Source: Martelella lutilitoris (GTDB taxonomy: Bacteria > Pseudomonadota > Alphaproteobacteria > Rhizobiales > Rhizobiaceae). Taken from it: a stretch of DNA of 64,000 bases. The notes beneath the pieces were generated by a model, which worked only from the letters and a program-made list of their open reading frames with translations, was not told the DNA's origin and searched no databases. The stretch is from the NCBI RefSeq assembly GCF_016598595.1, contig NZ_CP066786.1, positions 4,271,501 through 4,335,500 of the forward strand, written 5' to 3'. This document shows positions 1 through 64,000 of this stretch, piece after piece. Position numbers and translations under genes: made by a program. The stretch's first letter is position 1, and each line of letters begins with the position of its first letter.

Positions 1-954
1 CGACCAGCTCACGTGATCGGTGGAGACCAGAGTGACATTGCCGCAAGCCACATGCCGCCAGAGTTTTTCGACTTCGGCGCGCGGGCGCACCGGCGGGTTG
101 ATCTTGGCCTTGCCACCGAGCCGGCGGACGTCGTTTTCCTCGTCCAGCGTCAGATAATGGATGCAGCATTCGACCGTGGCATTGTGGCCCTCAGCGCGAT
201 AGCCGGCGGCGATCTCGTAGCCGCGGCCAAGCGAGCAATGCACCACATGCGCCGGGCAGCCGGTCTCGGCTCCCGTCTCGTAGATCTGGTGCATGGCAAG
301 CAGTTCCGTCAGCGGCGGTCGCGACAGGCCGTGGGCGCGGTAATCGGTGATGCCGGAGGCCTTCACCCTCGCGATCGCCGCATTGACGAATTCGTCGTCC
401 TCATTGTGGACGCCGGCGGCAAGGCCGGTCGGCGCAATCGCGGCAAAACACTCTTCCAGAAGGGCAGCGGGAATGCGGGGGAAACGGGTGGGGTGCGTAC
501 CGAAGGTCGAGAACTTGAAGGCGGCGACGCCGGCTTCCACCTGCTCTGCAATGCGCGCGGCACCTTCCGTTGGGTCGACCGTGCCGTAAAGGGCGAAATC
601 GACGCGAGCTTGCGGACTGGCATGCGCGATCTTCTTGCCGACGGCTTCGTCCGAATTCACCACATTGCCCTCGTCATAGGGCATGTCGACGATGGTCGTG
701 ACGCCGCCGGCAGCAGCCGAGCGCGTCGACCAGATGAAATCCTCCTGATCCTTCTGGCTCAGGGAATGCACCTGCGCATCGATTGCGCCGGGCAGGATCA
801 GCGCTTCGCCGAGGTCATGACGCTCGCGGGCGCCGGGCGCCTCCCCCTGGCCGATGGCGGCGATCAGCCCGTCGCGGACCGCCACATGGCCGCGCTTGAC
901 CACCCGATCGGAAAGCACCAGCGTGCCTTTCAGAACGAGATCGAAATCCGACAT
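1..954 (-). CDS. Cyclic amidohydrolase (hydantoinase/dihydroorotase family), 3' end cut off
   Basis: The first 318 codons are present; the stop lies beyond the left edge. The protein belongs to the metal-dependent cyclic amidohydrolases (hydantoinase, allantoinase, dihydroorotase), which open ring amides in the cytoplasm. Visible metal-site elements are D59-A-Q61-V-H63 after the PG turn, K147 in AFKFST (the lysine normally carboxylated), H183 (GVHNED), H239 (HVVHCS) and D313 (STDH). The usual first His of the HxH pair is Gln here, as in some non-canonical members. An AGGAGA ribosome site precedes the ATG, and the gene lies 10 bases after the permease in the same operon. With the betaine importer and the lyase upstream, a likely substrate is a hydantoin such as hydantoin-5-propionate, the late intermediate of ergothioneine breakdown. 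Family is sure; substrate is inference. Confidence 0.85.
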   Translation of the reverse strand, partial: MSDFDLVLKGTLVLSDRVVKRGHVAVRDGLIAAIGQGEAPGARERHDLGEALILPGAIDAQVHSLSQKDQEDFIWSTRSAAAGGVTTIVDMPYDEGNVVNSDEAVGKKIAHASPQARVDFALYGTVDPTEGAARIAEQVEAGVAAFKFSTFGTHPTRFPRIPAALLEECFAAIAPTGLAAGVHNEDDEFVNAAIARVKASGITDYRAHGLSRPPLTELLAMHQIYETGAETGCPAHVVHCSLGRGYEIAAGYRAEGHNATVECCIHYLTLDEENDVRRLGGKAKINPPVRPRAEVEKLWRHVACGNVTLVSTDHVSWS

Positions 955-964
955 TTGATGTCTC

Positions 965-1705
965 CTAGTAGAAGCGGCCCGTGCGCCGCGCGGTTGCCCG
1001 CTCGAACATCACGAAGGCATCGTGAATGAGGAGCGCCAGAACGCCGACCACGAGGCCGCCTTGCAGAACGAAAGCGGTGTTGTTCGACAACAGCCCGGCG
1101 ATGATCACCTCGCCAAGCGTCTTGGCGGCAACCGTCGAGCCGATCGTCGCCGTCGCCAGCGAGATGACGACCGAAAGGCGGATACCGGCGAGAATGACGG
1201 GAAAGGCGAGCGGGAACTCGACCTGCATGAGACGCTGCGTGCCGGTCATGCCGACGCCGCGCGCGGCCTCCGAGACATTGCCCGGCAAATTGGTGAGCCC
1301 CGTCAGCGCGTTCTCGAAGATCGGCAAGAGACCATAGAGAAAGAGCGCAATCAGCGTCGGGATCGGGCCGAAGCCGAACATCGGCACGGCAAGCGCCAGC
1401 ACGGCGACCGGCGGAAAGGTCTGGCCGATATTGGCGATCGAGCGCGACAGAGGCAGGAACTCGACGCCGAACGGCCTTGTGACGATGATGGCAAGGCCGA
1501 CGGAAAAGAGGGTCGCCGCAACCGTCGCCGCGCCGACAATGGCGAGGTGGCTCAGCGTCAGGGAGAGCAGGCTGGTCTGGGTGTAGATCGCCGGCGCGCC
1601 GTTCTGGGTGAACGGCCGGAACACCGGCGCGAAGGCTTCCGGAAAGCTGATGAAGGCGATCAGCAGGACGAGAAGCGCCAGACGGATGAAGACCGAGGCT
1701 CTCAT
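965..1705 (-). CDS. OsmU/OpuC-type ABC permease (YehW-like)
   Basis: Inner-membrane permease of 246 residues with an N-terminal membrane segment and about five more hydrophobic segments. The EAA loop is visible as EAARGVGMTGTQRLMQVEFP. Length matches the YehW subunit of the E. coli/Salmonella OsmU (YehZYXW) betaine importer. Its ATG overlaps the stop of the ATPase gene by four bases (ATGA at 1702-1705), indicating coupled translation. It should pair with the larger permease at 2637-3839 to form the channel. Known substrates of the family are quaternary amines (glycine betaine, choline-O-sulfate, carnitine, and ergothioneine for EgtU). The catabolic neighbours argue for a nutrient rather than an osmoprotectant. 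Confidence 0.9.
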   Translation of the reverse strand: MRASVFIRLALLVLLIAFISFPEAFAPVFRPFTQNGAPAIYTQTSLLSLTLSHLAIVGAATVAATLFSVGLAIIVTRPFGVEFLPLSRSIANIGQTFPPVAVLALAVPMFGFGPIPTLIALFLYGLLPIFENALTGLTNLPGNVSEAARGVGMTGTQRLMQVEFPLAFPVILAGIRLSVVISLATATIGSTVAAKTLGEVIIAGLLSNNTAFVLQGGLVVGVLALLIHDAFVMFERATARRTGRFY

Positions 1706-2640
1706 GATGACGGTCCCGCAGCGCGACGGATCAGGGCATCGCGGGTGACCCGGCCGATGACCTTGTCATCGCGCTCGACCGGCAGCGCGTCACGACCGGA
1801 CCAGAGTGCTGCGGCCAGCGCATCCTTCAGGCTTGCCGAAGCGGGGATCGCCTCGCCCTCGGCCGGGCCTTCCTCGACGAGGTTTTCGCAGGCCTCCAGC
1901 GAGAGCATGCGGAAGGCCTTGTCGCCGGTGCCGAGCAGTTCGTTGACGAAGGCGCTTGCCGGATCGGCGATGATTTCTGCGGCCGGCGCATATTGTTCAA
2001 GCCGTCCCTCATGCATGACCGCGATCTTGTGACCGAGGAGGATTGCCTCGTCCATGTCATGGGTGACGAGCACGACGGTGGTGGAGAATTTGCGCTGGAT
2101 ATCGATCAGGTCTTCCTGCGCCTTGGCGCGGATGATCGGGTCGAGAGCGCCGAAAGGCTCGTCCATCAGCAGCAATGCGGGTTCGGCGGCAAGTGCGCGG
2201 GCCACGCCGATGCGCTGCTGCTGACCGCCGGAAAGCTCGTGCGGCATGCGGTCACGAAAGGCTTCGGGCTCCAGGTGGAACAGTTCCAGCAGTTCATCGA
2301 CGCGGGCATCGCGCCGCTTCCTGTCCCAGCCGAGAAGCTTCGGCACCGTGGCGATGTTTTCCGCCACCGAGCGGTGGGGAAACAGGCCGTGGCCCTGAAT
2401 GGCATAGCCGATGCCGCGGCGAAGCTCGTAATCCGGCAGCTCGCGGTTATCGCGTCCGTCAATACGGATCGTGCCGGAGGTCGGTTCCACCAGGCGGTTG
2501 ATCATCCGCATCAGCGTGGTCTTGCCGGAACCGGACGTGCCGACGATCGCCGCCAGTTCGCCGCGCTCGACTTGGAGCGAGACATTGTCGACGGCATTAT
2601 AGTCGCCATAGACCTTGGTAATTCCCTCGATCTCGATCAT
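1702..2640 (-). CDS. Quaternary-amine ABC transporter ATP-binding protein (YehX/OpuCA-like)
   Basis: Cytoplasmic ATPase of 312 residues. Walker A is GTSGSGKT, the signature is LSGGQQQR, Walker B is LLLMDEP and the switch His is in VTHDMDEA. After residue 250 a short tail with a single CBS-like stretch (LPVERDDKVIGRVTRDALI) follows, as in the OpuCA/ProV/YehX branch, where the tail senses ionic strength or regulatory ligands. I start at the ATG giving MIEIEGITKVYGDY; the reading frame stays open upstream, but that part is the permease gene read in another frame. Overlaps both neighbouring permease genes by four bases, so three subunits are made from one tightly coupled message. Confidence 0.92.
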   Translation of the reverse strand: MIEIEGITKVYGDYNAVDNVSLQVERGELAAIVGTSGSGKTTLMRMINRLVEPTSGTIRIDGRDNRELPDYELRRGIGYAIQGHGLFPHRSVAENIATVPKLLGWDRKRRDARVDELLELFHLEPEAFRDRMPHELSGGQQQRIGVARALAAEPALLLMDEPFGALDPIIRAKAQEDLIDIQRKFSTTVVLVTHDMDEAILLGHKIAVMHEGRLEQYAPAAEIIADPASAFVNELLGTGDKAFRMLSLEACENLVEEGPAEGEAIPASASLKDALAAALWSGRDALPVERDDKVIGRVTRDALIRRAAGPSS

Positions 2641-3839
2641 GCCCGGCTCCCCTTTTTGGATTTTGTCTGGCTGATTTCGACAAGCGCATCGAGAATGATG
2701 GCCGCGGCAAAGGCCATGCCGACGACCGGCAGCGCGCCGAGCAGCACGAGGTCGGTGGCCGTCTGGGCAATGCCCTGGAAGACGAATGTGCCGTATCCGC
2801 CGCCGCCGATCAGCCCGGCGATTACGGCAAGGCCGATATTCTGCACCAGCACGATGCGGATGCCGGTGAGGATGACGGGAAAGGCCAGCGGCAGCTCCAC
2901 CTGGAAAAGCCGCTGGCGACCGGTCATGCCCATGCCGCGCGCGGCCTCGCGGGCATCGCGCGGCACGCTGTCGAGGCCGGCGACCGTGTTGGAGACGACG
3001 GGCAGCAGCGAATAGGCAAAGAGCGCAACGATGGCCGGGGCAAAGCCGATACCGGCAATGCCGAGTTCGGCAGCGCCCGGCACATTGCGGCCGACCCAGG
3101 CAAGCGGCGCGATCAGCAGGCCGAACAGCGCAATCGACGGGATCGTCTGCAAAACGTTGAGGCTGTTCAAAATGGTGGCGCGCACCTTCGGCACGCGAAA
3201 GCAGAGAATGCCGATCGGGATGCCGGCAGCAGCGGCAGCGGCCAGCGAGCCGAAGGCCAGTTCCACATGGGTGCGGCCCTCGCGCCAGAAGGCGTCGGCG
3301 CGGTTGTTGTATTCCTTCAGGATCGACAGATCGTTCCACGCGCCCGACCAGAGCAGCAGCCCGATCGCGAAGGCCGCGACGATCAGGAACGCGATCCGCA
3401 TCATCGGCGGCAGCGCCTTGCGCACGATCGCATCGGCCATGGCGATGGAAAAGGCGAACAGCAGGATCCAGAAGCTCGCGCCCGGCGAAACGCGGGCATA
3501 AGGATTGTCGTCCGGCATCAGGTAATAGCCGGCGCGGCCCACCATCAGCGCCAGAACGGCAATGGCGGCGATCGAAACGGCGAGCCTGAGGTTCACCGGC
3601 GTCCTGAACAGGATGACGGCGATGGCGGCGAGCATGGCGACGACAAGGGCAATGGCCTGCCACAGCGGCATCGCCGACCAGACCATGACATTGTCGGCCG
3701 CGACGATGCGGTTCGCGCGGAAAAGCGCGAAGGGCTGGAGAAAGAGTGCGAAGAGCGCTATCGCCGCGACGATGACGCCGAGCTTGTCGAGCCTTGCGGC
3801 GGCCCGGCCTTCCTTTCGGTATTCGCTGATGGCTGACAT
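2637..3839 (-). CDS. OsmU/OpuC-type ABC permease, long form (YehY-like)
   Basis: Inner-membrane permease of 400 residues. An N-terminal half with about five extra hydrophobic segments precedes the normal permease domain, whose EAA loop reads EAARGMGMTGRQRLFQVELP. The size and the extension match YehY of OsmU (about 385 residues), and the set SBP-YehY-YehX-YehW has the same lengths and order as in enterobacteria. The start chosen (MSAISEYRKE) has GAAGGG upstream. An upstream in-frame ATG would run the protein into the palindromic repeats at 3899-4035 and is unlikely. Confidence 0.9.
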   Translation of the reverse strand: MSAISEYRKEGRAAARLDKLGVIVAAIALFALFLQPFALFRANRIVAADNVMVWSAMPLWQAIALVVAMLAAIAVILFRTPVNLRLAVSIAAIAVLALMVGRAGYYLMPDDNPYARVSPGASFWILLFAFSIAMADAIVRKALPPMMRIAFLIVAAFAIGLLLWSGAWNDLSILKEYNNRADAFWREGRTHVELAFGSLAAAAAAGIPIGILCFRVPKVRATILNSLNVLQTIPSIALFGLLIAPLAWVGRNVPGAAELGIAGIGFAPAIVALFAYSLLPVVSNTVAGLDSVPRDAREAARGMGMTGRQRLFQVELPLAFPVILTGIRIVLVQNIGLAVIAGLIGGGGYGTFVFQGIAQTATDLVLLGALPVVGMAFAAAIILDALVEISQTKSKKGSRA

Positions 3840-3898
3840 GGCATGCCCTTCGGCTGTCGGTCGGTTATCCCGCTTGGGCGGGGGTGCGCGCCTTCGAT

Positions 3899-3943
3899 CT
3901 CCCCTCTTGAGGGGGAGATGTCGCGAAAGCGACAGAGGGGGGT
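3899..3943 (+). repeat. Rhizobial-type intergenic palindrome, copy A
   Basis: GC-rich mosaic palindrome: CTCCCC, then GAGGGGGAGATG, then a small hairpin GTCGCGAAAGCGAC, then AGAGGGGGG. It matches copy B (3988-4035) in inverse orientation. Both lie between the substrate-binding-protein gene and the permease gene of one operon, so they will be transcribed and form strong RNA hairpins. Elements of this kind recur in many rhizobial genomes (from memory; copy number cannot be counted here). Confidence 0.75.
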
Positions 3944-3987
3944 AAGGGCAAGAGCCGCATACACCGTGCCTCATTGGAGAGGGTTCA

Positions 3988-4035
3988 CCCCTCTCTGCCC
4001 CCTGTCGGGGCATCTCCCCCTCAAGGGGGGAGATT
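3988..4035 (-). repeat. Rhizobial-type intergenic palindrome, copy B (inverted)
   Basis: Inverse counterpart of copy A: CCCCTCTCTGCC, CTGTCGGGGCATCTCC and CCCTCAAGGGGGGAGATT. The arms CTCCCCCT and AGGGGGGAG form a hairpin themselves, and the two copies can also pair with each other across about 45 bases. It starts about 30 bases beyond the stop of the binding-protein gene, so it could shield the 3' end of that part of the message and raise its level over the permease part. Confidence 0.75.
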
Positions 4036-4065
4036 GTTTTTGCTGTAGTGCCGCCGATTTCGGCC

Positions 4066-4983
4066 TTACTTCACGAACCCGTTCTTCGTCAGGTAGTCCT
4101 TGGCAACCGCATCGGCCGGTTCGCCGCCAACCTGGACGCGGCCGTTGAGGTCCTGCAGGGTTTCAAGCGTCAGGCCCTCGAAGATCGGCTTCAGCATGTC
4201 GGCGATCTGCGGGTATTCCTCGAGACGGACCTCGCGGATGATCGGGGTCGGCAGGTAGACCGGCTGCACGCCCTTGTCGTCCGTCATCACCTTCAGGCCG
4301 GACGGCGCGATGCCGCCGTCGGTGCCGTAGACCATGGCGGCATTGGCGCCGGATGTCTGTTTGGCCGCCGCCGCGATCGTTGCCGCCGTATCGCCGCCGG
4401 AAAGCTGGATCAACTGGCCGGAGGTGAGATCGAAGCCATAGGCTTCCTCGAAGGCCGGAAGCGCTGCCGGCGAGGTGACGAACTCGGAGGATGCCGCCAG
4501 CTTCACCGTGCCGCCATCGGCGACATAGGCGCCGAACTCGCTCATGGTCGACAGGTTGTTCGGATCGGCAACGTCCTTGCGCAAAGCGATCGCCCAGGTG
4601 TTATTGGCGTCCGCCGGGGTCAGCCAGACGATCTTGTTGGTGTCGTAGTCGAGCTTCTTGGCCTCTTCATAGCCGGCCTCCGGCTTGTTCCAGACCGGAA
4701 GGTCGGTCTTGTTGAAGAAGAAGGCGGCATTGCCGGTATATTCCGGGTAGATATCGATCTGGCCCTGCGTGATCGCCTGACGGACGATCGGCGTGCCGCC
4801 GAGCTGGATCTTGTTTTCCGTCGGAATGTCATTGGCCTGCAGCGCCTGCAGGATGATGTTGCCGAGCACGCCGCCTTCCGTGTCGATCTTGGAGGAGACG
4901 ACGACCGGATCGGCCGAAGCGGTTCCTGCGAAGGCGAAAGCCGAAATGGCGAGCGCGCCTGTCAAAGTCAAAAGTCGTTTCAT
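4066..4983 (-). CDS. Periplasmic quaternary-amine-binding protein (OsmF/OpuCC-like)
   Basis: Solute receptor of 305 residues, the length of E. coli OsmF. Signal peptide MKRLLTLTGALAISAFAFAG ends near TASADP with an AxA-type cut site; no lipobox. The mature part has the family landmarks: SSKIDTEGGVLGNIILQAL, LGGTPIVRQAITQGQID, then YPEYTGN in the ligand cleft. Receptors of this group hold trimethylammonium groups in an aromatic cage. Encoded directly downstream of the lyase gene (55-base gap) and before the two permeases and ATPase. Ligand unknown; context suggests ergothioneine, hercynine or another betaine. Confidence 0.92.
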   Translation of the reverse strand: MKRLLTLTGALAISAFAFAGTASADPVVVSSKIDTEGGVLGNIILQALQANDIPTENKIQLGGTPIVRQAITQGQIDIYPEYTGNAAFFFNKTDLPVWNKPEAGYEEAKKLDYDTNKIVWLTPADANNTWAIALRKDVADPNNLSTMSEFGAYVADGGTVKLAASSEFVTSPAALPAFEEAYGFDLTSGQLIQLSGGDTAATIAAAAKQTSGANAAMVYGTDGGIAPSGLKVMTDDKGVQPVYLPTPIIREVRLEEYPQIADMLKPIFEGLTLETLQDLNGRVQVGGEPADAVAKDYLTKNGFVK

Positions 4984-5038
4984 GATCTGTCCCTCTCTTG
5001 GTCGGTCCGTTCAAGACCGTGCTTGATCGCCTGCGGCC

Positions 5039-6589
5039 TCAGGCCGTCTCAGGCGGTGCGAGTGCGAAAAAGTCATCGAGCAGGGCCAGCGGCGCCTGGT
5101 CGATCAGTCTGGTCATTGTCGCGTCCGAGCCGAGCTCCTCCTCAATCTGCTCGACCTCGCTCGAAAGCGGCCTGTCCTTCAGATAGAGCGCGGAATGCGA
5201 TCTGACGATAGCATAGACCAGATTTGCAACACCGCATGGTTCATCGCCGGAAATATCCATGGCCTGCGCCGCCAGAAGCGCCTCGAGGCCTGCCATGCGC
5301 CTGAGCGCCCGCACCTGTCGCTCGAAGCGTTCGACCACCAGCGGCAGGAAGGCGGCCTCGTCCTCGATCCCGCCGGCCACCACCAGCGACTGGGCCGAGA
5401 TCGGCGCGGAGAGCGACTGGGTCCGGATGAAGAGATCGCCCGCAAGCTTCAGGATCGGGCCGAAACCGGTGGCCACCACGCCATGCGGCACGAGGTTGAC
5501 CGGCAGGCCGCGCCGTCCCCCGTTTGCAAGGATGACGCAGCGGTTGAAGATGTTACGCGCCACATGGGCCATGGCGATCTGGGCGGCCTGCATGTAGATC
5601 GTCACATCGAGCGGTAGCGAGCCGCCGGAGGTCAGCACTTCATTGCCGATGACCACCGGATTGTCATCGGTGCGGCCGGTCGCCGCCAGAATGGTATTGC
5701 CGGCAATCGTCAGGCTCTCGATCGTGGTACCGAAGACCTGCGGCATCATGCGGATCGACAATGGATCCTGCACATGGCTGGCGGACGTCCAGCACCAGTC
5801 ATCGAAGGCGCGGCAAAGCCAGGTGCCGATATCGGCATGGGCATGGGTGCCGACCTCGACCACCGAACGCCAGGGCGCGATCGCGGCACCCATGGCGCCG
5901 GCCGTCGCAAGGCCAGTCGCCAGGAGCACGCGCACGGCAAGGGCGGCCTTGTGCAGGGCGGATGCGGCGGAGGCATAGCCGATGGCATTGAGCGAGAAGG
6001 AAGCGAGCGCATCGCGCGGCTCCATCCGCAAGGGCTTCAGGCCGGCAGCCGTGAAGGCCTCGGTCACCGGCATGCGGCGCCCCTGATAGACGGCATCGCC
6101 AACGCCGGTGAGCGCTGCCGAGACCTGACCCATCAGGCCGATATCGGCGCAACCGATCGAACCCGTGCGGCGCACGATCGGGATGACATCCTGTTCGAGC
6201 AGCGCCTGAAACGCCTCCACCAGAGCCATGGAGCAGCCAACCCTTCCGGTCAGCGCCGTATTGATGCGGATCGCGATCGCGTTGCGGACGATCTCGACCG
6301 GAAAAGGCTCGCCGGTTCCGAAGTGATGGGCGCGCACGAGGCCGAGATTGAAGTCTTCCAGCGCTTCGGCGGTCCACTCCGTGTCCTTCATCGCGCCGAC
6401 GCCGGTATTGGCGCCATAGATCGAGAGCCCGTCGGCAAGCCGGTCCTTCACCACCTGATGGGCGCGCTCAACCCGCTCGACCCCGGCGTGCGTGACGGCG
6501 GGAAGCGCGAGGCCGGCGCCAATCCGCGACAGGATGTCGAAATCCAGCGGCTGTCCTGAAAACATGATGTTCTTGTTCTTCGGGCTCAT
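5039..6589 (-). CDS. MIO-less aromatic amino-acid lyase-fold enzyme, probable ergothionase-type trimethylamine lyase
   Basis: Cytoplasmic enzyme of 516 residues with the histidine/phenylalanine ammonia-lyase fold. Conserved landmarks are Y58-G-A-N-T-G (catalytic Tyr loop), TGSIG at 142-146, DNPVV and NGGRRGLPVNL. In true ammonia-lyases Ala-Ser-Gly follows the GS(V/I)G stretch and forms the MIO cofactor; here the three residues are Cys147-Ala148-Asp149, so MIO cannot form. A documented relative without MIO is ergothionase, which eliminates trimethylamine from ergothioneine by acid/base catalysis. First gene of an operon with a betaine importer and a hydantoinase-like enzyme, fitting that role; hercynine or histidine betaine are alternatives. 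I start at MSPKNKN, with GGGGA upstream; an ATG 12 bases earlier is possible. Confidence 0.8.
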   Translation of the reverse strand: MSPKNKNIMFSGQPLDFDILSRIGAGLALPAVTHAGVERVERAHQVVKDRLADGLSIYGANTGVGAMKDTEWTAEALEDFNLGLVRAHHFGTGEPFPVEIVRNAIAIRINTALTGRVGCSMALVEAFQALLEQDVIPIVRRTGSIGCADIGLMGQVSAALTGVGDAVYQGRRMPVTEAFTAAGLKPLRMEPRDALASFSLNAIGYASAASALHKAALAVRVLLATGLATAGAMGAAIAPWRSVVEVGTHAHADIGTWLCRAFDDWCWTSASHVQDPLSIRMMPQVFGTTIESLTIAGNTILAATGRTDDNPVVIGNEVLTSGGSLPLDVTIYMQAAQIAMAHVARNIFNRCVILANGGRRGLPVNLVPHGVVATGFGPILKLAGDLFIRTQSLSAPISAQSLVVAGGIEDEAAFLPLVVERFERQVRALRRMAGLEALLAAQAMDISGDEPCGVANLVYAIVRSHSALYLKDRPLSSEVEQIEEELGSDATMTRLIDQAPLALLDDFFALAPPETA

Positions 6590-6723
6590 CGCGTTCCCCA
6601 TTGATTGAGGCAAGCGTATTGGATTATCGCAGAAGACGGGATATCCCATATGATGAACGGGAGATGCTCCCGATTTATGCAATCTTTCTTTTGCATAAAA
6701 TATAAGCACAGCAGAATGGGGCG

Positions 6724-7905
6724 ATGTCCGTGGATACGCTGACGATCATAAGCGTGCATGAAGTGCTGAAATGCGGCGGCCTGCGCCCCGCAGCGCGCGC
6801 ATTGCATCGTCCGCCGGCCAGCATGGCAGCCGCCGTCAGCCGGATGGAGGACGAACTCGCCACGCCGCTGGTGCAGAAGGCTGGATCGCGCCTGTCGCTG
6901 ACGCTTGAGGGACGGCGGCTGATGCCGGATATCGCGCTTGCGGCAGGCACGGCCCGCGCTCTTGGGGAGCTTGCGGCGGTTGACGCCGCGCGAAAAGCGA
7001 AGCTGTCGGTGAGCTTCCTCACGCTTTCCCGCTTCTCGCAGGTGGCGCGCTCGGGCAGTATCCGACGCGCCGCGCGGGAGATCGGCATCGGCCAGCCGCA
7101 GCTTTCCCGCCAGATTTCCGCCTTCGAAGCGGACATGAACCGGGCCCTCTTTGTCCGCAGCGCCGAGGGCATTGACCTGACGCCCGCCGGCCAGCAGGCG
7201 CTCGCGCTTGCCGAGACGCTCGAGGAAGTGTGGAAACGCCTGACCAAGAGTGCGGCCCGCCAGTTCCGCCGCACGGTCTCCACCTGCCACCTGGGATCGG
7301 TGATCCCGCTCGGCTACGAGAGCAACACGGCGCGCTCCCTCGCCCGGCTTTCCGCGCGCTGGCTCGAGCAGCGGCCCGGCGCGCCGTTGTTCATCTCGTC
7401 CACCACGGCGGATGAACTGATGCGCGGCCTGCAGGGCGGCACCTATGACGTGGCGCTGCTGGACACCGAGGCGATCCCGGACAATTTCGAGCGCCGGGCG
7501 ATCTCGCGCTCGCGCCTCTCCATTGTCGGCCCGCGCCGGCTGATCGAGACAAGCGGCGGGGACGTCGCCAATCTGGTGCTGACCCGCCCGGTCGCGGTGC
7601 CGAGCCTCAAGAGCGGGCTCAGGCAAAAGGCCGACGCGCTTTTCGCCGAGAAGCTGAGCGAAGCCGAACGGACGGCGATGCGCATGGTCGAGGTCGATTC
7701 CCTGCCGATCATCATCAACCTCGTCATCGAGCACGATTTTGTCGCCGTGCTGCCGGAGGCCGCCTTTCTTTCCATGGCCGCCCCGATCGGCAGCATTCCG
7801 CTGGCGGATCGTTTCAGCCTCACCCTCTCCCTGGTCTGGCCGCCGACAACGGCCGCCGCCCGCCAGGCAAGCCGCATCCTGGAGGTTTTGCCGGCGATCG
7901 ACTGA
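6724..7905 (+). CDS. LysR-family regulator with two tandem helix-turn-helix domains
   Basis: 393 residues, about 90 more than a normal LysR protein. Two LysR-type winged helix domains follow one another: residues 6-70 (GGLRPAARALHRPPASMAAA, then a wing ending LSLTLEGRRLM) and 96-160 (SGSIRRAAREIGIGQPQLSR, then LFVRSAEGIDLTPAGQQAL). The first is less canonical. A periplasmic-binding-fold effector domain occupies about 185-393. Transcribed away from the lyase/transporter operon with 134 bases between the start codons, the usual arrangement for a LysR activator of its divergent operon. The inducer is probably a substrate or intermediate of that operon. Confidence 0.88.
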   Translation: MSVDTLTIISVHEVLKCGGLRPAARALHRPPASMAAAVSRMEDELATPLVQKAGSRLSLTLEGRRLMPDIALAAGTARALGELAAVDAARKAKLSVSFLTLSRFSQVARSGSIRRAAREIGIGQPQLSRQISAFEADMNRALFVRSAEGIDLTPAGQQALALAETLEEVWKRLTKSAARQFRRTVSTCHLGSVIPLGYESNTARSLARLSARWLEQRPGAPLFISSTTADELMRGLQGGTYDVALLDTEAIPDNFERRAISRSRLSIVGPRRLIETSGGDVANLVLTRPVAVPSLKSGLRQKADALFAEKLSEAERTAMRMVEVDSLPIIINLVIEHDFVAVLPEAAFLSMAAPIGSIPLADRFSLTLSLVWPPTTAAARQASRILEVLPAID

Positions 7906-8012
7906 AGGAGCGCGACTTCAAAAATTCGGATACCTTTTTGAGGAACATCAGGCCTGCCCGGAGGGTTTCTGCTTAAGGCAAATCTTCCCCGTCAACCAAG
8001 AGGAGGTCCCTG

Positions 8013-8471
8013 ATGAGCCTGTTCAAAGTTCCCCACAAATCCTGGGTCGTTGTCTGCGACGGTTCGCGGGCGCTGTTTCTGGAAAATGGCGGCGATGCCG
8101 AGATCCTGAATCTCAGGGTGGAAGAGCGCTTCGCCCACGACGACGCGCCCTCGCGCGATATCGGCACCGACAAGCCCGGCCGCTCCCATTCCTCGGTCGG
8201 CAGCGGTCGCAGCGCCATGGAGGAAACCGACTGGCATGAACAGGCGGAGCAGGAATTTGTCAAACGGGTGGCCGAACGCCTCAACGCCCTCGTCTATGAC
8301 AAGACGATCGAGGACTATGTCCTGATCGCCCCGCCGGCGGCAATCGGTGCGCTCCGCCCCCATCTCAAGTCCGAGACAAGCGGGGCAATGCGCGAGGAAA
8401 TCCAGAAGGAACTCGCCAACCAGTCGGTCGCCGATATCGAGAAGCACCTGACCAAATTGCGGGCCGCCTGA
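8013..8471 (+). CDS. Host attachment family protein
   Basis: 152 residues, soluble, no signal peptide. The pattern WVVVCDGSRALFLENGGDAE, a middle RDIGTDKPGRSHSSVGSGRSAMEE stretch (shortened here by splitting: RDIGTDKPGR then SHSSVGSGRS) and the end YVLIAPPAAIGALRPHL are typical of the family once linked to plant attachment in Agrobacterium. The fold resembles peptide-release-factor/VLRF1-like domains, and the true biochemical role is unsettled. The ATG has AAGAGGAGG upstream. Single gene, with a GC-rich inverted repeat without a T-run just after the stop. Confidence 0.8.
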   Translation: MSLFKVPHKSWVVVCDGSRALFLENGGDAEILNLRVEERFAHDDAPSRDIGTDKPGRSHSSVGSGRSAMEETDWHEQAEQEFVKRVAERLNALVYDKTIEDYVLIAPPAAIGALRPHLKSETSGAMREEIQKELANQSVADIEKHLTKLRAA

Positions 8472-8582
8472 GCCCGGATCGGCGGTTGCCGCGGGGCGGC
8501 GCTCGCCGCGCCCGGCCCGCGCAACTGCCGTCAGCAGCCGAAGGCTTCCGCGAAGATGCCAAAACGCCAGCTCGGAACCGAA

Positions 8583-8618
8583 ATGATTGATATCGATCAT
8601 CTTTTGATCGTATCAAAA
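8583..8618. promoter_or_regulatory. Two dyads upstream of the DeoR gene, candidate operator
   Basis: ATGATTGATATCGATCAT (8583-8600) is a near-perfect palindrome with one mismatched pair. TTTTGATCGTATCAAAA (8602-8618) has perfect 7-base arms around CGT. They lie 91-126 bases before the DeoR ATG in an AT-rich patch of otherwise GC-rich DNA. The most likely ligand is the DeoR-family repressor encoded next. Confidence 0.5.
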
Positions 8619-8708
8619 CAGTTCTCGGCCAAAAGTACGCACAAAATCTTGCATTTCTGATTCTTCTGGTTCATTTTCCGGGAATGGAATTCCGTACGGG
8701 AGGACGGA

Positions 8709-9494
8709 ATGGCGGAGTTGCACCGGCACCAGAAAATACTGGCCCTGCTTGCTGAGCACCCCTTTCTCTCGGTCACCGAACTGACCGACGCGACGGGCGT
8801 GTCCGCAGCGACCGTCCGGCGCGACATCGACAAGCTTGAGAAGGCAGGCTTCGGCCAGCGCGTGCATGGCGGCATCGCGGCCGAAAAGGGTCATCACGCC
8901 CGCCGCGCCATCCCCCTTCCCTTCATGGAAAACCGCGACATCGCGGTCGAGCAGAAACGGGCGATTGCGGCCGCCGCCTCGACGCTCGTGCGCGACGGCA
9001 CGTCGATCATCATTCACGGCGGCTCGACCTGCTTTCACTTCGGCATGGCCATTGCCCGGCGCAATCTCAGGGTCTTCACCCATTCCATGCCGCTCGCCGC
9101 CTATCTCGCCGAATATGGCGAATGCCAGCTGACCATCGGCGGCGGCGACCTGCACCGAGAGCCCGGCATCGTCTATGACCGGTTCGCCGACGAGCGCGCC
9201 TTCTATGCCTCGCAGTTCTTCGTCGGCGCGCTCGGCATTGAACGGCAAGGGCTGATGGAGACCAACCCGCTGCTGGTCCAGCTGACCCGCGATATGGCCG
9301 CCTTCGCCAACGAGATCATCGTCCTCGTCGACAGCCGCAAATTTGCCGAACGGACATCGACGCTGTCCCTACCCTTTGCCCAGATCCGCAGGCTGGTGAC
9401 CGATGACGGCCTCGCCGATGCCGATGCCCGCATGCTCGAGGAGGAAGGCGTCGATTATATCGTCGCCGCGCGAAAGGGAGAGACCGACGCATGA
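8709..9494 (+). CDS. DeoR-family transcriptional repressor
   Basis: 261 residues. N-terminal DeoR winged helix at about 5-60 ([36 protein letters not shown]), then the sugar-phosphate-sensing DeoRC domain, with the GGxT-like loop [12 protein letters not shown] and later [17 protein letters not shown] and LVDSRKF. Ribosome site GGAGGACGGA is next to the ATG. Its stop overlaps the ATG of the ABC ATPase (ATGA at 9491-9494), so it is the first gene of the sugar-import operon it presumably represses. The effector would be a phosphorylated sugar; no kinase is present here. Confidence 0.9.
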
Positions 9495-11020
9495 CAGAGA
9501 CCTCACGCCCGGTTCTGGAAATGGAAGGGATTTCAAAGACCTTCGGGTCCGTGAAGGCCCTGGAGGATGTCGCGATCACCGCCCATGGCGGCGAGGTGCA
9601 CGCGCTGATGGGTGAAAACGGCGCCGGCAAATCGACCCTGATGAAGATCCTCTCCGGCGCCTATACGCCGGACAAGGGCGGCACCATCCTGGTCGGCGGC
9701 AAGCCTGTGCCGGAAGGCAACCCGAAGGCGGCCAAGGCCATGGGCGTTGCCGTGATCTACCAGGAGCTGTCGCTCGCGCCCAATCTGACGGTCGCCGAAA
9801 ACGTGTTCCTCGGCAATGAGCGCGCGCGCTCCGGTATCGTCAACCGCGCGGAGATGCGTTCGCGCACCGCGCCGCTGCTGAAGCGTCTCGGCGTCGACTT
9901 CTCCCCCTCGACAGTGGTCGGCAGCCTCTCGCTCGGCGAACGCCAGCTTGTCGAGATCGCCCGCGCCATGTCCACCAATGCGCAGATCATCGTCATGGAC
10001 GAGCCGACGACATCGCTGTCAAGCCGCGAGACCGAACGCCTGTTCGAGGTGATCGCCGCGCTCAAGGCCGACGGCATCGCCATCATCTACATCTCGCACC
10101 GCATGGAGGAGGTCTACCGCCTTGCCGACCGCTGCTCGGTGCTGCGCGACGGCAAGTATATCGGCACGCTTGACCGCGACGAGCTGAGCGCCGAACGGCT
10201 GATCTCGATGATGGTCGGTCGCGAGCTCTCGACCTTCTACAAGAAAGAGCATGTCGAGCGCGCCGAAAGCGCCGAAACGGTCCTCGAGGTGCGCAATATG
10301 AGCGCCGGCCGCAAGGTGCGCGATTGCTCCTTTTCCGTCCGGCGCGGCGAGGTGCTTGGCGTCTCCGGCCTTGTCGGCTCCGGACGCACCGAGCTTGCCC
10401 GGCTGATCTACGGCGCCGACAAGGCGACATCCGGCACGGTGCTGCTCGAAGGCCGGGAGGTGACCCCGCAAAGCCCGAGCGCCGCGCTTGACGCCGGCAT
10501 CGTCTATCTGACGGAAGACCGCAAGCAGCTCGGCCTGTTCCTCGACATGACGATTGCCGACAACATCAATATCTGCGTCATGGGCGAGGATTCGGGACCC
10601 GCCGGAACGCGCAACTTCAGGGCGGCGCGCAAGCGGGCGCGCGCCGAGTTCGAGAAACTGTCGATCCGCGCGCCCTCGCCTTTCGTCAATGTCGGTTCGC
10701 TGTCGGGCGGCAACCAGCAGAAGGTGCTGCTCGGACGGCTGCTGGAAGTCAAACCGAAAGTGATCATACTCGACGAGCCGACCCGCGGCGTCGATGTCGG
10801 CGCGAAATCCGAAATCTACCGGCTGATCGATGAACTGGCGCGCCAGGGTCTCGCCGTGGTGATGATCTCCAGCGAGTTGCCGGAAATCATCAATGTCGCC
10901 GACCGCGTCATCGTCATGCGCGAAGGCGAGATCGCCGGCGAGGTGACATCGTCGGACGGTGCGGCGATCGAACAGGAAGCAATCATGCGGCTTTCCACGG
11001 GAAGCGGGGCCGCTGCATGA
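9491..11020 (+). CDS. Ribose-type (CUT2) sugar ABC transporter ATP-binding protein
   Basis: 509 residues with two ATPase domains in tandem, as in RbsA/MglA/XylG. Domain 1 has Walker [10 protein letters not shown], signature LSLGERQ and Walker [13 protein letters not shown]. Domain 2 has the degenerate Walker [10 protein letters not shown], signature LSGGNQQKV and [13 protein letters not shown]. Cytoplasmic; powers the permease encoded next. Sugar not identifiable from sequence; no catabolic enzyme is in the operon. Confidence 0.93.
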
Positions 11021-11053
11021 AAGACGGCGCTGAAATGCCGAAGGAGGACATCT

Positions 11054-12037
11054 ATGACTGAGACGCAGAAGGGAGCGGCCGGCGGCCGGTCCTACCAGGT
11101 CGGCACGCTGATCAAGACGCTCGGCATGCTGCCGGTGCTGATCCTGCTGGCAATCGGATTCCAGCTCCTGACCGGCAAATTCTTGGGCGTCAACAATCTG
11201 TCGATCGTCATGCAGCAGGCCTCGATCAACATCGTGCTGGCGGCCGGCATGACCTTCGTCATCCTGACCGGGGGCATCGACCTTTCGGTCGGCTCGATCC
11301 TTGCGGCGTCCGCCATGGCGGCGGTGATCTTCTCGCTCAACCCGGCGCTCGGCTGGATCGGCGTGCCGGCAGGGCTGGCGCTTGGCCTGGTCTTCGGCCT
11401 TGCCAACGGCGCGCTGGTGGCGTTCCTGCGATTGCCGCCCTTCATCGTCACGCTCGGATCGCTGACGGCGGTGCGCGGCGTGGCCCGGCTGATGGGCAAT
11501 GACACGACGGTGTTCAACGCCGAACTGCCATTCGCGGTGATCGGCAACGGCGCGATCCTCGGCGTGCCGATCCTTGCCATCATCGCCCTTCTGGTCATTC
11601 TGATTTCCTGGTTCGTGCTGCGCCGCACGGTGCTCGGCACCTGGATCTATGCCGTCGGCGGCAACCAGGAGGCGGCACGGCTGACGGGCATCAAGGTGCC
11701 GCTTGTGCTGCTGTTCGTCTACGGCGTCTCCGGCCTGATGGCAGGGCTTGGCGGCGTCATGTCGGCGGCCAGGCTTTACGCGGCCAACGGCCTGCAACTC
11801 GGACAATCCTATGAGCTCGACGCAATCGCCGCCGTCATTCTGGGCGGTACCAGTTTCGTTGGCGGCGTCGGCTCGATCTGGGGCACGCTGATCGGTGCGC
11901 TGATCATCGCTGTCCTGTCGAACGGCCTGATCCTGACGGGAACGTCGGATATCTGGCAGTTCATCATCAAGGGCCTTGTCATTATCGCTGCCGTCACCCT
12001 CGACCGCTTCCGCGGCAAGGGTTCCGACAGGACGTAA
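11054..12037 (+). CDS. Ribose-type sugar ABC transporter permease
   Basis: 327 residues, about eight to ten hydrophobic segments, RbsC family. Family landmarks are FVILTGGIDLSVGSILA in the first third, AVGGNQEAARLTGI in the middle, and LGGTSFVGGVGSIWGTLIGA near the end. Ribosome site GGAGGA sits 7 bases before the ATG. Lies 33 bases downstream of the ATPase gene and before the binding-protein gene. Confidence 0.93.
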   Translation: MTETQKGAAGGRSYQVGTLIKTLGMLPVLILLAIGFQLLTGKFLGVNNLSIVMQQASINIVLAAGMTFVILTGGIDLSVGSILAASAMAAVIFSLNPALGWIGVPAGLALGLVFGLANGALVAFLRLPPFIVTLGSLTAVRGVARLMGNDTTVFNAELPFAVIGNGAILGVPILAIIALLVILISWFVLRRTVLGTWIYAVGGNQEAARLTGIKVPLVLLFVYGVSGLMAGLGGVMSAARLYAANGLQLGQSYELDAIAAVILGGTSFVGGVGSIWGTLIGALIIAVLSNGLILTGTSDIWQFIIKGLVIIAAVTLDRFRGKGSDRT

Positions 12038-12083
12038 AGGCCCTTCATTCACGCATGAAACGCAAAAACGCGGAGGAGCAACC

Positions 12084-13034
12084 ATGCATATTTCGAAGAA
12101 ACTTCTTCTTGGCGCGGCAGCGGCCATCGCCATGACGGCGTCCGGCGCGCAGGCGCAGGACAAGGAACTGAACAGCATCGGCATTTCCGTCGGCCTGCTC
12201 GGCAACCCGTTCTTCGTCGCCACCATCAAGGGCATCGAGGACCGCGCCCGCGAGATCAACCCCGATGTCGAGATCACCTCGGTCTCGGCCGATTACGACC
12301 TCAACAAGCAAGTGAGCCAGATCGATAACTTCATCGCCAAGGGCGTCGACATCATCATGCTGAACGCCGTGGACGACACGGCGATCGCTCCCGCCGTCAA
12401 CCGCGCCAAGAACGCCGGCATCACGATCGCCGCCTTCGACGTTTCCGCGCCGGGCGCTGACGTGACCGTGATGACGGATAATATCGCCGCCGGCCAGAAG
12501 GCCTGCCAGTACATCGTCGACGCGCTTTCCGGCGAAGGCAATGTCGCCATCATCAAGGGCCCGTCCTCCTCCTCGCTCAATGACCGTTTCACCGGCTGCA
12601 TGGAGGTGTTCGAGGCCAATGACGGCATCAATGTCGTTTCCAACGACCAGAACGGCCTAGCCGCGCGCGAAGGCGGCATGAACGTGATGCAGGGTCTGCT
12701 GACCCGTTTCTCCGATCTCGACGCGGTCTTCGGCGCCAATGACCCGATGGCGCTCGGCGCCCAGCTTGCCGCCAAGCAGCTCGGTCGCACCGACATCATC
12801 ATCACCGGCGTCGACGGCGCTCCGGATACGGAAAAGTCGCTGAAGGACCCGAACTCACTGCTGAAGGCATCCGCGTCCCAGGACCCTTACGTCATGGCCG
12901 GCGAGGCGCTTGAGCTTGGTTACAAGTTCTATCAGGGCGAGGATATCGAGGAGACCACGGTTCTGCTCGAGCCGCAGCTGATCACGGCGGACAATGTCGA
13001 CGAGTATCAGGGCTGGACGGCCGTTCGCGAGTAA
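12084..13034 (+). CDS. Periplasmic sugar-binding protein (ribose/LacI-type)
   Basis: 316 residues. Signal peptide MHISKKLLLGAAAAIAMTAS with cut after AQA. Mature protein has the two-lobe RbsB fold: IGISVGLLGNPFFVATIKGI at the start, IDNFIAKGVDIIMLNAVDD, and VFGANDPMALGA. I start at 12084, where GGAGGAG lies 5 bases upstream; the open frame upstream overlaps the permease gene. Last gene of the DeoR operon, followed by a strong terminator. Confidence 0.93.
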   Translation: MHISKKLLLGAAAAIAMTASGAQAQDKELNSIGISVGLLGNPFFVATIKGIEDRAREINPDVEITSVSADYDLNKQVSQIDNFIAKGVDIIMLNAVDDTAIAPAVNRAKNAGITIAAFDVSAPGADVTVMTDNIAAGQKACQYIVDALSGEGNVAIIKGPSSSSLNDRFTGCMEVFEANDGINVVSNDQNGLAAREGGMNVMQGLLTRFSDLDAVFGANDPMALGAQLAAKQLGRTDIIITGVDGAPDTEKSLKDPNSLLKASASQDPYVMAGEALELGYKFYQGEDIEETTVLLEPQLITADNVDEYQGWTAVRE

Positions 13035-13072
13035 GCCCGGACCCGCCCCGCACCCGCATTGAGACCTGAGAG

Positions 13073-13102
13073 GCGCGGCGGCTATTCCGCCGCGCCTTTT
13101 TC
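13073..13102 (+). terminator. Rho-independent terminator after the sugar-import operon
   Basis: Stem GGCGCGGCGG / CCGCCGCGCC (10 perfect pairs), loop CTATT, then TTTTT. It begins about 40 bases after the binding-protein stop codon. Confidence 0.9.
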
Positions 13103-13234
13103 GTGCCTGAGTCTCTCCTTCTTGATGCGCGTCAAGGTGGCGATTTCTTCTTTCCGCACACTGGACTTGAGCCGGTTTGCCGGTAAGCTCGCCGCAGGCG
13201 GGAGCCGGCGGCAATCGCCGCTGCGGGAGAGGCC

Positions 13235-13978
13235 ATGCAGGACCAGCAAACAGCCAAGACCGACGACAATCGCCGCAAGCCGATTTTTTCCGCGCGCGGC
13301 CTGGCGAAGGTCTATACGAGCGGCGAGGTCGAGGTGAAGGCGCTGGCCGGCGTCGACCTCGACCTCTTCGACGGCGAGATGGTGGTGCTGCTCGGCCCTT
13401 CGGGCAGCGGCAAGTCGACGCTTCTCAACATTGTCGGCGGGCTCGACCGGGCGAGCTCGGGTACGGTCCGGTTCCGCGACGAGATCATTTCCGATTATAC
13501 CGAATGGAAACTGACGCGCTATCGCCGCGCCCATGTCGGCTTCGTCTTCCAGTTCTACAACCTGATCCCGAGCCTGACGGCGCGCGAGAATGTGGCGCTG
13601 GTCGGGGCGATCTCGAAAAACCCGATGCCGCCCGAAGAGGCGCTGGAAATGGTCGGGCTGAAACAGCGGATGGATCATTTTCCGGCCCAGATGTCGGGCG
13701 GCGAGCAGCAGCGCGTCGCCATTGCCCGTGCCATTGCCAAACGGCCGGAGGTTCTCTTCTGCGACGAGCCGACCGGCGCGCTCGATTCGAAAACCGGCAT
13801 TCTCGTGCTCGAAGTGCTCTGCCGCATCAATGAGGAGCTCGGCGCCACCGTCGCCATCATCACCCACAATGCCGATATCCGCAGGATCGCCCATCGTGTC
13901 ATCACCTTCCGCGACGGCAAAATCGAGGGCACGGAGATCAACCAGGAGCGCCTGAACCCGGCGGAGATCCAATGGTAG
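13235..13978 (+). CDS. MacB/LolD-type ABC exporter ATP-binding protein
   Basis: 247 residues. Walker [11 protein letters not shown]-loop [17 protein letters not shown], signature MSGGEQQR and Walker [16 protein letters not shown]: the typical LolD/MacB/DevA motifs. GGAGAGG precedes the ATG by 2-3 bases. Its 3' end overlaps the permease gene by 7 bases, and the adaptor gene follows, giving the order ATPase-permease-HlyD. Such sets move lipids, peptides or antibiotics outward from the inner membrane. Substrate unknown. Confidence 0.9.
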
Positions 13979-16335
13979 CGATCCTCGACCGCAAGCTTCT
14001 GCGCGACGTGCGGCGTCTCTGGGCGCAGCTTCTGGCGGTGGCACTGGTTCTGGCCTGCGGCGTGGCTGTGCTGATCATGGCCGTCGGCGTCTACCGCTCG
14101 CTGATCGAGACGCGCGACACGTTTTATGACCGCTATCGCTTCGCCGATGTCTTTGCCACGGTGACCCGCGCGCCCGACCGGCTGGCCGAGGAGATACGGG
14201 CGATCGACGGGGTGTTGCGCGCCGATTTCCGTGTGGTCAAGCCCGCCATTCTCGACATTACCGGCATGCAGGCTCCGGCCGCCGCCACCGTGGTCTCGAC
14301 GCCCGACAGCGGCGAGCCGCTCTTAAACCGCGTCTATATCCGCGCCGGGCGCCTGCCCGACCCGAACCGCGTCGGCGAGGTGGCGGTTTCGGAAAATTTC
14401 GCCAAGGCGCACGGCTTTTCGCCCGGAGACCGTTTCGAGGCGCTGATGGACGGCAAGAAGCGCCGTCTCACCATCACCGCCATCGTTCTCTCGCCCGAAT
14501 ATGTCTACGCCATCGGCCCGGGCGACATGGTGCCGGACAATGCCCGCTACGGCATCCTCTATATGCCGGAAACCGTGTTTGACGGCATATTCGACATGGA
14601 CGGCGCGTTCAACGAGGTGGCGCTGCAACTCGGGCGCAACGCCAATGAGGACGCGGTGATCGAACGTCTTGACCACCTGCTTTCCCCTTATGGCGGCATC
14701 GGCGCCTATGGCCGCGACAGGCAGATTTCGAACGCCTTCGTCGACAGCGAACTGACGCAGTTGAAGGCCATGGCGGGGGTTCTGCCGCCAATCTTCCTCG
14801 GGGTTGCCGCCTTCCTCGTCAACATGGTGCTGTCGCGGATGATCGCGCTGGAACGCGAGCAGATCGGCCTGTTGAAGGCGCTCGGCTTTTCAAGCCCGGC
14901 CATCGCCGCGCACTATATCAAGCTGACGCTGGTGATCGTCATCATCGGCACGGCGATCGGCTTTGCGCTCGGCAGCTGGTGGGGCGTGGCGATGACCAGG
15001 CTTTACGTGCGCTTCTACACCTTCCCCTTCCTGGTGTTCGACTGGAGCCCGGACGTCTATCTCCTGGCGGGAGGCGTGGCCGCCGCAGCCGCTTTGGTCG
15101 GCGCGGCAAGGGTGATCTATCGCGCGGCCAGCCTGCCGGCCGCCGTTGCTATGCGCCCGCCCGAACCGGTGCGCTACCGGCAGCTTTCGCTCGGATTCCG
15201 GCTGCCGCGCCTGCTCTCCGAACTGACGATCATGGCGCTGCGCAATATCACGCGGTTTCCGGTGCGCGCGGCAATGACCGTGGTCGGCATCGCCATGCCG
15301 GTGGCGCTTCTGACGGTCGGCATGTCCACCTCCAATTCCATGGATGCGATGATCCGGGCGATCTTCTTCGACACGCAGCGCCAGGACGCAACAGTCAGCT
15401 TCACCGATGCACTCGCGCCCGAGGCGCTCATTTCGCTCGGCCGCCTGCCCGGCGTGATGCGCGCGGAAGGGTTTCGGTCCGAACCGGTGATCCTGCGCAA
15501 CGGCTACCTGGAAAAGCATCTGTCGATCAACAGCGCTGCAGGTTCCGACGATCTCTCCCGTGTGGTGGATCCGGATGCCGTACAGCTTTCCATTCCGCCA
15601 GACGGGCTGATGATCAGCGAGCGCGTGGCCGAAACGCTCGGCCTTTCCACCGGCGACATGGCCGAGGTCGAGCTCGTGACGCGAAACCATCGTCTCGTCG
15701 ACGTGCCGGTCACCTCGGTCGTGCAGAGCTTTCTGGGCCTGGCCGTCTTCATGGACGACGCGGCGCTCGACCATCTGGTCGGCGACGGCCGCCGGATTTC
15801 AGGCGCCAATATCGCCGTCGACGAGACCCGGCTTGCCGCTTTCTACGGCGCGGTAAAGGAAACGCCGAAGATTGCCGGCGTGGCGCTCAACCGGCTGTCG
15901 CTGGAAAATTTCCGCAAGACCATGCGGGAGAATATCGACATCATGTCGACCATCTATATCGCGCTTGCGGCCGTCATCACCTTCGGCGTCGTCTACAATT
16001 CCGCGCGTATTCTTCTGTCCGAGCGCGGCCGTGAGCTGGCAAGCCTCAGGGTGCTCGGGTTCTCCCGCGCGGAGGTCTCGCAGGTGCTGCTGGTGGAAAT
16101 CGCGGTGTTGATCACGCTCGCCCAGCCGATCGGCTGGTATCTCGGCTATTTCTTCGCCAAGCTGGTGATTTCGGGGTTTTCGAGCGACCTTTTCACCATT
16201 CCGTTCGTCGTCGATCTCGACAGCTATGCGCGCGCGTCGCTGGTGGTCGTCATCGCCGGCCTTTTGTCCGCGCTGGTCGTGCGCCGGCGGATCGACCGTT
16301 TCGATCTCGTCGAAGTGCTGAAAACGAGGGAGTAA
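13972..16335 (+). CDS. FtsX/MacB-type ABC exporter permease, duplicated core
   Basis: 787 residues. One membrane segment near the N-terminus ([20 protein letters not shown]), a periplasmic domain of about 220 residues, a three-segment FtsX block at about 265-390 (ending [14 protein letters not shown]), then a second copy of the same plan with periplasmic domain and FtsX block ending [19 protein letters not shown]. The duplicated layout gives about eight membrane segments in one chain, so one polypeptide may replace the usual permease dimer. Two large periplasmic domains suggest handling of a substrate at the outer leaflet of the inner membrane. Works with the ATPase before it and adaptor after it. 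Confidence 0.88.
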
Positions 16336-16339
16336 CCCA

Positions 16340-17545
16340 ATGGGAAAGTGGATCAGGAGAGGCCTTCTCGCCATCGTGGTGCTCGCCGTGATCAGCGGAT
16401 TCTATCTCGCCATGCGCGAAAAGCCGCTCCCCGTCGACGTGACGACGATCGCGTCCGGGCCGATGGAAGTTTCCATCCTGCAGGAGGGCAAGACGCGGGT
16501 GAAGGAGATCTACACCATCCACACGCCGATTGCCGGGCAGATGCTGCGCACCCGCTTTGACGAGGGCGATGCGGTGGAGGCAGGTAAAAGCGTGGTTGCC
16601 CGAATCCTGCCCTCGCAATCCGCCCTTCTCGATCCGCGCACGCGCGACGAATTGCGCGCCGCCCTCGATGCCGCGAAGGTGGCGGTCGCCATCGCCGAGG
16701 CCGAACGGGTGAAGGCGTCGGCCAATCTCGAGCAGGCCGACGACCAGCTCCGGCGCTATCGCAATCTCAGCCAGCGCGACACGATTTCCGCGATGGAACT
16801 GCAGCAGGCCGTCACCGCCGTGGACGTGGCGAAGGCCCAGCTCAATGCGGCCGAAGCCACGGTCTCGCTGCGCCAGGCGGAGCTGAAAGCGGCGGAGGCT
16901 CGGCTTTCCGAGCCGCGCGCGGCGCTTCTGGCAGACGAGGAGGACTGCTGCATCGACCTTACGGCCCCCGCCGACGGCGTCATCCTCGACATCTATGCCC
17001 GCAGCGCCCAGCCGGTGGCGATCGGCGCCAAGATCGCCGATATCGGCGACCCGCGTAATCTGGAAGCCGTGGTCGATCTTCTGTCGACGGACGCGGTCCA
17101 TATCCATGCCGGCACGAAGGCCGAGATCATCGACTGGGGCGGAGAGCCGGTTGCGGCAAACGTCCGACGCGTTGAACCCGCGGCCTATGAGAAGGTCTCC
17201 GCGCTCGGCATTTCCGAGCAGCGGGTCGACGCGATCCTCGATTTCGACACCGTGCCCGAAGGCCTCGGCAATGCCTTCCGCATCTATGCCCGTCTGGTAA
17301 TCTGGAAGGCCGACAATGTTACGCAGGTGCCGATCGCCGCGCTGTTCCGCTCCGGCAATGACTGGCAGGTCTTCAGGGTCGACGGCGACCGGGCCGTGAT
17401 CACGACCGTCGCGATCGGCCGGATGAACGACGAGACAGCCGAAGTGACCGGCGGGCTTGCCGTCGGCGATCAGGTGGTGCTGCATCCCAGCGACACTTTG
17501 TCGGACGGTTCGCCGGTGACGCTGAGGCGCGTGGAAACGCCGTGA
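16340..17545 (+). CDS. HlyD/MacA-type periplasmic adaptor protein
   Basis: 401 residues. One N-terminal membrane anchor (LLAIVVLAVISGFYLAM), a barrel/lipoyl half, an alpha-hairpin at about 95-195 rich in Ala, Glu and Lys with heptad character, the second lipoyl half (CIDLTAPADGVILDIYAR), then a beta-barrel and membrane-proximal domain. It should bridge the FtsX-type permease to an outer-membrane channel, none of which is encoded nearby. Four bases separate it from the permease gene. No terminator is obvious before the next gene. Confidence 0.88.
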   Translation: MGKWIRRGLLAIVVLAVISGFYLAMREKPLPVDVTTIASGPMEVSILQEGKTRVKEIYTIHTPIAGQMLRTRFDEGDAVEAGKSVVARILPSQSALLDPRTRDELRAALDAAKVAVAIAEAERVKASANLEQADDQLRRYRNLSQRDTISAMELQQAVTAVDVAKAQLNAAEATVSLRQAELKAAEARLSEPRAALLADEEDCCIDLTAPADGVILDIYARSAQPVAIGAKIADIGDPRNLEAVVDLLSTDAVHIHAGTKAEIIDWGGEPVAANVRRVEPAAYEKVSALGISEQRVDAILDFDTVPEGLGNAFRIYARLVIWKADNVTQVPIAALFRSGNDWQVFRVDGDRAVITTVAIGRMNDETAEVTGGLAVGDQVVLHPSDTLSDGSPVTLRRVETP

Positions 17546-17664
17546 TGCCACACCTGCATTGCCCCGGCGCATTGCTTGGCCTCTCCGCCTTGATCCCACT
17601 GCCATTTCGGCCTAATACTTTCCTTTATCGAATGCCGCATCTTGATGGATTATGAATTTCTGAA

Positions 17665-18594
17665 GTGTTGACGACCTTTGACATGGATGCGCTGCGCACC
17701 GTCGTGGTGGGAACGGACCTCGGCAGCTTTGCCCGGGCGGCGGTGCAGCTCGGCCGCTCGCAATCGGCCGTGAGCATGCATCTGAAAAAGCTGGAGCAAC
17801 AGACTGGCACCGTGCTTTTCAGGCGCAGCGGCCGCGGCCTCGTGCCGACCGAGGCGGGAGACGCCTTCATCGCCTATGCGCGCAGGATCATCGCCCTGAA
17901 TGACGAGGCCGCACTTTCGATGGGCGTTGCCGCGACGACGGCCTCCGTCCGCCTCGGCGTGCCGCAGGATTTCTTCGATGACGTGATGCCCGCGACGCTG
18001 AGCGCCTTCTCGAACGAGTACGACGCCGTGCATGTCGATATCCGCGCGGGCGAAAACCACAGCCTTGCCGAGGATGTCCGCACCGGTCGCCTTGACGCCG
18101 CAATCGCCTTCTTCGGCGCCGGCAGCCCTGCCGAAGGCGAGACGCTGTGCCGCCTGCCGATGCGCTGGCTGTCGACCGCCGATACGCTGGCGACGCTGCG
18201 GAGCGAACCGGTCCCGCTGGTGCTTTTCAACCATCCCTGTCTGTTCCGGCAGGCAGCGCTTGCCGCACTGGATAAAAGCCGGACGCGATGGCGCCCCGCC
18301 CTGACGACGCCGAGCCTTCCGGCCGTATGGTCGGCGCTGCGATCGGGTCTCGGCATTGCGGTGCGCACCGACCATGCCAGGCCGGAGGATATCGTCAGTG
18401 CCGGGAGGGAATGCGGCCTCCCGGAACTGCCGGCAATCGAACTGCGTCTCCTGCGCAGGCCGGATATTGCGCCCGTCGCCGACCGGCTGGCTGATATCCT
18501 GCGGCAGGAAACGCTGGAAAGGGTGACGGCCGGAAGCGACAGGCAACAGCCCGATGCGTTGTGCGCGGCGTCTGCGCACGCGAGGCACGCATGA
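17665..18594 (+). CDS. LysR-family transcriptional regulator
   Basis: 309 residues with a standard LysR winged helix at about 5-65 (LGSFARAAVQLGRSQSAVSM, then LFRRSGRGLVPTEAG) and an effector domain that is a little short. The start is uncertain: GTG at 17665, TTG at 17668 or ATG at 17683 (MDALRTVVV); none has a clear ribosome site. The stop overlaps the ATG of the Nudix gene (ATGA), so the two are co-translated. Target unknown. Confidence 0.85.
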   Translation: MLTTFDMDALRTVVVGTDLGSFARAAVQLGRSQSAVSMHLKKLEQQTGTVLFRRSGRGLVPTEAGDAFIAYARRIIALNDEAALSMGVAATTASVRLGVPQDFFDDVMPATLSAFSNEYDAVHVDIRAGENHSLAEDVRTGRLDAAIAFFGAGSPAEGETLCRLPMRWLSTADTLATLRSEPVPLVLFNHPCLFRQAALAALDKSRTRWRPALTTPSLPAVWSALRSGLGIAVRTDHARPEDIVSAGRECGLPELPAIELRLLRRPDIAPVADRLADILRQETLERVTAGSDRQQPDALCAASAHARHA

Positions 18595-19040
18595 CCGCGG
18601 AGCGCTTTCCCGACCGCCCGATTGCCGCAACCATTGCCGTTGTCATCCGCGCGGGCAGGGTTTTGCTTGTGCGCCGGGCAAACCCGCCCGATGCCGGGCG
18701 CTGGGGCTTTCCCGGCGGCAAGATCGAGCGCGGCGAAACGCTGCATCAGGCGGCCCTGCGGGAGTTGAAGGAGGAGACCGCCATCGACGCGGCGGCGCTC
18801 CGCACCTTCACCGCCGTCGATGCCTTCGACTATGCGGGGGACGGCCGCCTGCGCCGCCAGTTTGTCCTGGTCGCGGTGCTGTGCCGGTGGCTTGGAGGCG
18901 AGCCGGTTGCCGGCGACGACGCGCTCGAGGCCCGCTGGATCGACCTTGAAACGCTTGCCGACGCCGACGTGGCGCTCAGCATGGACGTCGCCGGCGTGGC
19001 GGCGCAGGCGGCCGAGATCCTGGCCGAAGCGCAATCGTGA
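18591..19040 (+). CDS. Nudix hydrolase
   Basis: 149 residues. The Nudix box is complete: G in GGKIERGET, then RELKEET, giving the Gx5Ex7REUxEE pattern near residues 40-62 (metal-binding Glu residues in LKEE). The enzyme cleaves nucleoside diphosphates linked to another moiety; RRANPPDAGRWGFPGGK resembles MutT/NUDT-like house-cleaning members. Start at 18591 is chosen because it overlaps the LysR stop; an ATG 30 bases upstream would overlap more. Convergent with thiE. Confidence 0.88.
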   Translation: MTAERFPDRPIAATIAVVIRAGRVLLVRRANPPDAGRWGFPGGKIERGETLHQAALRELKEETAIDAAALRTFTAVDAFDYAGDGRLRRQFVLVAVLCRWLGGEPVAGDDALEARWIDLETLADADVALSMDVAGVAAQAAEILAEAQS

Positions 19041-19042
19041 AA

Positions 19043-19059
19043 ACCGGGCGCCGCCCGGT
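19043..19059 (-). terminator. Terminator of the thiCE operon
   Basis: Read on the minus strand: ACCGGGC, loop GGC, GCCCGGT, then TTT. Seven perfect GC-rich pairs directly after the thiE stop, in the 28-base gap between two convergent genes. The T-run is short, so termination may be partial or serve both strands. Confidence 0.6.
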
Positions 19060-19068
19060 GCACATCGT

Positions 19069-19728
19069 TCAACCGGAAAGCCTGTCGATCTCCGTTCGGA
19101 ACCTGCGGGCAGCCGCCTCGGGATCGGGCTGGCCACAGATTGCCGATACCACGGCCAAGCCCTGTGCGCCGGCGGCGAAAACCTCGGCCACATGCCCGGT
19201 CTTCAAGCCGCCGATGGCGACGGCGGGAACCGGGCTCGCTGCAATCTGCGCTTTCAGACCGTCAAAGCCGACGGGCGTCTTATGGTCGGCCTTGGTGGGC
19301 GTGGCAAAGACCGGTCCGGCGCCGATATAGTCGACCAGCGCGGGATCGGCTGCGGCGGCAAGCGCCGGGGTTTCCACCGTCAGGCCGAGGATCGCTTGCG
19401 GGCCGATCAGCGCCCGCGTCTCGGCCGCGCCCATGTCGCCCTGCCCGATGTGAACGCCATCCGCGCCGATCGCCGCCGCCGCCTCCACATCGTCATTGAT
19501 GATCAGTGCCGCGCCGCTGCCGGCGAGCGCCGCCTTCAGCGCCCGTCCGGTTTCGATCATGGCCGCCGTGCCGCCGGTCTTGTCGCGAAGCTGCACCGTG
19601 CTCACCCCGCCCGCCACGGCGCGGCGCGCGGTCTCGACCATGCCGATCCCGGCGCAAAGGCCGGGATCGAGAACCAGATAGAGCGACAGGTCGAAGGATC
19701 GCCGCAGACAGGGAGCGCCTTGAGCCAT
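19069..19728 (-). CDS. thiE: Thiamine-phosphate synthase
   Basis: 219 residues, TIM-barrel. ThiE joins the pyrimidine (HMP-PP) and thiazole phosphates to thiamine phosphate in the cytoplasm. Landmarks: VQLRDKTGG (pyrophosphate-binding Arg/Lys), LIINDDVEAAAAIGADGVHI followed by GQGD, YIGAGPVFATPTKADH, and the phosphate loop AIGGL. I start at 19728, one base after the thiC stop (TGA C ATG), so translation is coupled to thiC. Controlled by the TPP riboswitch ahead of thiC. Confidence 0.93.
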   Translation of the reverse strand: MAQGAPCLRRSFDLSLYLVLDPGLCAGIGMVETARRAVAGGVSTVQLRDKTGGTAAMIETGRALKAALAGSGAALIINDDVEAAAAIGADGVHIGQGDMGAAETRALIGPQAILGLTVETPALAAAADPALVDYIGAGPVFATPTKADHKTPVGFDGLKAQIAASPVPAVAIGGLKTGHVAEVFAAGAQGLAVVSAICGQPDPEAAARRFRTEIDRLSG

Positions 19729-19729
19729 G

Positions 19730-21740
<2,011 letters not shown>

Positions 21741-21876
21741 GAGCGCTCCGAAATTGCGCCGGTTGCAGACGCTTGTCAACGCCTGCTGCCAACAATAAAA
21801 CGTATCCGTTTTTCGAATTTTATACTTTAATAAATTTTGTTTTTCGAAACTGATTGGCAGGGTTACCTTTTAGTCC

Positions 21877-22806
21877 ATGTCTGATCAGAACGCACTCACA
21901 GCAGGAAGCAAACCGACGGGTTTCATCGGCCTGGGCACCATGGGAACACCCATGGCGCTGAACCTCGTTCATGCTGGTATTCCTCTTTTCGTCTGGAACC
22001 GGACGCCGGAACGCTGCCTGCCGCTCGAAAAGGCCGGCGCCGACGCGGCGCTGACGGTGGACGACCTCTTTTCCCGGTGCGAAACAGTGCTCCTGGTGCT
22101 TGAGAACGAGGGCGCCACGGACAGCGTTCTCGGACGCGCGACGGACCGCTTCGCCGAACGGGTCGGCGGACATTCCATCGTCTCCATGGGCACCGTTTCG
22201 GCGGACTACTCCCGCAAGCTTTCCAAAGAGATCACAGCCGCCGGAGGCCGTTACGTGGAGGCTCCGGTCTCCGGTTCCCGCAAGCCGGCCGAGGCCGGGC
22301 AACTCATCGGCATGCTCGCGGGCGCGCCGGAGGATCTCGTCCCCCTGCACACCCTTCTGGCACCGGTCTGCAAACAGGTTTTCGACTGCGGCCCCGTGCC
22401 GGCGGCCTTGCAGATGAAACTTGCGGTCAACACCTTCCTGATCACCATGGTGACGGGACTGGCGGAGGCGGGACACTTCGCGGCGCGGCAAGGGCTCGCC
22501 ATGGACCGGTTCGCAGAAATCCTGAACGCCGGGCCGATGGCCAGCGACGTTTCCAGAACCAAGGTCGACATGCTCCGGCGCCGTGACTTTGCCCGCCAGG
22601 CCGGAATTTCCGATGTTCTGAAGAACAGCCGCCTCGTGGTCGACGCGGCAAAGTCTGCAGGCGCCGCTTTTCCGCTGATGGGGGCCTGTGTGGCGCTCTA
22701 TGCGGAGACGGAGGCCATGGGCAGCAGGGCGGACGACATGATCGCCGTCGTCCGGGCGTTCGAGGCCCGCGCGGAACGTGGCGGCGACGCCTCGCCTATT
22801 CCTTGA
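21877..22806 (+). CDS. NAD(P)-dependent beta-hydroxyacid dehydrogenase family reductase
   Basis: 309 residues. Rossmann motif GFIGLGTMGTPMALNLVHAG at about 13-32, substrate loop EAPVSGSRKPAEAGQLIGML near 125-145, and the catalytic Lys in MKLAVNTF. The SGSRKPAEAGQL sequence resembles the glyoxylate/succinate-semialdehyde reductase branch more than 3-hydroxyisobutyrate dehydrogenase. An AT-rich promoter patch (21790-21860) precedes it. It overlaps the convergent GntR gene by 11 bases at the 3' ends. Its link with the neighbouring xylan-fragment operon is not clear. Confidence 0.85.
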   Translation: MSDQNALTAGSKPTGFIGLGTMGTPMALNLVHAGIPLFVWNRTPERCLPLEKAGADAALTVDDLFSRCETVLLVLENEGATDSVLGRATDRFAERVGGHSIVSMGTVSADYSRKLSKEITAAGGRYVEAPVSGSRKPAEAGQLIGMLAGAPEDLVPLHTLLAPVCKQVFDCGPVPAALQMKLAVNTFLITMVTGLAEAGHFAARQGLAMDRFAEILNAGPMASDVSRTKVDMLRRRDFARQAGISDVLKNSRLVVDAAKSAGAAFPLMGACVALYAETEAMGSRADDMIAVVRAFEARAERGGDASPIP

Positions 22807-23488
22807 AATAGTCGCTGTACTTGCGGGCGATGACGGGCAGGTCGCGCAGAACGTCGCGCAGATGCGCGCGCATTTCCATCTCCGCCCGCTCCGGGTTATG
22901 GGCGGCAATCGCTTCCACAATGGCAAAGTGTTGCGCCGGTATGCCTTTCGAGGGCTCCTTGCTCAAGGCCAGGAAGCGGACGCGGTCGAGTTGCGCCTTC
23001 TGCATTTCGATAACGTTCCAGGCGAAGGGCAGATCCGCGCCTTGCGCCAGCGTCTTGTGAAACAGGTCGTCCAGTTCCATGAAATCGGAAGCGGCCCGCG
23101 CCTGCGCGTCACTCTGATGTTCAAGCTGGCGATAAAGCGCGTCGATCTGAGGCTTGGTCATCAGCCGCGCAGCCGCGCGCGCGACATCGGCCTCGATAGC
23201 CTCGCGAATGGCCTGAATCTGAACCACCTTCGAAATCGAAATCTGCGGAACGCTGCTGCCGCTCTTGGGACGGATGTCGAGCATGCCCTGCTCGGCAAGC
23301 AGGATAAAGGTCTCGCGCACCGGCTGGCGCGAGACCTTTAGCGCTTCGGCTACACCGGCTTCCGAGACCCGGCGGCCGGGCACAAGAAAATTGCGGATGA
23401 TCGCGTTGCGCAGCTTCCTGTGCACCTGCGGGGCGATCGCCTTGGTGAAATCGACCGGCCCCAGAAAATCGAGACTTGCTTCCGTCAT
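22796..23488 (-). CDS. GntR-family regulator (FCD type)
   Basis: 230 residues. N-terminal winged helix at about 25-80 (LRNAIIRNFLVPGRRVSEAG, SRQPVRETFILLAEQGML) and an all-helical FCD ligand domain at about 95-215 with metal-site residues Asp/His (ELDDLFHKTL and the late His residues). The start MTEASLDF is chosen because GGAG lies 6 bases before it; an ATG two codons earlier sits too close. It reads away from the xylan-fragment operon, and an 11-base element shared by both promoters points to autoregulation and control of that operon. Confidence 0.88.
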   Translation of the reverse strand: MTEASLDFLGPVDFTKAIAPQVHRKLRNAIIRNFLVPGRRVSEAGVAEALKVSRQPVRETFILLAEQGMLDIRPKSGSSVPQISISKVVQIQAIREAIEADVARAAARLMTKPQIDALYRQLEHQSDAQARAASDFMELDDLFHKTLAQGADLPFAWNVIEMQKAQLDRVRFLALSKEPSKGIPAQHFAIVEAIAAHNPERAEMEMRAHLRDVLRDLPVIARKYSDYFKE

Positions 23489-23558
23489 ATCCATCTCCGG
23501 CCGCGGCACGACAAAAAGTCGCGGCAATTGCCAACCATACCACCTCATGGGCAATAGA

Positions 23559-23569
23559 TACCATACCAT
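23559..23569. promoter_or_regulatory. Candidate GntR operator near its own promoter
   Basis: TACCATACCAT at 23559-23569, 71 bases upstream of the GntR start codon. The same 11 bases occur in inverse orientation at 23913-23923 in the promoter of the divergent operon; a weaker copy (ACCATACCAC) is at 23534-23543. The 487-base gap 23489-23975 holds no gene, only these elements and an AT-rich patch at 23740-23790. Confidence 0.5.
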
Positions 23570-23899
23570 ATAACGCAAACATGCGGAAAATCGACGCGGT
23601 CATTCGTGCTTCTCGGCATTGTGAAGACATTGTGCGCAAAACAAGCCGGGCCTTTCCCGTCCGGAAACACCTGGTTCCGGGGCGGCCCGGTCGTTTGATG
23701 CCGCACGTTATCGGGCAATTGCCGCAGCATTTTTGATCGCGACCTATCGTTATAAAAAATAATAAATCAGATAGTTAGACGAATATTCCGCTTCGCCTAG
23801 ACGCGCATTTTCGCGTTTGCGGCGGCGCGTCAATGCGGGCGTAACCCCATACGCTGCTTGCAGACAGCGCGTCCGTTCGCCGCACACCGCGCAGGCGTG

Positions 23900-23927
23900 T
23901 TGACACATCATAATGGTATGGTAGTTT
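23900..23927 (+). promoter_or_regulatory. Promoter of the xylan-fragment operon with overlapping operator
   Basis: A consensus TTGACA (23900-23905) is followed after 16 bases by TAGTTT (23922-23927), a plausible sigma-70 promoter about 50 bases before the first ATG. The element ATGGTATGGTA (23913-23923) sits between and over these boxes, the place where a repressor would block polymerase. The repressor is most likely the adjacent GntR protein. Confidence 0.55.
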
Positions 23928-23975
23928 GCCCTGCCGATTGGCATTGACGCTCTATTCCATTCCGGGAGGTTTGAC

Positions 23976-25238
23976 ATGAATTGCCTTACAAGACGCTTCG
24001 CTGCGCTGACGCTGACAGCAGCGTCCATCTCGCTTGCGGGCGGTGCCCAGGCGCAGGAAATCACGGTCCAGGCGCTGGATCAGTATCTCCAGCCCGTTAT
24101 CGACGCCTTCGAGGCGGAAAACCCGGGCACAAAGGTTAATCTTGAAGTGGTCAGCTATCAGTCGATCGCCGAGAGCCTGCCTGTGCAGCTGGCGTCGGGC
24201 GGAGGACCCGACATTTCGGTGGTGACGGATCTCGGCGGGTTGTCCAAATATTATCTGGACCTCACGCCCTATGTCGACCAGGCCTATTTCGAGAAGCAAT
24301 TTGGTATGGTACTTGACTGGATGCGCGGCAAGGACGCCGATCCGAACGGCATCTATGGCCTGCCGGATTCGATTACCGTCACCGGCGGCTTCGTCAACAA
24401 GACGCTGTTCGAACAGGCCGGTATCGACCTGCCCGGCGGCGACGCCACATGGGCGGAGTGGGGCGCGGCCGCCCACGCGGTCGCCGAGACGGCCAATACC
24501 GACTTTCCTTTCGAGATGGACCGTTCCGGCCACCGCTTCGCGGCAATGGCCATTTCCTATGGCGCCGAACTTGTCGACGACGAGGGCATGCCGGTGATCG
24601 ACGAAGGGCTGCGCAACGCCATCGCGCAGTTCGTGGAATGGCATCGGGACGGCACCATGCCGCTCGATCTCTGGGGCGCCGTCGGCGGCGCGACCATGCG
24701 CGACAACTTCACCGATTTCGTCAATGCGACGGCGGTTCTTTACTACGGCGGCTCCTGGCAGCTTCGCCGTCTGGATGAAGAGGTCGGCGATTTCTTCGAC
24801 TGGGAAGTGATCGATTCGCCCTGCGGCGCTGCCGCCTGCTCTGCCATGCCCGGCGGCGGTGCGCTGGCCGGCTTCAAGCACACGCACGAGCCCGAACTGG
24901 TCGGCAAGTTCCTGAACTTCGCCGCGCGCGACGAAAATCTGCGGACGATGATCTCCTCGGCCGTCAATATTCCGACGGCGCAGTCGATGATCGAATCCGG
25001 CATTGAATATCGCGGCGTCTCCGACAAGGTGCAGAGCGCGCTCGACACATTCATCAACCAGATTCCGAAAATGGCGCCGGCGGCCTACCGCTTCCAGGGT
25101 TGGCCGTTCCAGCGTGCGATGATGAACTCGCTGACCACGCGCATCAGCCAGGTGATCAACAACGAGATGGACATCGATACGGCGCTCGAACGCATCGACC
25201 AGGATGTCCGGCTGGCCATCTCCGCGGCCCGGAACTGA
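23976..25238 (+). CDS. CUT1 ABC transporter solute-binding protein (probable xylo-/aldouronate oligosaccharide receptor)
   Basis: 420 residues, family-1 extracellular sugar receptor. Signal peptide MNCLTRRFAALTLTAASISL with cut near GAQAQE; no lipobox. Start is preceded by GGGAGG. The mature part contains LASGGGPDISVVTDLGGLSK and the C-terminal tryptophan-rich lobe typical of oligosaccharide receptors. First gene of an operon that ends with GH43 and GH67 enzymes, so the likely cargo is a xylo-oligosaccharide carrying 4-O-methylglucuronic acid (aldouronate). Confidence 0.9.
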   Translation: MNCLTRRFAALTLTAASISLAGGAQAQEITVQALDQYLQPVIDAFEAENPGTKVNLEVVSYQSIAESLPVQLASGGGPDISVVTDLGGLSKYYLDLTPYVDQAYFEKQFGMVLDWMRGKDADPNGIYGLPDSITVTGGFVNKTLFEQAGIDLPGGDATWAEWGAAAHAVAETANTDFPFEMDRSGHRFAAMAISYGAELVDDEGMPVIDEGLRNAIAQFVEWHRDGTMPLDLWGAVGGATMRDNFTDFVNATAVLYYGGSWQLRRLDEEVGDFFDWEVIDSPCGAAACSAMPGGGALAGFKHTHEPELVGKFLNFAARDENLRTMISSAVNIPTAQSMIESGIEYRGVSDKVQSALDTFINQIPKMAPAAYRFQGWPFQRAMMNSLTTRISQVINNEMDIDTALERIDQDVRLAISAARN

Positions 25239-25256
25239 CCCCCATCACGGTCCCGA

Positions 25257-25285
25257 GGCCGCGGCTGCCGTGCGCCGCCGCGGTC
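25257..25285 (+). other. RNA hairpin between binding-protein and permease genes
   Basis: CCGCGGC (25259-25265) pairs with GCCGCGG (25277-25283), extendable by G-T pairs, with no T-run. Position right after the binding-protein stop suits a 3' stabilising hairpin that gives more receptor than permease. Confidence 0.45.
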
Positions 25286-25313
25286 CGGTCCGACAAAACC
25301 CGAAGGTGACATC

Positions 25314-26303
25314 GTGACGAGTGGTACGGTCTCAACCATGCTGGGAACAGCGGCTTCGCTGCCGGCCCGCGCAGTCAACCCCTTGTGGAAATGGCTTCAA
25401 AAGACGATCGGCGTCAAACGGCTTCCATGGGCCTTTCTGGCGCCGAATATGGCGAGCGTCCTGTTCTTTTCCCTGCTGCCGGTCTTCATCAATATCTATT
25501 ATTCGGTGACCGGCAGCGACAATCTGTTCCTCGACGAGCGCCCTTTTGTCGGCGGCTCGAACTATGCCACGCTGCTGGCCTGCGAAAATTATCTCGATCC
25601 CGCCACCTGCTCGCGCGATCTGTTCTGGCGCGCGCTTGGCAATCTCATCATGTTCGTGCCCCTGCAGGTGATGTTCATGATGGGGGTGGCGCTGATCACC
25701 GCAATCGCGCTCAACGGAAAGATCCGGGCGCGCGGCTTCTTCCGCGGCGTCTTCTTCTTCCCCGTCATGCTGTCGCCGGTGGTAGTGGCGCTCACCTGGC
25801 AGTGGATATTGCAGCGGAACGGCATCCTGAACGGCATTCTCGGGGTCTTCGGCCTCGAACGCTTCACCTGGCTTGCCGATCCGCACTGGGCGTTTTTCTG
25901 GACGATCTTCGTTACCGTGTGGGCGCATTCGGGCTTCTTCATGATCATCCTGCTGGCCGGCCTGCAGTCGATCCCGCAGGACGTCTATGAGGCGGCGAAG
26001 ATGGACAGGGCGTCGCCCTGGCGGGTCTTCACCCGCATCACCGTTCCCATGCTCAGACCCGTTCTGCTGGTGGTCTTCATTCTCGCCGTCATCCGCTCGG
26101 TACAGACCTTCGATGAAATCTACGTGCTGACCGGCGGCGGACCCGGCTCGGCGACCATGCTTCTGGTTCAGTATATCTATGAAACGGGCTTTGCCGCGCA
26201 GCCGCGCAATTACGGCCTTGCCGCCGCCGCTTCTCTGCTTCTCGGCGCAGCGCTCCTCGTCTTCACGCTCGTTCAGATGAAGCTTTCGGGAGACAGGAAA
26301 TGA
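25314..26303 (+). CDS. CUT1 ABC transporter permease (MalF-like)
   Basis: 329 residues, six hydrophobic segments after an N-terminal cytoplasmic stretch. The EAA loop reads YEAAKMDRASPWRVFTRITV. Start is GTG with AAGGTG 6-7 bases before; an ATG at 25338 is an alternative. Four-base overlap with the next permease. Confidence 0.9.
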   Translation: MTSGTVSTMLGTAASLPARAVNPLWKWLQKTIGVKRLPWAFLAPNMASVLFFSLLPVFINIYYSVTGSDNLFLDERPFVGGSNYATLLACENYLDPATCSRDLFWRALGNLIMFVPLQVMFMMGVALITAIALNGKIRARGFFRGVFFFPVMLSPVVVALTWQWILQRNGILNGILGVFGLERFTWLADPHWAFFWTIFVTVWAHSGFFMIILLAGLQSIPQDVYEAAKMDRASPWRVFTRITVPMLRPVLLVVFILAVIRSVQTFDEIYVLTGGGPGSATMLLVQYIYETGFAAQPRNYGLAAAASLLLGAALLVFTLVQMKLSGDRK

Positions 26304-27388
26304 CCATGCAGGCTTCTTCGCAAAACCGTCGCGGTATCATCCCGTTTCTGACGCGCAAACAGGGGGGCATCAAGGCCACCTGGGGTGATTATGTCACCTA
26401 TGGCTATCTTCTGCTCGGCGTCGTGGTCATGCTGCTGCCCGTGCTCTGGGTGCTGATCTCATCGTTCAAGGCGCCGGCCAACCTGTCCGAATATCCGCCG
26501 ACAGTTCTGCCGCAGACGATCCAGACGATGCAGGTTGAGGGCTATGACGAACCCTTGCCGCTGTTCGAGGTCACCCAGGAAGACGGGTCGGTCAAGCAGA
26601 TGGCGCAGATCCGGCGCCTCGGCATCAAGGCCCAGATGGTGGATCCGGAAAACCCGGAAGCCGGTCGGGTGACCGTCGATGTCAATGATGCAGCGCCGGT
26701 CCGGCAGTTTCACCTGGCCTTCGAGAACTACCGCGAGCTGCTGGAAACCTCCGGCGGCAATATCTGGCTGAACATCTATAACTCGGCCTTCATCACCGTG
26801 GTCGCGACGATCATCACCCTTGTGATGAACTCCATGGCCGCGTTCGCGCTGTCAAAATACAAGTTCACCGGCTCGACTGTGGCGCTTGTCGCCATCATCG
26901 CAACGCTGATGGTGCCGCCAACCGTCATTCTCGTTCCGACCTATCTGATCGTCTCCGAACTCGGGCTGGTCAATAACCTCTGGGGGGTCATCCTGCCGAC
27001 GGTGGCCACGCCGACGGGCGTGTTCCTGCTGCGCCAGTATATGCTCACCATTCCCGACGAACTGCTCGAGGCGGCCCGCATGGACCACGCGTCCGAATGG
27101 CAGATCTACTGGCGGATCGTGCTGCCGCTCTCGACGCCGGCGCTGGCCGTTGTGGCCGTGTTCTCGGTGATGAGCCGCTGGAACGACTTCCTGCTTCCCC
27201 TGATCGTGCTCAACCGTCCCGAAGTTCACACATTGCAGCTCGCCCTTGCGGGTTTCCAGACCGAAAACGGCATTGTCTGGCACCTGCTGCTGGCAATGAC
27301 GACCCTGACCGCGCTTCCGCTGGCCTGCGCCTTCCTGTTCCTGCAGCGCTATATCACCGCCGGCATCGCGTCCTCGGGCGTCAAGTAA
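26300..27388 (+). CDS. CUT1 ABC transporter permease (MalG-like) with enlarged periplasmic loop
   Basis: 362 residues instead of the usual 270-290. The extra length is one soluble insert after the first membrane segment (about residues 55-140, rich in Pro, Glu and Asp, e.g. [20 protein letters not shown]), which must face the periplasm. Five further hydrophobic segments follow; the EAA loop is [20 protein letters not shown]. Ends in the usual short cytoplasmic tail. The insert may dock the binding protein. ATG overlaps the previous stop (ATGA). Confidence 0.9.
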
Positions 27389-27401
27389 AAGGCTACCACC
27401 G

Positions 27402-28484
27402 ATGGCTAATCTCAAACTCAAGAACCTCAACAAGACCTTCGGCGCCGTCAAGGTCATTCCGAATGTCGATCTCGAGATCGAGGACGGCGAGTTCGTCGTC
27501 TTCGTCGGCCCTTCGGGCTGCGGAAAATCGACGCTGCTGCGCATGATCGCCGGCCTCGAAACCGCGACCTCCGGCGACATCCTCATCGATGAGAAAAGCG
27601 TCGTGCGCACACCGGCGGCCGATCGTGGCGTTTCCATGGTGTTCCAGTCCTATGCGCTCTATCCGCATATGACGGTACGGCAGAACCTCAGCTTCGGGCT
27701 GGAAAACATCGGCATGCCGAAAGCGGAAATCGAACAGCGCATCCAGTCGGCGTCGAAGCTGCTGCAGATCGACGAACTTCTGAACCGGCGGCCCACACAG
27801 CTTTCCGGCGGCCAGCGGCAGCGCGTGGCCATCGGCCGCTCGATCGTGCGCGAGCCGAAGATTTTCCTGTTCGACGAACCGCTGTCCAACCTCGACGCCG
27901 AGCTGCGCGTCGTCATGCGTTTCGAGATTAATGCGCTCCACGAGCGGCTTGGCAACACCATGATCTACGTGACCCACGACCAGATTGAGGCGATGACCAT
28001 GGCCGACAAGATCGTGGTTCTGCGCAAGGGCAATATCGAGCAGGTCGGCGCGCCGCTGGAACTCTACAATCACCCGAACAACAAGTTCGTGGCCGGCTTC
28101 ATCGGCTCGCCTCGGATGAATTTCCTCGATGGCCGTATCGTTCGTGTCGGCGACGGCGAACTCGCCTTCGGCTCTTCGAAGCTCGGCAACATCACCCTCG
28201 CGGCCCCGCAATTACCGGTCAGCGAAGGCCAGGATGTCAGTTTCGGTATCCGCCCGGAAGACCTCGAGGTTGTCGGTGACGGCAGCGCCGGCTGGCGGTT
28301 CGCTGTCTCCATTGCCGAACAGCACGGCCGCGATACTTACCTTCATGGCAAGCTGGAAGACGGCACGGAGATTTTGCTACACAAGCCCGGCCAGTTTGAA
28401 ACGCGACGCGGCGACGTGCTCGTCGTTCGGCCGCGGCAGGGCGCATGGCATCTCTTCGACAAAAACGAGCAGGCGATCCGATGA
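27402..28484 (+). CDS. CUT1 sugar ABC transporter ATP-binding protein (UgpC/MsmK-like)
   Basis: 360 residues. Walker [11 protein letters not shown]-loop [16 protein letters not shown], signature LSGGQRQR, Walker [16 protein letters not shown], switch [13 protein letters not shown]. Residues 240-360 form the TOBE/regulatory domain with [11 protein letters not shown]. Energises the two permeases upstream. Its stop overlaps the ATG of the GH43 gene, tying import to intracellular hydrolysis. Confidence 0.93.
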
Positions 28485-30148
28485 CAGACAGCATGATCAC
28501 CAATCCCATTCTACCCGGGTTCAATCCGGACCCTTCGATCTGTCGCGTCGGCGATGACTACTATATCGCCACCTCGACCTTCGAATGGTATCCCGGCGTG
28601 CAGATCCACCATTCGCGCGACCTGGCCAACTGGACGCTGGTCTGCCGGCCGCTGGCGCGCGCCGATCTGCTCGACATGCGCGGCAACCCCGACAGCTGCG
28701 GCATCTGGGCACCGTGTCTGACCCATGCCGATGGCCTGTTCTGGCTGATCTACACGGATGTCAAACGGCTTTCCGGCAGCTTCAAGGATGCGCCGAATTA
28801 CCTGACGACCGCGCCATCGGTCAACGGCCCGTGGTCGGAGCGCATCTATCTGAATTCCAGCGGTTTCGATCCCTCGCTGTTTCACGCACCGGACGGGAAG
28901 AAATATCTGGTCAACATGCTGTGGGACCACCGCCAGACCGGGCACGGCGACCAGTTCGCCGGCATTGTTCTGCAGGAATACAGCACCGCCGAGAAAAAAC
29001 TTGTCGGTCCGGTTCACAACATCTTCAGGGGCACCGACCGGAAACTCACCGAGGCGCCGCATCTCTATTACCGCGACGGCTGGTATTACCTGATGACGGC
29101 CGAAGGCGGGACCGGCTACGACCATGCCGTGACGCTGGCACGTTCCCGCAACCTGCTTGGCCCCTATGAGGTGCATCCGAACAAGCATGTGCTGACCACG
29201 GCCTTTGCGCCGGAGGCGCCTTTGCAGCGCTGCGGCCATGCCGATATCGTCGAGACGGCGGCAGGCGAGACCTATATGGTTCACCTCTGCTCCCGCCCGA
29301 TTACCGTCGACAGCGCGGCGGGACGCGCCGAGACACGGCGCGACCTGCCGGGGTCCAATGCCATTGAACGGCGTTCGCCGCTTGGTCGCGAGACGGCGAT
29401 CCAGAAGGTGGAATGGCGGGACGACGGGTGGCTTTATCTTTCGGAAGGCGGACTGCATCCGACCTCGCTCCACACGCCGCGGCCTCAGGGCATTGTGCCG
29501 GCCGCGCCCGTGCAGGAAGCGGTGCGCACGACCTTTGCTCCCGGCCCCCTGCCACCGGCGTTCCAGTGGCTGCGCAGCCCCGAGCCGGAGCGGCTGTTCT
29601 CGCTCGACGCCAATCCGGGTCATGTTCGCATTTACGGTCGCCAGTCGCCCGGCACCATGTTCGAGCAGGCGCTTCTCGCACGGCGTCAGACGGCCCATCG
29701 CTATCGCGCCGCCACGCTGGTGCACTACGAACCGCGCGACTTCCAGAGTTTTGCCGGACTGATGTGCTGGTACAATCAGTGCCAGTATCATTTCCTCAAC
29801 ATTACCCGCGAAGATGACGGCAGCCGGGCGCTCCGGATCATGTCCGCGCTCGGCGATTTCCCCTTCGGCAAGGCCGTCTTCTCGGGTGACCCCGTGCGGC
29901 TGCCCGACGGGCCGGTCGCGCTGCAGGCCACGGTCGATGTGACGGAGCTGCAGTTCAACTGGCGTGTGCCCGATGGCGACTGGCAGGCGGTCGGTCCGGT
30001 GCTGGATGCGACCATCCTGTCGGACGAAGCCGGTGTCGGCGAGGGCAACAACTTCACCGGCGCTTTCGTCGGCATGGCCGCCTACGACATCAGCGGCCAG
30101 GGCCATGCCGACGATTTTGAATGGTTCGACTACGAACTGCCGGGCTAG
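28481..30148 (+). CDS. GH43 family beta-xylosidase/alpha-L-arabinofuranosidase
   Basis: 555 residues, no signal peptide, so cytoplasmic. The five-bladed catalytic domain opens with [20 protein letters not shown]; candidate catalytic residues are D17 (base, NPDPS), D130 (SSGFDPSL) and E191 (LTEAPHLYY, acid). A C-terminal beta-sandwich of about 200 residues follows ([13 protein letters not shown] to the end), as in the GH43 xylosidases of about 530-560 residues. It should trim xylose or arabinose from imported oligosaccharides. The start is the ATG overlapping the ATPase stop. Confidence 0.92.
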
Positions 30149-30190
30149 GCGCTTCTCCTCCCTGACGCCTACCTGAAAACCGCAGACAGA

Positions 30191-30289
30191 CCCGACTTTG
30201 GCGCCCGAGCGCCGAAGACGGGCGAGGTTTGCTCCCTGAAATACGGATGACGCCGAAAGCGGCCCATTGGCGGCGGCCCGCGTCATCCG
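30191..30289 (+). other. Two transcribed hairpins between GH43 and GH67 genes
   Basis: Hairpin 1: CCCG..TTTGGCGC, loop CCGA, GCGCCGAA..CGGG (30191-30222). Hairpin 2: CGGATGACGC (30244-30253) with GCGTCATCCG (30280-30289), 10 perfect pairs over a 26-base loop. Neither has a T-run. The second ends 19 bases before the GH67 ATG and could hinder ribosome access or mark an RNA processing site. Confidence 0.5.
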
Positions 30290-30308
30290 GTTCCGACGGT
30301 AATAATCG

Positions 30309-32480
30309 ATGAACACCCTGCTATCGCACCTGCTCAAACTGGAAGCGGCCAAGACCGGCCAACACTGCTCCGCATCGGCTGTCGACGAAGATGGTTATGA
30401 TCTCTGGCTGCGCTACCGCCCGCTCGCTGATCCCCGAAGGAGTGCGGTGGAAAATGCCGTCCGTGCCTTCGTTTTCGGGGCTGCAAGCCCGACGATGACG
30501 GCAGCCCGGAAAGAACTGGAGCGCGCCTTCTTCGCCATGCTGGTCAAATGCGTTCCGGTTCTCGACGACGGCGAGATCTGCGACGGCGCCGTTGTTGCAG
30601 GAACGCCTGAAAACCTGCCCTTGATCGCCGCTCTGGACCTGCCGCTGTCGGATCTTGGCAAGGAAGGCTATTGCGTTTCCAGCCTGACCCATGACGGCAA
30701 GCGCGTCACGGCCATCGCCGCCAACACGGATATTGGCGTGCTCTATGGCTGCTTCGCCTTCCTCCGCCACATCCAGACGGGCGGCGATCCGGCAAAGATC
30801 GACCTTGCTTCCGCGCCCAAACTCGACCTCAGGCTTCTCAATCACTGGGACAATCTCGACGGCTCGGTCGAGCGCGGCTATGCCGGCTATTCCATCTGGG
30901 ACTGGTGGACGCTTCCCGATTACGTCAACCGGCGTTACGTCGACTATGCCCGCGCCAACGCGTCTGTCGGCATCAACGGCACGGTGCTGAACAATGTCAA
31001 TGCGGCGCCGGAGATCCTGAACGACCTCCATCTCCAGAAGGCCGCGAAGCTTGCGGATGTGTTCCGACCTTACGGGCTGAAGGTGTTCCTCTCGGTGAAT
31101 TTCGCCTCCCCTTCGGCCTTGGGCGAACTGGCGACATCGGACCCCGCCGATCCCGCCGTGCAGCAATGGTGGAAGGACAAGGCGCGCGAAGTCTATCGCC
31201 TGGTCCCCGACTTCGGCGGCTTTCTGGTCAAGGCCAATTCGGAAGGCCAGCCCGGTCCCGGCGACTATGGCCGCAACCATGCCGAAGGCGCCAACATGCT
31301 GGCGGATGCTCTTGCGCCGCACGGAGGCATCCTGATCTGGCGGGCCTTCGTCTATGCGTCCGACCCCGGCACCGACCGCGCCACGGAAGCCCTGAGCGAA
31401 TTCAAGCCGCTCGACGGCACCTTCCGTAACAATGTCCTTTTGCAGGTCAAGAACGGGCCGATCGACTTTCAGCCGCGCGAACCGGTCTCGCCCGCCTTCG
31501 GGCAGATCACGAAAACGCCGCTGGTCATGGAATTCCAGATCACCAAGGAGTATCTCGGCCAGGCCACGCATCTGGCCTATCTCGGACCGGCCTTCGAGGA
31601 GGTTCTGAAGTTCGACACCCGCGCGCGCGGTGCGGGAACAACCGTCAGCAGAATTCTCAAGGGCGAGGTCTTCCCGCAGAAGGTGACGGGGATTGCCGCG
31701 GTGGCCAATATCGGGACCGACCGCGACTGGACGGGCGGCACGTTCAATCAGGCCAACTGGTATGTCTATGGCCGGTTGGCATGGGACCCCGATGAACCGG
31801 CCGCCGCCATCGCCGAAGACTGGGTGAAGATGACCTTCACCGACGAGCCCGGTTTCGTCCGCACCGTCGTTGACATGATGATGGGCTCTCACGAGACGCT
31901 GGTGAACTACATGATGCCTTATGGTCTGCACCATCAGGTGGCAACGGGCCACCATTACGGGCCGGGACCGTGGGTGAGCGAGCTGGATCGGCCGGAGTGG
32001 AACCCGACCTATTATAACCGCGCGGATGAAAACGGCATCGGCTTCAACCGCCTGTCCGACGGGAGCAATGCGGTTGCCCAGTACAGCCCCGAGGTGGCGG
32101 CCCTGTTTGCCGACCCGCACGGTTTCGACGAGCGTTATCTGCTCTGGTTTCACCATGTCCCGTGGGATTTTCCGCTGACCTGCGGAAAGACGCTCTGGGA
32201 AGGCCTTGCGACGCGCTACGACGAGGGCGTGGACGGCGTTTCGCGCATGATGAAATCCTGGGAGAGCCTCCGCCCGCAAGTGGATAGCCAGCGTTTCGAG
32301 CAGGTGCGCGCTTTTCTCCAAATCCAGCATCGCGAGGCGAAGTGGTGGCGTGACGCTTGCCTTGCCTATTTCTCCGCCATCGCCCATCGTCCGCTGCCGG
32401 AAGGACACGCTGCACCGGCGCATACGCTGGAGCACTATCGCACCATCCACTTCCGCTTTGCGCCGGGGGACCCGGCGTGA
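30309..32480 (+). CDS. aguA: GH67 alpha-glucuronidase
   Basis: 723 residues, no signal peptide, cytoplasmic. GH67 enzymes remove 4-O-methyl-D-glucuronic acid from the non-reducing end of aldouronates. The family blocks are intact: VKANSEGQPGPGDYGRNHAE with E312 as likely acid, NGPIDFQPREP with D386, and EFQITKEYLGQATHLAYLGP with E414. D386 and E414 keep the 28-residue spacing of the paired base residues in characterised GH67 enzymes. An N-terminal beta domain and a C-terminal helical domain flank the barrel. Closes the importer/GH43 operon and sets its substrate class. Confidence 0.94.
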   Translation: MNTLLSHLLKLEAAKTGQHCSASAVDEDGYDLWLRYRPLADPRRSAVENAVRAFVFGAASPTMTAARKELERAFFAMLVKCVPVLDDGEICDGAVVAGTPENLPLIAALDLPLSDLGKEGYCVSSLTHDGKRVTAIAANTDIGVLYGCFAFLRHIQTGGDPAKIDLASAPKLDLRLLNHWDNLDGSVERGYAGYSIWDWWTLPDYVNRRYVDYARANASVGINGTVLNNVNAAPEILNDLHLQKAAKLADVFRPYGLKVFLSVNFASPSALGELATSDPADPAVQQWWKDKAREVYRLVPDFGGFLVKANSEGQPGPGDYGRNHAEGANMLADALAPHGGILIWRAFVYASDPGTDRATEALSEFKPLDGTFRNNVLLQVKNGPIDFQPREPVSPAFGQITKTPLVMEFQITKEYLGQATHLAYLGPAFEEVLKFDTRARGAGTTVSRILKGEVFPQKVTGIAAVANIGTDRDWTGGTFNQANWYVYGRLAWDPDEPAAAIAEDWVKMTFTDEPGFVRTVVDMMMGSHETLVNYMMPYGLHHQVATGHHYGPGPWVSELDRPEWNPTYYNRADENGIGFNRLSDGSNAVAQYSPEVAALFADPHGFDERYLLWFHHVPWDFPLTCGKTLWEGLATRYDEGVDGVSRMMKSWESLRPQVDSQRFEQVRAFLQIQHREAKWWRDACLAYFSAIAHRPLPEGHAAPAHTLEHYRTIHFRFAPGDPA

Positions 32481-32500
32481 GCGATCGACGCATCGGCCCA

Positions 32501-32590
32501 AAAATCGAAATCGATTTTCGGAAAGCACGATGCGTAGATAAAATAGGATAGAGCGTCCTTTGTGCGTCCGAATGGACGCACGGCGCTCTA
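32501..32590. repeat. Rhizobial-type intergenic repeat ending in a long hairpin, possible terminator
   Basis: Begins with AAAATCGAAATCGATTTTCG and ends with a nested hairpin: AGAGCG..GTGCGTCC, loop GAAT, GGACGCAC..CGCTCT (32550-32589). I recall near-identical intergenic elements in many rhizobial genomes; only one copy is in this window. It follows the GH67 stop and may end that transcript. The rest of the gene-free stretch 32481-32818 holds nothing else I recognise. Confidence 0.6.
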
Positions 32591-32818
32591 GCCCACGAAC
32601 AGTCGCATTGCGCCGCGCGTGAAACCCATCGGTTTATCCCGGACGCGATCTGCAGGGTCCTGTTTCGCCGGGGCTTTCGGCTTGGCGACGGCAGGCCTGT
32701 CGCAGTCGCGATAGGGATATAGCCGATTGTCGGACGTTCAGGGCGATCGCATTTTCGCGCTATCTCGCCGCCGCCGTGCAGGCGCCGTGACGGCGCAGCC
32801 TCGCTCTCCGGGCGCGGA

Positions 32819-33751
32819 TCAGAGGACGATGCCGTTGCGGAAGGGATCTTCGGGGTGGAACACCAGTTCGGCCACGGAGATGACATAGGCCTTTCCCGTG
32901 ATCGACGGGATCACGCCGCCCTTCTGTCCGGCCCTGTAGGAAAGCCGGTAGGTGGAGCCGATAATGCTATCCTGCACGATCTCCTGGCCTTCGCCCGCTT
33001 GTCCGGCGGCGGCAAGGCATGCGAGCCGCGCCGAACAGCCGGTCCCGCAGGGGGAGCGGTCATAGGCGTCGTCCGGGCAGAGCACGAAATTGCGGCTATG
33101 CGCCGCCTTGTCGCCGGCCGGGCCGTAGAAGATGACATGGTCGACCGGCTCGCCGTTTTCGCCGCCGATCTTACCGGCGTTGAGCGCGGTCCGGGTGGCG
33201 ACGGCAAGATCCGTCAGCGCGCGGATATTCTCCGGGACCACCGGGATCGGGCTCGGATCGACCAGGAAAAACCAGTTGCCGCCATAGGCGACATCGCCGG
33301 TGAGAGCACCGAATTCCGGCACGTCCACAGTGACGCCCGCCGCAACCCGGCGGCTTTCGATATTGGTGACGGTGACCGTGCTTTCATCCTCAACATCGAC
33401 GGTGACGACGCCGGCGGGCGTTTCGATGCGATGCAGCCCCGTGCCGATCCGGCCCATGTGATAAAGCGTCACGGCAAGGCCGATCGTGCCGTGACCGCAC
33501 ATGCCGAGAACCGCCCCGACGTCGAAATAAATGACGCCGGTGACGCAGGTCGGGTCCACCGGCGGCACCAGCAGCGCGCCCACCATGGCGACTTGGCCGC
33601 GCGGCTCCAGCACCACGGCCCGGTAGTCGTCGTAATAGCGCGTCGCAAGCAGCGCGGCGCGTTCGGAAAGCGGGCCGGAACCAAGATCGGGAAAGCCGTC
33701 GAGGATGACCCGCGTCGGCTCGCCAGCGGTGTGGCTGTCAATCACATGCAT
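32819..33751 (-). CDS. Proline racemase family enzyme, probable 4-hydroxyproline 2-epimerase
   Basis: 310 residues. Both catalytic cysteines of the two-base racemase mechanism are present: C85 in GMCGHGTIG and C235 in DRSPCGTGCS. Members with both Cys racemise proline or epimerise 4-hydroxyproline; those with Cys to Ser/Thr changes are dehydratases, so a dehydratase role is unlikely. Downstream of the DapA-family gene in the same direction (34-base gap). With the deaminase, FAD dehydrogenase and semialdehyde dehydrogenase of the cluster it fits trans-4-hydroxy-L-proline to cis-4-hydroxy-D-proline. Confidence 0.88.
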   Translation of the reverse strand: MHVIDSHTAGEPTRVILDGFPDLGSGPLSERAALLATRYYDDYRAVVLEPRGQVAMVGALLVPPVDPTCVTGVIYFDVGAVLGMCGHGTIGLAVTLYHMGRIGTGLHRIETPAGVVTVDVEDESTVTVTNIESRRVAAGVTVDVPEFGALTGDVAYGGNWFFLVDPSPIPVVPENIRALTDLAVATRTALNAGKIGGENGEPVDHVIFYGPAGDKAAHSRNFVLCPDDAYDRSPCGTGCSARLACLAAAGQAGEGQEIVQDSIIGSTYRLSYRAGQKGGVIPSITGKAYVISVAELVFHPEDPFRNGIVL

Positions 33752-33785
33752 TCGCTGCTCCCTGGCAAGGCCCGCTCAGCCGGTT

Positions 33786-34718
33786 TCAGGCCACCCAGCT
33801 GGCGTACCAGGTCTTGAACTGCTTGTACTGATCTTCGACGAAGGCCTGCTGCGGCGCGGTCAACGCATCGGTCTCGTTGAAGTGCAGACTATATTCTTCG
33901 TCGCCGTTCAGCACCATCAGATATTTGTAGAACAGCACGAGATCAACGCCCTCGTCGAATTTCGACAGCACCATCAGGGCTTCCTCGAGTTCGCGCGCCT
34001 TGACGCGGGCCTCGCTGTCGCCCTCGGCGGCGGCCCTGCAGAGCGAAATGAGGTGCAGGACCTCCTTCGGCAGCGCATTGCCGATGCCGGTAATTGCGCC
34101 GGTCGCCCCACATTTGACGAAGCCGTGAAAAACCTGGGTATCGACGCCGACCATCAGCGTCAGTTCGGGGTCGCCGGAGGTGATGTGCTCGGCAGCGTAG
34201 GACAGGGAGGCCGCGCCGCCGAACTCCTTGAAGCCGATCAGGTTGGGATAGTCGGCACGCAAGGCGAAGAACAGGTCCGCGCGGGTTTCAAAGCCGTAAT
34301 GGGGGCTGTTGTAGATGACGGCGGGCAGGCCGTTGGCGGCCGCGAGAATCGCCGAGAAATGCGCCTTCTGCGCCGAAGCCGAAGAACCGCGCGAGAGAAC
34401 CCGCGGAATGACCATCAGGCCGGCGGCGCCGACGCGGGCGGCATGCGTCGCGAGCGCCACCGCGGATTTCGTATTGACCGCACCGGTTCCGACAATGACC
34501 GGTACGCCCGCCTCGACCAGCGCCTCGACGCCCTGCATCCGCTCTTCGTCGGTCAGGAGCGGCCAGTCGCCCATCGACCCGCAATAGACGACGGCCGACA
34601 TGCCGGCATCGACAAGCGCCCGACCCTTGCGCGCCAATGCCGCGAAATCCGGGGTGCGGTCAGCCTTGCAGGGGGTCATCAGCGCCGGAATGCAGCCGGT
34701 GAAGATCGTATCGCGCAT
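33786..34718 (-). CDS. DapA/NAL family lyase, probable pyrroline-4-hydroxy-2-carboxylate deaminase
   Basis: 310 residues, TIM barrel. Schiff-base lysine K164 (LIGFKEFGG) and the partner Tyr136 (AVIYNSP) are present; the loop GSMGDWPLLT stands where DHDPS has GTTGE. In hydroxyproline breakdown this family converts pyrroline-4-hydroxy-2-carboxylate to 2-oxoglutarate semialdehyde plus ammonia. The first ATG (34739) has no ribosome site; the chosen one has AAAGGA 6 bases ahead. Heads an operon with the epimerase; a perfect GTCGAC-centred palindrome lies about 100 bases upstream. Confidence 0.85.
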   Translation of the reverse strand: MRDTIFTGCIPALMTPCKADRTPDFAALARKGRALVDAGMSAVVYCGSMGDWPLLTDEERMQGVEALVEAGVPVIVGTGAVNTKSAVALATHAARVGAAGLMVIPRVLSRGSSASAQKAHFSAILAAANGLPAVIYNSPHYGFETRADLFFALRADYPNLIGFKEFGGAASLSYAAEHITSGDPELTLMVGVDTQVFHGFVKCGATGAITGIGNALPKEVLHLISLCRAAAEGDSEARVKARELEEALMVLSKFDEGVDLVLFYKYLMVLNGDEEYSLHFNETDALTAPQQAFVEDQYKQFKTWYASWVA

Positions 34719-34818
34719 CTGGGGTCCTTTCATATGCACAAGGGATCGGGGTCGGCGGCGCGCGGCCGCTGGCGTCGAGGCCCAGCCCCGTTACCATGCC
34801 AGTACCATCGATGATTCA

Positions 34819-34832
34819 ATTTGTCGACAAAT
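34819..34832. promoter_or_regulatory. GntR operator candidate 1 (deaminase/epimerase operon)
   Basis: ATTTGTCGACAAAT, a perfect 14-base palindrome, lies between the GntR gene and the deaminase start. One of four TTTGTCGACA sites in the cluster. Confidence 0.7.
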
Positions 34833-34877
34833 AAAATACTCAAGTGCCGAGCTTGATCGCAAAACGCCCGGCGTCGC

Positions 34878-35603
34878 TCAAAGTGAAATCGAGGAGACGC
34901 TGCGGGAATCCGCCGAGATATAGGCCCGGATCTGGCGCACGATCTGGTCGGCGTGCTGCACGGCAAGCCGGTCGGATTCGGCCTCGTCCCGTGCGATCAT
35001 CGCGCTGACGATGTGTTCGTGCTCGGCCACATACTGGCGCGGCAGATCGTCGTCATAGGAGCGATAATAAAGGCGCAGGATGCGCCGCCCGTCATCCAGC
35101 AGGCGCCGGAACAGATCGGTATAGTATTTGTTGCGGCCGGCCTCGGCGATGGCGATATGGAAATCGCGGTTGGTCGCGATCATGCCCAGCACATCCCGGG
35201 CCTCGACGGCCTCTGCAAAGCGGCGCTGATGCAAGCGGATCCCGGCAAGATCGGCCTCGTTGTAGTGGACTGCCGCAAGCCGCGCGGTCACCCGGTACAT
35301 CAGCGTCAACGCATCGAAAAACGCGCCCAGCTGCACGAAATCGATGTTGGAGACGATTGTCGTGCGGTTGGTCAGCGCCGTGATCAGTCCTTCCGCCGCG
35401 AGCCGCACGAGCGCCTCGCGGATCGGCGTGCGCGACATCGCGAACCGGTCCGACAACTCGGTCTCGTCGATCGGACTCCCCGGCGCGAGCTTGAGTTCGA
35501 TGATCTCGTTGCGCAGCGTCTCATAGACATGCGCCACGCCGCCGCCGCGCCTGACGTGCTGGCTCGGGAGCACGTTCTTTTCCGCCGATATCTTGACCAT
35601 CAT
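34878..35603 (-). CDS. GntR-family regulator (FCD type), copy 1
   Basis: 241 residues. Winged helix at about 25-85 (VYETLRNEIIELKLAPGSPI, MSRTPIREALVRLAAEGLI) and FCD ligand domain to about residue 230 (NRDFHIAIAEA, QYVAEHEHIVSAM with metal-ligand His residues). Closely similar along its whole length to copy 2 at 48291-49007. AGGAGAG precedes the ATG by about 7 bases. Sits between operator candidates 1 and 2 and likely represses the hydroxyproline-type cluster, with a pathway intermediate as inducer. Confidence 0.9.
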   Translation of the reverse strand: MMVKISAEKNVLPSQHVRRGGGVAHVYETLRNEIIELKLAPGSPIDETELSDRFAMSRTPIREALVRLAAEGLITALTNRTTIVSNIDFVQLGAFFDALTLMYRVTARLAAVHYNEADLAGIRLHQRRFAEAVEARDVLGMIATNRDFHIAIAEAGRNKYYTDLFRRLLDDGRRILRLYYRSYDDDLPRQYVAEHEHIVSAMIARDEAESDRLAVQHADQIVRQIRAYISADSRSVSSISL

Positions 35604-35677
35604 GCCCGCCTCTCCTGGATTTTTCTGGCAACATGCAACACTCCTTGCACACAATCCATGGCAAGTCTCAAATTTTT

Positions 35678-35689
35678 TTTGTCGACAAA
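35678..35689. promoter_or_regulatory. GntR operator candidate 2 (GntR copy 1 and the divergent importer/hydantoinase operon)
   Basis: TTTGTCGACAAA, a 12-base palindrome in an AT-rich patch (35670-35700), 75 bases before the GntR ATG and about 170 bases before the divergent GAF gene. One site may control both directions. Confidence 0.7.
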
Positions 35690-35860
35690 TTGAATTTTTG
35701 ACGATAGCGTGACGGCCTGTTCACCCATGAGAGCAACCCGGAACGGACGCAGCGCCACCATGAAACCCGCCCGCACGAACGCCCCACCGTCTTGCGCCGA
35801 AGCGTCGGGCGGCAGGTTCACGGCGGCGCGCCGACGGCGCGCGCCCGGAGAAAACGGCTG

Positions 35861-36403
35861 ATGCCCTGCGACGCGGCGGAAATCTTCCGGCTGTCCGCCG
35901 GGCCGGGTGCCCCGAGGCAGGTCTTCGCCTATCTTCTCGACGGGCTGAACGCGGAGGTGGGCGAAGGTCTGACCACCGCCTCGGTTTACGACCTGCCGCG
36001 CATGCGCTCGCGCCGGGTGTTTTCGGAAAATCTCGAAGCCTATGCCCTTGGCGGGTTCAAGCCGCTTGAGAGGAACCGCTATTTCGACACTGTCATTGCC
36101 GGAACCCGGCATTTCAGCACGACCCGCATCGAAGAGATCGCCGAGGTCTTCTTCGATTGGGAAAAGATCCGCGACCTCGGCTTCGAATCCAACATGAACC
36201 TGCCGGCAATCGCCGACGGACGCGTGATCGGAACGGTCAACCTGCTGGGCCCGCGGGGCCGCTTCACGCCGGAGACTGTCGCCCGGGCGCTAGCCTGGCA
36301 GCCGGCGGCAACGGCCGCGTTCCTTCTCCTGCACCTCGAAGGCGCGGAAACGGCCACCTTTCAACCCGACCTGAGGAAAACCGCCCAACCGGGCCAAGCC
36401 TGA
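35861..36403 (+). CDS. GAF-domain protein
   Basis: 180 residues, soluble, built almost wholly of one GAF-like domain (VFAYLLDGLNAEVGEGLTTA through NLPAIADGRVIGTVNLLGPR to ATAAFLLLHLEG). No DNA-binding or kinase domain. Small GAF proteins often bind a small ligand as sensor or chaperone. First gene of the operon with the ABC importer and HyuAB, under operator candidate 2. Start chosen with GGAGAA about 10 bases upstream; an earlier ATG at 35792 adds a basic, low-complexity leader. Role not known. Confidence 0.7.
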   Translation: MPCDAAEIFRLSAGPGAPRQVFAYLLDGLNAEVGEGLTTASVYDLPRMRSRRVFSENLEAYALGGFKPLERNRYFDTVIAGTRHFSTTRIEEIAEVFFDWEKIRDLGFESNMNLPAIADGRVIGTVNLLGPRGRFTPETVARALAWQPAATAAFLLLHLEGAETATFQPDLRKTAQPGQA

Positions 36404-36497
36404 CCAGACCTGAAAAGGGGCCGGAGAGTCCCGATCAATGGCCGTCACCGGCCGCATAATCCCGACGAAGACATCTCAAACCCGGAGAAACCGAGCC

Positions 36498-37487
36498 ATG
36501 CACACCACATTCAAAGCAGCGATCCTCTCGTTGACGCTGGCCACGCCGCTTTCGGCCCAGGCCGAGGATTTCAACATCGCTTTCCTTGCCGCCTCGTCGC
36601 AGAACGGCTTCAACCAGGCGATCTATGACGGCATCAAGGAAGCCGCGTCCGGCTACGACAATGTCAGCACCCAGATTTTCGACGGCGAATTTTCCGCCAC
36701 GGCGCAGTTCTCCCAGGTCGAGGACATCGTCGCCGGCGGCAAGTTCGATGCCATCATCATCACGCCCAACGACACGGTCGGCATCGCGACCGCGCTGGAA
36801 GATGCCGTGAAGGCCGGCGTCAAGGTCGGCACGACGCTGTTTCCCGTCGGTCCGGAGCTGACCGAAATGGAACCTCAGGTGCCGGGCCTCACCGTCACCG
36901 TCGCCTCCACCCCCGTGGTCGGCGCCACCGCCCAGGCCAATGCGGTGGTCGATTACTGCGCCGACAAGGACCCGTGCAAGGTCGTGGTCCTGATCGGCCA
37001 GCTTGTCTTCCCCTTCGACAATGTGCGCAACGACACCTACAAGGAAATCCTCGGCGAGCATGACAATATCGAGATCGTCGCCACCGGCGAGGGCAATTAC
37101 TCGCCCCAGGATTCGATGATCGCCATGCAGGACATTCTGCAGGCCAATCGCGACATCGATGTCGTGCTTTCCAATGCCGACCAGCACCTGATGGGCGCCG
37201 AGGTCGCGATCGCGGATGCCGGCCTCGACATGTCGCAGATCTACACGCTGGGCGGCGGCCTGAACCAGATCGCCGTGGACGCGATCAAGGCCGGCACCTG
37301 GACCGGAACGCTGGCGCAATTCCCGAAATCCATGGGCGCGGCCGCGCTCGACGCCATGGTCGATGCGCTCAACGGCGAAACCCCTCCGACCTGGATCGAT
37401 GAATATTCGTTGCGCGAAACGCCGAAGATCATCACCAAGGAATGGCTGGACGAAAATCCGGATTTCGAGCCGGAATGGCAGGGCTGA
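36498..37487 (+). CDS. Periplasmic binding protein of a sugar-type (CUT2) ABC importer
   Basis: 329 residues. Signal peptide MHTTFKAAILSLTLATPLSA with cut after AQA. Two-lobe fold: FNIAFLAASSQNGFNQAIYD, KFDAIIITPNDTVGIATAL, VVLSNADQHLMGAEVAI. Start supported by CGGAGAAA. Although of the ribose receptor family, its place beside HyuAB and amino-acid catabolic genes suggests a non-sugar ligand such as a cyclic amide or hydroxyproline derivative. Confidence 0.88.
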   Translation: MHTTFKAAILSLTLATPLSAQAEDFNIAFLAASSQNGFNQAIYDGIKEAASGYDNVSTQIFDGEFSATAQFSQVEDIVAGGKFDAIIITPNDTVGIATALEDAVKAGVKVGTTLFPVGPELTEMEPQVPGLTVTVASTPVVGATAQANAVVDYCADKDPCKVVVLIGQLVFPFDNVRNDTYKEILGEHDNIEIVATGEGNYSPQDSMIAMQDILQANRDIDVVLSNADQHLMGAEVAIADAGLDMSQIYTLGGGLNQIAVDAIKAGTWTGTLAQFPKSMGAAALDAMVDALNGETPPTWIDEYSLRETPKIITKEWLDENPDFEPEWQG

Positions 37488-37498
37488 TCCAGATATTC

Positions 37499-37562
37499 CC
37501 GGCGCGCATCTGACGCGCCGGAACCCAGCCTCACACAGCGCGCCCGCCTGGCCGGCGCGCTG
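37499..37562 (+). other. Two tandem hairpins after the binding-protein gene
   Basis: CCGGCGCG / CGCGCCGG (37499-37506 and 37514-37521, 7-base loop) and CAGCGCGC / GCGCGCTG (37536-37543 and 37555-37562). Perfect 8-base stems without T-runs, filling the gap to the ATPase gene. Likely 3' stabilisers or partial terminators that make receptor mRNA more abundant than ATPase mRNA. Confidence 0.6.
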
Positions 37563-37580
37563 CAGATGAAAAGGAAAGCC

Positions 37581-39107
37581 ATGACCGATACCGCCATCCG
37601 GCTTCGGGGCGTCGCCAAGAGTTTTGGCGGAATGCGCATCCTGGACGACATCAGTATCGACATCAAAAAGGGATCGGTTCACGCGCTCGTCGGTGAAAAC
37701 GGCGCGGGCAAATCCTCCGTCGGCAAGATTGTCGGCGGCTATTATTCGGCGGATGAAGGCACGGTCGAAGTCTTTGGCGACACCGTTACCCGGTTTTCGC
37801 CGCGCGACGCGCTTCGCCGAGGCATCGCCATGATCCATCAGGAGCTTCAGCTCGTTCCGGAACTGACCGTTCTCGAAAACGTGTTCCTGGGCCTGGAGAG
37901 CAACACCGCCGGCTTTCTGCGCAAAGGCGATCTCGCCCGCTTCCACGCGCTGGAGGAGACCTGCGATTTCGGCCTCGATCCGCATACCCGGATCGCCGAC
38001 ATGCGGATCGCCGAACGTCAGAAGGTCGAGATCATGCGCGCGATTGCCCGTGATGCGCGGGTGATCATCATGGACGAGCCGACCTCGTCGCTCACCGAAG
38101 ACGAGGCCGAGCGCCTGCACCAGCTGATCGCGCGGCTGAAGGCCCGCGACGTCACCGTGATCTATGTCAGCCATTTTCTCGATCATATCCTCGCCAATTG
38201 CGACCGGGTGACGATCATGCGCGACGGCAGGGTGATCCGTACCGATGCGATCGAAGGCGAGACCAAGGACAGCCTCATCGGCTCCATGCTGGGCGAGGCT
38301 TCCGAGATCATCTGGCCGGCTTTGCCGCCGCGCCCCCAGGGACATGCAACACCGGTGGTCGAGATGGAGAATGTCGCCACGGACACCGGCCTTTCCGATA
38401 TCTCCCTGACGATTTTCCCCGGCGAGATCGTCGGGCTGATCGGCCTCGTCGGCTCCGGCCGTTCGGAAGTTGCGCGCGCGCTGTTCGGCGCCGATCCGAT
38501 CGTCTCCGGCCGCTATGCCATAGGAGGCGTCGTGCAGAGCCGCCGGCTCAAGGTGCCGCGCGCCATCGCGCAAGGGCTGGCCTTCGTGCCCGAGGACCGA
38601 CGCAAGCAAGGCCTTGTCCTGACCCAGACGACCCGCCCCAACATCTCGCTCGCCACCCTCGGCGCCATCTCGCGTCACGGCTTCATCAACCACAGGCTCG
38701 AGCGCAGCCGGGCGCGCAGGATGATCGACCATTTCGGCATCGTCCCTTCCGCCACGGACGGCGAGGTCGCCTTTTATTCCGGCGGCAACCAGCAGAAGGT
38801 GCTGCTGTCGAAATGGGCGGTGGAAAAACCCCGACTGCTGATCCTCGATGAACCGAGCCGCGGCGTTGACATCGGCGCTCGGCAGAGCATCCACGAATTC
38901 ATCATCGAAATGGCCAAAAACGGCGTGGCCGTGCTTCTGATCTCCTCCGAACTCGAGGAGGTCATCAATCTCTCCCATCGCGGCTATCTGATGAGCGACG
39001 GCCGCATCTTCGCGGAGACCGACTGCCGGGACACCACGGTCGACGAGGCATTGCACCGCATCTTTGAAGAACAAGGCGCCGTCTCCCGCGGCAAGGAGGT
39101 CACCTAA
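37581..39107 (+). CDS. CUT2 ABC importer ATP-binding protein, two domains
   Basis: 508 residues. Domain 1: Walker [10 protein letters not shown], Walker B VIIMDEPTSSLT; its signature region (MRIAERQKVEIMRAIA) lacks the usual SGG. Domain 2: GLVGSGRSEVARALF, signature [27 protein letters not shown]. Such asymmetry is normal for RbsA-type proteins. Start at 37581 has AAAGGAAA upstream. Two bases separate its stop from the permease ATG. Confidence 0.92.
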   Translation: MTDTAIRLRGVAKSFGGMRILDDISIDIKKGSVHALVGENGAGKSSVGKIVGGYYSADEGTVEVFGDTVTRFSPRDALRRGIAMIHQELQLVPELTVLENVFLGLESNTAGFLRKGDLARFHALEETCDFGLDPHTRIADMRIAERQKVEIMRAIARDARVIIMDEPTSSLTEDEAERLHQLIARLKARDVTVIYVSHFLDHILANCDRVTIMRDGRVIRTDAIEGETKDSLIGSMLGEASEIIWPALPPRPQGHATPVVEMENVATDTGLSDISLTIFPGEIVGLIGLVGSGRSEVARALFGADPIVSGRYAIGGVVQSRRLKVPRAIAQGLAFVPEDRRKQGLVLTQTTRPNISLATLGAISRHGFINHRLERSRARRMIDHFGIVPSATDGEVAFYSGGNQQKVLLSKWAVEKPRLLILDEPSRGVDIGARQSIHEFIIEMAKNGVAVLLISSELEEVINLSHRGYLMSDGRIFAETDCRDTTVDEALHRIFEEQGAVSRGKEVT

Positions 39108-39109
39108 TC

Positions 39110-40075
39110 ATGAGCGACGTTCAGACACCTGCCCGGCGATTTTCCATCACGCCCGGGGACTTCGCCCGCGAATACGGCGTTCTCACCATCATCGTCATTC
39201 TGATGATCGGCCTCAGCCTGATTTCCGATAGTTTCCTGACGGCACGGAACCTGCTCAACATTCTCAACCAGTCGGCGCCGCTCGCCATCATCGCCTGCGC
39301 GCTCACCCTGGTGATCATCGGCGGCGGGTTCGACCTGTCGACCGGCGCGATCTTCGGCGTGGCCTCGGTCGCGGCCGGCTGGATTGCCGTTCATGTCGAC
39401 CCTTATACGGCCATTATCGCCGGGCCGCTGATCGGGCTTGCGCTCGGCACGCTGAACGGCGCGATCATCACCGGTTTCGGCGTGCACTCCTTCCTGGTGA
39501 CGCTCGCCACCAGCCTCGTCTATCGCGGCATCGCAATCCTGATCACCGGCGGCGCGCTGATCCCGGTCCGGATCGCCGAGTTCTCCTGGATCGGTCGCGG
39601 TCGCATCGGCATGGTGAACATCGCCGTGATCGTGCTGATCATCTTCATGGTGATCTTCATGGTGCTGCTGAACCGCACCACCTTCGGCCGTCGCGTCTTC
39701 GCCGTCGGCGGCAATGAAGAGGCCGCGATCCTGTCGGGCATCCGCACCAATCTGATCAAGATCGTCACCTTCTCGCTCTCGGGCATGGCCGCAGGTCTCG
39801 CCGGCGTGATCGCCGTGTCGCGCATTTCCATGGCCTCCCCCCAAGCCGGCATAGGCATGGAATTCGAGGCGATCGCGGCGGTGATCCTCGGCGGAACCTC
39901 GATCATGGGCGGTTCGGGCGCGATCTGGCGCTCGGTCGCGGGCGTGCTGTTGATGGCGCTGATCGGCAACGGCTTCAACATTCTCAACGTGAACCCCTTC
40001 TTCAAGGACCTCACCACCGGCGTGATCATCGTCGTCGCGGTCGCGCTCGCCGCATCGGGCCGGCGCAGCCGCTGA
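39110..40075 (+). CDS. CUT2 ABC importer permease
   Basis: 321 residues, about ten hydrophobic segments. Family landmarks LVIIGGGFDLSTGAIFGVAS, AVGGNEEAAILSGIRTN, and LGGTSIMGGSGAIWRSVAGV. The ribosome site GGAGGT lies inside the end of the ATPase gene. HyuA follows after 30 bases. Confidence 0.92.
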   Translation: MSDVQTPARRFSITPGDFAREYGVLTIIVILMIGLSLISDSFLTARNLLNILNQSAPLAIIACALTLVIIGGGFDLSTGAIFGVASVAAGWIAVHVDPYTAIIAGPLIGLALGTLNGAIITGFGVHSFLVTLATSLVYRGIAILITGGALIPVRIAEFSWIGRGRIGMVNIAVIVLIIFMVIFMVLLNRTTFGRRVFAVGGNEEAAILSGIRTNLIKIVTFSLSGMAAGLAGVIAVSRISMASPQAGIGMEFEAIAAVILGGTSIMGGSGAIWRSVAGVLLMALIGNGFNILNVNPFFKDLTTGVIIVVAVALAASGRRSR

Positions 40076-40105
40076 CATCCTTCACGCATTGAACAGAGAC
40101 TTCCC

Positions 40106-42175
40106 ATGACTGAGAAAATCACGCGCGTCTCGACCGATGTCGGCGGCACCTTCACCGATCTCGTCTATTTCGAGACCGACCTTGAAACCGGCGTCCAGAC
40201 CGTGCGCACGGAAAAATCCGACACCACGCCGCCGGATTTCGAAAAGGGCGTTCTCAACGTTCTGGAAAAGGCGAAGGTCGATGTCGGCTCGGTCGATTTC
40301 TTCGCCCACGGCACCACCGTCGTCATCAACGCGCTGACGGAACGCAAGGGCGCCAAGGTCGGCCTGATCACCACCAAGGGATTTCGCGACTCCATCGAGA
40401 TCGGCCGCGGCAACCGGCCGGACTTCTTCAATCTCAGATACAAGAAGCCGGCCCCGTTCGTGGAGCGTTACCTGCGCCGCGAGATCGTGGAGCGCATGGA
40501 CTATCACGGCAACGAGGTCACGCCGCTGGATCTCGCCTCGCTCGACGAGACGCTCGCCCTGTTCCGCGCCGAGGGCATTGAAGCCATCGCCATCAGCCTG
40601 CTGCACGCGTATGCCAACCCCGAACACGAAATCCGCCTGAAGGCCGAGGTGGAGGCGCGCTGGCCCGATGTGACGGTGGTCGCATCGCACCAGATCACCC
40701 GCGAGTGGCGCGAATATGAGCGCACCAACACCGCGATCCTCTCGGCCTATGTCCAGCCGAAGGCGCAGCGTTATCTGGAGAAGCTGGAGTCGGGGCTCAC
40801 CGGCAAGGGTTATGCCGGGCAGCTCTTCATCATGCAGTCGAATTGCGGCGTCGATTCGCTCGACGCGATCAAGGCCGTGCCGATCACCATGGTCGAAAGC
40901 GGCCCGGCCTCCGGCTTCTGGGGGGCTGCCGAGCTTGGCCGGATCATCGGCGAGCCGAACATTCTGGCGCTCGATATCGGCGGCACCACCGCCAAATGTT
41001 CGCTGATCGAAAACAATCAGGTCACCATCAAGACCGATTACTGGATCGAGCGAGACGGCAAATCCGCCGGTTACCCGATCATGGTGCCGGTGGTCGATCT
41101 CGTCGAAATCGGCAATGGCGGCGGGTCGATCGCCTGGGTCGACGATTTCGGCAAGCTGCATGTCGGCCCGCATTCGGCCGGCTCCACGCCCGGCCCCGCC
41201 GCCTATGGACGCGGCGGCGAGGACGCGACGACGACGGACGCCAATCTGGCGCTTGGCCGGATCAACAGGGACTATTTCTGCGGCGGCTCGGTGGAGGCGG
41301 ATATCCCGGCACTGGAAAACGCGCTCGGAAAGCTGGCCGAACGCATGGGCAATAAGCCGGAAGACGTCGCGCGCGGCATCATCCGCATCGCCAATTCCAA
41401 CATGGTCAACGCGCTGAAACTGGTCTCCGTCAATCGCGGCTATGACCCGCGCGACTTCACGCTGGTGGTGTTCGGCGGCGGCGGCCCGATGCATGGCGTG
41501 GCGCTTGGCCAGGAACTGGGCGTCAAGAAGGTTGTCGTGCCGCGCGGCGCGCCGGTGTTCTCGGCCTGGGGCATGATGATGTCGGACCTGCGCCGCGACT
41601 ATTTCGTCACCCGGCTGATGGACAGCGCCGACCGAGAAGGTCTCGATGCGCTGCTCTCCCACACCATGGAGCGCGCCCGCGCCGAATATGCCCGCGAGGG
41701 CTTCGGCGTGGACAAGGTTTCGCTCAAGCCGATGGTGCGCTGCCGCTACCAGAACCAGGAGTTTGCCGTCGAGGTGCCGGTGCCCGCTGCCCCCGTGACC
41801 GATGAAACCCTGACGAAGATGGTCTCGGAATTCCACGAGATCTACGAGCGCGAATATACCTATCGCCTTGCGGCCGGCGTCGAGATCATCGGCCTGCATC
41901 TGGTCGCCGCCGCCGAGGTCGGCAAGCTCGAACTGGTGGCGCTGCCGAAAACCGGCGCGAAGCTGGAGGATGCGGTGAAGGGCAGGCGCATGGTCGACTA
42001 CGCCACCGAAGGCCGTCACGAGGCCACCATCTATGACAGCACGAAATTCGAGCCGGGCATGCGCTTTACCGGACCGGCGGTGATCGAGGACCCGGGCACG
42101 ACCATCGTCGTCCACCCCGGCAACCGCGTCTTCATCGACGATTTCGGCAACACGCATATCGAGACGAGGGGCTGA
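40106..42175 (+). CDS. hyuA: Hydantoinase/oxoprolinase subunit A family protein
   Basis: 689 residues, cytoplasmic. N-terminal ATPase-like block STDVGGTFTDLVYFETD and the second phosphate loop LALDIGGTTAKCSL mark the ATP-dependent HyuA family (N-methylhydantoinase A, 5-oxoprolinase, acetone carboxylase relatives). These enzymes couple ATP cleavage to opening a ring amide or to carboxylation. With HyuB (gap 3 bases) it should form the working complex. It shares an operon with an ABC importer inside a hydroxyproline-type cluster, so the substrate may be a cyclic amide of proline or glutamate type (for example 5-oxoproline or a hydantoin). Exact substrate open. Confidence 0.9.
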   Translation: MTEKITRVSTDVGGTFTDLVYFETDLETGVQTVRTEKSDTTPPDFEKGVLNVLEKAKVDVGSVDFFAHGTTVVINALTERKGAKVGLITTKGFRDSIEIGRGNRPDFFNLRYKKPAPFVERYLRREIVERMDYHGNEVTPLDLASLDETLALFRAEGIEAIAISLLHAYANPEHEIRLKAEVEARWPDVTVVASHQITREWREYERTNTAILSAYVQPKAQRYLEKLESGLTGKGYAGQLFIMQSNCGVDSLDAIKAVPITMVESGPASGFWGAAELGRIIGEPNILALDIGGTTAKCSLIENNQVTIKTDYWIERDGKSAGYPIMVPVVDLVEIGNGGGSIAWVDDFGKLHVGPHSAGSTPGPAAYGRGGEDATTTDANLALGRINRDYFCGGSVEADIPALENALGKLAERMGNKPEDVARGIIRIANSNMVNALKLVSVNRGYDPRDFTLVVFGGGGPMHGVALGQELGVKKVVVPRGAPVFSAWGMMMSDLRRDYFVTRLMDSADREGLDALLSHTMERARAEYAREGFGVDKVSLKPMVRCRYQNQEFAVEVPVPAAPVTDETLTKMVSEFHEIYEREYTYRLAAGVEIIGLHLVAAAEVGKLELVALPKTGAKLEDAVKGRRMVDYATEGRHEATIYDSTKFEPGMRFTGPAVIEDPGTTIVVHPGNRVFIDDFGNTHIETRG

Positions 42176-42178
42176 GCC

Positions 42179-43837
42179 ATGACCGACAAGACCTTTGATC
42201 CCGTCACCTTCGACATTATCCAGAACGCCCTGGAAGCGATCGCCGACGAGATGTTCTACGCCCAGGTGAAGACCTCGATGAGCGCGATCATCTACGAGGT
42301 GCTCGACCTTTCCACCTCGATCCTCAACCCTGAAGGCCAGATCGCCGCGTCCGGCGCGGGCATCCCGGCCTTCATCGGTGTACTGGACAAGGCGATTGCG
42401 GGGATTCTCGCCAAGTTCCCGCTGGAAGACATACGCGAAGGCGATGTGTTCGCCTCCAACGATCCCTATTTCGGCGGCGTCACCCATCTCAACGACATGG
42501 TGCTGGCAGCGCCGGTGTTCCATGACGGCGTCATGGTCGCCTGGGTCGCCAATATCGCCCATTGGAACGATGTCGGCGGCAATGTGCCCGGTTCGATGTC
42601 GGCCGAGGCCACGGAAATCTTCCAGGAAGGCATCCGCATTCCGGCGGTGAAACTGTTCACCGCGGGCGTCGAGAACCATGCGGTTTTCGATATCATGAAG
42701 ATCAATTCCCGCCTGCCGGACTACCTGAATGGCGATCTGTGGGCCGCGATCGCGGGTCTTCGCATCGGCGAGCGCCGGGTGCTGGAACTGGTCGCGAAAT
42801 ACGGCGCGGGCACGTTTGCGGCCGCAATCACCGACTATATGGATCTTGGCGAACGCCGCGCCCGGGCGGCGCTGGCGAACATTTCGCAGGGCAGTTACAG
42901 CTTCGCCGAGGAACAGGATAGCGGCGTGGTCCATAGGGTCACGCTGACGGTCACCGCCGACGAATTCATCGTCGACCTCACCGACAACCCGGCCCAGTCC
43001 GGCTCGCTCAACTGCTCGCGCGAGGGCACCGAGATTGCCGTGCAGCTCGCCTTCAAGGATTTCACCGACGCCGATGCGCCCGGCAATGGCGGCTTCTTCC
43101 GGCCGCTACGCGTGGTGACCAAACCCGGCACGATCTATCATGTCGAGGCCCCCGGCGCGCTCGGCTATTATGCCGAGGTCGAGATCCGGCTGTTCGACAT
43201 GCTGTTGCGCGCGATGGCGGAACACTTCCCCGGCTCGGTTCCGGCCGGCAATTTCGCCTCGATCTGCGGCACCAATATCGGCGGCCCGCATCCCGATACC
43301 GGGCGCCACTACACCATCGTCGAACCGCAGGTCGGCGGCTGGGGCGCATGGGAAGGCTCCGACGGCGTGTCCGGCCAGTTCTCCGGCTTCCACGGCGAGA
43401 CCTTCAACTGCCCCGCCGAGGTTGCCGAGGCCCGCTACGGGCTGGGGATCGAGCAGGTTGCGCTGAACGCCGAACCCGGCGGCGAAGGCCAGTGGCGCGG
43501 CGGCAAGGGCATCGAGGTGCATTACCGCGTGCGCGCCGACAACAACTTCCTCTCGGTCGGCTACACCCGCTCGCGCATGCCGCCCTGGGGCGCTTCCGGC
43601 GGGCTGGACGGTTCGGTCAATTATGTCGAGGTGCTGCGCCGCGATGGCTCCCGCGACCGCCACGCCTTCACCACCAACCTCACGGTCAACGAAGGCGACA
43701 TCATCCGCGTCGTCACAGGCAATGGCGGCGGTTACGGCGATCCGCGTGAGCGCAGCCGCGCCGATATCGAGCGCGACCTGAAGAACGAATACCTCACGCC
43801 CGAACGCGCCAGGGAAATCTACGGCTACGAGGCCTGA
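42179..43837 (+). CDS. hyuB: Hydantoinase/oxoprolinase subunit B family protein
   Basis: 552 residues. HyuB landmarks: DPVTFDIIQNALEAIADEMF at the start, FASNDPYFGGVTHLNDMVLA, PGSMSAEATEIFQEG, and the Gly-rich end RVVTGNGGGYGDPRERS. Partner subunit of HyuA. A strong terminator follows, so the operon GAF-importer-HyuAB ends here. Confidence 0.92.
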   Translation: MTDKTFDPVTFDIIQNALEAIADEMFYAQVKTSMSAIIYEVLDLSTSILNPEGQIAASGAGIPAFIGVLDKAIAGILAKFPLEDIREGDVFASNDPYFGGVTHLNDMVLAAPVFHDGVMVAWVANIAHWNDVGGNVPGSMSAEATEIFQEGIRIPAVKLFTAGVENHAVFDIMKINSRLPDYLNGDLWAAIAGLRIGERRVLELVAKYGAGTFAAAITDYMDLGERRARAALANISQGSYSFAEEQDSGVVHRVTLTVTADEFIVDLTDNPAQSGSLNCSREGTEIAVQLAFKDFTDADAPGNGGFFRPLRVVTKPGTIYHVEAPGALGYYAEVEIRLFDMLLRAMAEHFPGSVPAGNFASICGTNIGGPHPDTGRHYTIVEPQVGGWGAWEGSDGVSGQFSGFHGETFNCPAEVAEARYGLGIEQVALNAEPGGEGQWRGGKGIEVHYRVRADNNFLSVGYTRSRMPPWGASGGLDGSVNYVEVLRRDGSRDRHAFTTNLTVNEGDIIRVVTGNGGGYGDPRERSRADIERDLKNEYLTPERAREIYGYEA

Positions 43838-43870
43838 CCAAACCGGTTCGCGCGCCCTACCCGCTACCGA

Positions 43871-43903
43871 AACGGCTCGTCCATATTCTGGACGAGCCGT
43901 TTT
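43871..43903. terminator. Bidirectional terminator between HyuB and the aldehyde dehydrogenase
   Basis: AACGGCTCGTCC / GGACGAGCCGTT, 12 perfect pairs around loop ATATTCT, with T-tracts on both strands. It serves the plus-strand importer/hyuAB operon and the minus-strand peptidase/dehydrogenase operon, which converge here. Confidence 0.92.
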
Positions 43904-43962
43904 GCTATGAAAAGACCAACCTTGGCCCTTCGACGCGCGGAAGCATGGCCTGGTTTTCCCGA

Positions 43963-45492
43963 TCAGTCCTGATCGCGCAGGGCTGCCGGAAGCAGGTCTG
44001 TCGGCATATCCTGATAGGAGACCGGGCGCAGGAAGCGTTCGATGGCCATCGTGCCGACCGAGGTCGAGCGCACGTCCGACGTCGCCGGGTACGGCCCGCC
44101 ATGGACCATGGCAGGCGACACCTCGACGCCGGTGCCAAACCCGTTGACGAGCAGGCGGCCGGCCAGCATTTCCAGCTTCGGCATCAGCTTCTTCGCCGCC
44201 GGATAGTCGGCTTCGGCGATGTGCAGCGCCACCGTCAACTGGCCTTCAATGCCGTCGACCACGGTTTCGAGTTCCGCCAGATCGCGGCATCTGACAATCA
44301 GCCCGGCGCTACCAAAGACTTCGTCATGCAGGCTCTTGTCGGCAAGGAAGGACGCGGCCGTCGTTTCAAAAAGGGCTGCCTGGCCGTGAAACTCGTCGCC
44401 TTCCTGCCCTTCAGCCAACTGCATCACGTCGCCATGGCCGATCAGTCTTGCAACGCCTTCGCGGTAGGCCTTGCAGATGCCGGAGGTCAGCATCGTCTGC
44501 GCCGGCACGGCCTTCAGAGCCTCGACGGCGCTTGCCTTGAAGGCCTCAAATCCCTCGCCTTCGACGGCGAGGATCAGGCCGGGATTGGTGCAGAACTGGC
44601 CGGCGCCGAGCGTCAGCGATGCGGCAAACGCCGCGCCGATCTTGTCGCCGCGCGCCTTCAGGGCTTCAGGAAACAGCAGGACCGGGTTGATTGCGCTCAT
44701 CTCGGCATAGACCGGGATCGGCATGGCGCGTTTTGCGGCGATATCCACCAGCGCCAGTCCGCCCCGGCGCGAGCCGGTGAAGCCGACGGCGCGGATCAGC
44801 GGATGGGCCACCAGGGCACCGCCGATTTCATAGCCGCTATCGTGCAGCATCGAGACCGTGCCTTCCGGCATGCCGCAATCGATCACCGCCCGCTGCAAGG
44901 CGCGCGCGACCAGTTCCGAGGTGCCGGGATGGGCCGGATGCGCCTTGACCACGACCGGGCAGCCGCCGGCGAGCGCCGAGGCGGTGTCGCCGCCTGCGAC
45001 CGAGAACGCCAGCGGGAAGTTCGACGCCCCGAAGACGGCGACCGGGCCAAGGCCGACCTTGCGCAGCCTGAGATCAGGCTTGGGCGGCGTGCGCGCCGCA
45101 TCGGCGGGATCGAAACGCAGATCCTGAAATGCGCCTTTGCGCACGACGCCGGCAAACAGACGCAACTGGTTGACGGTACGCATGCGTTCGCCTTCGAGAC
45201 GGCCACGCGGCAGGCCGCTTTCGGCCATGGCGCGCTCGATCAGAATATCGCCGATCTCCAGGATGTTCTCGGCCGCCTTTTCCAGAAATGCGGCGCGGTC
45301 TTCCAGCGCCGTCTCGCGATAGGCGAAGAAAGCGCGCCAGGCGAGCCGAACCGCCTCGTCGAGATCGGCCGCGCTCGCGCCGCCGAACGCGCCGGAAAGC
45401 GCCTTGCCGGTGGCCGCTTCCACGGCCGTCAGCGTGCCGTTTTCGCCCATGCGGGTTTGGTTGCCGATCAGCAATTCGCCGGTGATCTTCAT
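43963..45492 (-). CDS. Aldehyde dehydrogenase, probable 2-oxoglutarate-semialdehyde dehydrogenase
   Basis: 509 residues. Catalytic Cys301 in [10 protein letters not shown] and Glu264 in YAEMSAINP; the stretch [20 protein letters not shown] is typical of the NADP-linked ketoglutarate-semialdehyde dehydrogenases of sugar-acid and hydroxyproline pathways. It would oxidise the product of the DapA-family deaminase to 2-oxoglutarate. 73 bases downstream of the Xaa-Pro peptidase gene and expected in one transcript. A close relative lies at 60680-62200. Confidence 0.9.
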
Positions 45493-45565
45493 TGGTGCGT
45501 CCTCAAAATGGTTTGCCTTTTGTTGTTAACGCGCGTCTGCGCGCATGCGGGAATGCGCACAGGCT

Positions 45566-46705
45566 TCAGGCAAAGGGCTCTGTCGGGCTTTTGCCTGGCT
45601 TCGTGAACCAGACCGGGCCGCTCTCGCCCATGTGGATAATGTCCTCAAGCCGCACGCCGAAAGCCTTCGGCACGACGATCATCGGTTCGTTGGAAAAACA
45701 CATACCCGGTTCAAGCGGCGCGGCGTTGCCGCGCACGATGAACGGCGCTTCGTGGATATCCATGCCGAGCCCGTGCCCTGCCCGGTGCGGCAGGCCGGGC
45801 AGGCGATAATCGGGGCCGAGACCATGGGCGACAATCACGCGCCGCGCCGCCTCGTCGAGAACTTCCGCCGGGACGCCCGGCCTCGCGGCATCGAAAACGG
45901 CCTGCTGCGCCTCGCGTTCGATGCCCCATATCCGGGCGAACTCAGCCGACGGCTCGGCCTTCACATAGGTGCGCGTCATGTCCGACTGGTAGCCGCCGAC
46001 AATGGTGCCGGTGTCGACCAGGATGATATCGCCCTCGGCATAGGTCTGGTCTTCATCGACGCCGTGCGGCAGCGCGGTTGCCGCGCCGAAGGAGCAGATC
46101 GCAAAGGTGCTGCCGGAACCGCACAGCGCGCGGTGGGTCTCGTCGATGAAGCGCACGACCTCGGAGGCGCGGATGCCCGGCTCGATCAGTGCGTGGACGC
46201 GCTTGTGCACTGCGAGCGTCGCATCCATCGCATATTGCATCAGCGCAATCTCGGCCGGCGATTTCACTGCGCGCAATGCGGAAATCATCGGCCCGCCGTC
46301 TGTCAGCCGTTCGGGCGCGAACTGCCGGGCGAGCGCCGAATAGGCAAAAAACGGCAACGCATCGTCCAGCGCCAGCGTCCGGCCCTGACCCGCGAGCTTT
46401 GCAACGAGCGCCGCCGGGTCTTCGTGCTCTTCCCACGCGGCGATATCGCCGTCGATCCGCTCAAGCGTCTCGATCTTCGAAACCTCGAAAGCCGGAGCGA
46501 TATAGACCAAGCGATCGGCGGTGATCAGCGCGCCGACCAGGCGTTCGCTCGGATGCCAGACAAGCCCGGTGAAATAGGCAAGGCTGGTGGTCGAGCCCAG
46601 CAGCAGGGCATCGGCGCCGGAGGCCTGCATCGCAGCGCGCAGTCGCGTAACCCGGCCCTTTCGTTCGTCTTCGCTGATCGGTGCGGGACGGTTTTCGGCG
46701 GTCAT
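45566..46705 (-). CDS. M24 family Xaa-Pro peptidase (prolidase-like)
   Basis: 379 residues with an N-terminal creatinase-like domain and the pita-bread catalytic domain. All five metal ligands are visible: Asp residues in ILVDTGTIVGGYQSDMTRTY, His in RAGHGLGMDIHE, Glu in CFSNEPM and Glu in GVRLEDII. It should cleave dipeptides ending in proline or hydroxyproline and so feed the cluster. Start at 46705 has GGGAGA ahead; an upstream ATG (46759) would overlap the operator region. Operator candidate 3 is 80 bases upstream. Confidence 0.87.
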   Translation of the reverse strand: MTAENRPAPISEDERKGRVTRLRAAMQASGADALLLGSTTSLAYFTGLVWHPSERLVGALITADRLVYIAPAFEVSKIETLERIDGDIAAWEEHEDPAALVAKLAGQGRTLALDDALPFFAYSALARQFAPERLTDGGPMISALRAVKSPAEIALMQYAMDATLAVHKRVHALIEPGIRASEVVRFIDETHRALCGSGSTFAICSFGAATALPHGVDEDQTYAEGDIILVDTGTIVGGYQSDMTRTYVKAEPSAEFARIWGIEREAQQAVFDAARPGVPAEVLDEAARRVIVAHGLGPDYRLPGLPHRAGHGLGMDIHEAPFIVRGNAAPLEPGMCFSNEPMIVVPKAFGVRLEDIIHMGESGPVWFTKPGKSPTEPFA

Positions 46706-46784
46706 GGCAGCGGTCTCCCCATCTTGCCCGATCGCGGACCGGGCGCTTGCATTCGTCAAAACTGCCTACCATATTTGTCGTCAG

Positions 46785-46796
46785 TTTGTCGACAGA
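46785..46796. promoter_or_regulatory. GntR operator candidate 3 (peptidase/dehydrogenase operon)
   Basis: TTTGTCGACAGA, with the core TTGTCGACAG one change away from the perfect palindrome at 34819. A half-like copy ATTTGTCGTCAG precedes it at 46773. Located 80-91 bases before the peptidase ATG in a gap that would give this operon its own promoter. Confidence 0.6.
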
Positions 46797-46870
46797 AAGG
46801 CCGGATGAACTTTTTGGCCCCAAAACTGCATCGCCCGATCGGGGATGTGACCGCCCCCCGAAGAACCGCG

Positions 46871-48130
46871 CTAGCGGCCGGAAAACCGATCGAAGCGCAG
46901 GTGTTCGAGGTTCACGGATGGTTTCTGCTGCGCGGCGAGTTCCGCAATCAGGCGGCCCGTCGCCGCTGATTGGGTCAAGCCCAGATGGCCGTGACCGAAG
47001 GCATAAAGCACGTTCGGCGCGGCCTTCGAACGGTCGATCACCGGCAGGCAGTCGGGCATGGAGGGGCGAAACCCCATCCACCGCTCGCCGCCCTCGGTCT
47101 CAAGCCCGGGCATGAACCGCTTTGCAAGCCTCAGCAGCATGTCGGCGCGTTTGAAATTGGCGGGCAGGTCGAGACCGCCGAACTCCACGGCGCCGCCGAC
47201 GCGGATGCCGGACGAGAGCGGCGTGACCACGAAGGAATGGTCGTTGAAATAGAGTTGGCGCCGCAACGGGAAGGCCGACGCCGGCAAGGTGGTGTTGTAG
47301 CCGCGCTCGGTATCGAGCGGCACCGTCTCGCCAAGGCTTTTCGCCAGCCGTTTCGACCACGCGCCGCAGGCGACAACGACGGTGCGGGCATCCATTGTTC
47401 CGCCATCGGCAAGGCGGATGCATGCGCCCGCCTCGGTCGGCTCTATGGCGACAGCTTCTCCGATCGCAATCGTGGCGCCGTCTTCCTGCAGGCTTTCAGC
47501 GAGCGCGCGGGTAAAGCCGGCCGGATCGGCAACCTGCAGCCCGTCATCGCTGTAGATCGCATGCTCGAACCGGGATGCGAGACCGGGCTGAAGCGTCTCG
47601 ATCTCCCGCCGGCCGACGCGATGGAAATCAAAACCCGCCGCGCGCTTTCTTTCCCAGTCGGGCGCTGCGGCCAGAAAGCTCTTTTCGCTGTCGTAGAGGT
47701 CGAGCGTGCCGGTATTGACAACAAACGCGGCCAGCCGCTCGTCCTTGCGAACTGCTTCAAACTCGGCCGCGGCCAGTCGCATCAACGCTGCTTGAACCGT
47801 GAGGCCGCGTTCGAAGTTTCTCTTGGAACTCGCCCGCCAGAAATGCCAGAACCAAGGCGCGAGCCGTGCCGCATAGCCCGGGCGGATGGTGAGCGGCCCC
47901 AACGGATCGAGGAGCCACCCCGGCGCTTTCCATGTGATCCCCGGCGAGGGGATCGGCACGATCTCGGGGAATGCGAGGATGCCTGCGTTGCCCGCGCTGC
48001 TTCCCGCGGCAATCGCGCTGCGTTCCAGGATGGTGACCCTTCGCCCGGCCTCAACCAGATAGCGTGCGGCCATGCATCCAACGATGCCGCCGCCAATGAC
48101 AACGGCGTCTGCGCCACTCTCGTCTTTCAT
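46871..48130 (-). CDS. FAD-dependent D-amino-acid dehydrogenase, probable D-hydroxyproline dehydrogenase
   Basis: 419 residues of the DadA/glycine-oxidase type. FAD-binding motif GGGIVGCMAARYLVEAGRR at 13-31 with the ribose-binding Glu at ILERS; the C-terminal FAD contact region RWMGFRPSMPDCLPVIDRS is intact. In this context it should oxidise cis-4-hydroxy-D-proline to pyrroline-4-hydroxy-2-carboxylate, passing electrons to the respiratory chain. AAGGAGAT precedes the ATG. Downstream of GntR copy 2 in the same direction (160-base gap). Confidence 0.88.
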   Translation of the reverse strand: MKDESGADAVVIGGGIVGCMAARYLVEAGRRVTILERSAIAAGSSAGNAGILAFPEIVPIPSPGITWKAPGWLLDPLGPLTIRPGYAARLAPWFWHFWRASSKRNFERGLTVQAALMRLAAAEFEAVRKDERLAAFVVNTGTLDLYDSEKSFLAAAPDWERKRAAGFDFHRVGRREIETLQPGLASRFEHAIYSDDGLQVADPAGFTRALAESLQEDGATIAIGEAVAIEPTEAGACIRLADGGTMDARTVVVACGAWSKRLAKSLGETVPLDTERGYNTTLPASAFPLRRQLYFNDHSFVVTPLSSGIRVGGAVEFGGLDLPANFKRADMLLRLAKRFMPGLETEGGERWMGFRPSMPDCLPVIDRSKAAPNVLYAFGHGHLGLTQSAATGRLIAELAAQQKPSVNLEHLRFDRFSGR

Positions 48131-48290
48131 CGGGATCTCCTTGTTCCGCAGCGTCTGACGGCCTGTCGCCGCGGCGCTGCAGCGCCCGTCCGCTTGCCCC
48201 TTTCCCGCGTCGGCAAAGCCTTCCGGTTTCGAAGCGCCGGGCCGTTGTTTCGGCTGCGATGTTTTTCCTCGACGTGGCCCTGCGCCATTT

Positions 48291-49007
48291 TCAGTCCAGC
48301 GGGAAGGCGCTGGCCTGAGCGGTTTCGCGCGCCAGATAGTCTTGTATCTGGCGCACGATCTGTCCGGCATGGGCGATCGCCAGCCGATCGGCCCTTTCGG
48401 CATCCCCGGCCTCAATCGCCGCAATGATATCCTCGTGTTCATTGACGTATTGGCGCGGAAGCCGGTCTTCGAAGGTGGAATAGTAGAGCCTGAGGACACG
48501 GCGCCCCTCGTCAAGCAGACGGGAGAAGAAGCCGGTGTAGTAGGCGTTGCCCGCAAGTTCTGCGATGGCGACGTGAAACTCGCGATTGGCCTCGATCATG
48601 GCAAAGGCGTCGCCTGCCTCCACAGCGGCGACGAACGCGTCCTGCCGCTCGCGGATGTCCTCCATCATTGCCGGCGCATGCGGGCCGCGCGCGGCGCCCC
48701 CCCTGACGGTGATGCGGTACATCAGCGTCAACGCCTCGAAATAATGGGGCATCTCGGCGAAATTGATGGCCGATACGATGGTGTTGCGATTGGGCAGCGT
48801 GGTCACCAGCGCGTCGCTGGCAAGCCTGAGCAAGGCCTCGCGCACCGGCGTGCGCGACATACCGAACCGTTCCGACAGCCTGACCTCGTCCAGTGGGCTG
48901 CCCGGCGTCAGCTCCATTGCCAGAATTTCCCGGCGCAGCGTTTCATAGACCGTCTGGGTTCCCGATCCGCGCGTCCTCGCCTTTGCCGTTTCTTCCGCCG
49001 CCGCCAT
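48291..49007 (-). CDS. GntR-family regulator (FCD type), copy 2
   Basis: 238 residues. Winged helix VYETLRREILAMELTPGSPL and MSRTPVREALLRLASDALV; FCD domain with NREFHVAIAEL and RQYVNEHEDIIAAI. It matches copy 1 (34878-35603) across the whole length, including the unusual stretch LLDEGRRVLRLYY, so the two arose by duplication. Start MAAAEETAK has GGAG about 11 bases upstream. Operator candidate 4 lies about 215 bases upstream. The pair may divide sensing of two ligands or form mixed dimers. Confidence 0.9.
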   Translation of the reverse strand: MAAAEETAKARTRGSGTQTVYETLRREILAMELTPGSPLDEVRLSERFGMSRTPVREALLRLASDALVTTLPNRNTIVSAINFAEMPHYFEALTLMYRITVRGGAARGPHAPAMMEDIRERQDAFVAAVEAGDAFAMIEANREFHVAIAELAGNAYYTGFFSRLLDEGRRVLRLYYSTFEDRLPRQYVNEHEDIIAAIEAGDAERADRLAIAHAGQIVRQIQDYLARETAQASAFPLD

Positions 49008-49050
49008 CGCCGCTTGTTCTCCGGGTCTCCACACGCAGGCGCGTGGGCCA

Positions 49051-49148
49051 TAGAGCATGTCCGAACTTCTTGAATCGCGAACACGCTAGCCTTTGGTTTT
49101 TCGCGCGTCCGGACGGAAAACCGGTCTCCACTTTTCCTCGGCGCGCTC
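49051..49148. repeat. Probable rhizobial intergenic repeat
   Basis: The stretch TAGAGCATGTCCGAACTTCT followed by GCGCGTCCGGACGGAAAACC and CACTTTTCCTCGGCGCGCT resembles an intergenic element that I recall as frequent in rhizobial genomes; TCCGGA is a small palindrome inside it. Only one copy in this window. It fills part of the gene-free gap 49008-49371. Confidence 0.45.
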
Positions 49149-49221
49149 CAACATCCATGCAGCAGGCCCGACCAGAACCTGCCAGAGCCCTGCAGGTCCC
49201 GAACATACGTTGCCGACAATC

Positions 49222-49232
49222 ATTTGTCGACA
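49222..49232. promoter_or_regulatory. GntR operator candidate 4 (GntR copy 2/FAD dehydrogenase operon)
   Basis: ATTTGTCGACA followed by GTTTGTGC; a partial copy GTTGCCGACAA lies 10 bases earlier. Found in the gap upstream of GntR copy 2. The rest of 49150-49371 shows no convincing gene. Confidence 0.55.
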
Positions 49233-49371
49233 GTTTGTGCTCAGAAAAACAAGCTGTTTGGCGCTCGGCGGCGCGGTCACGCCCGCGTTTGCCCGGCCGT
49301 CCTCGTCGCGGAGGAACGGCTGACGGTAAGGGATGACGGCACGGTCAAGGGGATCAGATCAACCGTTGCCG

Positions 49372-50148
49372 TCAGTCGACCTGTTCGAGATCGTCCTCCA
49401 GTTCGGCCATGTCCTCGCCGCCGGCCATCAGGTTCAGCACTTCCTCGCGGGTCTTCTCGCCGCGCCTGAAATCGGCGGCGACCTCGCCCTGGATCAGCAC
49501 GCAGAATTCATCGCCGACGGCCATGGCATGGCGGGCATTGTGGGTGATGAAGACGATGCCGGCGCCATTTTCGCGCGCGATCCGCATCATCTTCAGCACC
49601 ATCGAGGCTTCCTTGACGCCAAGCGCCGATGTCGGCTCGTCGAGGATCAGCATCTTGGCGCCGAAATACATGGCCCGGCCGATGGCGAGCACCTGCCGTT
49701 CGCCGCCCGACATGGTGCCGACCAACTGGTCGCCGCTTTTCACCCGCGTCAGCCCGAAGGCCTGCATCTGCTCGACTGCGACACGATTGGCCAGCGCGCT
49801 GTCGAAACGGCGCAGCGGCCATTTGCCCGTCACGGGTTCCGCGCCGAGGAAAAAATTGCGGCCAACGCTCATCAGCGGGATCGAGCCGACATCCTGATGC
49901 ACGGTTGCAATGCCGCGCTTGCGCGCCTCGCGCGGGCCGGAAAACCGCGTTTCGCGGCCCTCGAAGATCAGCGTCCCGGAGGACGGCTGGTGGTAACCGG
50001 AGAGCACCTTGATCAGCGTCGACTTGCCCGCGCCATTGTCGCCCAGAAGGCAGAGGATCTTGCCGGGTTCGACGGTCATCGAGACCTTTTTCAGCGCATG
50101 GGTGGTGCCGAAATATTTGTCGACGCCGCGCAGTTCCATCAGGGACAT
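49372..50148 (-). CDS. Sugar ABC importer ATP-binding protein, single-domain (FrcA type)
   Basis: 258 residues, one ATPase domain, unlike the two-domain proteins at 9491 and 37581. Walker A GDNGAGKST, signature MSGGERQ, Walker B MLILDEPTSALG, switch ITHNARHAMAVGD. A Glu/Asp-rich tail (GGEDMAELEDDLEQVD) ends the protein. Works as a homodimer with the permease encoded 11 bases upstream. Start MSLMELRGV is preceded by AGGGAGG. Confidence 0.9.
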   Translation of the reverse strand: MSLMELRGVDKYFGTTHALKKVSMTVEPGKILCLLGDNGAGKSTLIKVLSGYHQPSSGTLIFEGRETRFSGPREARKRGIATVHQDVGSIPLMSVGRNFFLGAEPVTGKWPLRRFDSALANRVAVEQMQAFGLTRVKSGDQLVGTMSGGERQVLAIGRAMYFGAKMLILDEPTSALGVKEASMVLKMMRIARENGAGIVFITHNARHAMAVGDEFCVLIQGEVAADFRRGEKTREEVLNLMAGGEDMAELEDDLEQVD

Positions 50149-50159
50149 CGAACCCTCCC

Positions 50160-51131
50160 TCAGCGTGAGGCCAGCGCGAGCCGGCGGATGTAGTTGTTGG
50201 CAAGCACGGCGATGGCGAGCAGGCCGCCAAGGAAAAGCTGGATCCAGTCGGTGTTCCAGCCGGTATAGAAGATGCCGGTCGAAATCACGCCGAACAGCGC
50301 CGTGCCGAGCACGATGCCCAGCACCGACCCATAGCCGCCGGTCAGAAGAATGCCGCCGATGACGACGACGATCGGCGCCTGAAACACATAGCCCATGCCA
50401 TAGGTCGCATTGCCGGAATTCCACTGGATGCCCTGAAGGATGCCGACAAGGGCCGCGGCAAAGCCGGTTGCGACGAAGAGCGTGATCTTGACGCGCTCCA
50501 CCGGAACGCCCGCCCCGCGCGCGGCATTGAGATTGCCACCGGTGGCATAGATCCAGTTGCCGAACACGGTTTTCGACAATAGCCAGAAACCGGCAAGGGC
50601 CGCCAGCCCCCACCACAGAATGGCGATGTTGGCCTGACCCCAACGGGCGGCGAAGACGAATTTCGCGCTGTCGGAGGCGATGATGGAGCTGGAGGTGACG
50701 TTGGCGATCAGCCTCGAGAAGCCCATCGTGGCACCGATGACGATGAAATTGGTGGCGAGCGTGACGATGAAGGAGGGCAGGTTGGTCTTGACCACGGCAA
50801 GCCCGTTGCAAAGCCCGATCACCATGCCGGCGACAAGCGCGACCCCGATCATCGGCCAGATCGGCAGGCCGAGCTGGTTGGTGCCGAGCGCGACGATCAT
50901 CGAGGCGGCCCCGACAGTGGAGCCGATCGACAGGTCGAATTCGCCGGAGATCATCAACAGGCCGACCGGGATCGCGACAATGCCGAGTTCGGCGGCAAGG
51001 TTCAGCCAGCCGGCCGTGCCGTTGATCGACACAAAGCCGGCGCCGGAGGTGGCGACGGCGAAAAACAGATAGGTAAGGATGAAGGCGGCAAGCGCCCCTG
51101 TCTCCGGCCGTCGGATCACGGACTTGATCAC
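50160..51131 (-). CDS. Sugar ABC importer permease (CUT2)
   Basis: 323 residues, about ten hydrophobic segments. Landmarks LLMISGEFDLSIGSTVGAAS, ATGGNLNAARGAGVPV, IGGILLTGGYGSVLGIVLGT. The start codon is GTG with GGAG 7-8 bases upstream. The order binding protein-permease-ATPase matches fructose-type (Frc) operons of rhizobia. Confidence 0.9.
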   Translation of the reverse strand: MIKSVIRRPETGALAAFILTYLFFAVATSGAGFVSINGTAGWLNLAAELGIVAIPVGLLMISGEFDLSIGSTVGAASMIVALGTNQLGLPIWPMIGVALVAGMVIGLCNGLAVVKTNLPSFIVTLATNFIVIGATMGFSRLIANVTSSSIIASDSAKFVFAARWGQANIAILWWGLAALAGFWLLSKTVFGNWIYATGGNLNAARGAGVPVERVKITLFVATGFAAALVGILQGIQWNSGNATYGMGYVFQAPIVVVIGGILLTGGYGSVLGIVLGTALFGVISTGIFYTGWNTDWIQLFLGGLLAIAVLANNYIRRLALASR

Positions 51132-51196
51132 GTCATTGCTCCAGTCTTGGCGTCATATTGCGGCATGTCATGGTTTCCGACCTTCTCAGGCGGAGA

Positions 51197-51217
51197 CTGC
51201 CGGGCATGACCCGGCAG
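51197..51217 (-). other. RNA hairpin between binding-protein and permease genes
   Basis: CTGCCGGG / CCCGGCAG, 8 perfect pairs with a 5-base loop, no T-run, in the 117-base gap. Same position relative to the receptor gene as hairpins in the other ABC operons of this window. Confidence 0.5.
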
Positions 51218-51248
51218 GTATTGCGTCTGGATGGCCTCGCGCGCTGGC

Positions 51249-52232
51249 TCAGGACGCGCCGCGCACGCCGCCATGGGCCTTGTTGACCTCGAGCGTCTTG
51301 TCGACATTGGAGCTGTCGATGACGAGCGGTCCGGTCTTCACATGGCCGATCGGGTGCAGGCCGTAGTTCAGATACTGGTTGGCGATCAGCATGGAGAGAT
51401 AGCCCTGCAGATAGGGCTGCTGGTCCATGGCAAAGGCGAGATCGCCGTTCTTGATCGCCATCAGCGCCTCGTTGGAAAGGTCGGCCGTGCCGATCATGAT
51501 CTCGCCCTTGCGGCCGACCTCATCGACGGCGCGCAGCGCGCTCATGGCCGGAACCGCGTTCAGCGTATAGATGCCGTCAATGTCCGGATTGGCCTGCAGC
51601 GTGCCCTTGATCGCCTGGGTCATGGCCTGCGGATTGGTGGCATCACCGGTGCCGATCGTCTGGTAGATCGTCTCGGCGCCGGCCTCTTCCATCGCCGCGA
51701 CATAGCCGTTGCAGCGTTCTTCCACGGTCGGGTTGCCCGGCACCTGATTGAAGCAGAGGCCTTTCTTGACCCCGGCATCGGCCTGGATTTGCCCGGCCTT
51801 GTAGCCCATCTGGTAGGGATCCTCGCCGACAAAGCCGATCGAGCCGTTGTCTTCCCACAGCGTCTGCCCGGAATTGTGGATCAGCACCGGAATGCCGTCT
51901 GCCGTCGCCTCGCGGATCAGCGGATCCATGCCGTCAGGGAAGAACTCGCCGACGAGCAGCATTTTCGGATCACGGCTGATGGCCTGCTGCAGAAGCCGCG
52001 GATAGTCGCTGGTCATGTTGGCCGTGTCGGTGACGGCAATGTACTGGTAGTCGAGCCCGTAGGCTTCGGCCGCGTCGTCAAAGCCCTTCTTCACGGCGGC
52101 AAAAAACGGCCAGGACAGGGGACCGCTGACGACGAGCAGCGGGCCATCATCCGCCGCCTTGGCGGGTGCAGCGGCGGCAAGCGCGATCACGGCGGCCGCG
52201 CCGATGCCTTTCAGTGTGTCGGTGAACTTCAT
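51249..52232 (-). CDS. Periplasmic sugar-binding protein (CUT2)
   Basis: 327 residues. Signal peptide MKFTDTLKGIGAAAVIALAA with cut near AKAADD. Mature fold: LLVVSGPLSWPFFAAVKKGF, GKAGQ-like hinge region (YKAGQIQADAGVKK), and DIDGIYTLNAVPAMSALRAV. Start has AGAGGGAGG upstream; the longer frame lacks support. First gene of a minus-strand importer operon divergent from an SGNH hydrolase and ROK regulator. Ligand not identifiable. Confidence 0.9.
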   Translation of the reverse strand: MKFTDTLKGIGAAAVIALAAAAPAKAADDGPLLVVSGPLSWPFFAAVKKGFDDAAEAYGLDYQYIAVTDTANMTSDYPRLLQQAISRDPKMLLVGEFFPDGMDPLIREATADGIPVLIHNSGQTLWEDNGSIGFVGEDPYQMGYKAGQIQADAGVKKGLCFNQVPGNPTVEERCNGYVAAMEEAGAETIYQTIGTGDATNPQAMTQAIKGTLQANPDIDGIYTLNAVPAMSALRAVDEVGRKGEIMIGTADLSNEALMAIKNGDLAFAMDQQPYLQGYLSMLIANQYLNYGLHPIGHVKTGPLVIDSSNVDKTLEVNKAHGGVRGAS

Positions 52233-52336
52233 TATTCCCTCCCTCTGATACGGCGAAAACCGGAGTGGCAACCACGCATCCTCCATGCAGGTTCATCGCC
52301 TCGATCTCTCCCAATCATCCTCAAATAAATCGACCT

Positions 52337-52369
52337 GTCAATAATTATTCATGTTGATTTATTATTGAC
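52337..52369. promoter_or_regulatory. Inverted repeat in the importer/SGNH divergent promoter, candidate ROK operator
   Basis: GTCAATAAT (52337-52345) and ATTATTGAC (52361-52369), perfect 9-base arms. A second pair, AATAAATCGAC at 52325 and GTTGATTTATT at 52354, overlaps it. AT-rich island in a GC-rich region between divergent starts at 52232 and 52469; the ROK protein encoded at 53153 is the best candidate ligand. Confidence 0.55.
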
Positions 52370-52468
52370 CTTGTTGCCGTCGCGACCTAGCTTGACGCTC
52401 ATTGTCGGCCGGTCTTCATTCGCCCTGCCGGCACGGCGCCGACAGACGCCGGGGAAGAGGGAGGGAGA

Positions 52469-53131
52469 ATGCGCTCAGTTCTTTGTTACGGGGATTCAAA
52501 CACTTACGGCCAGACAACGGCCAATCGCCCCGATGATCGATATCCGCATGACGTACGCTGGCCGGGCATTGTCCGCGCCATTCTGGGCGATCGCTGGCTG
52601 GTGATCGAGGAGGGGCTTTCAGGCCGCACGACCGTCAGCGACGACCCGATCGAGGGCGCGGAAAAGAACGGACGCACCTATCTGAAGCCCTGCATCATGA
52701 GCCACAAGCCGCTTGATTTGGTGATCGTGATGCTCGGCACCAACGACCTGAAAATCCGCTTCAACAAGACCGCCGGCGAGATCGCCATGGGCGTCGGCGC
52801 GCTGGTCTCCGACATCAAGGCGCTGCCGGCGGGCATCAATGGCAAGGTGCCGGAAATCATGATCGTGGCCCCGCCGCCGACGGCCATGGAGCTGAAGGAA
52901 TGGTCCGGCGTGTTCATGGGCGCGCAGGAGAAATCCCGGGCGCTGGCTGCCGAGTATGAGCGCATCGCCGAGGCCCAGGAAGTGCATTTCTTCGACGCGG
53001 GTCTGGTGGTCAGTTCAAGTGATGCCGACGGGTTCCATCTCGATGCCGCCGCCCATGCAGCCCTTGGCAAGGCCATCGCCGAGGAGATAGAGGCAATCGG
53101 CTGGGGCGAGGAACGCGCGCGCGCCTCCTGA
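52469..53131 (+). CDS. SGNH-family hydrolase (arylesterase-like)
   Basis: 220 residues, no signal peptide, cytoplasmic. The four blocks are present: GDSNTYG with nucleophile Ser10, the Gly in GLSGRTT, Asn in GTNDL, and the Asp/His pair in DADGFHLD. Members remove acyl or acetyl groups; an intracellular one beside a sugar importer may deacetylate an imported sugar (acetylated xylose or similar). GAGGGAGGG precedes the ATG. Followed by the ROK gene after 21 bases. Confidence 0.85.
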   Translation: MRSVLCYGDSNTYGQTTANRPDDRYPHDVRWPGIVRAILGDRWLVIEEGLSGRTTVSDDPIEGAEKNGRTYLKPCIMSHKPLDLVIVMLGTNDLKIRFNKTAGEIAMGVGALVSDIKALPAGINGKVPEIMIVAPPPTAMELKEWSGVFMGAQEKSRALAAEYERIAEAQEVHFFDAGLVVSSSDADGFHLDAAAHAALGKAIAEEIEAIGWGEERARAS

Positions 53132-53152
53132 CGCCACCTGACGGATCAACCC

Positions 53153-54286
53153 ATGCGCCCGTTTTCATCCCGGGCGTGGAGACTGCCAAAAATGCCAGAT
53201 ATGAGATTTGCCCCGCCGCCTTCCGTTCGCATTGCCGAGCGCAGCACCGGCATGAACCAGGTGCTCGCCCGCTCCTACAATGAGCGGCTGATCATGTCTC
53301 TGCTTCTGCAGAACCCCGGGCTGTCGCGCATGCAGCTTGGCGAGGCGAGCGGGCTTTCCGCCCAGACAATCTCAGTGATTGTGCGATCGCTGGAAAAGGA
53401 CAATCTGGTCCTGAAGGGTGAGGCCGTGCGCGGGCGCATCGGCCCGCCGACAACCCCGATCAGCCTCAATCCGGAAGGGGCGTTTTCGATCGGCATCAAT
53501 ATCGGCCATCGCTATCTCGACGTGGTGATGAGCGATTTCGTCGGCAATCCGATCAGCCGCAGAGCGTTTGTCTACGACGAAGCCCGGCTGGACGATGTGC
53601 GCAGAACCGCCCGCGAGGCGGTGGAGACGGCCATGGCCGAAGCGCCAAAGGCCCGGCGCGACCGGCTTGCCGGCATCGGGCTTTCGTTGCCCTCCGACAT
53701 GGGGCCGTCCATCGGCGAGGCCAGGGCCATTCTCGATTTCGATTTCGAAGCCGAACTCAGCCGCGCAAGCGGGCTCGACGTCTTCATCCAGAACGACGTC
53801 ACGGCGGCGGCGAGCGCGGAATGCATGTTCGGCGCGGCGCGCAATCTCAACGACTACCTCTATTGCGTGGTCACGCCGCATATCGTGCCACGCCTCGTGC
53901 TCGGCGGGCGCATCTATGCCGGCCACGACCAGGCCTTTTCCGGCGAGAGCGAGGCGGCGATGATGGATCGCTTTCTGGCACTGCGCGACGCGCCGGAGGC
54001 ATCCGGCGACAATATCGACAGCTGGATCGGGACGGTGGCGGACGAGCTGCACGCCCTGATCGCCTCGCTCGGGAAGTTCGCGCGCGTGAAGACGGCCATC
54101 ATCGCCGGGCTCTTGCCCGATGCGGTGCTTGCGGAAATCGTCTCGCGGCTTTCAGAAATTTCCGGGACGGACAGCGAGACCGCGATCGAGAAAAGCAGGC
54201 TCGGGCCGTGGGGGCTGGCCATCGGCGCAGCGGCCCTGCCGTTCCATTCACGCTTCATGAATGACAGCCCGGCTTCCGCCGGCTGA
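53153..54286 (+). CDS. ROK-family transcriptional regulator
   Basis: 377 residues. N-terminal winged helix (YNERLIMSLLLQNPGLSRMQ, SGLSAQTISVIVRSLEKDNL) and a ROK sugar-binding domain. The kinase phosphate loop is degenerate (INIGHRYLD in place of the DxGGT type) and the Cys-rich zinc motif of ROK kinases is missing, so this is a regulator without kinase activity. The start may instead be ATG 53192 (MPDMRFAPP); neither has a strong ribosome site. Probably controls the adjacent importer. Convergent with the RpiR gene. Confidence 0.83.
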   Translation: MRPFSSRAWRLPKMPDMRFAPPPSVRIAERSTGMNQVLARSYNERLIMSLLLQNPGLSRMQLGEASGLSAQTISVIVRSLEKDNLVLKGEAVRGRIGPPTTPISLNPEGAFSIGINIGHRYLDVVMSDFVGNPISRRAFVYDEARLDDVRRTAREAVETAMAEAPKARRDRLAGIGLSLPSDMGPSIGEARAILDFDFEAELSRASGLDVFIQNDVTAAASAECMFGAARNLNDYLYCVVTPHIVPRLVLGGRIYAGHDQAFSGESEAAMMDRFLALRDAPEASGDNIDSWIGTVADELHALIASLGKFARVKTAIIAGLLPDAVLAEIVSRLSEISGTDSETAIEKSRLGPWGLAIGAAALPFHSRFMNDSPASAG

Positions 54287-54295
54287 CGTTCGGTA

Positions 54296-55162
54296 TTACT
54301 CGTACTGCATCAGCTTTTCATTGACAGCATCGACCTTGCGCAGCCGGTCGCGGCCCGTTCGCCCGGCGCTCAGCGTCGCGCGCACCACGATCTGATGACA
54401 GAGCGCCAGCACGGCGGCATGATTGAACTGCGGGCCGTCGGAATGAATACGGCAGTGAAAATGCCACTGCGCGGCAGGATGGCGGGCCATGTTCTCGTCC
54501 GAGATCAACGCCAGCCGCGCGCTGCTTTCAACAATCGTATCGAGCAATTGTCGCGTGCCGGCGATCCGGCGGCGCAGCGTGATCGCGATCACCAGATCGC
54601 CTTCCTCGATGCGCGCCACATGTTCGCCCAGCGTTTCGCCGCCCTGCGGGAAAACCACGACCTCGCCGACGATCTTGGTCAGCTGCCAGTAGAGGTAATG
54701 GGCGAAGGACTGGCTGATGCGCTGGCCGGTGATCCAGACCTTGCGCGCATCCACCACGGCAGCGGCGAGCGCTTCCAGCTCGCTTGCATCGAGATTGGCG
54801 AAGGTCCAGTCGAGATTGTCCTTCTCCTCGCGCATGTCGAGGGCAAGGGCCGCGGCATTGGCCTCCGGCTCGGCATGGGCGAAGAAGGCGCGCGAGCCGG
54901 TTTGGCGCTCGTCGCGCACCGCCTTTTTCGCCTGGTCGTAGCTGGTAAAGCCGAGCTTGCGGATGAAGCGCGAAACCGTGGCCTTGGAGACATCGCAAAG
55001 CCGCGCCAGTTCCTGCGCGTCATAGCTGCCGAGTTCGCCGGGAAAATCCAGCAGGAACTCGCCCAGCCTGCGCTCGGCCGGGCTCAGCTGCGGCAGAACG
55101 CGCTGCACGCGGCTGAGAAAGGGCGCCTCGTCGGCGGTGTTTTGAAATTCTGATTTCATCAT
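54296..55162 (-). CDS. RpiR-family regulator (HTH plus SIS domain)
   Basis: 288 residues. N-terminal HTH_6 at about 15-90 (LSPAERRLGEFLLDFPGELG, LCDVSKATVSRFIRKLGFTS) and a SIS phosphosugar-binding domain at about 120-260 (VWITGQRISQSFAHYLYWQL, EGDLVIAITLRRRIAGTRQL). Divergent from the transporter/dehydratase operon, 281 bases between starts, with three GAAA-n6-TTTC dyads in the region. Likely represses that operon until a sugar-acid or its keto-deoxy derivative binds. Confidence 0.88.
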   Translation of the reverse strand: MMKSEFQNTADEAPFLSRVQRVLPQLSPAERRLGEFLLDFPGELGSYDAQELARLCDVSKATVSRFIRKLGFTSYDQAKKAVRDERQTGSRAFFAHAEPEANAAALALDMREEKDNLDWTFANLDASELEALAAAVVDARKVWITGQRISQSFAHYLYWQLTKIVGEVVVFPQGGETLGEHVARIEEGDLVIAITLRRRIAGTRQLLDTIVESSARLALISDENMARHPAAQWHFHCRIHSDGPQFNHAAVLALCHQIVVRATLSAGRTGRDRLRKVDAVNEKLMQYE

Positions 55163-55207
55163 TTGTCATTAAGGACGGCGACACTGAAAAGGCAAGCCAT
55201 GGTGTTC

Positions 55208-55374
55208 GAAATCCTGATTTCAGTCAGCGGTTTCCCGTGCACGTGGTCATGAATGCCGGATTGGCAGGCTTTTCGCCATTGTCGATGCCCAAGGAGCAAC
55301 CAGATTGCCTATAATTTATACAAAAATGATATTTGCCTATTTTTTACTTGCGCGATTTCTGAAACTGTAGTTTC
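55208..55374. promoter_or_regulatory. Two GAAA-n6-TTTC dyads, candidate RpiR operators
   Basis: GAAATCCTGATTTC at 55208-55221 and GAAACTGTAGTTTC at 55361-55374, each with 6-base inverted arms. A third related site, GAAATTCTGATTTC (55144-55157), lies just inside the RpiR gene. They flank both divergent promoters; an AT-rich patch at 55313-55345 may hold the importer promoter. Confidence 0.55.
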
Positions 55375-55443
55375 CTTTCTTGGAACTTGAATTTCGTCAA
55401 TGCCTTCGCCCCGACCCAAGACAGCAGAAACTGGAGTTCTGAC

Positions 55444-56409
55444 ATGCCGGTCCGACCGCTGAAATCCATCATCCTCGCCGCCACCGCCCTTGCCGCCCTC
55501 GCGCCCGCCGCTCTTGCAGCCGACTATCCAGAGCGCCCGGTGCGCATTCTCGTCTCGTTTCCGCCCGGCGGCTCCAGCGATCTCGTCGCCCGCCTGCTGT
55601 CCGAGCAGCTCGGCGCCGCGCTCGGCCAGCAATTCGTCGTTGAAAACAAGCCGGGCGCCGCCGGCACCGTGGCCGCGACCGAGCTGAAGAATGCCGAAGC
55701 CGATGGCTACACGCTGATGCTCTCCAACCTGACGCCGTTCAATGTCGCGCCGACAAGCTTCCCCGACACGCCCTATGATCCGGTCGCCGACTTCACCCAT
55801 ATCGGCTATATCGGCGCCGTCCATCTCGGCATGTTCGTCTCGCCCGAGCTTGAAACGCCGGACATGGCCGCCTTTGTCGAAAAGGCAAAGGCCGAGCCCG
55901 GCATGCTGGACTACGGATCGTCCGGCGTCGGCTCCTGGGGCCATGTCGTCGCCGTTGCCTATGAGAATGAGGCGGGCGTCGAACTCTCGCACATTCCCTA
56001 CAAGGGCTCAGGCCCGATGCGGCTTGATTTCCGCGCCGGCGTCATCCCGGTGATCTTTGATGCCGTGCCGCAGAACCTGCCCGCCGTCGCCGAGGGAACG
56101 GCCATCCCGCTTGCCGTCTCTTCGCCGCAACGGCTTGACACCCTGCCCGACACTCCGACCCTTACCGAACTCGGCTATGATATCATTGCCGAAAACTGGC
56201 TCGGCATTTCCGCCCCCGCCGGCGTCGATCCGGCAATCGTCACGACGTTGCAGGACGCGCTCGCCACCGCGCTGGCAACCGATGAGGTCATTGCCCAGTT
56301 CGAGACCTGGGGCATTGTCGGCGGCACGATGACAAGCGACGAATTCACCGACTATGTTGCAAAGGGCGTCGCCGAATGGGCGCCGCTGGTCAACCAAGCG
56401 AGTGAATGA
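55444..56409 (+). CDS. tctC: Tripartite tricarboxylate transporter periplasmic receptor
   Basis: 321 residues. Signal peptide with hydrophobic core IILAATALAALAPAAL and cut near ALAADYP. Family landmarks: YPERPVRILVSFPPGGSSDL, VENKPGAAGTVAATEL, and IPYKGSGPMRLDFRAG. These receptors bind carboxylates in the two Asp-containing loops. Start MPVRPLKS has GGAG upstream. Heads an operon TctC, BMP-like protein, TctB, TctA. With the keto-deoxy-pentonate dehydratase downstream, the ligand may be a pentonate or related sugar acid. Confidence 0.92.
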   Translation: MPVRPLKSIILAATALAALAPAALAADYPERPVRILVSFPPGGSSDLVARLLSEQLGAALGQQFVVENKPGAAGTVAATELKNAEADGYTLMLSNLTPFNVAPTSFPDTPYDPVADFTHIGYIGAVHLGMFVSPELETPDMAAFVEKAKAEPGMLDYGSSGVGSWGHVVAVAYENEAGVELSHIPYKGSGPMRLDFRAGVIPVIFDAVPQNLPAVAEGTAIPLAVSSPQRLDTLPDTPTLTELGYDIIAENWLGISAPAGVDPAIVTTLQDALATALATDEVIAQFETWGIVGGTMTSDEFTDYVAKGVAEWAPLVNQASE

Positions 56410-57374
56410 TGCGCATCAGCCCGCTTTCCTCGGAAAAATCCGCTCTGCCGCAGATTGCCGTCGTCGTCATCGGCGAGGCGGAGGATGCGGGCTTCAATGC
56501 CAGCGGCCTTGCCGGCGCGCGAAAGGCAGCGCGCGCCGGAACCGCGCAGATCAGCATCATCGACGGGCTGGCCTATGATACGGCCGAGATCCTCGAAAGC
56601 CTTGACCGGGTCATGGCGGATTTCGACGGTCTGGTCTTCATCGGCGGGCAGGGCGACCGGGTCATGCCGGTTCTGGCCCTCGACTGGCCGGAAAAGCCCT
56701 TCGCCATCGTTCAGGGCCACGCCCATGGGCAAAACCTCGCAAGCTATGATGTGGCGCAGGAACACTCGGCCTATCTCGCCGGCTGCCTCGCGGCGCTGAT
56801 GACGAGGACCGGCACGGTCGGCCACCTGTCCGGCCATCGCGTTCGCCCGGGGCTGAAGGGCCGCGCCGCCTTCGTGCAAGGCGTGAGGGAGACCGATACC
56901 TCCGTCACCGTGCTGACCGCCTTCTGCGGCTCGCAGGATGACAATGCGATTACCCGGCGCTGGGCCGCCGCCGAGATCAAGGCCGGTGCAGATATCATAT
57001 TCACCATGCTGAACGGCGCAAGACAGGGCGCGATTGATGCCTGCCGGGCAGCCGGGCGCCGACAGATCGGCAACGCGCTTGACTGGACGGCGCTGGCGCC
57101 GGATGTGTTTGTCGCCTCTGCGCTGGCGCGCATCGATCTCGGCGTCGAGCGCGCCATTGCCGATGTCGCGGCAGGACGCCTGCCGCAAAAGCCGGTCCTG
57201 CTGGGCCTTCCGGAAGGCGACTATGCCGCGCTTGTGCTGGGAGCGGGCGTTCCGCAAGCCGTTGCGGAGCATGTCGCCGCCGCCGCCGCCGACATTCGCG
57301 TGGGCCGGATAATCGTCCGCGAGACCTATGAGGGCGCGGAGTTCGAACCGGAAACGGAGACCGGGCGATGCTGA
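56406..57374 (+). CDS. BMP/Med-family binding-fold protein without signal peptide
   Basis: 322 residues. The fold is that of the BMP/PnrA nucleoside-receptor family: GEAEDAGFNASGLAGARKAA near the N-terminus, the central block HSAYLAGCLAALMTRTGTVG, and AGADIIFTMLNGARQGAIDA. No signal peptide, lipobox or membrane segment, so it should be cytoplasmic. It lies between tctC (4-base overlap) and tctB (7-base overlap), where no such protein is normally found. It might sense the transported compound or be a relic of another receptor. No DNA-binding domain is seen. Confidence 0.72.
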   Translation: MMRISPLSSEKSALPQIAVVVIGEAEDAGFNASGLAGARKAARAGTAQISIIDGLAYDTAEILESLDRVMADFDGLVFIGGQGDRVMPVLALDWPEKPFAIVQGHAHGQNLASYDVAQEHSAYLAGCLAALMTRTGTVGHLSGHRVRPGLKGRAAFVQGVRETDTSVTVLTAFCGSQDDNAITRRWAAAEIKAGADIIFTMLNGARQGAIDACRAAGRRQIGNALDWTALAPDVFVASALARIDLGVERAIADVAAGRLPQKPVLLGLPEGDYAALVLGAGVPQAVAEHVAAAAADIRVGRIIVRETYEGAEFEPETETGRC

Positions 57375-57811
57375 GAAAGCTTTCGGCACAGGCGGGTACG
57401 CTTCTGATCGGCGCAATGGCGCTTGTCTTCATCATCGGCGCCGTCACCGTGCTCGATCTCGGCACGCCGCGCCGCATGGGCCCCGGCGCCTTTCCGCTGA
57501 TCGCCGGCGGCATTCTCGTCATTCTCTCGATCGTCGCCCTCGTCGGCGACATCAAGGCCGGCGCCGAACACCTGAAGATCGACTGGCGGACGGTCGTGCC
57601 GATCGCGCTCGCCGTCGCAGGCTTCGCGCTGGTGACGCCGCGTTTCGGCGTTCTGCCGGGCGCGGGCGTCTGCGTGCTGATCGCAAGCTATTCCGTAGGC
57701 GCGCTCTCGCCGCTGCGGCGCGGCGGTCTCGTCATCGGCGCCGTCCTTGGCGTCTGGCTTGTCTTCATCGTCGGCCTCCGCCTGCCGCTTCAAGCCTTTC
57801 GGGGGTTCTGA
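57368..57811 (+). CDS. tctB: Tripartite tricarboxylate transporter small membrane subunit
   Basis: 147 residues with about four hydrophobic segments (LLIGAMALVFIIGAVTVLDL, FPLIAGGILVILSIVALVGD, VPIALAVAGFALVTPRFGVL, GGLVIGAVLGVWLVFIVGLR). The GTPRRMGPGAFP-like motif (LGTPRRMGPGAFPLI) marks TctB. Partner of TctA in the inner membrane. Confidence 0.9.
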   Translation: MLRKLSAQAGTLLIGAMALVFIIGAVTVLDLGTPRRMGPGAFPLIAGGILVILSIVALVGDIKAGAEHLKIDWRTVVPIALAVAGFALVTPRFGVLPGAGVCVLIASYSVGALSPLRRGGLVIGAVLGVWLVFIVGLRLPLQAFRGF

Positions 57812-57814
57812 TCC

Positions 57815-59305
57815 ATGCTCGACAATCTCGCCCTCGGCTTTGCCACCGCCACCACGGCCTCCAACCTTCTCTATTGTTTTCTCGGCACGTTTCTCGGCAC
57901 CTTCATAGGCGTTCTGCCGGGTCTCGGGCCGCTCGCGGCCGTCGCCATGCTGCTGCCGGTCTCCTTCTATCTTCCGCCGGAAACGGCGCTGGTCATGCTG
58001 GCAGGCGTTTATTACGGCGCGGAATATGGCGGCTCGATCGCCTCCATCCTGCTCAATATTCCGGGAACGCCCTCCTCCTCGATCACCTGCCTCGACGGCT
58101 ATCCGATGGCGCGCGAGGGCCGCGCCGGCGTGGCGCTGCTGATGACCGCGCTCGCCTCCTTCTTCGGCGGCGTGTTCGGCATTCTGGTGATCGCCGCGCT
58201 TGCCCCGGTGCTTGCAGATTTCGCGCTTCTTCTGGAGCCGGCGGATTATTTCGCGGTGATGCTGCTCGGCCTTGTGGCGGCCTCCGTGGTGTCGAGTTCC
58301 GGCACGCTCAGAGGCGTGATGATGGTGACGCTCGGCGTGCTGCTCGGCACGATCGGCGTTGACGTCAACAGCGGCGCCACACGCTTTACCGGCGGCGTCC
58401 AGGACCTGCGCGACGGCATCAATCTCGTCGTCGTCGCCATGGGCCTCTTCGGCGTGTCGGAGGCCATGTATTCGGCGCGCGGGGCTTCGGCCTCCTATGC
58501 GACGGAAAAAGTCTCCTGGCAGCGCTTCCTGCCCAAGCGCGGCGAATGGCTGCGCTCGCTCGGCCCCGCCATTCGCGGCAGCCTGATCGGCAGTTTCTTC
58601 GGCACTTTGCCGGGAACGGGCCAGACGGTCGCCTCCTCGATCGGCTATGCGGTGGAAAAGCGCGTCTCGCCCAACCGCGCCAATTTCGGAAAGGGCGCGA
58701 TCGAAGGCGTGGTGGTGCCGGAATCGGCAAACAATGCCGCCGCGCAGACCGCCTTCATCCCGACGCTGACGCTCGGCATTCCGGGCTCCACCACCATGGC
58801 CCTGATGATCGGCGCGCTGATGATCCATGGCGTGACACCCGGCCCGCGCCTGATCTCCGATCATCCCCAGCTGTTCTGGGGCCTGATCGTCTCCTTCCTC
58901 TTCGGCAATCTCTTCCTGCTGGTGCTCAATATCCCGCTGATCGGCATCTGGGTGCGGCTGCTGCGCATCCCGCATTATTTCCTCTACCCCACCATCGTTG
59001 TGCTGATCTCGATCGGCGTCTACAGTCTCGATCATTCCCTCTTCGATGTCTGGGCCATGCTCGGCTTCGGCGTGCTCGGCTATGTGCTGAGGCTCTACCG
59101 CTACGAACCCGCGCCGCTGCTGATCGGCTTCATCCTCGGGCCGATGATGGAGGAATATCTGCGCCGGGCCATGCTGCTCTCGCGCGGTGACCCGATGACC
59201 TTTGTCGAGCATCCGGGCGCGGCCGCAATGATCGCGATCTCTCTCCTGCTTCTGATGCTGACAGCCATGCCGTGGTTGAAACGGCTGGCAAAATCGATCA
59301 ACTGA
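57815..59305 (+). CDS. tctA: Tripartite tricarboxylate transporter large membrane subunit
   Basis: 496 residues, about eleven or twelve hydrophobic segments. TctA landmarks: GVLPGLGPLAAVAMLLPVSF, YYGAEYGGSIASILLNIPGT, and the inverted-repeat partner GTLPGTGQTVASSIGYAVEK. Forms the proton- or sodium-coupled channel fed by TctC. No terminator is obvious after it; 184 bases without recognisable features precede the dehydratase gene. Confidence 0.94.
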   Translation: MLDNLALGFATATTASNLLYCFLGTFLGTFIGVLPGLGPLAAVAMLLPVSFYLPPETALVMLAGVYYGAEYGGSIASILLNIPGTPSSSITCLDGYPMAREGRAGVALLMTALASFFGGVFGILVIAALAPVLADFALLLEPADYFAVMLLGLVAASVVSSSGTLRGVMMVTLGVLLGTIGVDVNSGATRFTGGVQDLRDGINLVVVAMGLFGVSEAMYSARGASASYATEKVSWQRFLPKRGEWLRSLGPAIRGSLIGSFFGTLPGTGQTVASSIGYAVEKRVSPNRANFGKGAIEGVVVPESANNAAAQTAFIPTLTLGIPGSTTMALMIGALMIHGVTPGPRLISDHPQLFWGLIVSFLFGNLFLLVLNIPLIGIWVRLLRIPHYFLYPTIVVLISIGVYSLDHSLFDVWAMLGFGVLGYVLRLYRYEPAPLLIGFILGPMMEEYLRRAMLLSRGDPMTFVEHPGAAAMIAISLLLLMLTAMPWLKRLAKSIN

Positions 59306-59489
59306 CGGCCTGCCACAGCGAAACCCGTCCAAATTCCGTTCTGCGCTTTAAACCCGGCGCCGGTTGGCCTAAGTGTAGATGGTCGGCGCCCTTGCTGCGG
59401 GCGATGCGCGCCCGGCGTTCGTCCCTGGCAGAGCGTCGCGCCGGCACGGGAGGCGGTGCAAGACGCGCCGCGCATGAGGACATTTCGCT

Positions 59490-60632
59490 ATGACGATCAT
59501 CGACGACTTCAACGGCACCTGGCTCGGACGCGTTTTCCTGCCCGAGGCGAACGGCCCGGCTGTGGTAACGCTGCGCGGCGGCGCGGTTTACGATATCACC
59601 GCCGCGATCGCCCCGCTGTCACGCGATATCTGCGAGATGGACGATCCGGCCTTTTATGTCAGCGAGGCCCCGGGCTTCCGGCTCGGCACGCTGGAGGAAA
59701 TCGCCGCCGCAAAGCCGGGCGACGAGAGCCGCATCCATTTTCTCTGCCCTTGCGATCTGCAGCCAATCAAGGCCTGCGGTGTAACCTTCGCCCGCTCTAT
59801 GGTCGAACGGGTGATCGAGGAGAAGGCGGCGGGCGATCCCAAAAAGGCGGAGGCGATCCGCGCGCGGATCGGCGCGGCGATCGGCGCCAGCCTGAAGAAC
59901 ATCGAGGCGGGATCGGAGGCCGCGGCGACGGCCAAGGAAGCGTTGATCCGCGAGGGCCTGTGGAGCCAGTATCTGGAAGTCGGCATCGGCCCGGACGCGG
60001 AAGTGTTTTCCAAGGCGCAGGCGCTTTCAGCCGTGGGGCCGGGCGCAGACGTCGGTCTTCATCCGATCTCGAAATGGAACAATCCTGAGCCCGAAGTGGT
60101 TCTCGCCGTATCCTCTGTCGGCAGGATCGTCGGCGCGACCCTCGGCAACGATGTCAATCTGCGCGACGTAGAGGGCCGTTCCGCGCTCCTGCTCGGCAAG
60201 GCCAAGGATAATAACGCCTCCGCCGCGATCGGCCCGATGATCAGGCTGTTTGACAGCGGCTTCACGCTTGACGATGTGCGCGACGCCGAGGTTGCGCTGC
60301 GGGTCGAGGGCGAAGACGGATTTGAAATGACGGGACATTCCTCGATGTCGGAAATCAGCCGCGACCCGGAAGCGCTGGTCGCCCAGACCATCGGCCGGCA
60401 TCATCAGTATCCTGACGGCTTCATGCTCTATCTCGGCACGCTGTTCGCGCCCACCAAGGACCGGGATGTCCCCGGCGAGGGCTTCACCCACAAGCCGGGC
60501 GACCGCGTGACGATCTCTGCGAAAGGGCTCGGACGGCTTGAAAACACCGTGCGCCTGTCGACCGAATGCGCGCCCTGGACCTTCGGCATGCGCGCCCTGA
60601 TGACCAATCTCGCCGCGCGCGACCTTCTTTAA
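59490..60632 (+). CDS. FAH-superfamily dehydratase, probable 2-keto-3-deoxy-pentonate dehydratase (XylX-like)
   Basis: 380 residues. C-terminal fumarylacetoacetate-hydrolase fold with metal ligands expected in NPEPEVVLAVSSVGRIVGAT and LGNDVNLRDVEGRS (E, E, D pattern); about 150 N-terminal residues form a cap with CGVTFARSMVERV. Length and two-domain plan fit XylX/AraD1 proteins, which dehydrate 2-keto-3-deoxy-D-xylonate or L-arabinonate to 2-oxoglutarate semialdehyde. A semialdehyde dehydrogenase follows 47 bases later, supporting that assignment. The aldonate dehydratase of the pathway is not in this window. Confidence 0.82.
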   Translation: MTIIDDFNGTWLGRVFLPEANGPAVVTLRGGAVYDITAAIAPLSRDICEMDDPAFYVSEAPGFRLGTLEEIAAAKPGDESRIHFLCPCDLQPIKACGVTFARSMVERVIEEKAAGDPKKAEAIRARIGAAIGASLKNIEAGSEAAATAKEALIREGLWSQYLEVGIGPDAEVFSKAQALSAVGPGADVGLHPISKWNNPEPEVVLAVSSVGRIVGATLGNDVNLRDVEGRSALLLGKAKDNNASAAIGPMIRLFDSGFTLDDVRDAEVALRVEGEDGFEMTGHSSMSEISRDPEALVAQTIGRHHQYPDGFMLYLGTLFAPTKDRDVPGEGFTHKPGDRVTISAKGLGRLENTVRLSTECAPWTFGMRALMTNLAARDLL

Positions 60633-60679
60633 ACCACAAGACAAAACGCAAGAAATCGCAAAGCCCGAGGAGAATGACG

Positions 60680-62200
60680 ATGAGTTTCAAACCGCATGGC
60701 AGGCATCTGGTCGGCGGCGAATGGATCGGAACCGATATCACCTTTCTCTCAAAGCCCGTCAGCGGCGAGCCCCACGCCTTCTGCGAGGCAAATGACAAGC
60801 TGATCGACCAGGCGGTCAAATCCGCCGAGGCGGCCTTCTGGACCTACGGCTATTCCACGCGCAGGGACCGCGCGGAGTTCCTCAACAAGATCGCCGACGA
60901 GATCGAGAAGCGCGGCAGCGACATCACCGAGATCGCCTCGGCCGAATCGGGCCTTCCGGTCGCGCGGCTCGAGGGCGAGCGCGGCCGCACCACCGGGCAG
61001 TTGCGCCTGTTCGCGCGCCATATTCTCGACGGCGACTATCTCGACCGCCGTCATGATGCGGCCAATCAGGACGCGACCCCGCCGAGTCCCGACCTGAAGA
61101 TGGTGCAAAGGCCGATCGGCCCCGTCGCCGTCTTTGGCGCGTCCAATTTCCCGCTCGCCTTCTCGACTGCCGGCGGCGATACCGCGTCGGCGCTTGCCGC
61201 CGGCTGCCCGGTCGTGGTCAAGGGCCATCCCGCCCATCCCGGCACAGGCGAGATCGTCGCCGAGGCGATCGCGGCGGCGGCGGAAAAATGCGGCATTCAT
61301 CCGGGCGTCTTCTCGCTGCTGCAGGGCGCCTCGCACGAGGCCGGCGGCACGCTCGTCACCCATCCGCTGATCCGGGCCGTCGGCTTTACCGGCTCGCTCG
61401 CCGGCGGAAAGGCGCTGTTTGACCTTTGCGCGCGGCGCGACGAGCCCATCCCCTTTTTCGGCGAACTGGGTTCGGTCAACCCGAACTTCCTCATGCCCGA
61501 TGCGCTTGCCAATCGCGGCGAGGAGATCGCGAAGGGCTGGGCGGGATCACTGACCATGGGCGTCGGCCAGTTCTGCACCAATCCCGGCATCATGATCACG
61601 CTCGCCGGACCGGAATCCGATCGCTTCGCCGATGCCGCGGCCAGGGCGCTCGGCGATGTCGGGCCAGCGGTGATGCTGACGGAGGGAATTGCCGAGGCCT
61701 TCCGCCGCGGTCGCACGGAGATTGCGGGCACGGACGGCGTTGAAACGCTGGTGAAGGGCGATTGCGACGGACGCGAGGGCGCGCCGGCGCTCTTTACCGT
61801 CGCAGGCAAGGACTTTCTCGCCAATCCGAAGCTTGCCCATGAGGTGTTCGGCCCACTCGGCATCGTGGTGATGGCGGCCAATGCCCAGGAGATGCGCGCC
61901 ATCGCCGAACGGCTTGAAGGCCAGCTGACCTGCACCCTGCACATGGACAATGACGATGTCGAGTTTGCGCAGAGCCTTGTGCCGCTCCTGGAACGCAAGG
62001 CGGGCCGATTGCTCGCCAACGGCTTTGCCACCGGCGTTGCCGTTGCCGACTCCATGGTCCATGGCGGGCCGTACCCGGCTTCGACCAATTTCGGCGCCAC
62101 CTCCGTCGGCACGCTGGCGATCCGCCGCTTCTTGCGCCCGGTCTGCTACCAGAGCATGCCGTCCGCGCTTCTGCCGGAGGATCTGCGTCATATGGGCTGA
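60680..62200 (+). CDS. 2-oxoglutarate-semialdehyde dehydrogenase (aldehyde dehydrogenase family), second copy
   Basis: 506 residues. Catalytic Cys299 in [10 protein letters not shown] and Glu262 in [30 protein letters not shown] as in the copy at 43963-45492, which it resembles throughout. It should oxidise the dehydratase product to 2-oxoglutarate with NADP. Start at 60680 has GAGGAGA at a good distance; an ATG two codons earlier is possible. Confidence 0.9.
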   Translation: MSFKPHGRHLVGGEWIGTDITFLSKPVSGEPHAFCEANDKLIDQAVKSAEAAFWTYGYSTRRDRAEFLNKIADEIEKRGSDITEIASAESGLPVARLEGERGRTTGQLRLFARHILDGDYLDRRHDAANQDATPPSPDLKMVQRPIGPVAVFGASNFPLAFSTAGGDTASALAAGCPVVVKGHPAHPGTGEIVAEAIAAAAEKCGIHPGVFSLLQGASHEAGGTLVTHPLIRAVGFTGSLAGGKALFDLCARRDEPIPFFGELGSVNPNFLMPDALANRGEEIAKGWAGSLTMGVGQFCTNPGIMITLAGPESDRFADAAARALGDVGPAVMLTEGIAEAFRRGRTEIAGTDGVETLVKGDCDGREGAPALFTVAGKDFLANPKLAHEVFGPLGIVVMAANAQEMRAIAERLEGQLTCTLHMDNDDVEFAQSLVPLLERKAGRLLANGFATGVAVADSMVHGGPYPASTNFGATSVGTLAIRRFLRPVCYQSMPSALLPEDLRHMG

Positions 62201-62235
62201 GCGGGGACGCCGGGCGCGCCGCGCAGGGCGGCCTG

Positions 62236-63315
62236 CTATTTTTCGGGGGCGGCGGCGGCCGTGGTGGCAAGGCCCGGCGGAACAACGCCCGGCGGAAGAG
62301 GCTTCCCCTCTTGCCTGGCGCCGAGCTTCGCCCGCCATTCACCGGCAACCGCCCTCATCCGCAGCGCCGGACGAACATTGACCATGGGGGGCGCGAGACG
62401 CCACATGTCGATGCGCTCGCCGAGCGCCTTCAGGTCATCGGTGTCGAAGACCTGCCCGAATGTGCCGACGATCTCGTCATTGGCGCCGAGACCGCGCTGG
62501 ACGATGACGGGCGTGCCGACGGCATTGGCCTCGGCCAGCAGCAGGCTGGCCGTATCGTCCGTGCGGGTCTGCGGATAAAAGACGCAGAGCGAGCGGCGCA
62601 TGCGGGCAATCATCGCGCTGTGGGAGAGCCGCCCTAGAAAATTGACGCCCTCAAGCCCGTCTCCATCAGGCCAGGCAAGACTACCCGGCTCGGCGATGTC
62701 GAGTCTCAGTTCCGGCCTGCTCTTTCTGATTCCGGCGAATTTCGCGAGAACCTCGGAAATGCCCTTGAGCGGCATGCCGGGGAAGAACAGTCGGTCGCGA
62801 TCACGCGGGGTGTCGTCGGCGACCAGATCGTCATCGACAGGGGAATAGATCCAGCCGATCTTCGGCAGGCGCCGGTTTTCAGGTGAAAGGAACTGCGTGA
62901 CGTGGGCGGCGTGAGCCTGCGACGTGCAGACGATCTCGATCTGCGCCTCGGCCAGCGCCTCGCCCATGCGCCGGTTGTGCCGGCCGGGATGCGTGTGCGA
63001 CCACAGGAAGATCGGGCAGCCGGGATTGAGGCGTCGCGCCTTCAGCGCTGCCTTCCAGGAGTTGATGACGATGATGCCGGTGACGCCGGCAAGATTTGCG
63101 ACGCTGACGGCATCGAGCGGGCGGTAAAGCCCGCAGTCGTCGCGATCCATGTCGAGCCGCCCGTTCTGGTAAAAATGGAAGCGGAAATCGTCACAGAGCG
63201 CGCGCGCCACCTTGAGAACGATGGCCTCGGTGCCACCGACACGGTCGTTGGTCGAGGCGGTGATCGTTGCGGGCGTCAGGCAGAACGGGTCGATAATGGC
63301 AATGGCGGAGGACAC
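62236..63315 (-). CDS. GT4-type glycosyltransferase family protein
   Basis: 359 residues, soluble. N-terminal Rossmann half with GGTEAIVLKVARALCDDFRF (nucleotide-sugar transferases of the GT-B fold begin this way) and a C-terminal half with LSHSAMIARMRRSLCVFYPQ and SLLLAEANAVGTPVIVQ, the GT4 donor-binding region with its ExxxxG-like pattern. A Pro/Ala-rich tail ends the protein. Start is GTG with AAGGGGG about 9 bases upstream. Acceptor unknown; may act in surface polysaccharide assembly. Convergent with the dehydrogenase gene. Confidence 0.75.
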   Translation of the reverse strand: MSSAIAIIDPFCLTPATITASTNDRVGGTEAIVLKVARALCDDFRFHFYQNGRLDMDRDDCGLYRPLDAVSVANLAGVTGIIVINSWKAALKARRLNPGCPIFLWSHTHPGRHNRRMGEALAEAQIEIVCTSQAHAAHVTQFLSPENRRLPKIGWIYSPVDDDLVADDTPRDRDRLFFPGMPLKGISEVLAKFAGIRKSRPELRLDIAEPGSLAWPDGDGLEGVNFLGRLSHSAMIARMRRSLCVFYPQTRTDDTASLLLAEANAVGTPVIVQRGLGANDEIVGTFGQVFDTDDLKALGERIDMWRLAPPMVNVRPALRMRAVAGEWRAKLGARQEGKPLPPGVVPPGLATTAAAAPEK

Positions 63316-63569
63316 TTAGCGTGCCCCCTTCCGCCGCGTGAGGCGGGCTTCGGACATTCAGGTTCTCCTCGTGTTGAGCCCCTTACTGAACCCTTGCGCC
63401 CGAGCCTGCATTAAACTGGTTTGAAATCAGAAGATTTTGCGAAATAAAGTCGCGGAAAGCGTGCTTTCGTTTACTTTTTCGTTGCGGCGACGCACCGGGC
63501 AAGCCATTTTCTCCCAGTTCCTGAACGTATTTGAAGGGGCATTATGAACGACGCCGGAGGGTGGGGGAA

Positions 63570-64000
63570 ATGAGCCAGAACAGCTGTCTGGTACAGAAAC
63601 TGTCGCATTATGTGCCGCTCAGCCAGCGCTCGCTGGACAGTATCGCATGCCTGGAGCGCGAGGAGCGTGACTATGCCAAGGGCACCGAAATCCATGCGGA
63701 GGGCGACAGCAACGCAAATCTTTACGTGGTCAGGCAAGGCTGGCTCTACAGCTATGCCGACATGAAGGACGGACGGCGCCAGATCGTCGAGATCCACCAT
63801 CCCGGCGACATTATCGGTTTCCCCGACATTGCCTTCAAAGAACGGACCACGGTGCTGAAGGCGGCCGAGGATGTGCGCCTTTGCCCCTTTCCGAAGAAGG
63901 ATCTCGACCAGGTGTTCTCGAACGCGCCGCAGCTTGCGGCGCTGCTGTTTGCGCTTGCCGTGCGCAATCAGGTGATCATGTCGGACTTTCTGCAGGCCAT
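63570..64000 (+). CDS. Crp/Fnr-family regulator, 3' end cut off
   Basis: The first 143 codons are present. They form the cyclic-nucleotide-binding-type sensor domain: VPLSQRSLDSIACLEREERD, HAEGDSNANLYVVRQGWLYS, IVEIHHPGDIIGFPDIAF. No N-terminal cysteine cluster of the Fnr type is seen (single Cys residues at 6 and 27). The dimer helix begins before the edge, but the DNA-binding domain lies outside. GGAGGG and GGGGGAA precede the ATG, which overlaps the stop of a nine-codon upstream frame. The gap 63316-63569 shows nothing else. Confidence 0.82.
   Translation, partial: MSQNSCLVQKLSHYVPLSQRSLDSIACLEREERDYAKGTEIHAEGDSNANLYVVRQGWLYSYADMKDGRRQIVEIHHPGDIIGFPDIAFKERTTVLKAAEDVRLCPFPKKDLDQVFSNAPQLAALLFALAVRNQVIMSDFLQA

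Follow-up and report, generated by a model that had tools for sequence, protein, structure and literature searches.

A nine-gene operon on the minus strand very probably equips this bacterium for both the uptake and the catabolism of ergothioneine. An OsmF-type receptor, two permeases and an ATPase would import ergothioneine, and a MIO-less lyase would split it into thiourocanate and trimethylamine. By the successive action of thiourocanate hydratase and thiohydantoin desulfurase, thiourocanate would become hydantoin-5-propionate with the loss of sulfide; ErtD would open the ring of this compound to give N-carbamoyl-glutamate, which ErtE would convert to glutamate, ammonia and CO2. This route follows the chemistry of the published five-step pathway, and the roles proposed for the enzymes are assigned from family models and homology. 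One transcription unit would take external ergothioneine to glutamate in an organism whose genome has no match to the EgtD-type family PF10017, and which is therefore not a recognised ergothioneine producer; PF10017 also matches E. coli among the control genomes, so this family is wider than EgtD. The genome holds no match to the FMO-like family PF00743 either, so the usual trimethylamine monooxygenase was not seen.

The window, that is the whole stretch of 64,000 nucleotides analysed (G000, C1:4271501-4335500), belongs to a genome of 4.79 Mb in three contigs, from the order Hyphomicrobiales. Its positions 1-6589 carry the start of the operon, and the remainder, left of position 1, was read from the contiguous stretch L009 (C1:4253001-4272500), in which window position 1 is position 18501. 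The operon genes are given in their order in Table 1. A lyase, four importer genes and a hydantoinase-like amidohydrolase had been placed on the minus strand by a preliminary description made from the letters alone, and all are present where it put them. Overlaps of 4 bases join permease 1 to the ATPase, the ATPase to permease 2 and ErtD to ErtE, while gaps of 10, 1 and 11 bases separate permease 2 from ErtD, ErtE from the desulfurase and the desulfurase from the hydratase. The largest gap of the operon, 226 bases between the receptor and permease 1, contains a 33-nt inverted repeat.

Table 1. Features of the predicted ergothioneine operon and its borders (window positions unless L009 is named)
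Feature	Position	Strand	Model matches and remarks
Ergothionase (MIO-less; ergothioneine trimethylamine-lyase, predicted), 516 aa	5039..6589	-	PF00221 271 bits; opens the operon
OsmF/YehZ-type periplasmic receptor, 305 aa; proposed ergothioneine receptor	4066..4983	-	NF049931 496 bits (cut-off 400); PF04069
ABC permease 1, 400 aa	2637..3839	-	PF00528; start taken at 3839
ABC ATPase, 312 aa	1702..2640	-	TIGR01186 proV 282 bits, below its cut-off of 327; PF00005
ABC permease 2, 246 aa	965..1705	-	PF00528
ErtD, hydantoin-5-propionate amidohydrolase	1..954 (N-terminal 318 of 459 aa); whole gene L009 18075-19454	-	NF058538 784 bits (cut-off 600)
ErtE, N-carbamyl-L-glutamate amidohydrolase	L009 16828-18078	-	NF058540 600 bits (cut-off 520)
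Thiohydantoin desulfurase	L009 15738-16826	-	NF058529 606 bits (cut-off 440)
Thiourocanate hydratase	L009 14062-15726	-	NF058530 1028 bits (cut-off 930)
gyrB	L009, beyond thiourocanate hydratase	+	Borders the far end of the operon
LysR-family regulator, divergent, 393 aa	6724..7905	+	Two PF00126 (HTH_1) stretches; PF03466
Operator-like conserved element TATTGGA-N14-GGGATATCCCA	6617..6648	+	Between the LysR gene and the lyase

The four enzymes downstream of the importer all exceed the cut-offs of curated NCBIfam equivalog models. The hydantoinase-like amidohydrolase of the preliminary description, at its full 459 aa, passes the model named 'hydantoin-5-propionate amidohydrolase'. The missing steps had been expected just left of position 1, as a urocanase-like hydratase, a desulfhydrase and an N-carbamoyl-glutamate amidohydrolase; all three were found there, on the same strand and above their cut-offs, and no unrelated pathway intervenes before gyrB. 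ErtE passes generic hydrolase models too, one of which scores higher (NF009531, 653 bits). Likewise, the hydratase exceeds the HutU cut-off of 375 with 687 bits.

The first enzyme of the operon has the aromatic-lyase fold and is nearer to a characterised ergothionase than to HAL, its closest PDB match being ergothionase 6s7j of Treponema (182 bits, versus 132 for HAL). The lyase had been said to be unable to make MIO, and the alignment bears this out, the MIO-forming Ala-Ser-Gly triad being lost (GSIGC-ADIG, versus GSVGASGDLA in all nine MIO-type rows, namely eight lyases from loci and PDB 1gkj). The one-residue deletion that removes the triad is common to the window lyase and 6s7j, as are 10 alignment columns, K381 among them, that occur in none of the nine MIO-type rows. 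In a tree of 21 chosen lyase loci, the window lyase groups with the Treponema ergothionase, apart from the MIO-type lyases. The comparison with ergothionases and HutH proposed at the outset thus puts it nearest the Treponema enzyme and sets it apart from the HutH of its own genome. It is 99% identical to the lyase of Martelella radicis and 97% to that of Martelella lutilitoris, which places the organism in or near Martelella. In source records, ergothionases of this kind are labelled 'histidine ammonia-lyase'. The ergothionase of Treponema denticola was reportedly described by Maurer in 2019.

The association of the lyase with the downstream enzymes extends well beyond this genome. In the genome collection, 241 stretches matched the scan pattern and 192 of these encode a relative of the lyase, whereas the accessible part of a 2026 paper (PMC13405746) describes ergothionase as confined to a limited number of genera. 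In the flanks of the best 80 of these 192, the enzymes were called by tblastn at an identity of at least 55%. All four accompany the lyase in 71 of the 80 loci, which argues that the grouping does not result from chance. Elsewhere, L017 has only the desulfurase and the hydratase, L068 and L074 are cut by contig ends, and six loci (L021, L030, L034, L046, L060 and L078) have none of the four in the flank. In 18 of the same best 80 loci, OsmF follows the lyase downstream within 1 kb; their records are titled Devosia (13), Martelella (3), Marinicella sp. W31 (1, with a lyase 93% identical to that of the window) and Salinarimonas (1). These comprise 16 of the 71 four-enzyme loci, L017 and L074. 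The 62 loci without OsmF next to the lyase include the other 55 four-enzyme loci, mostly titled Rhizobium or Rhizobiales bacterium, with one Pelagibacterium.

The linkage of importer and lyase was counted in an even sample of 297 genomes of the order. The lyase was found in 16 (E <= 1e-60), the OsmF receptor in 70 (E <= 1e-40) and the desulfurase in 18; lyase and desulfurase occur together in 14, the lyase without the desulfurase in G119 and G182. The lyase and receptor genes are adjacent, 58-265 bases apart, in 12 of the 16 lyase genomes (G000, G005, G155, G182, G202, G210, G222, G243, G244, G282, G288 and G291). The receptor lies away from the lyase in G023, G187 and G281, and G119 has no OsmF receptor match at E <= 1e-40. 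OsmF is present in 15 of 16 genomes with the lyase versus 55 of 281 others (Fisher p 1.4e-9, kinship ignored). A sample of the class (337 genomes, our own included) contains the desulfurase in five; G336 and G556 have the complete operon with OsmF, with lyases only 46% and 36% identical, and G311 has the lyase, desulfurase and hydratase, OsmF not being found in the stretch read. OsmF thus adjoins the lyase in two of the three further class genomes having both lyase and desulfurase, and in 13 of 17 such genomes over the two samples. Besides importer genes, other OsmF operons share three neighbour clusters in 41 of 46 loci, which we take for shadow frames; further clusters reach at most 9.

Another view is offered by desulfurase loci without ergothionase. 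In the order sample, G207, G226, G236 and G294 have the desulfurase and no lyase of the window clade. The desulfurase and hydratase of G207 and G294 (one genus) and of G236 stand beside an importer with an SBP_bac_3, or amino-acid-type, receptor, the type in G294 being deduced from 96% tblastn identity to the G207 receptor. The G236 locus additionally holds ErtD; its hydratase and desulfurase, like those of G207, pass the thio-specific models. G226 yielded the desulfurase alone, and among its scanned neighbours no importer was recognisable. The MIO triad is intact in all lyase matches at E <= 0.001 in G207, G236 and G226, and G294 has one triad-less lyase, L158, elsewhere in the genome. In G381, from the class sample, the operon lyase bears the triad and another contig carries two triad-less lyase-like genes, 21% and 25% identical. 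OsmF therefore adjoins none of these five loci and an amino-acid-type receptor adjoins three, with the limits that triad-less lyases are absent from only three of the genomes and that one genus supplies two of the five. We read these few cases as a sign that the receptor type goes with the substrate: where ergothioneine enters it is a betaine receptor, and where thiourocanate would enter it is another.

The importer had been described as OsmU/OpuC-type. The four-gene importer is indeed there, but its subfamily is OsmF/YehZ and not EgtU, and its receptor has a gene of its own. The receptor is close to PDB 5teu, 5uve, 4nd9 and 4wep, and matched EgtUC (9egi) at 89 bits. The EgtUC contacts given in the accessible part of PMC9732360 were placed on it by spacing, at fourteen positions; on this spacing, K242, I243, T274, N339, E375 and the cage aromatics appear kept, and G244, T296 and R379 replaced. 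In all 73 receptors compared, 11 of the 14 mapped positions are identical; of the 43 free-standing receptors, 12 vary at position 65 and two at position 33, and position 171 varies in one of 27 linked and one of 43 free-standing receptors. A cargo call from pocket residues was dropped, since linked and free-standing receptors are nearly alike at these spacing-mapped positions. An ert-specific receptor clade was likewise rejected by the 73-receptor tree, in which the 27 linked receptors fall into more than one clade, with 12 label changes of which well-supported branches force at least 7; this tree leaves aside 15 of the 70 genomes (G004, G005, G015, G045, G077, G085, G108, G117, G174, G196, G217, G218, G222, G272 and G282) and the second hits of G121 and G198. 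Together with the 62 of 80 loci that lack OsmF next to the lyase, the nearly common pocket and the mixed tree speak against a dedicated importer. From their sequences, OsmF-type receptors may either share one ligand, possibly ergothioneine, or be general betaine receptors.

That the importer carries ergothioneine is suggested by gene linkage and by the replacement of the importer in a few relatives, and not by a ligand-specific sequence feature. Alternatively, only the enzymes might be devoted to ergothioneine; the importer would then transport a range of betaines, or other quaternary amines such as glycine betaine and choline derivatives, and would owe its position among these genes to shared habitats. 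This would agree with the 'glycine betaine' label of the OsmF model that the receptor passes, with the nearly invariant pocket, with the OsmF operons of 43 lyase-less genomes, where the stretches read contain no ert genes, and with the OsmF kept elsewhere in three Rhizobium-like genomes. We nevertheless consider it unlikely: the importer genes are placed between the lyase and ErtD, the adjacency in 12 of 16 genomes holds even where lyase identity is only 38-48%, and OsmF is absent beside the five desulfurase loci without ergothionase. Moreover, a title (Lang 2015) in the reference list of PMC6207618 describes the E. coli relative as 'low-affinity' and 'non-osmoregulatory'.

Going further with ergothioneine as the cargo, it is conceivable, though we would stop short of calling it probable, that it is a main cargo of the alphaproteobacterial OsmF/OsmU importers annotated for osmoprotectant uptake, free-standing copies included. 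If so, the common pocket of linked and free-standing receptors would reflect a common ligand, and cells with free-standing copies may use ergothioneine as an antioxidant rather than as food. As a corollary, the importer would track the entry enzyme, relatives without ergothionase importing thiourocanate via the amino-acid-type receptor. Among the matches listed in the open-access literature, outside which most subscription papers fall, no paper concerned an OsmU-type ergothioneine importer, and none on 2-thiohistidine was found in that literature. BetP and its kin are raised as possible ergothioneine importers in Corynebacterium in the accessible part of PMC12689799.

A different relative, either S-methyl-ergothioneine or hercynine (histidine betaine without sulfur), is a very improbable substrate of the operon: the hydratase and the desulfurase do match the S-methyl models, but below cut-off (748 bits for 880, and 289 for 450) and far under their scores on the thio models (1028 and 606 bits), and hercynine would make a desulfurase needless. 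A second, hut-like operon for histidine utilisation with a degenerate lyase would account for the remote kinship of the lyase to HutH and of the hydratase to HutU, but is hardly credible beside the desulfurase, a triad-less lyase that scores 209 bits on the HutH model (cut-off 539), and the complete, separate hutI-hutH-hutU genes of the genome, whose HutH has an intact MIO triad.

On the side of regulation, a relative of the divergent LysR protein (over 38% identity) occurs in 11 of the 80 lyase loci. A two-HTH_1 relative (43%) in the G236 locus, where ergothionase is lacking, hints at an inducer common to both loci, for instance thiourocanate. The conserved element was derived from an alignment of nine intergenic regions, among which L017 has no exact copy; the window has a single copy, and 100 shuffles gave none. 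It was found in 13 of 188 loci fetched, of which two are the window's own genome stretch and the other 11 have it directly upstream of the lyase, only four of these 11 (L030, L077, L114 and L155) being outside the discovery alignment. A probable role of the LysR protein is to sense an intermediate of the pathway, for example thiourocanate, and to act at this element.

The catabolic pathway for ergothioneine is already known, and NCBIfam has models for its steps. Beliaeva, Leisinger and Seebeck reportedly established a five-step bacterial catabolism in 2021 (doi 10.1021/acschembio.0c00968). All its enzyme classes are represented in the window operon, four of them passing NCBIfam models, and along with this set there is an internal four-gene OsmU-type importer and an adjacent two-HTH LysR gene. 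Within their accessible parts, PMC9732360 cites the pathway of Beliaeva 2021 and PMC13405746 cites a gut pathway (Feng 2025). The ergothionase of Treponema denticola (PDB 6s7j, 6s7q) resembles the window lyase in its fold, the one-residue loss of the MIO triad and the ten diagnostic columns, but the two are only 25-28% identical, with a long branch in the tree.

The EgtU importer, as presented in the accessible part of PMC9732360, has a receptor of the same wide family, with an aromatic cage that the window receptor, judging by spacing, apparently keeps. However, the EgtU receptor is fused to its permease, whereas that of the window is a separate ORF in which several EgtU contacts are apparently replaced. 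The osmoprotectant importer OsmF/YehZYXW (OsmU) is closer, with its separate receptor, two permeases and ATPase, and the window receptor passes its model NF049931. It differs in that the window copy lies inside an ergothioneine catabolic operon, with ergothioneine as its proposed cargo. The transporter family would thereby gain a specific candidate cargo, its E. coli member being, by the title of Lang 2015, low-affinity and non-osmoregulatory.

In the Martelella alba operon (L017), which retains importer, desulfurase and hydratase, no ErtD or ErtE was found in the flank. One locus from the order (L101, G182:C109) pairs ergothionase with an OsmU-type importer, and desulfurase has no match anywhere in the G182 genome; for the ergothionase of a second (L100, G119), neither an OsmU-type importer nor a desulfurase was matched. 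For both hosts, trimethylamine is perhaps the sole harvest from the substrate. Three loci (L097, L096, L099) carry thiourocanate hydratase and desulfurase without ergothionase, and there the OsmF receptor is replaced by an SBP_bac_3 receptor.

Features and loci, with coordinates in the window, the fetched stretch or the contig
Location	Coordinates	Strand	Feature
Window	3897-4034		33-nt inverted repeat, receptor/permease 1 gap
Window	8709-13034	+	DeoR-type regulator, then sugar-type ABC importer
L017 (Martelella alba)	11600-18321		Importer/desulfurase/hydratase operon
L097 (G236)	2194-10811		Hydratase/desulfurase locus
L096 (G207)	3233-10761		Hydratase/desulfurase locus
L099 (G294)			Hydratase/desulfurase locus
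L158	G294:C60:28753-30171		Lyase without MIO triad; GSIGA-GDLG at triad site
L185 + L187	G381:C7:95486-98454		Two adjoining lyase-like genes
L174 (G381:C3:70001-89500)	6813-12999	+	Lyase, desulfurase, hydratase, fourth gene

Around the operon, gyrB adjoins it in the window's own genome (L009 11272-13710), and at the one Rhizobium locus examined (L023 2501-7076) it lies near dnaA and a formamidopyrimidine-glycosylase gene. The inverted repeat, with arms 88% complementary and 72 nt apart, looks REP-like, and the DeoR/sugar-importer region (ATPase, permease, receptor-like ORF) looks ordinary.

Other lyases and lyase-like genes also lack the MIO triad. The L158 enzyme is distant in the lyase tree from both ergothionases and MIO-type lyases; the L185 and L187 genes have LGMDGE at the triad site and share 21% and 25% identity with the window's lyase.

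In the variant operon of G381 (L174), from the class, a HAL-like lyase with its MIO triad intact is accompanied by thiohydantoin desulfurase, by thiourocanate hydratase, which scores 963 against a cut-off of 930, and by a gene weakly matching sulfide-quinone reductase. This lyase falls under the HutH cut-off, barely passes that of a HAL subfamily (525.6 against 524) and matches HAL at 302 bits versus 154 for ergothionase. Such an arrangement suggests an entry step releasing ammonia, with 2-thiohistidine perhaps as its substrate.
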